In this document: positions 1 to 36,667 of the stretch, one piece after another | Layout of the letters: every line of letters begins with the position of its first letter | How positions within the stretch are numbered: the first letter of the stretch is position 1 | From: a virus | Reading direction: 5' to 3' (one strand) | DNA: 36,667 bases | Virus record (IMG/VR): IMGVR_UViG_3300036830_000285 | Coordinates: 1-36,667 of that record | Program-made: the position numbers and the translations under genes | The notes under the pieces: generated by a model | Told to the model about the DNA's origin: nothing | Seen by the model: the letters and a program-made list of their open reading frames with translations, nothing else | Database searches by the model: none

Positions 1-70
1 GCCTAAAATAGCCCCGGCGGGATTTTCGCACCGAAGTCGATCAATTTCAGGCCGTGCAGAAAGGACACAA

Positions 71-322
71 ATGCCAACTGTAGTAACGGCTGTGACAGAA
101 TTGGGGCCTGGTCCTCTCCTGATCCAGAACCATTCGGGTGATCCGATCTATGTTCTGGACGATCCAGACGTCAGCTTCTCCAACGGCGTCCGGATCGACA
201 CGGGAAGAGCTGTCGCAGTGGGTGGAGGAGCCACTTACTACGCTACTTCAGACGGATCGAGTGATGTTCGTCTTCTCAGCCGTGGAACGGGCATCTTCGA
301 CGCGGACATAGTCGCACCCTAG
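71..322 (+). CDS. small beta-rich phage protein, putative structural
   Basis: This 83-residue protein starts at an ATG preceded by AAAGGA. It is Gly/Asp/Ser-rich with alternating hydrophobic residues. It has no membrane segment and looks like a compact all-beta fold. The middle (DDPDVSFSNGVRIDTG) and end (DVRLLSRGTGIFD) resemble small proteins seen in many actinophage virion modules, but I do not know a tested function. Its place at the left edge of the virion region and the styling suggest a decoration or minor virion protein; that is inference. A TAA at bases 4-6 may be the stop of an upstream gene outside the window. Confidence 0.6.
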   Translation: MPTVVTAVTELGPGPLLIQNHSGDPIYVLDDPDVSFSNGVRIDTGRAVAVGGGATYYATSDGSSDVRLLSRGTGIFDADIVAP

Positions 323-342
323 CTGTTCTGAGGGTGCCTCAG
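314..342 (+). terminator. two mutually exclusive hairpins at the end of the first gene
   Basis: GCACCCT (314-320) pairs perfectly with AGGGTGC (331-337). CTGAGG (328-333) pairs perfectly with CCTCAG (337-342) around a three-base loop. The two stems share bases 331-333 and 337, so they cannot form together. No T-run follows, so a classical intrinsic terminator is unlikely. The region could be a 3' end stabiliser or a switch. Confidence 0.35.
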
Positions 343-344
343 CT

Positions 345-450
345 GGAGACGCCGGATTTCTCCTGAAGTCAGGTCTACTCCCCCGGGACCGGCTTCACCT
401 TCTTCCTCTCTGGAAGGCACAGGAAAGTTCCGGCGTCTCCTCCTGAAGTC
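345..450 (+). repeat. structured intergenic element bounded by a 12-bp perfect inverted repeat
   Basis: GGAGACGCCGGA (345-356) is the exact reverse complement of TCCGGCGTCTCC (429-440), enclosing 72 bases. Inside, GGTC/GACC can pair around a C/G-rich centre near 372-390 and CTTCC/GGAAG can pair near 403-417. TCCTGAAGTC is present twice as a direct repeat (361-370 and 441-450), exactly 80 bases apart. This is the main sequence in the 170-base gap before the gene at 493. I see no ORF in it. It could be a structured RNA, a protein-binding or packaging site, or a terminator-like structure. Confidence 0.5.
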
Positions 451-492
451 CTCGTCAGTCAGCTAATAGTCTCTGTAAGTGGAGGTGAACGC

Positions 493-822
493 ATGGCTTC
501 TCATCGTCAAGGAAACAAGCCTGAGCGTCCACCGGCCACCACCCCAGAAGCCCGTGAGAATCAGCTCATTGCGGCTGCAGTTGACCTTGCGGAGCGGCAA
601 ATCAGGGAAGGAAAGGCTTCTTCCCAGGTAATCACTCATTATCTCAAACTCGGCACAACAAGAGAGAAACTGGAGCAAGAGAGGCTGAAAGGCGAGAATG
701 AGCTTCTCAAGGCAAAAGTCGAATCTCTGGCATCAGCAGCTCGTGTTGAAGAGCTATATGCCAACGCACTGAAGGCTATGAGATCGTATGCAGGCCAGCA
801 AGAGCCTGATGATGCCGAATGA
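493..822 (+). CDS. coiled-coil protein, possible small terminase-like or DNA-binding protein
   Basis: This 109-residue protein has ATG after a good GGAGG. Residues 1-20 are polar and disordered. Residues 22-60 form amphipathic helices (AAAVDLAERQIREG, VITHYLKLGTTREKLEQERL). Residues 60-95 are a heptad-like coiled coil. The helix-turn-coiled-coil plan matches a conserved actinophage protein that sits next to an HNH protein and is sometimes called small terminase or DNA-binding. Here the terminase large subunit is over 6 kb away, so the assignment stays open. It overlaps the next gene by four bases (ATGA), so the two are probably co-translated. Confidence 0.6.
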   Translation: MASHRQGNKPERPPATTPEARENQLIAAAVDLAERQIREGKASSQVITHYLKLGTTREKLEQERLKGENELLKAKVESLASAARVEELYANALKAMRSYAGQQEPDDAE

Positions 823-1226
823 TCAGAACCTACAGTGAGCTCTCTGAGATCAAAGGCTTTGAAGAACGCTACGAGTATCTTCGTGTGCACTCGACAGTCG
901 GCATCGCAACCTTTGGTTTCGAGCGGTGGCTTAATCAGACGTTCTATTCTTCTGCGCAATGGAAGCTAGTTCGCTACGAAGTCATTGCAAGGGATCTTGG
1001 TTGTGATCTTGGTGTTGAGGGACGTGAGATCTGGAACAAGATCATCATCCATCACATGAACCCGATTAAGGTTCTTGACGTTACAAGAGCAGACCCCGCA
1101 ATTCTTGACTCTGAGTATCTCATCTCAACTTCACTGAGAACTCACAACGCTATTCATTACGGGGACGCAAGTCTTCTTGAGAGGCCGTTCATTCAGAGGC
1201 GGCCGGGAGACACAACCTTCTGGTAG
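819..1226 (+). CDS. HNH-endonuclease-like protein
   Basis: This 135-residue protein starts inside the stop of the previous gene. The core has a HHMNP motif (around residues 86-90) after a short strand (EIWNKIII), then a helix and THNAIHYGD (around 112-120). That arrangement resembles the beta-beta-alpha metal finger of HNH nucleases in actinophages. The upstream CDLGVEG segment also fits this phage family. No classical CxxC zinc pairs are seen. Likely role: a nuclease for DNA packaging or replication, or a stand-alone homing-type enzyme. Pairing with the coiled-coil gene supports a shared role. Family recognition is fairly good; activity is inferred. Confidence 0.65.
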   Translation: MIRTYSELSEIKGFEERYEYLRVHSTVGIATFGFERWLNQTFYSSAQWKLVRYEVIARDLGCDLGVEGREIWNKIIIHHMNPIKVLDVTRADPAILDSEYLISTSLRTHNAIHYGDASLLERPFIQRRPGDTTFW

Positions 1227-1237
1227 GAGAGGACACA

Positions 1238-2083
1238 ATGACAGATCGTATCATGGGCGACTCGACCACCATGTCTGACATCCCGAAGACTGTGCAGATC
1301 GTCGGCGTTTATGTCGACGGCCACTTCGGTGTCGTGACTCAGGCTGCGCTCGAAGCCGCATTCCCCAAGGCCAGGTACGGCCATTGCATCATCGATGTCA
1401 ACGGTTCGCGCCCGGACGCCGACGCCCGAGACTGGGAGACTGGTGACAAGACCGGTGATCTGGAGCAGTGGGTCATCCAGCACAACAAGCACACAGGCAA
1501 GAAGGACGCGGTTATCTACTGCAACCGTTCCACGATTCCCGAGGTTCGCCGTCTGACCAAGAGCCAGGTCCTGAACAAGGACTACTTCCTGTGGATCGCC
1601 ACCCTCGACGGCACTCCTTACACTGGTTTTGGTGTTATGGGATGCCAGCGTGACGGAGAGCGGCAGACCGGCGGCCACTGGGACCGGAGCATCATCTACG
1701 ATGACAGGTTCTGGAAGGCTTCTGCGCCTCCCGCGCCTGTGCCCGTGCCCGACCCTGCAAGGCCGAACTGCACCGCATTCCAGAAGGCAGTCCGTGCGAC
1801 TCAGGACAATCTGTGGGGTCATCAGACCAGCAACCATGGTCTGGCTGTTGCCGCCGCGGGTGCATCCCGTTTTCCGTTCGGGGTGAAGTACACTCAGCAG
1901 TGTGTCGGGACAGTCGACGATGGTGACTGGGGACCGAAGTCCAGGGCAGCTCTGGTGTCGACGGTCATGAACTGTCAGCACGCTCTCAAGAGCATGGGCT
2001 TCGATCCCAAGGGAGCAGACGGCAGCTGGGGCGTCAACACGGAGAAGGCTTTCCTCGCTGCCCAGAAGGCTTGCCACATCTAA
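1238..2083 (+). CDS. endolysin: glycoside hydrolase-like domain plus peptidoglycan-binding domain
   Basis: This 281-residue protein uses the ATG at 1238 after GGAGAGG; ATGs at 1253 and 1271 are alternatives. Residues about 18-165 look like the glycoside-hydrolase-like TIM-barrel domain of actinophage endolysins: a YVDG strand, a DxNGSRPDADARDWETGD acidic stretch, YCNRSTIPEV, and a terminal GGHWDRSIIYDDRFW. A Pro-rich linker (APPAPVPVPDP) follows. The C-terminal 100 residues resemble a peptidoglycan_binding_1 fold with two DG(D/S)WGxxxxxAL/AF motifs. There is no signal peptide, so export should depend on the holin. Codon third positions look GC-richer than those of its neighbours, as in highly expressed genes here. 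Holin genes lie 25 kb away. Confidence 0.8.
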   Translation: MTDRIMGDSTTMSDIPKTVQIVGVYVDGHFGVVTQAALEAAFPKARYGHCIIDVNGSRPDADARDWETGDKTGDLEQWVIQHNKHTGKKDAVIYCNRSTIPEVRRLTKSQVLNKDYFLWIATLDGTPYTGFGVMGCQRDGERQTGGHWDRSIIYDDRFWKASAPPAPVPVPDPARPNCTAFQKAVRATQDNLWGHQTSNHGLAVAAAGASRFPFGVKYTQQCVGTVDDGDWGPKSRAALVSTVMNCQHALKSMGFDPKGADGSWGVNTEKAFLAAQKACHI

Positions 2084-2101
2084 CCAAGCTGGAGAGACCC
2101 G

Positions 2102-2815
2102 ATGACGACCAATCCAGAAAGCATTCTGGACACAGTTAAGAAGACTCTCGGCTTCGATGCCGAGTATACGGCGTTTGATCTCGACATCGTCGTGTTCATC
2201 AACGCTGCGTTCGGGTCTCTCCAGCAGTTCGGTGTGGGCTCGGACACCGGTTTCATCATCCAGGACAACACAACTCTATGGTCTCAGTACGTGGCAGATC
2301 TGGGTTACCTGGGAATGGTGAAGCAGTACGTATTCCAGTCAGTCAAGATGGCTTTCGATCCGCCGGCCACCTCTTTCGCGATCGAGGCAATCACGCAGCA
2401 GCTTCTGCAACTTGGCTGGCGTATCAACATCGCCGTTGAAGCGCTTAACCCGCCGACTGATCCTTTCGCGACCGACACGCCAGTTGTCTTCGAACCTTCG
2501 AAGATCACATACTTCGCGGTCAAGGTTGTGCAGTTGTCGTTCGCTTCTGTGATTACTCCAGACGCATCTCTGGGTAACACGTTCTATCTCACACTGACTG
2601 GGGACTGCACGCTCAATGCTCCTGTCAATGGTGTGGATGGTGAGCACATCAACCTGGAGCTGAAGTCTAACGGCCACACAGTTACGTGGGGTGCCGGCTG
2701 GAACTGGGGAAGTGCTGGAGAGCCGGATCTGTCTCCAGCATCCACTGACATCATCAGTTCTATCTACAGCGAGTCCGACGCTGAATGGTTCTCGGGTTTC
2801 ACTGCTGGATTCTGA
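2102..2815 (+). CDS. gp6-like head-tail connector with added C-terminal beta domain
   Basis: This 237-residue protein has ATG after GGAGAG. Residues 1-115 (ESILDTVKKTLGFDAEYTAF, then INAAFGSLQQFGVG, then a YVFQSVKMAFDPP helix) match the helical phage gp6-like head-tail connector pattern, which forms a ring below the portal. Residues about 145-237 are quite different. They read as a beta domain (TLTGDCTLNAPVNGVDGEHI, VTWGAGWNWGSAGEPDLS, ending SGFTAGF) typical of the C-termini of phage fibres and surface proteins. The fusion suggests a neck protein with an exposed decoration. It is separated from the other connector genes by more than 10 kb. Confidence 0.7.
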   Translation: MTTNPESILDTVKKTLGFDAEYTAFDLDIVVFINAAFGSLQQFGVGSDTGFIIQDNTTLWSQYVADLGYLGMVKQYVFQSVKMAFDPPATSFAIEAITQQLLQLGWRINIAVEALNPPTDPFATDTPVVFEPSKITYFAVKVVQLSFASVITPDASLGNTFYLTLTGDCTLNAPVNGVDGEHINLELKSNGHTVTWGAGWNWGSAGEPDLSPASTDIISSIYSESDAEWFSGFTAGF

Positions 2816-2842
2816 CCATCTACATGACAAGGAAAGAACAAC

Positions 2843-3271
2843 ATGACCAATACGCCGTTCTTCTCCGATGAAGCAGTGAAGGCTGCGGTTGACGCCGTCG
2901 CCGCACTGTGTAACAGCGGAACTCTCAAGATCTACACTGGCTCGCAGCCCACAGATGCCAATACCGCGGTCGGTGCGCAGACTCTGCTCGCGACGCTGAC
3001 TCTCGCCTCGACTGCCTTCGGTGCATCTTCGGCTTCGGGTTCGGCTGGGTCCAAGGTGGTCACCGCAACTGCGGGAACGATCACTGGAGATTCTTCCGCG
3101 GACGCAACTGGCACCGCAGCTTGGTTCCGTGTTCTGAAGTCCAACGGAACCTCGATCGTCTTCGATGGTTCGGTCGGCACCAGCGGCGCGGATCTCAACC
3201 TGGTCACCACGTCGCTCGTCGCCGGCGAGGATGTCGAGATCAGCTCGTTCACCATTACTCAGCTAGAGTAG
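2843..3271 (+). CDS. small Ala/Thr/Ser-rich virion protein
   Basis: This 142-residue protein has ATG after AAGGAAAG. After a short helix (EAVKAAVDAVAALCNSG) it becomes an all-beta, Ala/Ser/Thr/Gly-rich chain. A LKIYTGSQPTDANT segment resembles phage proteins annotated as virion or tail structural. GGAGG for the next gene follows directly. I infer a small fibre-associated or decoration protein. No catalytic motif is visible. Confidence 0.6.
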   Translation: MTNTPFFSDEAVKAAVDAVAALCNSGTLKIYTGSQPTDANTAVGAQTLLATLTLASTAFGASSASGSAGSKVVTATAGTITGDSSADATGTAAWFRVLKSNGTSIVFDGSVGTSGADLNLVTTSLVAGEDVEISSFTITQLE

Positions 3272-3298
3272 CCTGCCTGAAAGGGAGGTGGCAAGTTC

Positions 3299-6200
3299 AT
3301 GACGTTCCCCACCATCCCTACTGGCGGACGAGTTCTTACTAATGTTCAGGCTAATACAACGGCGACCCGTACTTTCCCGAACCTTTCTGGTCTGACCAAA
3401 AGTTCTGGTGATTTGCTGATCGCAATTTGTATTGTTTACCAGTCTAGTGCTTCAGGCGGAGCTGTATTTTCTGGCTGGAGTGCTGGCTGGACTGAGTTCG
3501 GTGATCTGGGCGGAACTACGTCCAACATGTCAATTGGCATGGCGTACAAATGGTCGACAGGATCTGAGACGGGCACGATCGCTGTTACACAGGCTGCGAC
3601 TATAACAGGTGCAGCTACGATGATGCTTTTGTCGATCCCAGGAGCACACGCGACTACTCCACCAGAGCACACTGCAATTGCTAATGATACGTCTTCAGCA
3701 GCAAACCCTGCAGCATTGGTGCCTTCTTGGGGCGTAGACGATACATTGTGGATAGCAGTTGGCGGAAGTGGCCGTACTTCTACTTCAGGTACATTTACTG
3801 GTCTTACTGCTGCACCAACGAATTACTCAAACCTTGCTTCTACTGGAAGTAGTGGCGGAGGTATAGTAGGCGACACGTGGGGTGCTGCTGCGTTCCGGCA
3901 AAACAATACTGCATCAGAAGACGTTGCCACGTTTACTTGCGATACGATCAACGCAAGAAACTCTGCAGTGGTCATAGCGGTCAGGCCAGTTCAGAAGAGT
4001 GAGTTTAAGAATAGCTGTACTGGAACTAACGCAGCTACTGTAACGACTGCCAATACAGGCGGGCCAGACCAGTTTGCCGAAGCGAATGTTTCAGGAGCGG
4101 GTTCTTCTCTTGCTTTCTCGAACAGTCATGCGTTCAACGGGAAAGCTACGAGCATACATGCGGTAGGTGGTGCGAGCGTTGCTTACTGCGCCTGGCATGT
4201 AGCACCAACAGACGGATATTCTGATGCTTACATCTACATGGCGTCACCGCCAACAGCCCTTGCAAGGATTATGGCGTGGGATGACAATAGCACGTTTACC
4301 ATGTGCTGTGGTGCGTATGTGGACACGTCGGGTCATATAGTGGTCCTGGATTCCACGTTCACAGGTCTTGCCACGTCGACAACGGTTATTACAGGTGCAG
4401 ACGTAAGACTTGAGTTTGACTTCGTGGGTAATGCTACCACTGGAAGTTTCTCACTCAAAATCTACACGAACCCTGAATCTGGTACACCAGCAGAAACTCT
4501 CAGCGGAACCAATGTCAATACTCATGGTGCTGCGGATCAGTTCTGGATTGGTGCTTCGGACTTTGGTTCTACAGGCAGTGATCTGTACTTCGGTGATGTG
4601 GCCGTTAGTGCAATCGGCGCAATTCCTCCTGTTCTTGTTACAGGTACTGGCTCAGTTCGTATGCACAAGATGGGCCTATCTGGAACTGGTCATGAGAAAC
4701 TTGTAGCCACAGGCTCAGTGCGAATGCACAAGATGGGTCTGAGCGGAACAGGTCACGAGAAGCTTGTAGCTACAGGCTCAGTGCGTATGCACAAGATGGG
4801 CCTTGCTGGGTCTGGAACTGTAAGTTCAATGGTTACAGGTACAGGCTCAGTGCGAATGCACAAGATGGGCCTGTCTGGATCGGGTATCGCGTACATTGGT
4901 TCTGGTTCAGTACGCATGCACAAAATGGGTATCGCTATTACAGGCGTTCTTCACGCCCCAGATCTCTGGAACAATTTCTCGGGTTTGACTAATGGTACGA
5001 CGCTTACGACTGGTAATACTGGCGGAGTATCTGGAAGAAAGTTCGACTCAATTACCATTCCATCTGGTGCAACTCTTGCTGCCGACAATACGCATCTTGG
5101 TTTGGATGCTATGGCATTGAAGGTAGCAACGACTACAACTACAGGCGTTGTTACAGCTACGTGGTCATTGGCCGCATCGCTTAGCTATACCAGAACCAAG
5201 ATGTATTTCCGTGCTGACTGTCTCAAGACTGCTGCAGCGACACCAACGCTCAGGCCGTTTGCGTTCAGGAATGCTGCGGGTGTGCACGTCTTCTCACCAC
5301 TAGTCACAGGTAACACAGTTCAGTTTTCTACAGGCTCAGGTTTCGTCGGAAGCGGAAACATATTTACTGGTTCAATAGCCAACAATCAGTATTTCAGGAT
5401 TGAAGGTTACATCGATACTGTCGCAGGAACAGCTCATATGGAACTGTACCTGAATCAGACAGATGCCGTTCCTTCGCAAGTGGCTGATGTTTCCGGTCTT
5501 TCTTTCGGCGACGTTATCGGAAGTATTTCTGTTGGAAATAACAACAGTGCTACAAGCGACGGTCCGTTCTGGATCGATGTAGTAGGTTTCTCTGAGAATG
5601 GACCTCTCAGTCCTGCTTCGGTGCGCATGCACAAGATGGGCTTGTCTGGATCTGGGTATGAGAAGATCACAGGCACCGGTTCAGTGCGAATGCACAAAAT
5701 GGGTATCTCTGCAACTGGTCATGCACCACTGTTCGGTTCAGGTTCCATCGCGATGCACAAGATGGGCTTGTCTGGATCTGGTTTCGAGAAGCTCACAGCA
5801 ACTGGCTCAGTTCGCATGCACAAAATGGGCTTGTCTGGAATCGCTTCAGCGCCATTGTTCGGCTCAGGTTCCATCGCGATGCACAAGATGGGTTTGTCTG
5901 GATCTGGTTTTGAGAAGCTTTCAGGCACAGGTTCAGTGCGCATGCACAAGATGGGCCTGTCTGGTATCGCCACAGCTCCTTTGTACGGCACTGGTTCCGT
6001 TTCCATGCACAAGATGGGCCTTTCTGGAACAAGTGAAGTAACTGTTCCTGGTACAGGTTCAGTAGCAATGCACAAGATGGGTCTGTCTGGAACCGGTACA
6101 GCTCCTTTGCTTGGCTCAGGTTCAGTTGCCATGCACAAGATGGGTTTGTCTGGGACGGGACAAGAGATAGTCTCAGGCACAGGCTCAATAGCGATGCACA

Positions 6201-6781
6201 AGATGAGCTTGTCTGGAACTGGTACGGCTCCTCTGCTTGGCACAGGTTCAATAGCCATGCACAAGATGGGCCTGGATGGATTCGGAACTGTCGGTTCGAT
6301 CATTGCAGGTTTCGGTTCTGTTCGAATGAACAAGATGGGCTTGTCTGGAACCGGAACAGCTCCTCTGCTTGGTTCTGGCTCAGTGCGCATGCACAAGATG
6401 GGTCTGTCTGGATCTGGTGTCGCGGAACTCACGGCTACAGGTTCTGTTCGTATGCACAAGATGGGCTTGTCTGGAACTGGACATGAGAAGCTCACAGCCA
6501 CAGGCTCAGTGCGTATGCACAAAATGAGCTTGTCTGGATCTGGCTTTGTTCCTTCTGTTTCTGGATCAGGTTCAGTAGCTCTTCACAAGATGAGTTTGTC
6601 TGGTTCAGGAATTGAGATCATCAGAAGTACTGGCTCAGTTCGCATGCACAAGATGGGCTTGTCTGGATCTGGACATCTGATAGTTTCGGGCACTGGTTCA
6701 GTGTCAATGCACAAGATGCGTCTTCACGGTCAGCAAGGCCGTATGAAGGCCTCGAATCTGTTCATATTTACGCCCGTCTGA
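3299..6781 (+). CDS. large tail fibre or adhesin with 23 MHKM repeats and lectin-like domains
   Basis: This 1160-residue protein starts after GGGAGG. Residues 1-230 form a phage beta-structural domain (GWSAGWTEF, AYKWSTGSETGTI). Residues about 233-440 are a concanavalin-like beta sandwich. Residues about 448-552 hold five repeats with the core GSVRMHKMGLSG. Residues about 555-772 are a second beta sandwich related to the first. Residues about 773-1147 hold 18 more repeats, then a short tail ending FIFTPV. The repeat period is mostly 21 residues (63 bp). The repeats would suit a long beta-rich shaft with a His ladder. No chaperone or peptidase domain is visible. It precedes terminase, away from the main fibre cluster. 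Likely role: host binding or head/tail surface fibre; the exact site on the virion is unknown. Confidence 0.75.
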   Translation: MTFPTIPTGGRVLTNVQANTTATRTFPNLSGLTKSSGDLLIAICIVYQSSASGGAVFSGWSAGWTEFGDLGGTTSNMSIGMAYKWSTGSETGTIAVTQAATITGAATMMLLSIPGAHATTPPEHTAIANDTSSAANPAALVPSWGVDDTLWIAVGGSGRTSTSGTFTGLTAAPTNYSNLASTGSSGGGIVGDTWGAAAFRQNNTASEDVATFTCDTINARNSAVVIAVRPVQKSEFKNSCTGTNAATVTTANTGGPDQFAEANVSGAGSSLAFSNSHAFNGKATSIHAVGGASVAYCAWHVAPTDGYSDAYIYMASPPTALARIMAWDDNSTFTMCCGAYVDTSGHIVVLDSTFTGLATSTTVITGADVRLEFDFVGNATTGSFSLKIYTNPESGTPAETLSGTNVNTHGAADQFWIGASDFGSTGSDLYFGDVAVSAIGAIPPVLVTGTGSVRMHKMGLSGTGHEKLVATGSVRMHKMGLSGTGHEKLVATGSVRMHKMGLAGSGTVSSMVTGTGSVRMHKMGLSGSGIAYIGSGSVRMHKMGIAITGVLHAPDLWNNFSGLTNGTTLTTGNTGGVSGRKFDSITIPSGATLAADNTHLGLDAMALKVATTTTTGVVTATWSLAASLSYTRTKMYFRADCLKTAAATPTLRPFAFRNAAGVHVFSPLVTGNTVQFSTGSGFVGSGNIFTGSIANNQYFRIEGYIDTVAGTAHMELYLNQTDAVPSQVADVSGLSFGDVIGSISVGNNNSATSDGPFWIDVVGFSENGPLSPASVRMHKMGLSGSGYEKITGTGSVRMHKMGISATGHAPLFGSGSIAMHKMGLSGSGFEKLTATGSVRMHKMGLSGIASAPLFGSGSIAMHKMGLSGSGFEKLSGTGSVRMHKMGLSGIATAPLYGTGSVSMHKMGLSGTSEVTVPGTGSVAMHKMGLSGTGTAPLLGSGSVAMHKMGLSGTGQEIVSGTGSIAMHKMSLSGTGTAPLLGTGSIAMHKMGLDGFGTVGSIIAGFGSVRMNKMGLSGTGTAPLLGSGSVRMHKMGLSGSGVAELTATGSVRMHKMGLSGTGHEKLTATGSVRMHKMSLSGSGFVPSVSGSGSVALHKMSLSGSGIEIIRSTGSVRMHKMGLSGSGHLIVSGTGSVSMHKMRLHGQQGRMKASNLFIFTPV
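4643..4945 (+). repeat. first MHKM repeat array (5 units)
   Basis: There are five in-frame units of about 60-69 bases, each encoding a variant of TGSVRMHKMGLSG plus a variable 7-10 residues. Bases encoding MHKM are nearly invariant while the linker varies. The fifth unit (MHKMGIAITG) is the most divergent and runs into the second beta-sandwich domain. Confidence 0.9.
5617..6740 (+). repeat. second MHKM repeat array (18 units)
   Basis: There are eighteen in-frame units, mostly 63 bases. Two linker types dominate: one like GSGxEKLTA and one like GTAPLLG. They alternate in the middle of the array, which suggests amplification of two-unit blocks. One unit has MNKM and another LHKM instead of MHKM. 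The last unit departs (MHKMRLHG) before the C-terminal tail. Confidence 0.9.
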
Positions 6782-6794
6782 AAGGAGGTAACCA

Positions 6795-7418
6795 GTGGCA
6801 AATCCAACGGCCGTTCAGCGCAAAGCATTCGCCGCATCGGGCGTTGCAATGCCTGACGGTTCGTACTACATCAGGAATTCTGGAGAGCTCAGCGATGCGA
6901 TCAGTGCTGTCGGAAGGGCTACTCCTAATGCAGGAGAGTCTGATGTTGCCAGGAGAAACTCTGTCCGCCGGCATATAATCAAGCGAGCAAATGCTCTTGG
7001 CCTTTCGAACATGATTCCTGATACCTGGAACTCAGATGGGTCGCTGAAGCATTCCGATTTCGAAGAACTTCTTGCTCATTTCGGAGTCAAGGGAATGCAC
7101 TGGGGTGTCCGGAGACCAGGAACCGGAACGCCTTCTTCTCATGTTTCTCCTGATGCTGCAAGAGCTCATCAACTCAGATCTGTTGTGAACAGACATGGCG
7201 TTTCTGCTCTGTCTAACCAGGACTTGCAGCATCTCGTAACTCGGCAGAATCTGGAAAGACAGCACGGACAGCTGAACCCTGAAAAGGTCAGTGCTGGCCA
7301 TGCAATCGTGAATGAGCTTCTCAAGGTCGGCGGAAGTGTTGCCAAACAGCAAGCCACGACCTATGCCAACAAGTACGCGGCTGAAGGAATCGATGCTTTG
7401 CTCAAGAAGGCCGGCTAG
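6795..7418 (+). CDS. DUF6582-like head-region protein with HFGVKGMHWG motif
   Basis: This 207-residue protein begins at GTG 6795, seven bases after a perfect AAAGGAGG (6781-6788). Residues 10-80 (AFAASGVAMPDGSYYIRN, then RRHIIKRANALG and MIPDTW) match the DUF6582-type helical domain found beside phage head genes. It continues with HSDFEELLAHFGVKGMHWGVRR, a motif common in phage structural or maturation proteins next to terminase and portal. The C-terminal half is helical and Gln/Ala-rich. The function of this family is not established. Its place just before TerL suggests a head-assembly role. Confidence 0.65.
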   Translation: MANPTAVQRKAFAASGVAMPDGSYYIRNSGELSDAISAVGRATPNAGESDVARRNSVRRHIIKRANALGLSNMIPDTWNSDGSLKHSDFEELLAHFGVKGMHWGVRRPGTGTPSSHVSPDAARAHQLRSVVNRHGVSALSNQDLQHLVTRQNLERQHGQLNPEKVSAGHAIVNELLKVGGSVAKQQATTYANKYAAEGIDALLKKAG

Positions 7419-7433
7419 AAAGGAGGGCTAGCG

Positions 7434-9176
7434 ATGTTGTCGAATACGGCGACGCCTAAGTATTACGGGGCGTTCCGTGACGCTGTTCTTCGTGGAGAAA
7501 TTCCGGTAAACCAGGAAATCTCGCTCGAGATGAACCGTATCGACGATCTCATTGCTGACCCGAATTTCTATTACGACGATGCTGCGATTGACGGGTTCAT
7601 CAGGTATTGCGAGAATGAGCTGACGCTTACAGACGGAAGCGATTTTCATTTGCTGGACAGTTTCAAACTGTGGGCAGAATCTCTTCTCGCATGGTTTTAC
7701 TTTGTAGAGCGAAGTGTGTATGTTCCGAATGAAGATGGTCATGGAGGCCACTACATCCGGAAGCGCATCTGCAAGAGACTCGTCAACAAGCAATACTTGA
7801 TTGTCGCACGTGGTGCGGCCAAGTCCATGTACGCGGAATGCGTTCACGCGTACTTTCTGAATGTAGACACTTCAACGACTCACCAGATCACGACTGCTCC
7901 AACTATGAAGCAGGCTGAAGAGGTGATGTCGCCTTTCAGGACCGCTATCACGCGTGCGCGTGGCCCGCTGTTCCAGTTCCTCACTGAAGGATCACTGCAG
8001 AACACGACGGGCTCCAGGGCTATGCGCGTGAAGCTTGCATCCACCAAGAAGGGTGTCGAGAATTTTCTGACAGGCTCTTTGCTTGAAGTCAGGCCTATGG
8101 CTATAGCAAAGCTGCAGGGTTTGCGACCCAAAGTCTCGACGATTGACGAATGGCTGTCAGGCGACTTGCGCGAGGATGTTATTGGCGCACTGGAACAAGG
8201 TGCATCTAAACTTCCTGATTACATAATTGTTGCAACCAGTTCTGAAGGAACAGTCAGGAATGGTTCAGGCGACACTATCAAGCTTGAACTAGCAGACATA
8301 CTTAAAGGCGATTACATCAATCCGCACGTTTCGATCTGGCATTACAAGCTAGATGACATTACAGAAGTTGCTGATCCATCAACCTGGCTCAAGGCTAACC
8401 CTAATCTGGGGAAAACAGTCACTTATGAGACCTACCAGCTAGATGTCGAGCGGGCTGAGGCTGCGCCTGCTTCAAGAAACGATATTCTGGCCAAACGTTT
8501 CGGAATCCCGATGGAAGGTTACACGTATTTCTTTACATACGAAGAAACGCTTCCTCACCGCAGGCGTGAGTTCTGGAAGATGCCTTGTGCTATGGGCGCT
8601 GACCTTTCTCAAGGTGACGACTTTACAGCCTTTACTTTTCTCTTTCCGGTAAGCAATGGCTCATTCGGAGTTAAGACCCGAAGCTATATTTCGAGTCTGA
8701 CAATGTCGAAGCTTCCAGGTGCTATGCGCCAGAAGTACGACGAATTCATTCAGGAAGGCAGCTTGCACGTTCTTGAAGGTGCAGTTCTGGACATGATGGA
8801 AGTCTATGACGATCTGGAACGTTTTATTCTGGATAACGAGTATGACGTCAGAGCTTTCGGGTTTGACCCGTACAATGCCAAAGAATTTGTTACTCGCTGG
8901 GAAGCTGAGAATGGGCCTTTCGGAATAGAGAAAGTGATTCAGGGAGCTCGGACAGAATCTGTTCCTCTTGGTGAACTGAAAGCACTGTCTGGTGAGCGAA
9001 TGCTCATATTTGACCAAGAGCTGATGGGCTTTGCCATGGGTAACGCTATTACCATGGAAGACACCAACGGTAACAGAAAGCTGTTCAAGAGACGCCAGGA
9101 ACAAAAGATCGACAACGTCGCAGCAATGATGGACGCCTATGTGGCGTACAAACTGAACAAGGAGTCATTCGAGTGA
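7434..9176 (+). CDS. terL: terminase large subunit
   Basis: This 580-residue ATPase-nuclease drives DNA into the prohead. ATG follows AAGGAGG. The Walker A variant ARGAAKS lies at residues 125-131 (K130). The Walker B is TIDEW with D238 and catalytic E239. The C-terminal RNase H-like nuclease shows GADLSQGDD (D390), FGFDPYN (D478) and KIDNVAAMMDA (D560) as likely metal ligands. The length is normal for the family. The stop overlaps the GTG of the next gene. No intein or intron is visible. Confidence 0.93.
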   Translation: MLSNTATPKYYGAFRDAVLRGEIPVNQEISLEMNRIDDLIADPNFYYDDAAIDGFIRYCENELTLTDGSDFHLLDSFKLWAESLLAWFYFVERSVYVPNEDGHGGHYIRKRICKRLVNKQYLIVARGAAKSMYAECVHAYFLNVDTSTTHQITTAPTMKQAEEVMSPFRTAITRARGPLFQFLTEGSLQNTTGSRAMRVKLASTKKGVENFLTGSLLEVRPMAIAKLQGLRPKVSTIDEWLSGDLREDVIGALEQGASKLPDYIIVATSSEGTVRNGSGDTIKLELADILKGDYINPHVSIWHYKLDDITEVADPSTWLKANPNLGKTVTYETYQLDVERAEAAPASRNDILAKRFGIPMEGYTYFFTYEETLPHRRREFWKMPCAMGADLSQGDDFTAFTFLFPVSNGSFGVKTRSYISSLTMSKLPGAMRQKYDEFIQEGSLHVLEGAVLDMMEVYDDLERFILDNEYDVRAFGFDPYNAKEFVTRWEAENGPFGIEKVIQGARTESVPLGELKALSGERMLIFDQELMGFAMGNAITMEDTNGNRKLFKRRQEQKIDNVAAMMDAYVAYKLNKESFE

Positions 9177-9421
9177 GCAATCAGAAAGTCACGCAAGCAG
9201 TTCTCGTCTCACAGTCGGCGATGAATCCGCACCAAGGTACCGAGCAGTTCGCGCTCTTCGATGCTTCGGGTACTTCTCTGCCACTGACGGCTGATACGGG
9301 TGCAACGGTCGTCCTGACTGGTTACACGATTCAGTCTGCTGCAGCAGTTGCAGCTACTGATACCGTCAACCACGCAATCGGCAAGCTCGAAGCCCGGATC
9401 GTAGCTCTCGAGTCAGCTTAG
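9173..9421 (+). CDS. small protein resembling a phage head fibre
   Basis: This 82-residue protein starts at GTG 9173, overlapping the terminase stop (GTGA). Residues 1-50 are beta-like with TGATVVLTGY. Residues 60-82 (DTVNHAIGKLEARIVALES) form a short amphipathic helix able to trimerise. This strand-plus-coil plan and its place between terminase and portal fit small head fibre or decoration proteins of actinophages. The role is inferred. Confidence 0.6.
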   Translation: MSNQKVTQAVLVSQSAMNPHQGTEQFALFDASGTSLPLTADTGATVVLTGYTIQSAAAVAATDTVNHAIGKLEARIVALESA

Positions 9422-9460
9422 TTGTTCTGACCCTTCTAGCTTGAAAGGGGGTGATGACGT

Positions 9461-10801
9461 ATCAGTAAACTTACAGATCGTATTAAGGGTGCCTGGAATG
9501 CTTTCAGATTCCAGGACGAACATCCTGAAGTTCTGTCAACTTCATCTGATCTGGGAACGTCTTATACGCATCGTCCGGAACGCAGGCGTCTCCGGTTCGC
9601 TGGCGAGAAGACCATCGTATCTGCGATCTACACCAGAATCGCGATCGATGTAGCAGCGGTTCCTATTCGTCATGTGAGACTTGACGCGAACAGGCAGTAT
9701 CAGGAAGACATAACCAGCGGCCTGAATGATTGCCTGACTGTTGAAGCGAATGTTGATCAAGGTGCTCGTCAGTTCAGGCAGGATCTCGTTCAGACGCTCT
9801 TTGACGAAGGTGTAGCTGCAATTCTTCCCGTTGACACCACGCTGAATCCTTTGACCACAGGAGGATACGATGTCAACAGCATGCGTGTTGGCCGTGTGAT
9901 GCAGTGGTATCCAAGGCACGTTCTCGTCAGGGCGTACAACGATAGCCCGAAGAAAGGTCTTCAGGAAGACGTACTCGTTCCGAAGAGTATGGTCGCTATC
10001 GTGGAGAATCCTCTTTACACAGTGATGAACGAGCCGAACTCAACTCTTCAGCGTTTGCTCAGAAAGCTCAATCTTCTGGATGCTGTTGACGATCAGAGTG
10101 CATCAGGTCAGCTTGATCTCATCATTCAGCTTCCTTACGTCATCAAGACTGAAGCTCGAAGGGCCGAAGCAGATAAGAGACTCAAGGAGATTGAGTTTCA
10201 GCTCAAGGGCTCTCAGTATGGTATCGCCTATGTAGACGGTACCGAAAAAGTCACTCAGCTGAACAGGCCTGCTGAGAACAACTTGATGGGACAGGTTGAG
10301 TATCTTACGAAGATGCTTTATGGCCAGCTGGGTCTCACCGAAGAGGTCATGAACGGAACGGCCGATGAAACCACGATGATTGGCTATTACAACCGGTCGA
10401 TTGAGCCTGTTCTTGGTGCTATTACAGAAGCGATCATAAGAACGTTTCTTACTAAGACGGCTCGTTCACAAGGTCAGTCAGTCATCTACATCAAGAATCC
10501 GTTCACTCTTGTTCCTGTCAAGGAGCTTGCTGAGATTGCTGACAAGTTCACAAGAAACGAAGTTCTTTCTTCCAACGATATGCGCAGTGTTATCGGCTTC
10601 AGACCGTCTACTGATCCGAAGGCCGATAAGCTTCTGAACAAGAACCTGCCCATCGATCAAACGGATCCGACTATTGCTGCTAATGCAGCTAAGGAAGCCG
10701 CGAAAGCGAGGGCTGTACAAAGACCTCCACCACAACAGATGTTGCCCTTCAAGCAAGTCCCGGCAATAACGCAAGGAGTGAATAGTCAAAATGGTAGCTG
10801 A
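9461..10801 (+). CDS. portal protein, apparently starting at ATC
   Basis: The portal forms the ring at the packaging vertex. A conventional caller would start at GTG 9674 (375 residues). However, the frame stays open upstream to a TGA at 9455 and encodes about 71 residues (SKLTDRIKGAWNAFRF, IYTRIAIDVAAVPIRHV) that fit the expected portal N-terminus. No ATG, GTG or TTG lies in that stretch near a ribosome site. The codon 9-10 bases after AAAGGGGG (9444-9451) is ATC 9461, giving 446 residues. Internal portal features include MRVGRVMQWYP, GSQYGIAYVDGTEKVTQLNRP and TEEVMNGTADETTMIGYYNR. It overlaps the capsid gene by 11 bases. A sequencing error at the start codon is the main alternative. Confidence 0.85.
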   Translation: MSKLTDRIKGAWNAFRFQDEHPEVLSTSSDLGTSYTHRPERRRLRFAGEKTIVSAIYTRIAIDVAAVPIRHVRLDANRQYQEDITSGLNDCLTVEANVDQGARQFRQDLVQTLFDEGVAAILPVDTTLNPLTTGGYDVNSMRVGRVMQWYPRHVLVRAYNDSPKKGLQEDVLVPKSMVAIVENPLYTVMNEPNSTLQRLLRKLNLLDAVDDQSASGQLDLIIQLPYVIKTEARRAEADKRLKEIEFQLKGSQYGIAYVDGTEKVTQLNRPAENNLMGQVEYLTKMLYGQLGLTEEVMNGTADETTMIGYYNRSIEPVLGAITEAIIRTFLTKTARSQGQSVIYIKNPFTLVPVKELAEIADKFTRNEVLSSNDMRSVIGFRPSTDPKADKLLNKNLPIDQTDPTIAANAAKEAAKARAVQRPPPQQMLPFKQVPAITQGVNSQNGS

Positions 10802-12788
10802 CTTCTCTGGCTACGTCACCAAGAGCGGGATCAAGTGCTCCGATGGCCGGGTCATCATGGCTCACGCCTTCAAGGGCAACGACCAGCAGCAGGTCCCTCT
10901 CGTGTGGCAGCACCAGCACGATGCCCCGGACAACGTTCTGGGTCACGTTCTCCTGCACAACCGAGCCGACGGCGTCTGGGGTGAGGGTTTCTTCAACGAC
11001 ACCCCTGCCGGCCAGCAGGCCAAGGCGCTCGTGATCCACAAGGACATCAACTCGCTTTCGATCTACGCGAACCAGCTGGTTCAGCAGGCCAAGAACGTTG
11101 TTCACGGTGTGATTCGTGAAGTCAGCCTGGTTCTGTCGGGTGCGAATCCCGGCGCGTTCATCGAGAACATCAACATTGCTCATGGTGACGACATCACCAT
11201 CTCTGAAGACGAAGCCGTGATTTACAGCGGTGAGCCTCTGGAGCACGCCAACATGAGCACGACTGTTTCTGCTCCTCGGCAGATTCAGATGCGTCCCAAG
11301 GGAAACATGCCCTCAGCTCCTGCTGCGGCTGCATCTGGAGGAAGCGGACCTTCTGTCGAAGACGTGTTCAACAGTCTGAGCGACGAGCAGAAGAATGTCG
11401 TCTACGCTCTCGTCGGTGCTTCCGTCCAGCAGGGCGGTATGGGAGACGGCAACAACAACGATCCCACCAACAAGAAGGGCGAAGGCCAAGTGACCCGAAA
11501 CGTCTTCGACAAGAACAACGACGGTGACCCGAAGGCGGGCGGAGCCACTCTGTCGCATTCCGATGCGCAGGAGATCTTCGCCGCGGCCCGCAAGGGTGGT
11601 TCTCTCAAGGAGGCCGTTGAGGAGTACGCGCTTGCTCACGGCATCGACGACATCAGCACCCTGTTCCCGTACGACCAGGCGGTCACCGACACTCCGGAGT
11701 TCATCTCCCGGAGGACTCAGTGGGTCGCCGGCGTTCTGAGCGGTACCCGCAAGACCCCGTTCTCGCGGATTCGCAGCTGGACCGCGGACATCACTCAGGA
11801 CGAAGCCCGGGCCAAGGGTTACATCAAGGGCGACCTGAAGAAGGAAGAGTTCTTCGCGGTGGCCCGGAGGATCACGACCCCTCAGACCATCTACAAGAAG
11901 CAGAAGCTGGACCGCGACGACATCATCGACATCACTGATTTCGATGTCGTGACGTGGCTGCAGACCGAGATGCGTGTCATGCTGGACGAAGAGCTCGCAC
12001 GAGCGATTCTGGTCGGCGATGGCCGTGAGGTGGACGACTCGGACAAGATCAACGCAGCCAACGTCAGGCCGATCCTGGGCGACGACGACATGTACGTGAC
12101 CAACCTCAACATTGATCTGAGCGACGCGGCCAGTTCCGCTGACGAGATCGTGGACCAGGTCGTCACGGCCATGCGATACTACCGCGGCTCGGGCAACCCG
12201 GTTCTGTACACGACTCAGGTGTACCTGTCGAAGATGCTGCTGGCGAAGGACACTCTGGGAAGGCGCCTGTATGGCACCACTCAGGAGCTGTCTGCCGCGC
12301 TGGGTGTCAGCGGGATCGTCACCTGTGAAGCGCTGGAGCAGACTGCAGGTCTCATCGGGATCATCGTCAACCTGTCGGACTACACCATTGGCGCCGACAA
12401 GGGCGGCCAGGTTTCGATGTTCGACTTCTTCGACATCGACTACAACCAGTTCAAGTACCTGATGGAGACTCGGGTCAGCGGCGCCATGACCAAGTACAAG
12501 GGCGCCCTGACGATCATGGAGTTCACCGGCGCCGGCGGCATGCTGCCGAACCCGACCGCTCCGACCTTCGTCAAGACCACTGGTGTCGTCACCATTCCGA
12601 CCACGACTCACGTTACCTACGTGATCGTGGATCCGGACGACGGTACCGAGGGAAGTGCTCTGAGCCCAGGCGCACAGAGCGCCATCTCCGCGGGCGAGTC
12701 CGTCCACATCAGGGCCAAGGCCGCATCGACCTACGCCTTCATGGACGACGCGAACGAGGACTGGATCTTCACCCGCAACGCTAGCTGA
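10791..12788 (+). CDS. capsid maturation protease fused to major capsid protein
   Basis: This 665-residue protein has ATG after AAGGAG. Residues 1-135 are an HK97-type prohead protease: likely His43 in WQHQHDAP, Ser90 in SLSIYA and Glu110 in IREVSLVLSGANPGA. Residues about 150-235 are a Gly/Ala/Asn-rich linker that may serve as scaffold (delta-domain). From about residue 237 (NVFDKN) the HK97-fold capsid follows, with FPYDQAVTDTPEFISRR, MLDEELARAILVGDG and a T-loop-like end. Residues about 590-665 add an Ig-like beta module also found at the end of the tail tube protein. Codon third positions are strongly GC-rich compared with flanking genes, as expected for the most abundant virion protein. 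The protease should release itself during maturation. Confidence 0.9.
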   Translation: MVADFSGYVTKSGIKCSDGRVIMAHAFKGNDQQQVPLVWQHQHDAPDNVLGHVLLHNRADGVWGEGFFNDTPAGQQAKALVIHKDINSLSIYANQLVQQAKNVVHGVIREVSLVLSGANPGAFIENINIAHGDDITISEDEAVIYSGEPLEHANMSTTVSAPRQIQMRPKGNMPSAPAAAASGGSGPSVEDVFNSLSDEQKNVVYALVGASVQQGGMGDGNNNDPTNKKGEGQVTRNVFDKNNDGDPKAGGATLSHSDAQEIFAAARKGGSLKEAVEEYALAHGIDDISTLFPYDQAVTDTPEFISRRTQWVAGVLSGTRKTPFSRIRSWTADITQDEARAKGYIKGDLKKEEFFAVARRITTPQTIYKKQKLDRDDIIDITDFDVVTWLQTEMRVMLDEELARAILVGDGREVDDSDKINAANVRPILGDDDMYVTNLNIDLSDAASSADEIVDQVVTAMRYYRGSGNPVLYTTQVYLSKMLLAKDTLGRRLYGTTQELSAALGVSGIVTCEALEQTAGLIGIIVNLSDYTIGADKGGQVSMFDFFDIDYNQFKYLMETRVSGAMTKYKGALTIMEFTGAGGMLPNPTAPTFVKTTGVVTIPTTTHVTYVIVDPDDGTEGSALSPGAQSAISAGESVHIRAKAASTYAFMDDANEDWIFTRNAS

Positions 12789-12796
12789 GGTAGCCA

Positions 12797-13129
12797 ATGC
12801 GGTTCTACGGAGCCGTAGGCTACGCAACTAGTACCGAGGTAACTCCAGGCGTCTGGCAGGAAGTCATTACCGAGAAGATGTATTACGGTGACGTCGTCCG
12901 TAACGCCAGGCGCCTGGAGCCGCCCGTGCAAGTTCCGCCAGAGCTCAACGTTAACCTCGCGCTTGAGAACTCGTTCAGTCTCTTGGCGGATGCTGACGCC
13001 TACGCCAATTTTGTGAACATCAGGTACCTCGAGTGGGAGGGACATCGCTGGACAGTCACTAACGTCGAGGTACGCAGACCGAGACTCATACTGACGATTG
13101 GAGATCTGTGGAATGGGAATGCGGCTTGA
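12797..13129 (+). CDS. head closure or head-tail connector protein
   Basis: This 110-residue protein has ATG soon after GAGG, nine bases past the capsid stop. It shows a beta-rich chain with YATSTEVTPGVWQEVITEKMYYGDVV, an Asn/Leu-rich middle and FVNIRYLEWEGHRWTVTNVEVRRPRLILTIG at the end. That pattern matches the stopper family that seals the portal after packaging. The position between capsid and tail terminator agrees. It overlaps the next gene by 17 bases. Confidence 0.7.
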   Translation: MRFYGAVGYATSTEVTPGVWQEVITEKMYYGDVVRNARRLEPPVQVPPELNVNLALENSFSLLADADAYANFVNIRYLEWEGHRWTVTNVEVRRPRLILTIGDLWNGNAA

Positions 13130-13418
13130 TTTCCAGACTCTTCTCGAAGATCTTCAGGATGGCGTGAGCGTATATTTTCAGCCACCGCCAAACGTCACTA
13201 TGACATATCCGGCAATCGTCTACAACAGGGATTTCCAGAATGTCGATTACGCGGACAACTCTCCGTATTACAAGAGAATCCGCTATCAGGTAACTGTGAT
13301 CGACCGTGATCCAGACAGTGCTATACCGGACAAGGTTGCCGATTTGCCTCTGACGAAGTACGTCAGGCACTTTACAACCGAAAACCTGAACCACGATATT
13401 TACGACGTTTACTTCTAG
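13113..13418 (+). CDS. tail terminator-like protein
   Basis: The likely start is ATG 13113, nine bases after GGAG; ATG 13119 is also possible, and a TTG at 13098 lacks support. It is about 101 residues. It has a helix (DFQTLLEDLQDG) and then beta strands with YPAIVYNRDFQNVDYADN, YKRIRYQVTVIDRDPDS and YVRHFTTENLNHDIYDVYF. This alpha/beta pattern resembles siphovirus tail-terminator or tail-completion proteins that cap the tail tube at the head end. Its place just before the tail tube gene supports this. Confidence 0.7.
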   Translation: MGMRLDFQTLLEDLQDGVSVYFQPPPNVTMTYPAIVYNRDFQNVDYADNSPYYKRIRYQVTVIDRDPDSAIPDKVADLPLTKYVRHFTTENLNHDIYDVYF

Positions 13419-13429
13419 GAGGATAGACC

Positions 13430-14302
13430 ATGACAGCACTGGTCTGGGATGACACCGGCAACAAGAGGTACGAGACTGGGGTCGATCACGGGGTCCTTTA
13501 CCCGCTGAATCCCTCTACGGGCCTCTACGACACCGGTTTCGCCTGGAACGGGCTGACTGCCGTCAATGAGAAGCCTGACGGAGCGGCTCCCAACCCGACG
13601 TACGCGGACAACATCAAGTACTCCAACCTTCTGTCGCTGGAGACCTTCGGCGGCACCATCACTGCCTACACCTACCCGGACGAGTTCGGCGCCTGTGACG
13701 GCACCGACACTCCTTCGGCTGGTGTTCAGGTTGGTCAGCAGCCGCGGCAGACGTTCGGTTTGTCCTACCGCACCAAGGTGGGCAACGACCTGTCGGCCGA
13801 GGCGGGGTTCAAACTTCATCTCGTGTACGGAGCTCTCGCGGCTCCGTCGGAGAAGGACTACGCCACGATCAATGACTCGCCGGCCTCGGTCGAGTTCTCG
13901 TGGGACTTCACCACTACACCGGTATCGGCTACCGATCTGCAGCCGACTTCGCTGATCGTGATTGACTCAACGCTGGTCGATCCCGATTCGCTGACCACTC
14001 TCACCGATCTGCTCTACGGCGCGTCCGGAAACCCCGAACTGCCTTCGCCGGACGCCGTCATCGCCCTGTTCGCCGGCGATGTGAACTTCATCACGCTGAC
14101 TGCGCCGACCTTCGACGGTGCGCACACCATCACCATTCCGACCGAAGCCGGCGTGAAGTACTACGTCGACGGAGTTCTGCACGCTGGTGGTTCTCAGCTG
14201 CTGACTTCCGGTCAGAAGAAGGTTGTCACTGCAAGGGCAGACGTCAACTACGTGTTCAACACTCCGTACGTCACGGAGTGGATGTTCACTTACGTCAGCT
14301 AG
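13430..14302 (+). CDS. major tail tube protein with C-terminal Ig-like domain
   Basis: This 290-residue protein has ATG after AGGAGG. Residues 1-215 form the tail tube domain. Marker stretches are GVDHGVLYP, WNGLTAVNE, FGLSYRT, KLHLVYGALAAPS, SWDFTTTPV and LLYG. These recur in the two paralogues at 14856 and 16619. Residues about 224-290 are an Ig-like add-on similar to the end of the capsid protein (APTF, TIPT, W-F-T near the end). GC-rich third positions suggest high expression, supporting its role as the main tube subunit. Confidence 0.85.
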   Translation: MTALVWDDTGNKRYETGVDHGVLYPLNPSTGLYDTGFAWNGLTAVNEKPDGAAPNPTYADNIKYSNLLSLETFGGTITAYTYPDEFGACDGTDTPSAGVQVGQQPRQTFGLSYRTKVGNDLSAEAGFKLHLVYGALAAPSEKDYATINDSPASVEFSWDFTTTPVSATDLQPTSLIVIDSTLVDPDSLTTLTDLLYGASGNPELPSPDAVIALFAGDVNFITLTAPTFDGAHTITIPTEAGVKYYVDGVLHAGGSQLLTSGQKKVVTARADVNYVFNTPYVTEWMFTYVS

Positions 14303-14319
14303 AAGGGAGGGATTAGCGA

Positions 14320-14859
14320 ATGCTCCGGCTTAAGATTACCACTGAAGAAGGATTCAACGAGGCGAGCAACGAATTCGTCTCGTCTGACTACACAGTTCTT
14401 GAGCTGGAGCATTCGCTGGTCTCAGTGTCAAAATGGGAGTCCAAATGGGAAATTCCATTCCTGAACACAGACAGTAAGTCTGACGCACAGACACTTGACT
14501 ATGTCAGGATGATGTTTTCCGGAGACGAATTCCCAGAACACCTGATTCCAGTTCTCACAACCGAACATTACCAGCAAATCAACGACTACATCAACGCTAA
14601 GATGACGGCGACATGGTTCAGCGAGCAGCAGAATGCCCAGAGCCGTGAGATCATTACGGCAGAGCTCATCTATTACTGGATGATCGCACTAGGCATACCA
14701 TTCGAATGCCAGAGCTGGCATCTTAACCGTCTTCTGACGCTGATCAAGGTCTGTAACATCAAGAATGCACCTAAGAAGAAGCTCACTTCCGCTGATGCAG
14801 CCAGACGTAACCGTGAAATCAATCAGCAACGCCGAGACCAGATGGGGAGTAAGGGATGA
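14320..14859 (+). CDS. tail assembly chaperone-like protein
   Basis: This 179-residue protein has ATG after AAGGGAGGG. Marker stretches are LELEHSLVSVSKWESKWEIPFL, the helical middle with INDYINAKMTATWF, and ELIYYWMIALGIPFECQSWHLNRLLTLIKVCN. This is a widespread phage family placed between tail tube and tape measure, where chaperones sit. The usual -1 frameshift product is not apparent: the next gene starts in an ATGA overlap and encodes a different family. The Lys/Arg/Gln-rich C-terminus ends the chain. The chaperone role is inferred from family and place. Confidence 0.65.
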   Translation: MLRLKITTEEGFNEASNEFVSSDYTVLELEHSLVSVSKWESKWEIPFLNTDSKSDAQTLDYVRMMFSGDEFPEHLIPVLTTEHYQQINDYINAKMTATWFSEQQNAQSREIITAELIYYWMIALGIPFECQSWHLNRLLTLIKVCNIKNAPKKKLTSADAARRNREINQQRRDQMGSKG

Positions 14860-16610
14860 CTAGAGTTACCTGGGACTCCCTTGGGGAGCGTCTCTATCAC
14901 ACAGGCGTAGACCGCGGCATGCTCTACATTGGCAGCAATGCTGTCCCTTGGAGCGGGCTTGCGAGCGTTACAGAAGCACCAAGCGGAGGAGAACCGCAGC
15001 CGTACTACATTGACGGAGATAAGGTTCTCAACATTCCTTCTGGAGAGGATTTCGGAGCAACGATTGAGGCCTATTCAGCGCCTCTCGAATTCGCTCCATG
15101 TGCCGGCAGGCTTTACCTATCAGAAGGTTTGTATGCGGCAGATCAGCAGAAGCAGACTTTCGGCTTCTCATACCGGACTCTCATCGGTAATGACGTGCAA
15201 GGCGTATCTCTGGGCTACAAGATTCATATTGTCTACAATGCTCTTGCACAGATCTCTGATTTCCTGCACAGCACGATGACCGATGGTCCTTCCGTGCAAA
15301 CTCGTTCGTGGGATGTGACCACGGTTCCGGTCGTATCGGCTGGATTCAGGCCAGTGGCGCATTTTGTCGTCGATACAAGGATTAATACGGCAGATCCAGT
15401 AAGCCAGCTCGAGGATATTCTGTATGGAAGTGACGATGACGATCCTCGTCTTCCTACTCTGGCTGAACTTGCAGATCTGTTCACGTACGAGGAAGTTACC
15501 TGGTGGGATCTGACGGATCTGGATGATTTTCCAGAAGGTGCTGTGGCAGGCGATGCCGGAGTCGACTTTGACTCGGATAATCTGTACACGGAAGACAGAA
15601 CGTTCCAGGCTGCTTTCTGGTGGGACCTTACTGGACTCTCAGATTTCCCAGAAGAAGCACTTATAGGCGACTGGGGAATCGATACAGATACAGGCGACGT
15701 CTTCACCAAACTCGATTACGCCATGGTTACCTGGTGGGATCTGACTGGACTCTCAGATTTCCCCGGGGGAGCTTCTGAAGGTGACCCAGGTATCGATTTC
15801 GAGTCTGACAATCTGTATGCGGACATAAGCGAGAACTCGGCCGCTTATCTGTGGGATTTGACTGGCCTGGACAACTTCCCGTACGAAGCTCCTGTGGGAG
15901 ACTGGGGAATTGACACCGCCGCAGGGTCTGTGTATGAGAAGGAAGCACCTTTCCTGTCTAATGATTTCGAAGAAGGCACTGACGGCGTCACTATGACGAC
16001 AGCCAACTCGGCTGGTACTGGCGAGAACGCTTTCGAAGTTATCACTAACCCGACTACGGGTCAGACAGTCATGTTCAAGAACGATACAGACGTGCACGGT
16101 ACCAAAGCTCTTGAAGTGGCTACTGGTGCTACCGCGTCCACTGCGTTCTTCAGGTGGACGACGTCTGTTGGCTCGCAATCAGAGCTGTGGTGCCGATTCC
16201 TCTTCAAGACAGGCTCAACTCCTGCGTCAAACACCAGAATCTGGCATGCTTATACAGCTTCTGGAGACTGTGCGTCGCTTATTCATACCACTGCGGGAAA
16301 GCTTATTTATGCCAACTCCGCGGGGACTCAGTACACAGGAATGATCACAGACGCAGCTCTTGCCCTGAACACGTACATCAGAATCGAGCTCTATATCAAG
16401 GGAGATGCGACTACAGGAGCTGTCGGATGGAGAATCTATCTCGATCCTGAAGGTCTCGCTCCAGATGATGTGAAGTTCGCACCGGACGTCAATACCACGG
16501 GTCTGGTAGCTAAGGTAGAAGGCGGAAACGCCGGTGCAACCAAGTCAAACAGTGGCCCCTGGAGGTTCAAGGACTTCGCGGTCGGAATTCACGGCTATCT
16601 CGGCCCTTAG
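14856..16610 (+). CDS. second tail-tube paralogue with four GDxGID repeats and a lectin-like domain
   Basis: This 584-residue protein starts in the ATGA overlap. Residues 1-205 share the tube domain with the genes at 13430 and 16619 (GVDRGMLYI, WSGLASVTE, FGFSYRT, KIHIVYNALAQ, SWDVTTVPV, ILYG). Residues about 215-363 are four repeats of about 38 residues (WWDLTGLSDFP, GDxGID, then DNLY or GDVF/GSVY). Residues about 366-584 are a concanavalin-like beta sandwich like those of the fibre at 3299. I infer a specialised tail ring or minor tube protein that carries a sugar- or wall-binding module on the tail surface. Confidence 0.75.
   Translation: MTRVTWDSLGERLYHTGVDRGMLYIGSNAVPWSGLASVTEAPSGGEPQPYYIDGDKVLNIPSGEDFGATIEAYSAPLEFAPCAGRLYLSEGLYAADQQKQTFGFSYRTLIGNDVQGVSLGYKIHIVYNALAQISDFLHSTMTDGPSVQTRSWDVTTVPVVSAGFRPVAHFVVDTRINTADPVSQLEDILYGSDDDDPRLPTLAELADLFTYEEVTWWDLTDLDDFPEGAVAGDAGVDFDSDNLYTEDRTFQAAFWWDLTGLSDFPEEALIGDWGIDTDTGDVFTKLDYAMVTWWDLTGLSDFPGGASEGDPGIDFESDNLYADISENSAAYLWDLTGLDNFPYEAPVGDWGIDTAAGSVYEKEAPFLSNDFEEGTDGVTMTTANSAGTGENAFEVITNPTTGQTVMFKNDTDVHGTKALEVATGATASTAFFRWTTSVGSQSELWCRFLFKTGSTPASNTRIWHAYTASGDCASLIHTTAGKLIYANSAGTQYTGMITDAALALNTYIRIELYIKGDATTGAVGWRIYLDPEGLAPDDVKFAPDVNTTGLVAKVEGGNAGATKSNSGPWRFKDFAVGIHGYLGP
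15501..15945 (+). repeat. four WDLTGLxDFP protein repeats
   Basis: There are four in-frame units of about 111-117 bases. Odd units end in a DSDNLY-type segment and even units in GDWGIDTDTGDVF-type. The array therefore looks like a duplicated pair. GDxGID and DTGxVY motifs recur in phage fibre shafts. Confidence 0.8.
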
Positions 16611-16618
16611 GAGAAAAC

Positions 16619-17353
16619 GTGCGTATAACCTGGGATGGCGACACCCGGCCATATTCCGAAGGAGTCAGTCAAGGTGTTCTTTACCCCGAAAATTCCCCGG
16701 GGGTCGCCTGGAACGGGTTGATTTCAGTTAACGAGAAGGGCGACGACAGTTCAAGTCCGCTTTATATTGACGGGCAGACGTACAGAAACCGGAATGTCCC
16801 TTCGAACCATTCAGGGACTATTATCGCGTATATGTATCCAGACGAGTTCGATATTTACAATGGAGTTTCCCTGAGCAGGACTTCTCAGGGAAGACCTTCT
16901 TTCGGTCTTTGTTACAGGACGAATGAAGAGCTTCATTTGGTCTATAACGCGATTGCTGCGCCGTCAAATGACAAGTATTCGTCAATTGGCGCTGAAATTA
17001 GTCCGGTTTCATTTTCATGGGACTTCACAACTGTACCCGTAAAAATCCCCGGGGGGAAACCTAGCTCACATCTCGTGATCTTGCTCGATCATATTCTGCC
17101 AGGAGTCCTTACGGACCTCGAAACTCTGCTGTATGGAGACGATACGACAGAGCCTTCTCTTCCTGATCCTCAGATACTGATCGACATGTTCGAGTCTCAC
17201 ACGACTCTCATGATCACAGACAACGGCGACGGAACGTGGACCGCTACAGGGCCAGACACGGTCATTACCATGATCGACAGCGACACGTTCGACATCAACT
17301 GGCCTTCTGCGAATTTCATTGACGCAGACACCTACACAATCTACTCACTATGA
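16619..17353 (+). CDS. third tail-tube paralogue
   Basis: This 244-residue protein starts at GTG 16619 after AGGAG. The tube-domain markers are all present: GVSQGVLYP, WNGLISVNE, MYPDEF, FGLCYRT, LHLVYNAIAAPS, SWDFTTVPV and LLYG. The C-terminal 45 residues (MITDNGDGTWTATG, ending YTIYSL) are a small beta module of the kind common in phage and bacterial surface proteins, unlike the additions on the other two paralogues. It sits right before the fibre genes and may form a distinct tail segment or a tail-tip ring. Confidence 0.72.
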   Translation: MRITWDGDTRPYSEGVSQGVLYPENSPGVAWNGLISVNEKGDDSSSPLYIDGQTYRNRNVPSNHSGTIIAYMYPDEFDIYNGVSLSRTSQGRPSFGLCYRTNEELHLVYNAIAAPSNDKYSSIGAEISPVSFSWDFTTVPVKIPGGKPSSHLVILLDHILPGVLTDLETLLYGDDTTEPSLPDPQILIDMFESHTTLMITDNGDGTWTATGPDTVITMIDSDTFDINWPSANFIDADTYTIYSL

Positions 17354-17365
17354 CCGGGAGGTCTG

Positions 17366-18031
17366 ATGGCTGAAGTAACTGGCCTCACGGCCGAAGCAAT
17401 GCAGGCGATTGTCGACGCGACCATTGCGTCAGGATCCGTCGATGGATCGGGTCACCTGATTCTCACCACTCACGGCGGAACCAACATTGATGCTGGAGAC
17501 GTGACGGGTCCGCAAGGTGATGAAGGCCCCACAGGACCTACTGCAGCGGCCCCTACGGGAGCTGTGTGGATGTTCACAGCACCGTCCTCCATTCCTTCCG
17601 GATGGCTGGCTTGTGACGGCTCAGCTGTTTCAAGGACGACATATTCTGACTTGTTCGCCTTGATGGGGACGGCTTATGGCATTGGTGACGGGACTACGAC
17701 TTTCAACGTGCCAAACATGGAAGCTCGTTTCCCAAGACAGCAAGCAGCTTCGGTTGGGTCAACTGGCGGAGCAGCTTCGCACTCTCACCAGATCGATGGC
17801 GGTTCTGTTGACGCTGTGGCTCAGATCGACTTCTTTTCGGCTTCTCCTGCTCCTCTAATCGACATGAAGAGGATCAGTTCGCCTGCATGGGTATCCACAG
17901 TCAGGAAAGCTCTTGCCACATTCAGTGACAGCGGTGATACCGTGACTGATGGAGCAAAGGTTGTGGGACAGACCAAGACCGCATCGGGTCTTCCGCCATA
18001 TCTGAACTTCATATACATCATCAAGACCTAG
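17366..18031 (+). CDS. tail collar domain fibre
   Basis: This 221-residue protein has ATG after GGGAGG. Residues 1-50 include GHLILTTHGGTNIDAGDV, a motif shared with the fibre at 19471. Residues about 48-58 are a short collagen-like GPQGDEGPTGPT. The phage tail collar domain follows (TGAVWMFTAPSSIPSGWLACDG, FNVPNMEARFP, SHSHQIDGG), and the chain ends in PPYLNFIYIIKT. Collar domains are trimeric fibre tips that contact the host surface. This is a short receptor-binding fibre. Confidence 0.85.
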   Translation: MAEVTGLTAEAMQAIVDATIASGSVDGSGHLILTTHGGTNIDAGDVTGPQGDEGPTGPTAAAPTGAVWMFTAPSSIPSGWLACDGSAVSRTTYSDLFALMGTAYGIGDGTTTFNVPNMEARFPRQQAASVGSTGGAASHSHQIDGGSVDAVAQIDFFSASPAPLIDMKRISSPAWVSTVRKALATFSDSGDTVTDGAKVVGQTKTASGLPPYLNFIYIIKT

Positions 18032-18045
18032 TCAGGAGGAACAGA

Positions 18046-19467
18046 GTGACCAAGATATTGCTGGGCAACATCAGAGGTCCTGCTGGGTCTCAGGGCGAAG
18101 GTCTTACCGGTAACGCCATCCAGCATTTCGGCGGGCCCAGCTACACCTATCCGACGTGGTTTGTTGACGGCGGCGGCGTGTGGCAGGATTACCAGGAAGC
18201 AGCGCCGTACATGTCAATCGTCATCGCCAACCCTGCATCAGGGCCTGGCGATACGGCGAACACTGACTACGTCGCTCAGATTCGGCTGATGCGAGCCGCG
18301 GGAATGACTGTGCTTGGCTACATCAGCACGGCGTTCACAGCTAACAGCCAGTCTTCAGTAGAGGCTCAGATCGACGCATGGCATTCGCTGTATGACACTG
18401 AGCTGGCCGATGGAAGCTTCGTCTACATGGACGGGATATTCTTCGACGAGTGCTCTGTCGAGGTCATTCACCAGCCATATTACCAGGCGCTGTGTGATTA
18501 CACGAAATCGAAGCCTGGCAGAGGTCTTGTCCTGATCAACCCGGGCACCACTCCTGACGAGTCGTACATGAGTGCATGCGATATTCTGTGCAACTTCGAG
18601 GGAGACATCGGCCAGTACCGTGGTTTCGCGTCTACTTCGCACTTCATCGACTGGCTGACCACGTATCCGTCGAGCAGGTTTCTTCACGTCGTTTACGGAT
18701 GCTGGGGGACGAAAGAGAGAGACGAAGCACTTCGCCTGTCACGTGAACAGCGCGCCGGACTCGTCTGGATCACGGATGGAACCTTGCCGAACCCGTACGA
18801 CACGGAGCCAGGTTCTCAAGGCGGTCCTCGCAACTCGACTCCTGCCGGCTTGTCATATTTCACGGACATGATCAAGCAGCTGGCGGCGGTATATCCTGAG
18901 GATTCATGGGATCCTGTGGTCGAGGATTCCTGGGAGGGCTTTGACGGTCAGGCTTTCTCGGCACTGTGGACTGTTCCTTCCGGCAGTACTGCCGTGGTTG
19001 CCGGGCAGAAGCTTCAGCTGACTTGCACGACTAGCGGAAACGATCATCTGGATTCTGCGTCAACGTTCAACTTCACTGGTCTTCGTGCGGAAGTCGAAGC
19101 GGTAACGCTTCCTGTGGCTACTAACCCCACAACGCTGATGAAGCTTCAGAAGGATGCCAGCAACTACCTGGCAATAGGCCAGAGTAGCGGAAACCTTCTG
19201 ATGCGTTCCCGTAATGCAGGAAGCAACTCAGACACGACGTTGAGTTATGACGGTTTCAACCACAAGTGGTGGAAGATCAGTCTGGTTTCGGGAACGGCCA
19301 CGTGGTACACCAGCGCAGACGGAGAGACCTGGACTTCAAGGCGCACTGTCAGTTCGAGCTTGCCTGACATGACCGCGGTGACCTATATTCTCTCTACATC
19401 TCGCACAACTGGCTCGAATGAGACCGTCGACTTCGACAACGCCTTGTGCGTGGATGCGGCTGCGTGA
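18046..19467 (+). CDS. tail fibre with spherulin-4-like glycoside hydrolase and lectin-like domain
   Basis: This 473-residue protein starts at GTG 18046 after AGGAGG. Residues 1-15 (TKILLGNIRGPAG) are shared with the gene at 19471 and are probably a tail anchor. Residues about 30-285 match the spherulin-4 family (IVIANPASGPGD, AAGMTVLGYIST, DGIFFDE). That family includes GH135 enzymes such as the Aspergillus Sph3 galactosaminogalactan hydrolase. The expected acidic residues appear: D134 and E135 in FFDE, and E185 in CNFEGD, with spacing similar to Sph3. Residues about 294-473 form a beta sandwich like sugar-binding domains. Inference: a virion depolymerase that cuts a galactosamine-containing or similar exopolysaccharide. 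Confidence 0.8.
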   Translation: MTKILLGNIRGPAGSQGEGLTGNAIQHFGGPSYTYPTWFVDGGGVWQDYQEAAPYMSIVIANPASGPGDTANTDYVAQIRLMRAAGMTVLGYISTAFTANSQSSVEAQIDAWHSLYDTELADGSFVYMDGIFFDECSVEVIHQPYYQALCDYTKSKPGRGLVLINPGTTPDESYMSACDILCNFEGDIGQYRGFASTSHFIDWLTTYPSSRFLHVVYGCWGTKERDEALRLSREQRAGLVWITDGTLPNPYDTEPGSQGGPRNSTPAGLSYFTDMIKQLAAVYPEDSWDPVVEDSWEGFDGQAFSALWTVPSGSTAVVAGQKLQLTCTTSGNDHLDSASTFNFTGLRAEVEAVTLPVATNPTTLMKLQKDASNYLAIGQSSGNLLMRSRNAGSNSDTTLSYDGFNHKWWKISLVSGTATWYTSADGETWTSRRTVSSSLPDMTAVTYILSTSRTTGSNETVDFDNALCVDAAA

Positions 19468-19470
19468 GAC

Positions 19471-20073
19471 ATGCCCAAGATTCTCATCGGCAACATCAAG
19501 GGGCCTGCAGGCGTTTCTGACACGGCCATATTCTTCAAGGGCGCGACGATTGACGTCAACAACCATCTCATTCTCACAAAGGGTGATGGCGGAACAGTTG
19601 ACGTTGGCTCATTCACAACGGCGTTTGTCAAGCATGCTGTGATTGATGGAACTAATCACCTGGTTCTCACGCTGGGTGACGCAAGTACCATCGATCTTGG
19701 CTCAGTCAATCCAGTCGACGACCTGGTTGATCCAGGCCTCACTCTGGTTGCAGCAACGAACTTCTCAGTGACTTCTTTCCAGGCGTACACTGTGGGCCGT
19801 CTTGCATGTGTCGATATTGACCTGACATACAGCGGATCTACGCTCACCAGCTCTTCTTCAGGAAACATCAGCCCAGACACAATCTGTGCCACTCTTCCTG
19901 TTGGGCTGAAGCCGGCATCTGAAGAAGTTCATGCCTATGACAAGGGCGGTGTGGCTTCGGGAGGTGCGTTTATGGAAACCAACGGTGAAATCGTGCTCAA
20001 GACTTTGTCTCCAACTGCGACAATTGCTTCAGGAGACGTGATTCATCTCGGTTTCACATATCTCCTCGCATAA
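19471..20073 (+). CDS. small tail fibre sharing the KILLGNI anchor
   Basis: This 200-residue protein has an ATG four bases after the previous stop, with no clear ribosome site, so it is probably translationally coupled. Residues 1-14 (MPKILIGNIKGPAG) match the start of the gene at 18046. Two copies of a NHLVLTxGDxxTxDLGS motif follow (residues about 30-49 and 60-78), also present once in the gene at 17366. Residues 85-200 form a beta-rich head with a C-terminal GFTYLLA. It is likely a minor fibre. Confidence 0.7.
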   Translation: MPKILIGNIKGPAGVSDTAIFFKGATIDVNNHLILTKGDGGTVDVGSFTTAFVKHAVIDGTNHLVLTLGDASTIDLGSVNPVDDLVDPGLTLVAATNFSVTSFQAYTVGRLACVDIDLTYSGSTLTSSSSGNISPDTICATLPVGLKPASEEVHAYDKGGVASGGAFMETNGEIVLKTLSPTATIASGDVIHLGFTYLLA

Positions 20074-20081
20074 GGAGTCTC

Positions 20082-20462
20082 ATGCTTCAGATCACGTCAA
20101 GAGGCTCTTTCGACCGGACTGACAAATTCCTTGCACGAATACAGAGAGGCGATATTTACAAAGCACTGAACATGTATGCCCAGCAAGGTGTGGCGGCTCT
20201 GGCATCTGTGACTCCGCAAGACACTGGAGCAACGGCAGCGTCGTGGAGTTATGAAATCAAAATTAGCCGTGGGAGTGCGTCTATATTCTGGACCAACTCT
20301 CACATAGATGCGGCCGGAACACCCATCGCCGTTATGCTGCAACATGGTCACGGAACGGGAACCGGCGGGTACGTGCAAGGCAGGGACTACATCAATCCAG
20401 CGATCAGGCCTATATTTGACCAGATCGCCAATGCTGTGTGGAGGGAGGTGACGTCTTCATGA
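20082..20462 (+). CDS. HK97 gp10-like tail or neck component
   Basis: This 126-residue protein has ATG after AAGGAG. It carries FDRTDKFLARI, QGVAALASVTPQDTGATAASW and LQHGHGTGTGGYVQGRDYINPAIRPIFDQI, the signature of the HK97 gp10-like (tail completion or minor structural) family. This family usually sits next to the head-tail connector genes. Here it lies after the fibres and overlaps the tape measure start by four bases (ATGA). Confidence 0.7.
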   Translation: MLQITSRGSFDRTDKFLARIQRGDIYKALNMYAQQGVAALASVTPQDTGATAASWSYEIKISRGSASIFWTNSHIDAAGTPIAVMLQHGHGTGTGGYVQGRDYINPAIRPIFDQIANAVWREVTSS

Positions 20463-23400
20463 GTGGAAGCATCGACGAGCGAATTGTCGAGATGACCTTT
20501 AAGGGTGAGTCTTTCGTTGCCAGTGTTAAAGGCACCGTAGAAGCGCTCTTGAACCTTAAGAACGGCCTGAACAGCCTGAAGGGTTCTGAGAAGGACATCA
20601 ACAATCTGGACGAAGCCGGAAAGCGGTTCTCTCTCAAGGGAATGGCCAATGGTGTTGAGTCCATAGCAGGAAAGTTCAAGACGCTTGGGATTATTGGCGT
20701 CACCGCCCTCGCAACGATTGCCAACAAGGCTGTAAACGCAGGCATATCCATCCTTAAGTCCTTGACGATTGACCCAATCAAGGCGGGTCTGGACGTTTAT
20801 GAGACCAAGATCAATGCAATCAAGACGATCCTTGCGAACACACAGGCACAGGGCACGAATCTCAAGCAAGTTACAGCCGCTCTTAACCAGCTGAACACTT
20901 ACGCCAACAAGACCGTTTACAACTTCGGTCAGATGGCGAAGAACATCGGCACATTCACCGCGGCTGGTGTCGACCTGAAGACTTCGGTAGCCTCAATCAA
21001 GGGCATCGCGAATCTTGCAGCGCTTTCGGGCTCGTCTGCGGAGCAAGCCTCTACCGCGATGTATCAGCTTTCGCAGGCCATCGCTTCAGGTACGGTCAAG
21101 CTTCAGGACTGGAACTCAGTCGTGAATGCTGGCCTGGGCGGTAAGGTATTCCAGAATGCACTTATTCAGACTGCCAAGGTACACGGCGTCGCCATTGATC
21201 AGATGATCAAGAAGGACAAGGGTTTCCGTAATACCTTGCAAGAGGGCTGGCTGACGTCCAAGATTCTGACTCAGACACTTGAGACTTTCACCGGCGATCT
21301 GAGTGCGTCTCAGCTGAGAGGTCTCGGATATTCTGAGAAGCAGACTCAGGCGATTCTGAAGCAGGCCAAAGCAGCTCAGTCTTCAGCAACTGATATCCGG
21401 ACGCTGACTCAGCTGCATCAGGCCCTTGCTGAGGAAGTTGCAACTGCCTGGTCTCGTGTCTGGGAAGCTGTAATCGGAAACGTTACCGACGCTACAGCTA
21501 CCTTGTCCAAGGTTCACAACGTTCTTGAGAACGCCTTCACAGGGCCACTTAACAACTTCTCTAAGCTTCTCACTGAATGGGACAAGCTCGGTGGCAGAGA
21601 TGAACTTATCCAGGCCATTGGCGATGCATTCAGGAACCTTGGCCAGATCCTTGGTACTATCGGCTCGGCCTTCAGGGAAGTCTTCCCGCCAGTCACTGCC
21701 TTGACATTGGTCAAAATGACAGTAGCTCTCGAGAAGTTTGTCGAGAAGCTCAGACTCAGCAGTCAGGGAGTCAAGGATCTCAAGGCCACCTTTGTAGGCA
21801 TATTCTCGGTCGTAAAGATCGTCTTCGACATTATCGGTGGCCTAGTCAAGACGCTGTTCACTTTGTTCGGCGCGGTTGCAAGCGGTGGGGGAAGTTTCCT
21901 GAGTTTGACCGCCAGGATAGGGAATTTCCTGTCCAAAGTGCGTCAAACAATCGAATCTGGCGGTGCTCTGACCAAGTTCTTCCAAATCCTTGGTAAAGTG
22001 CTGTCTTTCCCGATCAAGGTGATCGTTGCGATCATCGGAGCACTTGGCGGACTGAGTGGTGCCTTCAACAAGGTAATCGCAGCTGTTTCTCCGTTCGTGC
22101 AGAAGATCGGGCAGGAGTTCTCTAAGCTCGCCGGTGCGGTTACTCAGGGCATTGAGAGCGGGAACTTCAGCGCTGTAACAGGCGTCATCAATCAGCTTCT
22201 TCTTGGCGGAATCCTGGTAGCAATCAGGAAGTTCATCAAGAACCTTGGGTCGGCCGGCGGTGGCGGAGGTCTCTTCAGCACCATCAAGGAGTCTTTCGAG
22301 TCGCTGACACACACCTTGGTGACCATGCAGACTAGTCTTAAGGCTGGTATTCTGCAGAAGATTGCCATTGCTGTAGCTCTTCTGGCGGCTTCTTTGCTGG
22401 TTCTGTCGCTTATCGACGTGAAGAACCTGACCAAGGCCCTGACTGCTATAACAGCACTGTTCATTCAGCTTCTGGCTGCAATGGCTGTGGTGATCAGAGT
22501 TGGAGGCTCTGCTGGCATCCTCAAAATGGAAGCTATCGCAATAGCCCTGAATCTTCTGGCCACAGCGATAGTTATCCTTGCAGGAGCAGTAGCTATTCTT
22601 GCTCAGTTCAGCTGGGAACAGCTGGCCAAGGGTCTGTCGGCTATTGCTGTGCTTCTGCTTGAGCTCGTCGTGGCGACAGCACTGATGTCCAAGGATTCTG
22701 TGGGCCTTATTGCCACAGCATATTCCATGGAAGTCATGGCTGTAGCACTCAACGTGCTGTCTCTGGCAGTTGGCCGGCTCGGAAAGCTGAGTCTCGCGAA
22801 CCTTGCCAAGGGAATAGGCTCAATTGCTCTTCTTCTGGCAATTCTTGCTGGATTCAACAAGATCAGCGGTGTGCAGCTAATTGGCACTGCTGTTTCCATG
22901 GCAATTCTTGGTGTGGCACTTAACATCATAGCCAGAGCTGTGGAGAAGCTTGGAGCTTTGTCTCCGGCTACCTTGGCCAAGGGTCTTGTGTCCATCGCAG
23001 CGGCGTTGCTCATCATTGCCGCGGCCATGAACTTGATGCCTCCGAGCATGATCGCTACGTCTCTGGGTCTGCTTCTTGTCGCGTCGGCACTGGTCATAAT
23101 CGCTGATGCCCTTGACAAGATGGGTGGTCAGTCTGTTGGGTCGATAGCCAAGTCGCTTATCGTCCTGGCGGCTTCACTGGCTATTATTGCCGCGGCCATG
23201 TTCCTGATGTCTGGAGCACTGCCCGGAGCTGCCGCCTTGCTGGTGGTAGCCGCTTCTCTGGCTATCCTGACCCCGGTTCTGGTAGCACTGGGAGCTCTTT
23301 CCTGGTCAGCAATCGCCAAGGGACTGACTGCACTTGCGGCTGTTTTCCTGATAATTGCCGCGGCGGGAATTCTGCTCACACCTCTTATCCCGACACTGCT

Positions 23401-24667
23401 CGGGCTGGGACTGGCCATCACGCTCCTTGGCGTGGGTGTTCTAGCAGCAGGCGCAGGAGTCTTGCTCTTTGCGACAGGTCTCACAGCACTTGCCGTTGCA
23501 GTTACGGCCTCAGGTGCAGCTATATTGTCGTTCGTCACAAGTATTCTGAGTCTTATTCCAGAGACTCTGAAGAAGATCGGCGAAGGAATAGTCGCGTTCG
23601 CTAACGCCATTGGCAGCGGTGCTGTAGCGATCACACGCGCTTTCACAGCGATTCTGACAGCTCTGCTCAGGGCAATCATCAAGGTTGCTCCACTGGCGGC
23701 TCAGGCTTTCGCTTCTGTGATGAACGGTGTTCTCAGTTCGATCAACAAGTACTCGCCGAGAATCATCACGACGTTCCTCAACCTGCTTCTGCACATGATT
23801 CAGGCTGCGGTCAGATATACGCCGAAGTTCGTCAACGAGGGTGCGGCACTTATAATCGCGTTCCTCAATGGCGTTGCAAGGAAGATTTCGGCCGTTGCCA
23901 GAGCTGCAACTAACGTAGTAATTGCGTTCATCAATGCTGTGGGCAATAGTGCTCAGCGTATTGTGAACGCCGGCGTCAACATGGTAATCAACCTTGTCAA
24001 CGGTATTGCCAACAGAATCAGGGCAAGCAGCGGAAGAATTCATGCCGCAGCAGCCAACCTGGGTAGTGCGATCATCCAGGGCATGATTGCTGGCATATCT
24101 GGAGGAATCGGCGGAGTTATCGGAGCCGCGGTGCACGCTGCCTCGAGCGCTTTGAGTGCAGCTAAGCATTTCCTTGGAATCAGTTCACCGTCCAAGGCGT
24201 TCATGCAAGTCGGTATTCAGTCTATGGCCGGCATAGTTGTGGGCGTTATCAGCTCCATCGGCAAGGTTACTGACTCGGTCAAGAAGACTGGTCACACTAT
24301 GTTGCAGACTCTTGGCAATACTCTGGCTCAGGCTGGAGATGTCATTGGAGACAACATCGACCTTCAGCCGAAGATCACGCCAGTGATTGACCTGACAGAA
24401 GCTAAGAAGGGCTTCGGAAGCCTGAACGATCTGTCCAAGAAGCAGCTTATTTCTGCGAAAGCATCAACAAGTGCAGCAACGTCTATATCTGCGGCTCACC
24501 AGACAGCAGCTCAGGTTGCCGGTCTTGTGCCGTCAGACAAGACGAACCTCACGTTCAACCAGTACAACACTTCTCCGGCGACATTGTCCGCCGCGACTAT
24601 CTACCGTCAGACCAAGAACCAGCTATCAATTGCGAAGGGAGCTTTGTCCAGTGCTAACGCAGCTTGA
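20459..24667 (+). CDS. tape measure protein
   Basis: This 1402-residue protein uses ATG 20459, eight bases after GGAGGGAGGTG; the in-frame GTG at 20438 is upstream of that site. It is the largest complete gene here. Residues 1-450 are helical (KAVNAGISILKSLTIDPI, NQLNTYANKTVYNFGQM). Residues about 640-1020 are hydrophobic, with about six repeats of a LAKGLxxIAxxLLIIAAAM type every 45-50 residues. The C-terminal part is helical with GISSPSKAFMQVGIQSMAGI, a common tape-measure end. At about 0.15 nm per residue it predicts a tail near 210 nm. No lytic domain is obvious. Confidence 0.92.
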   Translation: MSGSIDERIVEMTFKGESFVASVKGTVEALLNLKNGLNSLKGSEKDINNLDEAGKRFSLKGMANGVESIAGKFKTLGIIGVTALATIANKAVNAGISILKSLTIDPIKAGLDVYETKINAIKTILANTQAQGTNLKQVTAALNQLNTYANKTVYNFGQMAKNIGTFTAAGVDLKTSVASIKGIANLAALSGSSAEQASTAMYQLSQAIASGTVKLQDWNSVVNAGLGGKVFQNALIQTAKVHGVAIDQMIKKDKGFRNTLQEGWLTSKILTQTLETFTGDLSASQLRGLGYSEKQTQAILKQAKAAQSSATDIRTLTQLHQALAEEVATAWSRVWEAVIGNVTDATATLSKVHNVLENAFTGPLNNFSKLLTEWDKLGGRDELIQAIGDAFRNLGQILGTIGSAFREVFPPVTALTLVKMTVALEKFVEKLRLSSQGVKDLKATFVGIFSVVKIVFDIIGGLVKTLFTLFGAVASGGGSFLSLTARIGNFLSKVRQTIESGGALTKFFQILGKVLSFPIKVIVAIIGALGGLSGAFNKVIAAVSPFVQKIGQEFSKLAGAVTQGIESGNFSAVTGVINQLLLGGILVAIRKFIKNLGSAGGGGGLFSTIKESFESLTHTLVTMQTSLKAGILQKIAIAVALLAASLLVLSLIDVKNLTKALTAITALFIQLLAAMAVVIRVGGSAGILKMEAIAIALNLLATAIVILAGAVAILAQFSWEQLAKGLSAIAVLLLELVVATALMSKDSVGLIATAYSMEVMAVALNVLSLAVGRLGKLSLANLAKGIGSIALLLAILAGFNKISGVQLIGTAVSMAILGVALNIIARAVEKLGALSPATLAKGLVSIAAALLIIAAAMNLMPPSMIATSLGLLLVASALVIIADALDKMGGQSVGSIAKSLIVLAASLAIIAAAMFLMSGALPGAAALLVVAASLAILTPVLVALGALSWSAIAKGLTALAAVFLIIAAAGILLTPLIPTLLGLGLAITLLGVGVLAAGAGVLLFATGLTALAVAVTASGAAILSFVTSILSLIPETLKKIGEGIVAFANAIGSGAVAITRAFTAILTALLRAIIKVAPLAAQAFASVMNGVLSSINKYSPRIITTFLNLLLHMIQAAVRYTPKFVNEGAALIIAFLNGVARKISAVARAATNVVIAFINAVGNSAQRIVNAGVNMVINLVNGIANRIRASSGRIHAAAANLGSAIIQGMIAGISGGIGGVIGAAVHAASSALSAAKHFLGISSPSKAFMQVGIQSMAGIVVGVISSIGKVTDSVKKTGHTMLQTLGNTLAQAGDVIGDNIDLQPKITPVIDLTEAKKGFGSLNDLSKKQLISAKASTSAATSISAAHQTAAQVAGLVPSDKTNLTFNQYNTSPATLSAATIYRQTKNQLSIAKGALSSANAA

Positions 24668-25475
24668 AGTAACAAATTCGCGTGGTAACACACTGCAGCT
24701 CCCGATGCAGGACTCATCGGCCGGTTACGTGGTCAAGGACATCGAAGGCCTGAACCCCGTCAAGGCTACGCTGACGTCATCGACGCTGGCTCAAGTTGAC
24801 GGAGCTCAGTTTCAGAACGCCAGACGCGATCCACGGAACATCACAATCAGCGTCGGTATCGAGCCTGATTATGTGACGAACACAGTTCAGTCGCTCAGAG
24901 ATGCCTTGTATTCATATTTCACAACCAAGGCGATTGTGGATCTGGGCTTCTATCTCGACGACGTTCTCTACGTCGTGACTTCGGGTCAGGTCGAGAGCTG
25001 CGAAAACAGCATGTTCTCGGCCGACCCGCAGGTCGATATTTCAGTTCTCTGCTACGATCCGGACTTCTATGTTCCGGAGATGAGCACACTGAGCTCTGAG
25101 ACAGTCCCCAACACGAACGCGAACATGGTGGACTACGAAGGAACCACAGACACGGGAGTCATATTTACCCTGAATGTGGACCGGGATCTCAGTTCGTTCA
25201 CCTTGTACAACATCGCTCCGGACGGGGAAAATCAGCAATTCACTGTATCGAATGCAACGTTCATGGACGGCGACGTAGTCACAGTGAACACGGTTCCTGG
25301 TTTCAGGGGCCTGACCCTCACAAGGGCAGGGGTTATTTCGTCTGTTCTTTACTGGGCAGATCCTTTCCCCGGCTGGATTACCCTGAAGAAGGGGATTAAC
25401 CAGTTCAGGTGTTATGCGCTTGGAGCTGGGGTTTCATATGATCTGACATACACGGCCAAGATTGGGGGTATCTGA
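24651..25475 (+). CDS. distal tail protein (Dit-like)
   Basis: The start is GTG 24651, nine bases after GAAGGGAG, inside the end of the tape measure gene, giving 274 residues. An ATG at 24471 in the same frame would add a low-complexity Arg/Thr/Leu sequence that is only a shadow of tape measure. Motifs are LEVTNSRGNTLQLP, GLNPVKATLTSSTLAQVDG, DPRNITISVGI, LRDALYSYFTTKAIVDLGFY and VDISVLCYDPDFY, typical of siphovirus Dit proteins. It ends with a galectin-like beta half. Dit forms the hub between tube and tip. Confidence 0.82.
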   Translation: MLTQLEVTNSRGNTLQLPMQDSSAGYVVKDIEGLNPVKATLTSSTLAQVDGAQFQNARRDPRNITISVGIEPDYVTNTVQSLRDALYSYFTTKAIVDLGFYLDDVLYVVTSGQVESCENSMFSADPQVDISVLCYDPDFYVPEMSTLSSETVPNTNANMVDYEGTTDTGVIFTLNVDRDLSSFTLYNIAPDGENQQFTVSNATFMDGDVVTVNTVPGFRGLTLTRAGVISSVLYWADPFPGWITLKKGINQFRCYALGAGVSYDLTYTAKIGGI

Positions 25476-26578
25476 TGGAGTGGTATACTCTTGACGATGC
25501 TCTTCGCCGTGATCAGGTCATCGAGGAGTACAACTCGTTCATCTGGACTGAACGATATTCGGCGTGGGGAGACTTTCAGATAATCGCGCCTTACAGCGTG
25601 GACTGCAAGATGCTCCTTGCGCCGAAGACAATGATGGCAATGCAAGGGTCATACCGTATCATGATAATTGACACTGTGTCTGACGATACTGATGAGAATG
25701 GCGAAAGACTTCTCACAGTTACGGGTAAATCGGTCGAAGATCTTCTCGACGACCGTGTTGCCATGCCTGCCCTTGCAGACACCACGACCACTCCAAACTG
25801 GGTGATCACGGGAACTCCTGACTACGTCGCTAATTTCATGTTCCATGCTGTCTGTGTGGAAGGTGCAATCAGCGACAATGACACGATTCCGTTCTTCACA
25901 GAAGGACAGCTCATTCAGTCAGGCAATATTCCGTTCCCGACTGTGGAGATTACAGTAACCGCATCTCCTGACACGCTTTACAACTCGATCAAGAATGTGT
26001 GCGATACATACAGTCTTGGTTTCAGGCTTGTCAGGAACGGCGAGACTGGGCAGATCTACTTCGAGATTTACACGGGCAACGACCTGACCACAGGCCAGAC
26101 CCTCATGTCTCCAGTCATATTTGACCCAAACCTGCATAGTCTTCAGCAGATCAGTCAGCTTGTGTCGACTGCTCAGCTGAAGACTGTCGCTTACGTGTTC
26201 GCGTCGAACGGAGCTGTTATAGTCAATGCTCCGGGAGTCGTCTCAAGCGTCTCAGGAGCCGACAGAAGAGTTCTTCTTGTCAACTCCAGTAATGACGCTG
26301 ATGCAAGTGATGCTCTTACTTCTGCTCTCATGCAAGAAGGACTGCAAGCACTGAGAGATCAGCAAGAGATTTACAGTTTCGACGGTCAGCTTCCTCCGAC
26401 TGTTCCTTATATTTACGGGGTGGATTACAATCTCGGCGACCTCGTAGAAGAGCGTGATGAGATGGGGAACGTAAGCCTTATGCTCGTTACCGAACAGATA
26501 TTCACTTCAGATGACTCGGGTGAAAGATCATATCCGACGTTGTCACTTCAGAAGACAGTACCTAGTTCGAGCATCTAG
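25475..26578 (+). CDS. Gp37-like minor tail (tip) protein
   Basis: This 367-residue protein starts in a TGATG overlap with the Dit-like gene. Motifs are NSFIWTERYSAWGDFQI, MAMQGSYRIMIIDTV, TVTGKSVEDLLDDR, TLYNSIKNVCDTYSLGFRL and IYGVDYNLGDLVEERDEMGN. These match the ReqiPepy6 Gp37-like tail family, which resembles the N-terminal part of Tal/gp27-type hub proteins. It is the last virion tail gene of this cluster. No peptidase or lysozyme domain is fused. Confidence 0.78.
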   Translation: MEWYTLDDALRRDQVIEEYNSFIWTERYSAWGDFQIIAPYSVDCKMLLAPKTMMAMQGSYRIMIIDTVSDDTDENGERLLTVTGKSVEDLLDDRVAMPALADTTTTPNWVITGTPDYVANFMFHAVCVEGAISDNDTIPFFTEGQLIQSGNIPFPTVEITVTASPDTLYNSIKNVCDTYSLGFRLVRNGETGQIYFEIYTGNDLTTGQTLMSPVIFDPNLHSLQQISQLVSTAQLKTVAYVFASNGAVIVNAPGVVSSVSGADRRVLLVNSSNDADASDALTSALMQEGLQALRDQQEIYSFDGQLPPTVPYIYGVDYNLGDLVEERDEMGNVSLMLVTEQIFTSDDSGERSYPTLSLQKTVPSSSI

Positions 26579-26594
26579 CAGAAGGCGGGGAGAG

Positions 26595-27005
26595 GTGAAA
26601 TGGTTTTCGGTCCTAGGTCAGAGCTTCCGAGACATAGCTCTAACGGGGTTCGGCGCATGGATAATCTGGAAGCAAGTGTACGCTACCGAACCAAGCGGGT
26701 ACTTGGGATTGATCGGACTCGCCTGCATGGTACCGTCAGCAAGAGCCGCGATAATTTCAATACTGTCCGAGCCTGGGCCGTCCTCATCGTCGTCTCACCA
26801 TCAGCAGGAGCAGTCGTCGCTGCCTTCACCCCCAGAGGAAGATAACGGTGAGAGAACGAAGAGCTTATGTTGTCTTGTTCGGGCTTTCGGTTCTTTTGTC
26901 AGTAATCGTGGTTCTTTACCAGAATCGGCAGCTGCAAAACAACAACCACAAATTCTGTCAGATAGTGGTCGCCGCTACGCAAACAGTCGTTCCAAAACCT
27001 GCTGA
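26595..27005 (+). CDS. small membrane protein near the holin
   Basis: The likely start is GTG 26595 after AAGGCGGGGAG, giving 136 residues. An ATG at 26511 lies inside the previous gene. Residues about 10-48 form two hydrophobic segments (DIALTGFGAWIIW, YLGLIGLACMVPSARAAII), followed by a Ser/Pro/Glu-rich tail. The last 52 codons overlap the next gene in another frame and read as low-complexity. The real protein may end functionally near the acidic PPEEDNGE stretch. It is possibly a lysis-related membrane protein. The function is unknown. Confidence 0.5.
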   Translation: MKWFSVLGQSFRDIALTGFGAWIIWKQVYATEPSGYLGLIGLACMVPSARAAIISILSEPGPSSSSSHHQQEQSSLPSPPEEDNGERTKSLCCLVRAFGSFVSNRGSLPESAAAKQQPQILSDSGRRYANSRSKTC

Positions 27006-27087
27006 TCCAACAAGTAACCCAAGCAGGGAGCAAGCCTATGAGTGGTATCAGAGGTATTTGACTCTCAGATACAGTCTGGGCTGCTGA
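26848..27087 (+). CDS. single-span membrane protein, possible lysis accessory
   Basis: This 79-residue protein starts at GTG 26848 after GAGGAAG. It has a basic start (RERR), one membrane helix (YVVLFGLSVLLSVIVVLY), and an outward domain with FCQIVVAATQTVVPKPADP and a C-terminal Cys. The plan (short N-in helix plus outside domain) resembles small proteins that neighbour actinophage holins. A spanin-like role is possible but unproved. Its first 158 bases overlap the previous gene. Confidence 0.6.
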   Translation: MRERRAYVVLFGLSVLLSVIVVLYQNRQLQNNNHKFCQIVVAATQTVVPKPADPTSNPSREQAYEWYQRYLTLRYSLGC

Positions 27088-27109
27088 TCTATTTTCAGAG
27101 AGGACAAAC

Positions 27110-27436
27110 GTGACATTCAGCAACAAGATCTACAACCTTCTCAAGCCAATCGCCTTGATCTGGCTTCCTGGTGCAGCAACGCTCTACGCAGCTGTAGCAG
27201 GCATCTGGGGTCTGGGCTTTGTCGAGCAAGTCGTGGGAACAGTGTCGGCCATCGACACCTTCCTTGGTGTGGCTCTGCATCTGTCGTCTTCGTCCTACAC
27301 ACCGCCGTCAGACGGCAAGCTGGAGATCGACAAGTCTGATCCAGCCAAGGACACATATTCACTGGTGCTCTCGACGCCTGTGTCTGAGCTTCAGAGTAAA
27401 GACACAATGACGCTCAAGGTGACACCTAAGGCCTGA
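27110..27436 (+). CDS. r1t-type holin
   Basis: This 108-residue protein has GTG 27110 after AGAGAGGA. Two hydrophobic segments lie at residues about 12-32 (IALIWLPGAATLYAAVAGIW) and 37-58 (VEQVVGTVSAIDTFLGVALH), with WGLGFVEQVVGTVSAIDTFL being the hallmark of the lactococcal phage r1t holin family. It has a longer soluble tail of about 50 residues ending in a beta-like KDTMTLKVTPKA. It should release the endolysin. A promoter-like motif follows directly after its stop. Confidence 0.82.
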   Translation: MTFSNKIYNLLKPIALIWLPGAATLYAAVAGIWGLGFVEQVVGTVSAIDTFLGVALHLSSSSYTPPSDGKLEIDKSDPAKDTYSLVLSTPVSELQSKDTMTLKVTPKA

Positions 27437-27465
27437 CTCGCAGGAAAAACACGTCATATAGTGAA
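27437..27465 (+). promoter_or_regulatory. conserved promoter-like motif, copy 1
   Basis: CTCGCAGGAAAAACA (27437-27451), five bases, then TATAGT (27457-27462) and GAA. The same layout occurs at 27881 and 29115. TGACTC at 27434-27439, 17 bases before the -10, could be a weak -35. It would drive the gene at 27486. Confidence 0.65.
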
Positions 27466-27485
27466 AGTCAACAGAGAGGACTGAC

Positions 27486-27788
27486 GTGTTTAGCCGAAAG
27501 ACTGAGGACGAAACTCATCCCCTCGACGAGACCATTAGTACCCTTATCTCTGAGTTCGCAGGACTCGAGACCGGTTCCGCAGAGCAGAATGGCTGCGCCG
27601 ACACAATCAAGACTCTTATGGAAGCCCGTACTGCCGATGAAGCAGCACGAACGAGGCCAACCATGAGTCCTGACATGATCGTCAGCGCTGCAGCAAGTCT
27701 GCTTGGAATCGCTCTCATCCTGGGATTCGAGAAGGCGAATGTGATCACGTCGAAGTCACTGAGCTTCGTTCCGAAGATCAAGCCGTAA
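27486..27788 (+). CDS. conserved phage membrane protein
   Basis: This 100-residue protein has GTG 27486 after GAGAGGA. Residues 1-55 are soluble and helical (FSRKTEDETHPLDETISTL). A membrane helix is at about 65-82 (MIVSAAASLLGIALILGF) and the end is FEKANVITSKSLSFVPKIK. This belongs to a common actinophage small-protein family of unknown function, often near lysis genes. It is bracketed by the promoter-like motif upstream and a hairpin terminator downstream, so it is a one-gene unit. Confidence 0.7.
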   Translation: MFSRKTEDETHPLDETISTLISEFAGLETGSAEQNGCADTIKTLMEARTADEAARTRPTMSPDMIVSAAASLLGIALILGFEKANVITSKSLSFVPKIKP

Positions 27789-27821
27789 CACTTCTGACAA
27801 TCAGATGACCGACGACTGGGC

Positions 27822-27856
27822 CCCCGTGCAGCACTTCCCCGCTGCATGGGGTTTCA
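27822..27856 (+). terminator. rho-independent terminator-like hairpin
   Basis: CCCCGTGCAGC (27822-27832) pairs with GCTGCATGGGG (27841-27851), one G-T pair, around an eight-base loop, followed by TTTCAGTTT. It ends the unit of the gene at 27486. Confidence 0.75.
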
Positions 27857-27880
27857 GTTTACATAGCCTCTCAACTTTTC

Positions 27881-27909
27881 CTCGCAGGAATTACAAGCCC
27901 TATAATGAA
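27881..27909 (+). promoter_or_regulatory. conserved promoter-like motif, copy 2
   Basis: CTCGCAGGAATTACA (27881-27895), five bases, TATAAT (27901-27906) then GAA. It is directly downstream of the terminator and 33 bases before the ATG at 27939. The -35 region (TTCCTC) is far from TTGACA, so recognition may depend on the conserved block. Confidence 0.72.
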
Positions 27910-27938
27910 CCCGATCACCGTGTTTTAGGAGAGGCATC

Positions 27939-28118
27939 ATGACCGAAACCAAGACCGATGTCGAAGAGACCACTAGCGTATCCACCAAGCGCCAGGTCAC
28001 TGCTGTCGTCGCATCGACCGCCGTTACCGTCGTGCTGGGTGTTGTCGCCAACGCTCTCATCGCCAAGGTCGCAACCCGCGTCCACGAAGTCATCATCCCG
28101 AAGAACGATTCGGAATAG
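27939..28118 (+). CDS. 59-residue single-span membrane protein
   Basis: This 59-residue protein has ATG 27939 after AGGAGAGG. It is acidic and polar at the N-terminus (TETKTDVEETTSVSTKRQ), has one hydrophobic helix (AVVASTAVTVVLGVVANALI), then KVATRVHEVIIPKNDSE. It has its own promoter-like motif and a terminator hairpin after it. Codon use and the clean ribosome site support expression. The function is unknown. Confidence 0.72.
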   Translation: MTETKTDVEETTSVSTKRQVTAVVASTAVTVVLGVVANALIAKVATRVHEVIIPKNDSE

Positions 28119-28140
28119 CCCCTTAACCGGGGGAGCCACT

Positions 28141-28169
28141 GAGCCCTGTAACAAGGGCTCAAGCTTTTT
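28141..28169 (+). terminator. rho-independent terminator
   Basis: GAGCCCT (28141-28147) pairs exactly with AGGGCTC (28154-28160), six-base loop, then AAGC and TTTTT. A weaker CCCC/GGGG hairpin lies just before (28120-28133). It sits only 15 bases before the next start codon, so it may also attenuate the gene at 28184. Confidence 0.8.
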
Positions 28170-28183
28170 CAGAGAGGAAAACC

Positions 28184-28966
28184 ATGACCATGCCAATTTG
28201 GCTGCGCCGTGCAGGCCAGTCCATGAACCAGAGCTCCCCCACAATTCTGTCGGGTCTTGCGGTTGGCGGAGTTATCGCTACTGCAATTCTTGCAGCCAAG
28301 GCCACTCCCAAGGCCATCGAGAAGATCCAGGAAGCCCGCAGCAAGTGGGTTGGCTCGGATGCCTGGGTCGAGGGAGAGAAGTTCCCGGCCACAGAAAAAG
28401 TGAAGGCATGCTGGAAGGTCTATATTCCGGCTGCGATCACAGGCACCGCTACGGTCGGCTGCATTATCGGCGCAAACCAGGTCGGCATGAGGCGGAATGC
28501 TGCCCTTGTCGGAGCCTACACGCTGGCCGATACTGCCTTCCGTGAGTACAAGCAGGAAGTTCTCGAGCAGCTGGGAGTCACCAAAGAGCGGAAAGTCACC
28601 GACGCCGTCGCCAAGCAGGCCATAGATGATCACCCTGTGAGTAGCACGCAGGTGATCATTACGAAGGGCGGTGAGAACCTTTGCTACGACTCCCTAACCG
28701 GGAGGTACTTCAAAAGTGACATCGAAACCATTCGCCAGGCTGAGAACGAAATCAACCGCCGAATTGTCGGCGGCGATATGTACGCAAGCCAGAACGAGTT
28801 CTATGGCCTTCTCGGCCTGGCTAATGTCATTGTTGGCGACGAACTGGGATGGAACCTCGAGAACTTCATCGAGCTCATCTTCACCTCACATCTGGCCGAC
28901 GATGGGCAACCCTGCCTTGCCGTGGGGTATGCGCGTCTTCCAAGGCGTGATTACGGCAAGTTCTAG
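28184..28966 (+). CDS. DUF6353-like membrane protein
   Basis: This 260-residue protein has ATG after AGAGGAAAA. Two hydrophobic segments: residues about 19-38 (PTILSGLAVGGVIATAILAA) and about 80-101 (YIPAAITGTATVGCIIGA). Between them is a charged helix (KATPKAIEKIQEARSKW). The C-terminal half is soluble (RRNAALVGAYTLADTAFREYK, later YASQNEFYGLLGLANVIVGDELGWN). It is paralogous to the gene at 31907. The family is frequent in actinophages and of unknown function. Inference: an inner-membrane protein made during infection. Confidence 0.7.
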   Translation: MTMPIWLRRAGQSMNQSSPTILSGLAVGGVIATAILAAKATPKAIEKIQEARSKWVGSDAWVEGEKFPATEKVKACWKVYIPAAITGTATVGCIIGANQVGMRRNAALVGAYTLADTAFREYKQEVLEQLGVTKERKVTDAVAKQAIDDHPVSSTQVIITKGGENLCYDSLTGRYFKSDIETIRQAENEINRRIVGGDMYASQNEFYGLLGLANVIVGDELGWNLENFIELIFTSHLADDGQPCLAVGYARLPRRDYGKF

Positions 28967-29183
28967 CTGGATCAGGAAACTCTTCCCGCATCTCGGTCAC
29001 TTCCTGTTCTGGGTCATGTGGCCATATGTCGTATCAAGAACGACGCGTCTTGCCTGTTTCCAGTTCACGGGCAAGATGATGCCTAAATCCGATGTAGTTC
29101 AGATGAGGAAGGAGCTCGCAGGAATTACACGGACTATAATGAACCCCGATTCGCCATCAGGCGAGTCTAAGATCACGAGATAA
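28929..29183 (+). CDS. small basic protein with a hydrophobic segment
   Basis: Reading from ATG 28929 gives 84 residues; the frame is open further upstream but that part is a shadow of the previous gene. It has basic residues and a hydrophobic stretch (LGHFLFWVMWPYVV), then a soluble tail with VVQMRKELAGITRTIMNPDS. The ribosome site is weak and 38 bases overlap the gene before. The promoter-like motif copy 3 lies inside its 3' end. It is plausible as a phage small membrane protein but not certain. Confidence 0.5.
   Translation: MRVFQGVITASSSWIRKLFPHLGHFLFWVMWPYVVSRTTRLACFQFTGKMMPKSDVVQMRKELAGITRTIMNPDSPSGESKITR
29115..29143 (+). promoter_or_regulatory. conserved promoter-like motif, copy 3
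   Basis: CTCGCAGGAATTACA (29115-29129), five bases, TATAAT (29135-29140), GAA. It matches copy 2 at all 15 bases of the block and the -10. It lies in the end of the gene at 28929 and 97 bases before the ATG at 29237. Confidence 0.7.
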
Positions 29184-29211
29184 TACACAAAACTCGTGGT
29201 CTGATCTTTTT
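29147..29211 (+). ncRNA. candidate 65-base small RNA or attenuated leader
   Basis: A transcript starting seven bases after the copy 3 -10 would begin at about 29147. It contains a hairpin GATTCGCC (29148-29155) with GGCGAGTC (29160-29167), loop ATCA. A terminator-like stem follows: CACGAG (29174-29179) with CTCGTG (29193-29198), extended by AGATC/GATCT across a bulge, and TTTTT at 29207-29211. Either this is a discrete small RNA or an attenuator for the gene at 29237. It overlaps the end of the gene at 28929. Confidence 0.45.
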
Positions 29212-29236
29212 CGAGTACCACTACAAGGAGATATTC

Positions 29237-29587
29237 ATGGCAGAGGATACCGTAGCTGCACCGAGCCCAGCTGTTATGAGCCCGGCCGCAGCCAGGCGCG
29301 CCAGGAAGCCCACTGAGATAGAACGCTTTATCGAGAGGGCTAAGGCGATGGTTGTTAAGAACTACAACGACCACAGAGATGTCGTCAAGTCGCCGGAACT
29401 GACGAGTGACATGATTCACATCGTTTGGTACTCGAAGATTCTCGGGAACTGGAAGGCCATCATCGGGTCGAACGTCGTTCGTGGCATCCTCTGGGAAGTG
29501 ACCTATAACGGTCACAAAGAAGAGTTCTACATGGACGTATACAAGAAGCTCAATAACTTCAAGATTCCCGCGGGAGGAACCGAATGA
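29237..29587 (+). CDS. DUF6275-like conserved phage protein
   Basis: This 116-residue protein has ATG after AAGGAG. The first 30 residues are Ala/Pro-rich. The rest shows IERFIERAKAMVVKNYNDH, MIHIVWYSKILGNWKAII and GILWEVTYNGHKEEFYMDVYKKLNN, the DUF6275 pattern shared by many Gram-positive phages. The function is not known. ATGA overlap with the next gene suggests joint translation. It could act with the chaperone-like gene that follows. Confidence 0.72.
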   Translation: MAEDTVAAPSPAVMSPAAARRARKPTEIERFIERAKAMVVKNYNDHRDVVKSPELTSDMIHIVWYSKILGNWKAIIGSNVVRGILWEVTYNGHKEEFYMDVYKKLNNFKIPAGGTE

Positions 29588-30258
29588 TCAGGAAGGAAAT
29601 CACGTTCGAGAACTACGATGGTGAGGAGGTGACTGAGGAGCATTATTTCCATCTCAGCAAGTCTGAGCTGATCGACATGGAGCTGGCAGAAGAAGGTGGT
29701 CTGTCGGGCAAGCTGACGACCATCACCCAGACCGGAGACGGAAAGCAGATCCTTGAAGCCTTCAGGAACATCATCGGGAAGGCCTACGGGATCAGGGAGA
29801 GCGGCAGCAAGTTCAGGAAGTCAGAGGAAATTTCTCAGGATTTCCTCGATTCGCTGGCATTCGATGCGCTCTTCAGTGAGTTCCTCGTCGACCCGAACTC
29901 TGCCGCGGCCTTCATAAACGGCGTGGTTCCCAAGGACCTGGCAAGTGAGCCCGAGGTCATCCAAGCCGCTGTGGCTGCGGGTATTCCGGATCCTCACAAG
30001 CTGGACAAGTCTGGTCCTTGGCCGGGAAGGACGATTCAGGACGTGAATCTCGATAACGCTTCTATCGGTGTTGGGCCTACTCAGGCCGAACAGGACAAGA
30101 TGACTGGCCTGAAGGAGCCGCGGCTCAAGAACGGCGAACTCGTGGCGTGGGCCTACAGACACCCAACTGACACTGAGCTCACCGCCATGACCAAGCAGCA
30201 GCTTCTGGACGCTATGCGCCGTCGGAGTTCTGGGTGGGAGATGAAGATCCCGGACTGA
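29584..30258 (+). CDS. tail assembly chaperone-like conserved phage protein
   Basis: This 224-residue protein starts in an ATGA overlap. Residues 1-115 (FENYDGEEVTEEHYFHLSKSELIDMELAEEGGL, IIGKAYGIRE, FLDSLAFDALFSEFLVDP and AAAFINGVVPKDL) match a family often called tail assembly chaperone in Gram-positive phages. Residues about 125-224 are an added, less conserved tail. A second chaperone-like gene exists at 14320. This one lies 3.7 kb after the last tail tip gene, so the role is open. Confidence 0.6.
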   Translation: MIRKEITFENYDGEEVTEEHYFHLSKSELIDMELAEEGGLSGKLTTITQTGDGKQILEAFRNIIGKAYGIRESGSKFRKSEEISQDFLDSLAFDALFSEFLVDPNSAAAFINGVVPKDLASEPEVIQAAVAAGIPDPHKLDKSGPWPGRTIQDVNLDNASIGVGPTQAEQDKMTGLKEPRLKNGELVAWAYRHPTDTELTAMTKQQLLDAMRRRSSGWEMKIPD

Positions 30259-30317
30259 CGTTCATTTCTGGAGGGGCTCTGGACTAGATCTGCCGGTCCT
30301 CGGGCTTAAACGACAAT
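30259..30317 (+). repeat. repeated intergenic element, copy A
   Basis: Directly after a TGA stop: a TTCATTT start, GAGGGG, then CCGGTCCTCGGG (30293-30304), CTTA and AACGACAAT (ending 30317). The element recurs at 31799-31860. GGAC can pair with GTCC and GAG with CTC, forming a hairpin. The gap to the ATG at 30395 also holds TGGGC/GCCCA (30337-30355) around a run of seven C's. No ORF is seen in the 136-base gap. Confidence 0.6.
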
Positions 30318-30394
30318 AAAGAGCCGGGCGTTTTCTTGGGCATCCCCCCCGCCCAGCGTCAGGTCATGCGCCCCCATCTATCTTAAGGAATACT

Positions 30395-31039
30395 ATGAGC
30401 GAAATGGATGTCGATATTGGCAGCGGCCGCCAGAGCAAGGTCCGCGTGGATTATCCGGCTAACTCGAAGAGAGCCAAGATCCCGCCGCCGGAGAAAGTCC
30501 GTCCTGAGAAGGTCATCGAAGGAGAAGCGGTCAGGCGGAAGAGAGGCATTATTGAGCGCATGTCTCAGACTTTCTTCAGCGAAGACTCACACACTGTGGT
30601 CAGTTATGTCGTCATGGAAGTCCTGGTTCCCGCGGCCAAGAACATGGTTTCGGATGCGGTCAGCCAGGGCATCGAGAGAATTCTGTTCGGCGACTCAAGG
30701 CCTCGTCAGTCAGCCAGCAGGCCCGGCTACACGAACTACAGCCGGCTGGGTCAGCAGATGGAGCGACGTCGTGAAATGTCCAGGCAGGACAGGGCAATTC
30801 ACAACTTCAACGACATCATCCTTGACAGCCGGGGAGAGGCTGAGGATGTTCTTGACCGGCTCAGGGATCTGATCAGCCAGTACGAAGTGGCTACCGTGTC
30901 GGATCTCTATGACCTCGTCGGGCTGACTGGCGAGTTCACTGACGACAAGTGGGGCTGGTACGATCTCCGGTCGGCCAGTGTGAGGGCAATCCGCGGTGGT
31001 TATCTCCTGAATCTTCCGCGGACTCAGCCCATTACTTAG
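30395..31039 (+). CDS. conserved actinophage protein of unknown function
   Basis: This 214-residue protein has ATG after AAGGAA. The basic, Pro-rich start (residues 1-50) is followed by MEVLVPAAKNMVSDAVSQGIERILFGD, a Ser/Arg-rich linker, then RAIHNFNDIILDSRGEAEDVLDRL, YEVATVSDLYDLVGLTGEFTDDKWGW and YLLNLPRTQPI. This family occurs in many actinophage genomes and is likely a helical soluble protein. No enzymatic motif is visible. It is followed at three bases by the short gene at 31042. Confidence 0.75.
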   Translation: MSEMDVDIGSGRQSKVRVDYPANSKRAKIPPPEKVRPEKVIEGEAVRRKRGIIERMSQTFFSEDSHTVVSYVVMEVLVPAAKNMVSDAVSQGIERILFGDSRPRQSASRPGYTNYSRLGQQMERRREMSRQDRAIHNFNDIILDSRGEAEDVLDRLRDLISQYEVATVSDLYDLVGLTGEFTDDKWGWYDLRSASVRAIRGGYLLNLPRTQPIT

Positions 31040-31041
31040 CC

Positions 31042-31173
31042 ATGAGCATCGAGCAGATGCGGGACACAGTTATCAGTGCTTATCCAGGAAGCCCAAAATG
31101 GAAAGCACGTGTCTTGCGTATGACCGACGCACAAGTGTTCGTCATCTATCAGAGAATCACAAACAAGAAGTAG
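31042..31173 (+). CDS. 43-residue conserved small protein
   Basis: The start is ATG 31042, just after the TAG of the previous gene (probably coupled). It reads MSIEQMRDTVISAYPG, then WKARVLRMTDAQVFVIYQR, ending NKK. Such helical proteins accompany the gene family at 30395 in actinophages. An ORF starting at 30949 in the same frame has no sense upstream of this point. Confidence 0.65.
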   Translation: MSIEQMRDTVISAYPGSPKWKARVLRMTDAQVFVIYQRITNKK

Positions 31174-31204
31174 TACTCGAGTAACCACGAAAGAAGGAAT
31201 TCAA

Positions 31205-31798
31205 ATGATAAACAAGAAGCGCGTCGCCGGTCTGCTCGTTCTCTTCGCAGGTCTCGTCATGATCCTGAGCTCGTGTGGCGGAACATCGCATGTGACTGGC
31301 GTCGCCAAGCCTGTGTCCTCGTCCAGCACCTCGCCGGCTCCGGTCTCGACGCCGGTTCAGAATGGCCCTGCTCAGCTGAAGGTTGGTGAGCACGCTGACA
31401 TCGGCGACAACCAGAACAACCAGGAAGGAACCGTCTCGGTCGACAAGGTGATCGTGACTCAGCGTCCTGCCGACTCTGAGTTCGGCGAGCCGCCGGCCAA
31501 CGGCTGGTATGTCATCGTTCATGTCACTGCGGCGGCTGATTCTGCCTACATGGACGGATTCAACGTCAACACGTTCGATTTCAGTGACGTCATGAACGGC
31601 GGCCGGGTGTTCTCGACTGACACCGGCAACTCGTTCGAGGCCCTGAACTCGGCGCAGGAGAACGAGGACATCACAGCCACGCTCGGCGCCGGTCAGTCGT
31701 CTTCTGGATGGCTGGCGTTCGACGTTCCCCGTCCGCACGGCCAGATCGTGTACGCCCCGAACTTCGACGGGCAGCCGATCGCAGCCTGGTCTTACTGA
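31205..31798 (+). CDS. secreted lipoprotein with DUF4352-like domain
   Basis: This 197-residue protein has ATG after GAAAGAAGGA. It has a basic start (INKKR), a hydrophobic core (VAGLLVLFAGLVMIL) and lipobox LSSCGG with Cys24, a lipoprotein signal. A Ser/Pro-rich linker follows (residues about 35-53), then a beta-sandwich of about 140 residues with the DUF4352-like pattern (VGEHADIGD, VVIVHVTAAADSAYM, SGWLAFDVP). It would be anchored to the outer leaflet of the host membrane. Phage lipoproteins can block superinfection, which is a possible role. Third positions look GC-richer than the flanks. Confidence 0.75.
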   Translation: MINKKRVAGLLVLFAGLVMILSSCGGTSHVTGVAKPVSSSSTSPAPVSTPVQNGPAQLKVGEHADIGDNQNNQEGTVSVDKVIVTQRPADSEFGEPPANGWYVIVHVTAAADSAYMDGFNVNTFDFSDVMNGGRVFSTDTGNSFEALNSAQENEDITATLGAGQSSSGWLAFDVPRPHGQIVYAPNFDGQPIAAWSY

Positions 31799-31860
31799 CC
31801 ATTCATATTTGAGGGACCCAGGCCCGACCCCTATCCGGTCCTCGGGTTATAAACGACAAT
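31799..31860 (+). repeat. repeated intergenic element, copy B
   Basis: Directly after a TGA stop: TTCATATTT, GAGGGACC (31811-31818), then CCGGTCCTCGGG (31835-31846), TTATA and AACGACAAT (31852-31860). GAG, one bulged G, GACC pairs with GGTCCTC, giving a seven-pair stem. The downstream 46 bases to the ATG at 31907 are AT-poor and show no ORF. Confidence 0.6.
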
Positions 31861-31906
31861 CCCCAATTGTGCCCTCTCACAAGTTAACCACAAGAGAGAA
31901 TGTGAC

Positions 31907-32776
31907 ATGAACTCACCAAGATTCGCAACCCGGGCCGTCGGCTCAACGAAGTTCTTCCTCAACAAGAACGGCCCCACGATCCTGACTGGTGCCGGCGTGG
32001 TGGGTTTCGTCGCAACCACCGCTCTGACCGTCATCGCCACAAGGAAAGCTGAGCTGAAGTTCGCCGAGGCCGAAGGCAAGATCAAGCAAGCCAGAATCAT
32101 CTCTACGATCGAAGAAGATGACGACCGGCAGAAGGCTCAGCGCCTGGTCAAGGCCTATGCCGAAGGCGGCATGATCCTTGCAAGGACCTATGCTCCGCCG
32201 CTCATCATCGGCTCGGCTTCCATCGTCTGCATCCTGAGCGCTCACGGCATGATGCTTAAGCGCCAGGCAAGCCTGCTGGCCGCCTACACGGCCCTGGACG
32301 CCGGCTACAAGGCCTACCGCAAGCGTGTGGTGGAGAAGATCGGGGAGGAGGAAGAGGAGGCTCTGTACCGCAATGTGCGGGCCATAGAGAGCTTCAATGA
32401 GCTGGGGGAGGCTTGTGAGATCATCGATCCCGCCAATATCCCGCCATCGCCGTACGCCAGGTTCTTCGACGAAGCCAGCAGAAACTGGACGAAGACCCCG
32501 GAGTACAACCTGCTCTTTCTTCGCAGTCAGCAGGACTGGGCTAATGACCGCCTGCGAGCATATGGATATGTCTTCCTGAACGAGGTCTATGAGGCGCTGG
32601 GCCTGGAACGTTCTCAGGCCGGCCAGATCGTGGGCTGGAAGCTCAAAGGAGACGGAGACGGGTTCGTCGACTTCGGACTCTATTCGATCGGGGACGAGGG
32701 AAACCGTGCGTTCGTGAATCTCATCGAGCACACTGTTCTCCTCGACTTCAACGTCGACGGCCCGATAAGGATCTGA
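31907..32776 (+). CDS. DUF6353-like membrane protein, paralogue of the gene at 28184
   Basis: This 289-residue protein has ATG after AAGAGAG. Matching blocks to the gene at 28184: PTILTGAGVVGFVATTAL, IATRKAELK, YAPPLIIGSASIVCILSAHG and RQASLLAAYTALDAGYKAYRKRVVEKIG. Two membrane segments are conserved. The C-terminal region (LLFLRSQQDWANDRLRAYG, GLERSQAGQIVGWKLKGDG) is related in plan but has diverged and is longer. The function is unknown. It lies in a three-gene run with 32778 and 33521. Confidence 0.7.
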   Translation: MNSPRFATRAVGSTKFFLNKNGPTILTGAGVVGFVATTALTVIATRKAELKFAEAEGKIKQARIISTIEEDDDRQKAQRLVKAYAEGGMILARTYAPPLIIGSASIVCILSAHGMMLKRQASLLAAYTALDAGYKAYRKRVVEKIGEEEEEALYRNVRAIESFNELGEACEIIDPANIPPSPYARFFDEASRNWTKTPEYNLLFLRSQQDWANDRLRAYGYVFLNEVYEALGLERSQAGQIVGWKLKGDGDGFVDFGLYSIGDEGNRAFVNLIEHTVLLDFNVDGPIRI

Positions 32777-32777
32777 T

Positions 32778-33521
32778 ATGAGAGGGATGAGGATAGATGT
32801 CATGTCTATGGTGGGTGGTGCTCTGGTCGGCTTTGGCGTCGGTGGGTTTGCTGGTTACCAGTATGCTCGCATCGTGCTGGAGCAAAGACTCGCAGCCCGT
32901 CTCGACGACGAAGTCGCTGCCGTCAAGGCCTATTATTCAAAACGAGCCGCCGAGGCCAGAGCTGATTTTGTGGCCAGCCAAGGTGATCACGGAGTCCAGT
33001 GGACACCCGCCGTGGCAGACCAGTCCGGGATTGTGGTCGATTCCCTCAGAATCACTGACGACATCCCGACCGCAGCCGATCCTGATGGCGTCGAGTCTCC
33101 AGGAGGTGATGACGCAGACGGACTGGCTGGAGGAGAGCAGCTGGACGTGGGGGATGACAATGCTGGACCGCCTGCGCTCGAAAAGTCTGGAGACGTGAAC
33201 ATTACGCCGCGAGACACCAGCAAGCCGTACGCCATTTCGGCCCAAGAATTCGGCGAATCAGAGCCAGGCACTCAGCAGCTCACCATTACGTACTATGCTG
33301 GTGACAAAGTGCTGACCGACGATAAGGATCTGCCCATCAGGGATGTCATCAAGACGGTCGGGCCCTTGTCAGCTCTGAGCTTCGGCGGAATCTCAGAAGA
33401 TCCCCATGTCCGGTACGTCAGGAACGAGGAGCTCGAGATCGACTTCGAGATCATCCTGAGTGCCCAATCGTACGCAGAAGCAGTCCTCAATTACGGGAAT
33501 CCTTCCGGAAAGGGGACTTGA
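32778..33521 (+). CDS. membrane-anchored protein with conserved C-terminal domain
   Basis: This 247-residue protein starts one base after the previous stop. Residues about 10-30 form one membrane helix (GGALVGFGVGGFAGYQYA). A coiled-coil-like helix (EQRLAARLDDEVAAVKAYYSKR) follows, then a long acidic linker to about residue 148. The C-terminal domain contains PYAISAQEFGES, LTITYYAGDKVLTDDKDLPI and VRYVRNEELEIDFEI, a pattern repeated in many actinophage proteins. The function is unknown. The partner genes on either side suggest a membrane complex. Confidence 0.7.
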   Translation: MRGMRIDVMSMVGGALVGFGVGGFAGYQYARIVLEQRLAARLDDEVAAVKAYYSKRAAEARADFVASQGDHGVQWTPAVADQSGIVVDSLRITDDIPTAADPDGVESPGGDDADGLAGGEQLDVGDDNAGPPALEKSGDVNITPRDTSKPYAISAQEFGESEPGTQQLTITYYAGDKVLTDDKDLPIRDVIKTVGPLSALSFGGISEDPHVRYVRNEELEIDFEIILSAQSYAEAVLNYGNPSGKGT

Positions 33522-34051
33522 TGTCTGAAAGCCGGCTGCCCGGATTGTATTTCATCTGGCTTTACAAGCAGGTGTGTACAATCCGGGATGTCGACTCGCC
33601 ACACAGTTATGTACAGCTATGTCAGATCATGGACGAAATACCGTTCAGGATCCTGGTTCCAATGGATGAAAACCGGGCCGCCGATGGCTTTGAGCTCCGT
33701 AATGCATTCATGAAGAACCGGTCTGGTGAGCTATTCGAGAGAGAAGTAAGCATCTTCGAGGTCCTGGTCGGCCTGGCAAAGAGAGCAAGCGTCATGGTCG
33801 ATCAGGACATGAAGATGTGGTTTAGCATATTCCTTGCCAATCTCAAGATAGACCACCATTCCGATCCCTGTCTCAACTCAGCTTCGTGTGTAAGGCGAGT
33901 CGAAAGAATACTGTACAGGTTCAACAACCGGAGATACACGGCAAGAGGAACTGGAGGCTTGTTCCCGCTGACGCGCCCAATCGTAGATCAGAGACGAGTA
34001 GAGCTCTGGTACCAGATGGGCGCATACATGAATGAAAACCGTCTCTATTAA
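33521..34051 (+). CDS. conserved phage protein of unknown function
   Basis: This 176-residue protein starts at ATG 33521, sharing a base with the stop before it; a TTG three bases earlier is possible. It contains VPMDENRAADGFELRNAF, IFEVLVGLAKRASVMV, KMWFSIFLANL and GGLFPLTRPIVDQRRVELWYQMGAYMN. This compact helical family occurs widely in actinophages beside the membrane-protein family at 32778. No motif gives a function. Confidence 0.7.
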   Translation: MSESRLPGLYFIWLYKQVCTIRDVDSPHSYVQLCQIMDEIPFRILVPMDENRAADGFELRNAFMKNRSGELFEREVSIFEVLVGLAKRASVMVDQDMKMWFSIFLANLKIDHHSDPCLNSASCVRRVERILYRFNNRRYTARGTGGLFPLTRPIVDQRRVELWYQMGAYMNENRLY

Positions 34052-34065
34052 GAAAGGTTAGTCTA

Positions 34066-34251
34066 ATGTCTGGTTTCGGTATAGTTCGTCTTGACGACGG
34101 TTATCAGGTAGTTCTCAGTGCTTTCGATGCGATGTACGTCAGAGCTAAGCAGAACAACGACGAGAGACTCATAATGATTCTCGAGCATCGCAGCAAAGAT
34201 CACGCCGGCGGACCTTGCACATGCGAGATCATGCCAGGCGATAATCACTAG
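34066..34251 (+). CDS. small protein with a Cys pair
   Basis: This 61-residue protein has ATG after GAAAGG. It is compact with RLDDGYQVVLSAFDAMYVRAK and a C-terminal CTCEIMPGDNH, where a CxC with His could bind metal or stabilise the fold. It lies right before the replication gene, whose ribosome site follows after 10 bases. I do not recognise a family. Confidence 0.55.
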   Translation: MSGFGIVRLDDGYQVVLSAFDAMYVRAKQNNDERLIMILEHRSKDHAGGPCTCEIMPGDNH

Positions 34252-34272
34252 ATATGCAAGGGAGGAACTTGA

Positions 34273-36667
34273 ATGGATTTCTATCAGGTCAGGGAGCGAG
34301 AGACGAAGACCGGAACTGAGATTTACCCGGACTTCATCGTCCGCCCGTCAAAGGACCTGATGATTCGTGGCGGTTCCTTCTATGCGGTGTGGGACGAGGA
34401 AGCTGGACTGTGGTCAGTAGATGAGTACGACGTCCAGCGCCTTGTCGATGCTGATCTGTACGCTCACGCGGATAAGCTTGAGGGACCTGTGCACGTGAAG
34501 TCTCTCAGCAGCTATAAGAGTAATGTATGGAAGGTCTTCAAAAGCTATGCTGGTAATCTTCCAAGTTCTCATCAGCAGCTAGACGGAGTCCTGGCATTCG
34601 CAAACACATCGCCGAAGAAAGGAGATTACTGCACAAGGCGTCTTCCTTATTCTCTGGAAGCAGGTACTGCAGACGCTTATGACAAGATGATGGGTAAGCT
34701 ATATGCTCCTGAAGAGAGAGAAAAACTCGAATGGGCAATCGGCGCAATCTTGTCAGGAGACTCAAGAAAGATTCAGAAGTTCTTTGTGCTGTATGGAGAA
34801 GCCGGAACAGGAAAGTCGACCTTTCTTGACATTCTGAAAATGCTTTTCGAAGGATATACAGCCGTATTCGATGCGAAAGCGCTGACTGGATCAAGCAACG
34901 CGTTTGCATCTGAGTCGTTCAAGAATAATCCTCTTGTGGCAATTCAGCATGATGGAGATCTCTCAAAGATCGAGGACAATACTCAGCTCAACTCGATTGT
35001 TTCTCACGAAGAGATCATCATCAATGAGAAATACAAATCACCATACCAGGGAAGAATCAATGCGCTTCTCTTTATCGGCTCAAATCAGTCAGTCAGAATC
35101 ACAGACGCTAAGTCAGGTCTTATCAGAAGACTGATTGATGTTCATCCTACTGGCGACACTTTGCCTGTGGATGAATACGATGCCGCAAAGCACAGTATTA
35201 TGTTTGAACTCGGCTCAATTGCGCACAGGTGTCTTGCTCTGTACAGAAGCAAAGGACCAAATTATTATTCTCGTTACAGGCCAACGGACATGATTGTCAG
35301 GACCGATGTGTTCTACAACTTCCTTGTGACGAATTATGAGTTGTTCAAGGAACAAGACGGAACTACTCTTAAGCAGGCCTGGACGCTCTACAAAAACTTC
35401 TGTGATGATGGAGGATACGACTGGAAGCTCAACCTTGGCAGGTTCAGGGATGAGCTGAGGAATTACTTTGCTCACTTTTCAGAAAGAGGAAGAGTCGACG
35501 GCGTTCAGGTATCCAGTTTGTTTACTGGTTTCAAAACTGAAAAGCTGTCAATACTCCCCCCGCCTGAAGAAACATCACCTTCCCTTGTAATGGAGAACAA
35601 GGAATCTCTCTTCGATGCTTTGTTTGCTGAGGCTCCAGCTCAGTATGCAAGGGACGACGGTAAGCCAGGAATACCGTGGGCTAAAGTCAAGACCAAACTT
35701 AGTGATCTTGATACGTCAAAACTGCACTACGTCAAGCCAGGCAGGAAACTCATAGTCATCGATTTCGATCTCAAAGATGACGAAGGTAATAAGAGCCTTG
35801 CTAAGAATCTCTCCGCCGCGAGTTTGTGGCCAGCAACATACGGGGAGTTCAGCCAGGGCGGGGCTGGCATTCACTTGCATTACTTTTACGAAGGAGATGA
35901 CTCAGAGCTTAGCCATGACTACAGCCTGGGCATCGAGGTCAAAACTTTCCCTGACGACGCTTCTCTTCGGCGCCGGCTGACAAACTGCAACAATGTTCCT
36001 ATCGCGACAATCAGAAGTGGATTGCCGTACAAGGAGAGGAAAGTGCTTGATTCCGACACGATGAAAAGTGAGCGCGCACTGCGTGATCTGATCTTGCGGA
36101 ACCTGAGAAAGGAAATTCATCCCGGAACGAAGTCTAGTATTGACTTCATCTGGAAGATCCTTGAGGATGCATGGAATTCCGGGATGGCATATGACGTTAC
36201 CGACTTGCGCGGAAGGATACTGGCATTCGCCAACGGATCCACCAACCATTCGGTTTACTGCGTCAAGCTCGTCATGTCGATGCAGTTCGCATCTGAGTCG
36301 GAAAAGCCTGAATCAGCTGAGGCTGAGGATGACCGCCTGGTGTTCTATGACGTTGAGGTGTTTCCTAACCTCTTCGTAGTGTGCTGGAAGTACCAGGGTG
36401 ATGCGGACGTCGTGAAGATGATCAACCCGAAGCCGGCTGCGATTGAGGAGCTCTGCAAGACCCGCCTCGTGGGATTCAATAATCGCCGCTATGATAACCA
36501 CATTCTTTATGCCCGGATCATGGGCTACAGTGAGAAGGATCTCTTCTTGCTGAGTCAGAGGATCGTAGCGAACGAGAAAAGCACTATGTTCGGCGACGCA
36601 TATTCCTTGTCGTATGCCGACGTGTGGGACTTCTCAAGTCTCAGGCAGTCACTGAAGCGGTTCCAGA
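34273..36667 (+). CDS. giant replication protein: SF3 helicase, AEP primase, DEDD exonuclease (partial)
   Basis: ATG 34273 follows GGGAGG. The frame runs open for 798 codons to the window end without a stop. Residues about 160-330 fit an SF3 (D5-like) helicase: Walker A GEAGTGKST (175-183), Walker B HDGD (D227, D229), motif C FIGSNQ (267-272) and arginines 285-286. Residues about 480-640 fit an archaeo-eukaryotic primase: DFD (D497, D499), SQGGAGIHLHYF (S527, H534, H536) and IEV (E555). Residues about 688-798 fit a DEDD exonuclease: DVE (D693, E695) and NNRRYDN (N736-N742). A polymerase may follow beyond the window. Order is helicase before primase, the reverse of common D5-type primase-helicases. 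Confidence 0.82.
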   Translation, partial: MDFYQVRERETKTGTEIYPDFIVRPSKDLMIRGGSFYAVWDEEAGLWSVDEYDVQRLVDADLYAHADKLEGPVHVKSLSSYKSNVWKVFKSYAGNLPSSHQQLDGVLAFANTSPKKGDYCTRRLPYSLEAGTADAYDKMMGKLYAPEEREKLEWAIGAILSGDSRKIQKFFVLYGEAGTGKSTFLDILKMLFEGYTAVFDAKALTGSSNAFASESFKNNPLVAIQHDGDLSKIEDNTQLNSIVSHEEIIINEKYKSPYQGRINALLFIGSNQSVRITDAKSGLIRRLIDVHPTGDTLPVDEYDAAKHSIMFELGSIAHRCLALYRSKGPNYYSRYRPTDMIVRTDVFYNFLVTNYELFKEQDGTTLKQAWTLYKNFCDDGGYDWKLNLGRFRDELRNYFAHFSERGRVDGVQVSSLFTGFKTEKLSILPPPEETSPSLVMENKESLFDALFAEAPAQYARDDGKPGIPWAKVKTKLSDLDTSKLHYVKPGRKLIVIDFDLKDDEGNKSLAKNLSAASLWPATYGEFSQGGAGIHLHYFYEGDDSELSHDYSLGIEVKTFPDDASLRRRLTNCNNVPIATIRSGLPYKERKVLDSDTMKSERALRDLILRNLRKEIHPGTKSSIDFIWKILEDAWNSGMAYDVTDLRGRILAFANGSTNHSVYCVKLVMSMQFASESEKPESAEAEDDRLVFYDVEVFPNLFVVCWKYQGDADVVKMINPKPAAIEELCKTRLVGFNNRRYDNHILYARIMGYSEKDLFLLSQRIVANEKSTMFGDAYSLSYADVWDFSSLRQSLKRFQ

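Follow-up and report, generated by a model that had tools for sequence, protein, structure and literature searches.

The three tail-tube paralogues encoded in this siphophage head-tail region are, on balance, best read as unequal partners: MTP1 would form the bulk of the tube, and MTP2 and MTP3 would be low-copy subunits of the tube fold, with MTP2 bearing a probable glycan-binding arm. The window, the whole 36,667-base stretch of DNA analysed here, comes from IMG/VR virus record IMGVR_UViG_3300036830_000285. Its terminase (7434-9176) and portal (9674-10801) genes are followed, on the plus strand, by a major capsid/protease fusion (MCP; 10791-12788; PHROG 3270, E 1.4e-229), the tail terminator (13098-13418; PHROG 78, E 2.2e-12), MTP1, the presumed main tail-tube protein (13430-14302, 290 aa; PHROG 2645, E 7.8e-96), a gene matching PHROG 4338 (14320-14859; E 3.7e-71), MTP2 (14856-16610, 584 aa; PHROG 2645, E 8.1e-80) and MTP3 (16619-17353, 244 aa, GTG start; PHROG 2645, E 7.2e-61). 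Further along the same strand lie the tape measure gene (20438-24667, 1409 aa; PHROG 4372, E 0; Pfam TMP_3) and the gene for the distal tail protein Dit (24471-25475; PHROG 33, E 7.2e-23; Pfam Sipho_tail), a baseplate adaptor that has its own gene and is distinct from all three tube paralogues.

The initial annotation had proposed three tandem tail-tube paralogues, and all three reading frames are present, each giving a significant whole-protein profile match to PHROG 2645 'major tail protein'. In pairwise BLASTP, MTP1 is 40% identical to MTP2 (E 7e-47) and 41% identical to MTP3 (E 2e-40), and MTP2 is 35% identical to MTP3 (E 5e-27), values that exclude chance resemblance. The region common to the three spans residues 1 to ~214, beyond which the C-termini differ. 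The motifs listed as shared were found, except that MTP2 reads WSGLASVTE and thus has VTE where VNE had been given. The three genes do stand in a row, but they are not strictly adjacent, since the PHROG 4338 gene separates the first from the second. A PDB sequence search with MTP1, MTP2 and a profile of last copies gave no convincing tail-tube match by sequence. We modelled MTP2 and MTP3 with AlphaFold, using alignments of relatives, and compared the models with solved structures by Foldseek and VIA-align. Ten-residue blocks of the MTP2 tube domain (aa 1-216; 14856-15503) had pLDDT values of about 75-98 across residues 1-210, and MTP3 reached 82.9 overall. The initial annotation had named a fold outside the tube family as the outcome that would count against it; that outcome did not occur, since the fold matches of both models are nearly all tail-tube or Hcp-type proteins (JBD30, SPR, YSD1, Chi, SPP1 and lambda). 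The MTP2 model aligned with JBD30 (Z 11.6, rmsd 5.4, 157 residues) and YSD1 (Z 10.0, rmsd 5.2, 155 residues), and the MTP3 model with JBD30 (Z 10.4, rmsd 3.8, 144 residues) and SPP1 6yeg (Z 7.8, rmsd 4.2, 129 residues). MTP2 and MTP3 are therefore modelled with a tail-tube fold, and the same fold is predicted for MTP1 from its identity to MTP2. MTP2 and MTP3 would have arisen by old duplications within one family, retaining the fold.

The three-copy arrangement is already known from several sequenced phages that infect soil actinobacteria and is not peculiar to the window phage. A tblastn search matched 480 places in 243 phage records, so two copies are typical. Clusters AM, AU, AW, BI, CC, DJ and EL have a capsid-protease fusion and two MTP genes as common traits (PMC11080557); paired MTP genes have been discussed for cluster DJ (PMC12859696) and also noted in actinophages elsewhere (PMC10652937). 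The window likewise encodes the fusion and at least two MTP genes flanking the PHROG 4338 gene, which is what marks this actinophage group. The Microbacterium phages Camille, DizzyRudy and Count, of cluster EL, carry MTP1, an intervening gene, MTP2 and MTP3 in this order, all three annotated 'major tail protein'; the Arthrobacter phages Sporto and ProfFrink also have three copies, the long middle one labelled 'minor tail protein'. In these five phages, as in the window, the fusion is followed by a small gene, the terminator, MTP1, a PHROG 4338-type gene, MTP2 and MTP3, then in most by fibre genes and finally by the tape measure. Their middle copies, only some of which are extended at length, differ from that of the window in their add-ons. 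Two-copy actinophages (clusters AM, AU, AW, BI, CC and DJ), such as Rima, KeaneyLin, Qui, Petito and ReqiPoco6, share with the window an MTP1 with a ~71 aa add-on, the PHROG 4338 gene and a last copy, which has a ~50-58 aa module; they have no middle copy. In Lactococcus phage 1706, whose head and tail genes are ordered alike, the only tube gene is orf13, which encodes a homologous MTP. A scan of bacterial genomes for prophage relatives returned one distant locus in a Bacilli MAG, from which no host genus could be taken. The window locus is thus a further case of a known arrangement, in which the signal of a division of labour is useful and testable: hundreds of actinophage records list two or three 'major tail protein' genes with roles unstated.

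Across a comparison set of 158 loci, the C-terminal extension follows gene position. First copies mostly extend by ~71 aa and last copies mostly by ~51 aa; about half of the middle copies extend by 0-3 aa, and 9/30 by 198-896 aa. The loci are interrelated, and these and the other counts across loci are not independent events. The initial annotation had asked for a phylogeny of the tube domains as a check. An unrooted tree of 213 domains, with moderate support at the deeper nodes, places first and single copies, including that of Lactococcus 1706, in one clade (91 rows, SH-aLRT 91) that holds no last copies and one stray middle copy. Window MTP1 falls in this clade, and window MTP2 and MTP3 each group with six further copies of their own position, middle (SH-aLRT 97) and third (SH-aLRT 98) respectively. 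By sequence, then, the paralogues sort into three classes of orthologues, each with a characteristic C-terminus. In the seven-member clade of middle copies that includes MTP2, add-on lengths are 2, 3, 305, 374, 374, 618 and 896 aa; because lengths vary so widely within one clade, we conclude that middle-copy add-ons are exchanged quickly, over short evolutionary distances. Between three-copy genomes, median tube-domain identity falls from 0.625 for copy 1 to 0.493 for copy 2 and 0.404 for copy 3, with copy 1 the more conserved of the first two in 374/375 pairs.

Codon use separates the copies as well. Across loci, among the genes compared, GC3 is raised only in MCP (0.77) and the first copy (0.75): the middle and last copies stand at 0.48 and 0.50, the terminase at 0.55, the portal at 0.54 and the tape measure at 0.56. 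The first copy exceeds the last in 95/96 loci and the middle in 28/28, and MCP exceeds the last in 94/94; in the window, MCP has a GC3 of 0.797. After correction for amino-acid composition, with the terminase, portal and tape measure of each record as reference, the excess across loci is +0.213 for MCP, +0.183 for the first copy, -0.061 for the middle and -0.065 for the last, and in the window 0.248 for MCP, 0.245 for MTP1, -0.036 for MTP2 and -0.039 for MTP3. In most genomes the codons of MTP2 and MTP3 are thus no better adapted than those of terminase, portal and tape measure. High-copy structural genes of phages use host-preferred codons (PMC2266997), and adaptation confined to MTP1 and MCP argues for an abundant MTP1 as the body of the tail and for scarce, low-copy MTP2 and MTP3, codon use being an indirect proxy. 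Together, add-on classes, conservation gradient and codon contrast yield a testable assignment of one body protein and otherwise minor ones.

A published account reads the same bias differently. In cluster DJ, the copies of FortCran have 63% and 49% GC, and the first was inferred to be horizontally transferred (PMC12859696); a rival reading for the window would likewise have the GC-rich first copy acquired by transfer, and the extra copies either dispensable duplicates or horizontally acquired genes without a role in the virion. Our codon result offers an alternative, and we consider transfer or dispensability highly improbable here. MCP has a like GC excess in nearly every genome, and the genes between and beside the two lack it. 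At fourfold sites C is up, A is down and G is flat, so codon preference fits better than a GC-rich donor. Distances among MTP1 domains track those of portal and MCP (rho 0.55 and 0.47) better than do those of the last copy (0.30 and 0.37). A recent transfer of MTP1 is disfavoured on all three counts, and dispensable duplicates are hard to reconcile with the retention of second copies in most actinophage relatives.

The initial annotation had suggested a tail of mixed rings or distinct segments. The part of this that stands is that the tail may be assembled from tube subunits of different kinds, since the tube fold is modelled for MTP2 and MTP3 and follows from homology for MTP1. That the three paralogues contribute similar amounts, whether in mixed hexamers or in long segments one after another, would be a stronger claim, and one that we find improbable. 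Heteromeric rings of tube paralogues do exist, the T6SS Hcp2-Hcp3 heterohexamer 9vne being among the fold matches of MTP3, and across loci the later copies do not have weak Shine-Dalgarno sequences. Against this, MCP-like codon adaptation is restricted to MTP1, and MTP2 and MTP3, with the codon use of low-copy proteins, are far less conserved and evolve much faster. Shine-Dalgarno strength does not back a low copy number independently and was dropped as an argument, since across loci it departs from the order expected on our reading: predicted pairing has a median of -12.5 for last copies, stronger than the -8.9 of first copies, although in the window it is -10.2 for MTP1, -8.4 for MTP2 and -7.3 for MTP3. 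In the unequal division that we prefer, MTP2 and MTP3 would be made in far smaller amounts and would be incorporated into the tail that MTP1 builds, either as minor subunits or in dedicated rings, one or a few in number. A tape measure spans ~1.5 Å per residue and a tube ring ~40 Å; by this estimate, the 1409 aa tape measure would correspond to roughly 50 hexameric rings, or about 300 copies of MTP1. A literature search found no virion mass spectrometry of any relative with two or three MTP genes.

Each paralogue carries its own addition to the tube domain. MTP1 consists of the tube domain (aa 1-~214) and a C-terminal module of ~72 aa (14075-14302), which had been described as Ig-like. That description was not confirmed, as the module has no Pfam match above cut-off; it is homologous to the C-terminal ~70-75 aa of MCP (12546-12788; hhalign probability 99.5, E 4.8e-23), with reciprocal phmmer matches to 1e-10. 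One small module is thus predicted from sequence homology to decorate the capsid as well as the tail, here and in many relatives.

MTP2 has the most elaborate addition. Its four repeats, reported in the initial annotation, are real: each is 37-39 aa long (WDLTGLxDFPxxAxxGDxGIDxxxxxxY; 15504-15962), and they probably serve as a stalk or spacer. Beyond them lies a C-terminal beta-rich module of ~212 aa (15972-16610), which is homologous to a module of a tail protein at another locus (L141, E 7e-37), to a middle copy (L076, E 5e-17) and to the fibre encoded at 3299-6781 of the window (E 2.6e-11). The lectin sandwich proposed for this region is plausible and was not confirmed, given the lack of a Pfam match and an AlphaFold model that is beta-rich with mostly low pLDDT. 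The attempt to name a particular lectin failed: a profile search of the add-on yielded nothing beyond a partial match to a PLL lectin (E 4.9e-5, 73 positions). We regard the module as a putative, and probable, glycan-binding domain. MTP2 would accordingly be a tube-anchored arm: its tube domain would slot into the tail, the repeats would hold the module away from it, and the module probably binds a glycan on the host surface. The middle copy would also be a natural slot for swapping surface-binding modules, with a bearing on host adsorption; that of locus L009, for example, has an 896 aa extension with two Laminin_G_3 stretches and MHKMxLSG-type repeats like those of the window fibre.

Extensions on a minority of tube subunits have precedents. 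TpeX of the lactococcal 936 phages is a C-terminal extension of this kind for which host-cell binding was shown (PMC6669499), and SPP1 gp17.1* is a minority subunit with an FN3 domain extension, at 3:1 (PMC8718954). MTP2 may be akin to TpeX in function, by analogy. It represents another type, since TpeX and gp17.1* arise by programmed frameshift of one MTP gene, whereas MTP2 is a separate paralogous gene, a complete reading frame with its own start and Shine-Dalgarno sequence and no frameshift extension of a single MTP gene.

MTP3 extends ~50 aa beyond the tube domain. The small beta module attributed to it is supported by the model, which shows six short strands over residues 198-241 with pLDDT mostly ~75. 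MTP3 also differs within the tube domain, in the hairpin loop that we measured between FGLSYRT and YKLHLVY. This loop is 12-13 aa long in 78/78 first copies and 27/27 middle copies, is mostly retained at that length in the last copies of two-copy genomes, and is 2-7 aa long in 20/29 third copies, with 2 aa in window MTP3; unlike the window, the third copies of Camille, DizzyRudy, Sporto and Count retain 12-13 aa. In genomes with a middle copy, then, loss of the hairpin is often open to the third copy, which suggests a distinct contact, and this may be one between rings. MTP3 would be a specialised ring or subunit in its own right, distinguished by the short hairpin and the small beta module.

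A narrower form of our preferred explanation makes MTP2 and MTP3 end rings, one hexamer each, next to the head or the baseplate, where they would fit the tube to terminator, tape measure or Dit and have adhesins attached. Short-hairpin third copies could have lost one stacking contact; nearly all these actinophages retain a second copy, as expected of a needed part; and contractile systems have paralogous tube-fold end rings, several of our fold matches being cap, collar or baseplate entries. Yet single-copy relatives such as Lactococcus 1706 do without, Dit and terminator genes are already present, and no result singles out either end for MTP2 or MTP3. We regard this version as possible and rather unlikely. 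Returning to the broader division of labour, a tentative extension, to which we give somewhat less than even weight, is that the three separate genes have fixed roles: a high-copy ring for the body, a low-copy ring whose tube domain offers a standard socket for modules, and a third whose stacking is altered. If so, exchangeable glycan-binding or -degrading modules would give such phages several levels of host-binding decoration without frameshifting.

Several neighbouring genes deserve mention. In the relatives inspected, the PHROG 4338 gene likewise follows MTP1 and precedes the next tube gene, and judged by position it may be the best candidate for the tail assembly chaperone; in DJ phages the corresponding gene is discussed as the sole candidate, has no slippery sequence, and the assignment was left open (PMC12859696). 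The minus-strand open frame at 11313-12827 (504 aa), antisense to the capsid gene, is most likely a by-product of the strong codon bias of that gene and not a gene itself. Two DUF6353 paralogues lie at 28184-28966 and 31907-32776. The latter (0.761) and 29584-30258 (0.719) stand out from most other genes by their high GC3, a hint that strong expression may extend beyond the capsid and tube genes. Upstream of the terminase, the gene at 3299-6781 encodes a 1160 aa fibre that contains numerous MHKMGLSGSG-type repeats (DUF5907) as well as a pair of domains that are related to the C-terminal add-on of MTP2. A 473 aa protein encoded between MTP3 and the tape measure gene (18046-19467) contains a Spherulin4 domain (Pfam E 3e-34) and is a probable glycan-active tail protein.

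Follow-up and report, generated by a model that had tools for sequence, protein, structure and literature searches.

The gene at 18046-19467 of the window (the whole stretch of viral DNA analysed here, 36,667 nucleotides) encodes a tail-region protein of three modules: a short N-terminus of phage-fibre type, a central GH135 barrel and a C-terminal jelly roll. The presence of a GH135 domain, an anchor motif and a sandwich in this open reading frame is confirmed as real and not a product of chance, and the assignment of the middle domain to GH135, in both family and fold, is practically certain. Its sequence family and predicted fold, the conservation of the catalytic residues, the position in the tail module and the shared modules lead us to suggest that the protein is probably a tail-attached, virion-borne GH135 endo-glycosidase which, aided by a glycan-holding jelly roll, would cut the outer glycan of the host before DNA injection.

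The Gene and Its Tail Module

The window is a virus record with terminase, portal and protease-capsid fusion genes, and it also encodes Dit and a Sipho_Gp37-like protein. Its tail genes run in the order three major-tail-protein paralogues, collar fibre, GH135 gene, 200-aa gene, tail completion gene and tape measure gene. The first-pass annotation had described the product as a virion protein, and the placement of the gene agrees, lying in the tail module between major tail protein and tape measure. The features discussed below are the following.

16619-17353, + strand: last of three major-tail-protein paralogues (phrog_2645, E 7e-61)
17366-18031, + strand: tail fibre with collar domain, opening the slot (Pfam Collar, E 2e-21)
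18046-19467, + strand: whole gene, 473 aa, three-module tail protein (ORF, profile search)
18046-18081, + strand: N-terminal MTKILLGNIRGP, phage-fibre start motif, putative attachment (common to ORF 19471 and prophage fibres)
18121-18831, + strand: GH135 (Spherulin4) TIM barrel, residues about 26-262 (Pfam 31-253, AF2 model, Z to Sph3)
18445-18450, + strand: putative nucleophile D134, with E135 (aligned with Sph3 D166/E167)
18598-18600, + strand: putative acid/base E185 (aligned with Sph3 E222)
18898-19464, + strand: concanavalin-like jelly roll, residues 285-473, putatively glycan-binding (AF2, fold match, viral homologues)
19471-20073, + strand: 200-aa protein with MTKILLGNIRGP-type N-terminus, resembling minor tail proteins of Streptomyces phages in its C-terminal half
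20082-20462, + strand: tail completion protein, closing the slot on the right (phrog_5, E 1e-12; homologues in 242 phage records)
20438-24667, + strand: tape measure protein (phrog_4372, 1347 bits)

The reading frame opens with GTG, preceded by an AGGAGG Shine-Dalgarno sequence at 18034-18039, six bases upstream; a full-length homologue in another IMG/VR contig, 84% identical, has ATG at the same start position. DGIFFDE occupies residues 129-135 (codons 18430-18450), and on re-reading of the frame the coordinates and residues named at first pass, this motif and E185, proved exact. Promoter and terminator patterns in 16500-20600 were no more frequent than in shuffled sequence.

No phage record showed DNA similarity across the whole region, and the phage group was therefore placed by protein similarity. 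The nearest counterparts of the window's tape measure and major tail protein belong to the Streptomyces phages Rimavirus, Bingvirus and Scapunavirus, with more distant tail relatives among Arthrobacter, Gordonia and Lactococcus 1706-like phages; the GC content of the window is about 53%. We thus regard the phage as a Rimavirus/Bingvirus-like actinophage and its host as likely Streptomyces-like, since its closest tail relatives are mostly Streptomyces phages, which lends indirect support to the host proposed earlier.

In ten related phages, the genes that separate the second major tail protein from tail completion are variable, and nearly all ten share, in their first slot protein, the 45-50 residues with which the collar fibre of the window begins (blastp). 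Rima gp21, in this slot, is a GH46 chitosanase (Pfam 1.2e-50). Slot genes of the Gordonia phages Odesza and Secretariat are annotated as lysin B, and two of Arthrobacter phage JEGGS as esterase, in each case with weak Pfam support. Thus, a polysaccharide hydrolase at this location has good precedent.

Other parts of the window merit description. The paralogous major tail proteins stand in tandem (13430-14302, 14856-16610 and 16619-17353), the second carrying a C-terminal extension of about 370 residues, and a comparable arrangement is found in Microbacterium phage Damascus (gp17, 19 and 20). DUF6353, a family of unknown function, occurs twice (28184-28966 and 31907-32776), and 3299-6781 encodes a 1160-aa protein, without PHROG match and with a weak match to the DUF5907 repeat, possibly a large virion protein.

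The Central GH135 Barrel

The Pfam family Spherulin4 (PF12138) matches residues 31-253 over profile positions 5-227 of 239, with E 3e-34 and 119 bits (cut-off 30.2). Among PDB sequences, phmmer retrieved the fungal Sph3, a hydrolase of galactosamine-rich polysaccharide (5D6T, E 7e-12; 5C5G, E 1.1e-11), and otherwise a single match at E 0.6. The Sph3-like membership proposed from the letters alone is upheld by both searches. Given 49 aligned homologues, taken from the window, viral contigs and the genomes of bacteria and archaea, AlphaFold2 returned a model with eight strand/helix repeats and pLDDT of about 90-99 across most of the barrel core. Foldseek placed 5C5G and 5D6T at the top (E 1e-14; next entry 4e-5), and VIA-align gave Z 25.4 over 227 residues at 2.4 A to both, followed by a chitinase-like protein (Z 15.1), GH191 galactosaminidases (about 14) and GH166 PelA (about 13). 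Structure prediction and comparison with Sph3 had been named beforehand as the check on a TIM barrel; the predicted structure shows the barrel, with Sph3 as the best match.

In the phmmer alignment D134, E135 and E185 stand opposite Sph3 D166, E167 and E222, with the Sph3 residue numbers derived from the chain offset. All 49 homologues, whether phage, bacterial or archaeal, carry D134 and E185, and likewise N62, Y92 and N165, while E135 is Glu in 32 and replaced in the other 17, including those of phages L108 and L015. In the model D134 terminates strand 130-134 and E185 falls within strand 180-187. The correspondence with the acidic residues of Sph3, first noticed by eye, is thereby made precise. 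The catalytic roles of D166 and E167 in Sph3 are taken as generally understood, and from PMC12054363. The catalytic aspartate is printed there as Asp196 (PMC12054363), which we take as a probable misprint for 166, because chain position 196 is an unconserved loop residue.

The N-Terminus and the Jelly Roll

The start MTKILLGNIRGP recurs in the next gene, ORF 19471 (11 of 14 residues, blastp), and MTKILLGNxxGP begins the collagen-like fibre proteins of the unrelated prophages L168-L171 and L173. When 2.9 million viral contigs were scanned with a degenerate DNA pattern for MTKILLGNIRGP, its matches were confined to this phage type and to the starts of collagen-like proteins in five prophage contigs. 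The collagen-like gene of L168, the one checked, has minor tail and tail fibre genes as neighbours. A tblastn search of phage records with the 30-residue N-terminus gave one weak tail-fibre match (E 1), less informative than the pattern scan, and a simple hydrophobicity rule detected no signal-like segment in the window protein. A tail anchor had been proposed ahead of the enzyme; the likeness to collagen-like prophage fibre starts agrees, and these data support reading the short motif as a putative attachment to the tail.

Modelled from a separate alignment of 23 sandwich sequences, residues 285-473 form a jelly roll with mean pLDDT 89. In the full-length model residues 282-363 and the end are of low confidence, because the first alignment held few sandwich sequences. 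The fold is close (Z about 19) to GH16 lichenase and to the C-terminal domain of GH43 xylosidases. GH16 activity was considered: the fold fits, but the ExDxxE catalytic motif is absent from the translation. Homologues occur in 41 other viral loci, and in Streptomyces phage Ponzi the jelly roll comes after a GH46 chitosanase domain. The sugar-binding sandwich described after the enzyme is thus real as a predicted sandwich, and glycan binding is a role that we infer for the modelled domain.

Viral and Cellular GH135 Domains

Two scans of viral contigs gave about a dozen distinct GH135 loci, every one above the Pfam cut-off. The GH135 gene directly follows the major tail protein in L011, follows the tape measure in L013 and L108, stands between the tape measure and a Dit-like gene in L104, and comes after a tail-spike-like gene in L106. 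By the simple hydrophobicity rule, a signal-like segment precedes GH135 in 67 of 79 cellular homologues versus 2 of 14 viral ones. In the phylogeny the window domain belongs to a group of 10 made up of viral members only (support 97/95), with other viral domains elsewhere; the viral label requires five changes, and GH135 is therefore likely to have been captured by viruses more than once.

Some phage proteins already bear the database label "Spherulation-specific family 4". In the only paper on viral spherulin-4 that our literature search returned, the genes of Atacama viruses were described as auxiliary genes for sporulation and extremotolerance (PMC8269230); the search found no tests of viral spherulin-4 proteins. 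Tail context argues against a sporulation reading for most of the viral GH135 loci listed above.

Some of these loci are unusual in architecture. In L015 (record G088), 7917-10988 encodes a single protein in which a Sipho_Gp37/minor-tail-like domain is joined to a pair of GH135 domains, the first of the pair with Arg at the E135 position, and another open frame of the record holds two further GH135 domains. The viral record L111 (G094) has three separate Spherulin4 domains, while L011 6793-9582 encodes 929 aa comprising GH135 and a long C-terminal region resembling a parallel beta-helix tail spike. In Streptococcus phage VA460, a dairy phage, an unannotated GH135-like gene (L005 4842-6131; tblastn E 2e-7) adjoins holin and amidase genes.

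Function of the Protein

We suggest that the short phage-fibre N-terminus would attach the protein to the particle of an actinobacterial siphophage, and that the central barrel may act as a retaining endo-glycosidase, with D134 as nucleophile and E185 as acid/base, on an amino-sugar polysaccharide of the host surface. The C-terminal jelly roll would hold the glycan, and together the two could open a path through the outer glycan layer of the host before DNA injection. Incorporation in the virion, activity, the substrate class and this step of infection are what we infer. Taken separately, association with the virion is very likely, and enzymatic activity of the GH135 domain only slightly less so. 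Sph3 is membrane-bound and itself works in the synthesis of galactosaminogalactan, or GAG (PMC12054363), so that the fold by itself is no proof of a depolymerase role; for that role, proposed at first pass, the support is indirect. Our literature search, incomplete in coverage, found no paper on a phage GH135 depolymerase.

Receptor-binding proteins of phages often keep enzyme folds. The barrel could be an adhesin that in the phage has lost turnover, or never had it, and only binds a surface glycan, the jelly roll providing a second site. The replacement of E135 in a third or so of the homologues, those of L108 and L015 among them, is in line with such a role, as is the wide occurrence among phages of the jelly roll, which lacks the catalytic motif of GH16. 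Yet in the window protein none of the three catalytic positions of Sph3 is lost, two of them (D134 and E185) are invariant among the homologues, and Rima has an enzyme domain in the homologous slot; we therefore consider an adhesin unlikely. Less probable still is an auxiliary gene whose product would be made in the infected cell, altering for instance sporulation or a host surface polymer. This is the role suggested in print for the Atacama proteins (PMC8269230), and a Spherulin4 domain of their own in 56 of 81 Streptomyces-genus genomes means that its substrate may matter to the host. Nonetheless, the window gene lies in the tail module, its product starts like a phage fibre and lacks a signal-like segment, and relatives are fused to tail proteins. 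Context and architecture point to the virion, and they accord better with an appendage of the particle that would cut glycan than with a part in sporulation as published. Least probable, and very remote, is an enzyme of lysis or release, cutting the glycan of wall or capsule as infection ends, as the neighbours of the VA460 gene might suggest, given that the GH135 gene of the window is inside the tail operon and the holin-like (27110-27436) and endolysin-like (1238-2083) genes are both outside it.

Substrate and Significance

For the virion-borne glycosidase that we favour, a GAG-like polymer of GalNAc/GalN is a tentative proposal for the substrate, a guess at the level of the family. Sph3 prefers acetylated GAG (PMC12054363, PMC11356417). 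The Spherulin4 domains of the 56 Streptomyces-genus genomes suggest that the GH135 substrate class is probably present in the Streptomyces world. The first-pass annotation had gone further, stating that Streptomyces makes related surface polysaccharides, and this found no support: the surface glycans of Streptomyces described in the papers searched are beta-1,6-GlcNAc (MatAB) and a CslA glycan (PMC5972031, PMC7300013), and the 81 genomes held no convincing PelG (PF16933). The literature searched yielded neither a report of a Streptomyces GalNAc polymer nor a description of a GH135-cleavable polymer in the presumed hosts. PelG candidates in 5 of the 81 genomes, just above the cut-off, were rejected, as they matched profile positions 321-445 only, within open frames of 1192-2138 aa. 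The PelG result lowers the standing of a Pel-like polymer as substrate, with the reservation that the host genus is uncertain.

Phage depolymerases are well known; the new element is a GH135 domain in this tail slot. More speculatively, GH135 may be a recurrent, overlooked class of virion depolymerase misread as sporulation genes, the actinophage slot may be an exchangeable one for hydrolases fitted to the envelope of each host, and an actinomycete polymer of GalNAc/GalN not yet described would be implied; we hold this broader view as possible, at somewhat less than even chances. Very few members of the GH135 family are characterised (PMC12054363). If active, the protein would be the first phage GH135 enzyme as far as our literature search goes, could serve as a tool against galactosamine-containing biofilm polymers, and through its natural substrate would point to a so far undescribed surface glycan of actinomycetes. 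The virion reading can also be put to the test against the published view of viral spherulin-4 as a sporulation aid to hosts.

Comparison with Known Systems

With Aspergillus Sph3 (5C5G, 5D6T), the founding enzyme of GH135, the window protein shares the family by profile and predicted fold at 23-25% identity. It differs in its phage N-terminus and jelly roll, in having no membrane anchor, and in a small insert ahead of DGIFFDE, at about residues 117-127, which in the alignments made is common only to the window protein and its 84% identical relative. The viral spherulin-4 proteins (those of L011, L104, L107 and L015, gp21 of Rothia phage Spartoi, entries in BFVD, and those of the Atacama viruses, PMC8269230) likewise carry GH135, often in or beside tail genes, yet with different anchors and C-terminal modules. 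Rima gp21 occupies the same slot as the window protein and, like Ponzi gp58, pairs an amino-sugar hydrolase with a related jelly roll. In both, however, the catalytic domain is GH46; the sandwich of Rima gp21 precedes the catalytic domain, and the Ponzi gene is located after the minor tail genes. With phage tail depolymerases in general, the protein has in common its tail-gene context and the combination of an enzyme with a putative glycan-binding module.

Follow-up and report, generated by a model that had tools for sequence, protein, structure and literature searches.

The window analysed here is the whole of the public record IMGVR_UViG_3300036830_000285 (36,667 bases, classed as linear), and the open reading frame at its end very probably codes, judging from the sequence, for the N-terminal 65%, or about two-thirds, of a HelPrimPolB- or GP55-type phage replicase, the rest of which is seen in its relatives. 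This ORF (34273..36666, + strand) starts with ATG and runs for 798 codons without an internal stop to the end of the contig, as the original prediction of an open frame of at least 798 codons had it. Because the window is the entire linear record, the contig end truncates the replicase gene, and the expected polymerase part is missing from the record for the same reason. A circular record in which the gene continues at the window start was ruled out, since the record is linear, a search for a terminal repeat found none, and the frame that is open at the 5' end of the window is just 106 codons long.

The original prediction also implied that such an enzyme was new, which was not borne out. HelPrimPolB was named in 2020, when family B polymerases were surveyed, for exactly such a fusion, in which a divergent PolB carries SF3 helicase and PrimPol domains on its N-terminal side (PMC7544198). 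GP55 of Lactococcus phage 1706, a protein of 1317 aa, was characterised in 2025 as a 'four-in-one replicase' with more than 1000 reported homologues; the purified protein has helicase, RNA primase, DNA polymerase and 3'-5' exonuclease activities in vitro, its unwinding depends on UTP/dTTP, and its dimerisation has been shown (PMC12205980). The enzyme type is therefore known: it has a name, more than 250 phage genomes carry annotated copies, and GP55 has been tested biochemically.

Domains encoded in the window

Residues 1-430 (34273..35562, +) comprise an N-terminal region and an SF3 (D5-like) helicase domain, the N-terminal position this domain has in GP55-type replicases. Residues 173-286 match DUF5906/D5-like models (E = 7e-15) and include the Walker A motif GEAGTGKS (residues 175-182, 34795..34818, +), in which K181 is the counterpart of GP55 K189, a residue needed for unwinding (PMC12205980). 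The AlphaFold2 model of the 798-residue protein has a mean pLDDT of 86.9, and its first 420 residues resemble the SaPI5 primase-helicase and the poxvirus D5/E5 helicases, the best D5-type match giving Z 22.4 with an rmsd of 4.2 over 374 residues. Both lines of evidence agree with the SF3 helicase first proposed from the letters.

The helicase is followed by an AEP (PriS-like) primase module at residues 443-585 (35599..36027, +), assigned by its sequence motifs: motif I, DFD (residues 497-499, 35761-35769, +), with D499 the counterpart of GP55 D509; motif II, GGAGIHLH (35857-35880, +; GAGIHLH being residues 530-536), of the SxGxHLH type; and motif III, GIEVK, which includes E555 (35929-35943, +). 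All 66 sequences compared have D497, D499, H534 and E555. The AEP motifs predicted at residues 497-555 stand exactly as placed. By its profile matches the AEP domain is divergent, and it is recognised by a weak match to Pfam Prim-Pol PF09250 in 38 of the 66 members (best E 0.0017) and by better PHROG DNA primase matches in 61 of them. Searched by profile on its own, the AEP region hit no AEP among PDB sequences and gave chance matches only. When the window model is searched with Foldseek and VIA, the helicase region fills the match lists, so that these searches are no separate test of the AEP fold.

Between the AEP and the PolB module lies a helical domain of the GP55 aHD type (residues 598-672, 36064..36288, +), mostly helical in the predicted structure at residues 600-668, and Y640 and F652 align with GP55 Y655 and F667 and are kept in 22 of 22 aligned sequences. 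In GP55 the aHD is essential for priming (PMC12205980). The last segment (residues 685-798, 36325..36666, +) holds the start of the DEDD 3'-5' exonuclease that belongs to the PolB module. Its Exo I residues D693/E695 (36349-36357, +) are the counterparts of GP55 D712/E714, and Exo II covers residues ~734-743 (734-742 at 36472-36498, +), D741 within the motif G734-H743 being invariant; Exo III and the polymerase would lie past the contig end. The exonuclease signature predicted at residues 693-742 was thus located correctly, and its fold was confirmed within the exonuclease-polymerase model of a close relative (L005, below). The predicted series of helicase, primase and exonuclease kept its order and needed the minor correction of a helical domain (~598-672) between the last two.

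Over 793 aligned residues the window protein is 38% identical to GP55, with which it shares the order helicase, PriS-like AEP, aHD and exonuclease/PolB. The GP55 residues found indispensable by mutation (K189, helicase; D509, primase; Y655/F667, helical domain; D712/E714, exonuclease; PMC12205980) correspond to K181, D499, Y640, F652, D693 and E695 in the window protein and are identical in all 22 aligned sequences. The two proteins differ in that the window protein is of the actinobacteriophage type, not the lactococcal one, and in length, GP55 having 1317 aa as against 1231 aa for the closest full-length relatives. As a separate observation, phage 1706 also encodes a protein of 1029 aa that bears the annotation RNA-dependent RNA polymerase (L080:32083-35172).

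The missing C-terminus and competing explanations

The whole of the window ORF (residues 1-798) is matched by phrog_4210, annotated 'DNA polymerase', at 1164 bits. In the phage collection, 253 records, mainly from Arthrobacter, Gordonia and Streptomyces phages, match at least 80% of the query length, and therefore the architecture is not due to chance. They are annotated 'DNA primase/polymerase', a label that leaves out the helicase, and differ from the window protein in sequence only: the best is 56% identical, and proteins such as RosaAsantewaa gp39 and Gravy gp61 match the whole ORF at about 49-56% identity. Phages of Faecalibacterium, Bifidobacterium and Lactococcus carry remoter relatives that span the full query.

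Scanning viral contigs yielded 78 relatives. Nearly all of those not cut by a contig end have a single ORF, and those measured from the homologous start are 1231 to 1448 aa long. The two closest (L005 and L006), each 92% identical to the window protein, have one uninterrupted ORF of 1231 aa, and relatives at 92, 76, 73 and 69% identity are all single ORFs of about 1231-1234 aa. The polymerase that the original prediction suspected downstream was sought in these relatives and found by both sequence and predicted structure. In NCBIfam, the C-terminal part of L005 hits models for DNA polymerase II (9e-8), and a profile built from 65 relatives, when run against the PDB, picks up E. coli DNA polymerase II (1.3e-7). 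Most of the AlphaFold2 model of L005 residues 676-1231 (mean pLDDT 92.7) aligns with family B polymerases, both in Foldseek (1.6e-16) and in VIA (Z 16.9, rmsd 7.1, 455 residues). From these NCBIfam, PDB and structural matches it follows that the polymerase of the relatives is of family B and stands after the usual DEDD exonuclease; family A was ruled out, because the C-terminus matches family B models and structures only. Every full-length relative retains the residue D949 of the GP55 polymerase, and the relatives, like the HelPrimPolB group, have a divergent motif C, which reads KTDS in each full-length sequence aligned. Since L005, L006 and nearly all other full-length relatives carry this C-terminal PolB, helicase, primase, exonuclease and polymerase are united in one chain in these proteins. 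The polymerase of the window protein would lie past the window end, and its chain probably continues into it as in the 92% identical relatives.

The gene could instead end after the exonuclease and leave the polymerase to a separate polypeptide, and two relatives show exactly this arrangement. In L048 and L049 (6580-6660 in each) the ORF is closed by TAA at residue 871, after the exonuclease and ahead of the polymerase; an AAGGAG-like ribosome-binding site then precedes the ATG that opens a second ORF, in the same frame, for the polymerase (408 aa in L048; L049 has an extra frame break inside the polymerase), so that a split form does exist among these replicases. However, both share just 47% identity with the window protein, whereas the relatives at 92, 76, 73 and 69% have a single ORF, and we regard a split replicase in the window phage as very improbable. 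The position of the polymerase half outside the window, these split relatives, and the 38% identity to GP55 as the only characterised member are what can be held against the reading as a GP55-type replicase, which we still consider very likely overall. A different break occurs in L067 (5272-5317), where the helicase is coded in one frame (446 codons) and the AEP-exonuclease-polymerase part in another (916 codons), the two overlapping across an A-rich stretch; either the assembly has an indel there or this is a site of frameshifting.

The phage itself is, by sequence, related to Streptomyces phage RosaAsantewaa, the terminases being 84% identical. The contig carries intact terminase, head maturation, tail and tape measure genes, which together with an ORF free of internal stops and the retention of every catalytic residue checked makes it highly improbable that the replicase gene is a decayed or inactive relic; the truncation at the contig end is all that suggests one. 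Directly upstream of the replicase stands a set of three ORFs matching phrog_2152 (31907-32776), phrog_4695 (32778-33521) and phrog_4678 (33518..34051, +; function not assigned). In RosaAsantewaa three genes, gp36-38, precede the replicase, and their likeness to the window set is one of size and order.

Other features of the contig were noted. Between the endolysin and terminase genes, there is a 1160-aa protein (3299-6781) without a PHROG match, in which a 21-residue repeat (GSVRMHKMGLSGTG...) recurs about 23 times, interspersed with non-repeat stretches. The major tail protein ORF (14856-16610) has a C-terminal extension with repeats of about 39 residues at 114-117 nt spacing (15495-15914). 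Near-identical 32-nt repeats ending TATAATGAACCC lie at 27881-27912 and 29115-29146, with a weaker copy at 27437-27468; none are expected in shuffled sequences, and they are possibly phage promoters.

Domain order separates the window protein from the D5-type enzymes. The SaPI5 primase-helicase, poxvirus D5/E5 and NrS-1 polymerase have the SF3 helicase fold in common with it (Z 17-22), and the AEP module is also present in D5 and NrS-1. In D5-type primase-helicases, however, the primase lies N-terminal to the helicase and neither a PolB nor an exonuclease comes after them, whereas in the window protein the helicase comes before the primase, the reversal that the original prediction had pointed out. 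That a D5- or SaPI-like helicase-primase was mis-assembled onto an unrelated exonuclease, as the likeness of the helicase region to SaPI5 and D5 might suggest, is refuted by the same architecture in independent isolates of Gordonia, Arthrobacter, Streptomyces, Faecalibacterium and Lactococcus phages and can be dismissed.

Proposed function and significance

The window protein has the domain order, the catalytic residues and the membership of the GP55 group, and it would probably work as GP55 does at all steps. The SF3 helicase would unwind the DNA, and the AEP together with the helical domain would make a short RNA primer. The primer would be handed over to the family B polymerase predicted past the contig end from the relatives, which would extend it with strand displacement, and the DEDD exonuclease would proofread. 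Our literature search found no biochemistry on the actinobacteriophage branch of these replicases. This branch is about 38-40% identical to GP55, and there is a small chance that it differs in important properties, such as the nucleotide that fuels the helicase, the primer recognition site or the oligomeric state, and that lineages of the L048/L049 type use a naturally split form with the polymerase as a separate subunit.

An enzyme class that was characterised only recently was here recovered independently from raw sequence, and the window protein adds a member from the actinobacteriophage branch. The naturally split relatives provide a means to ask if fusion is needed to couple priming and extension.
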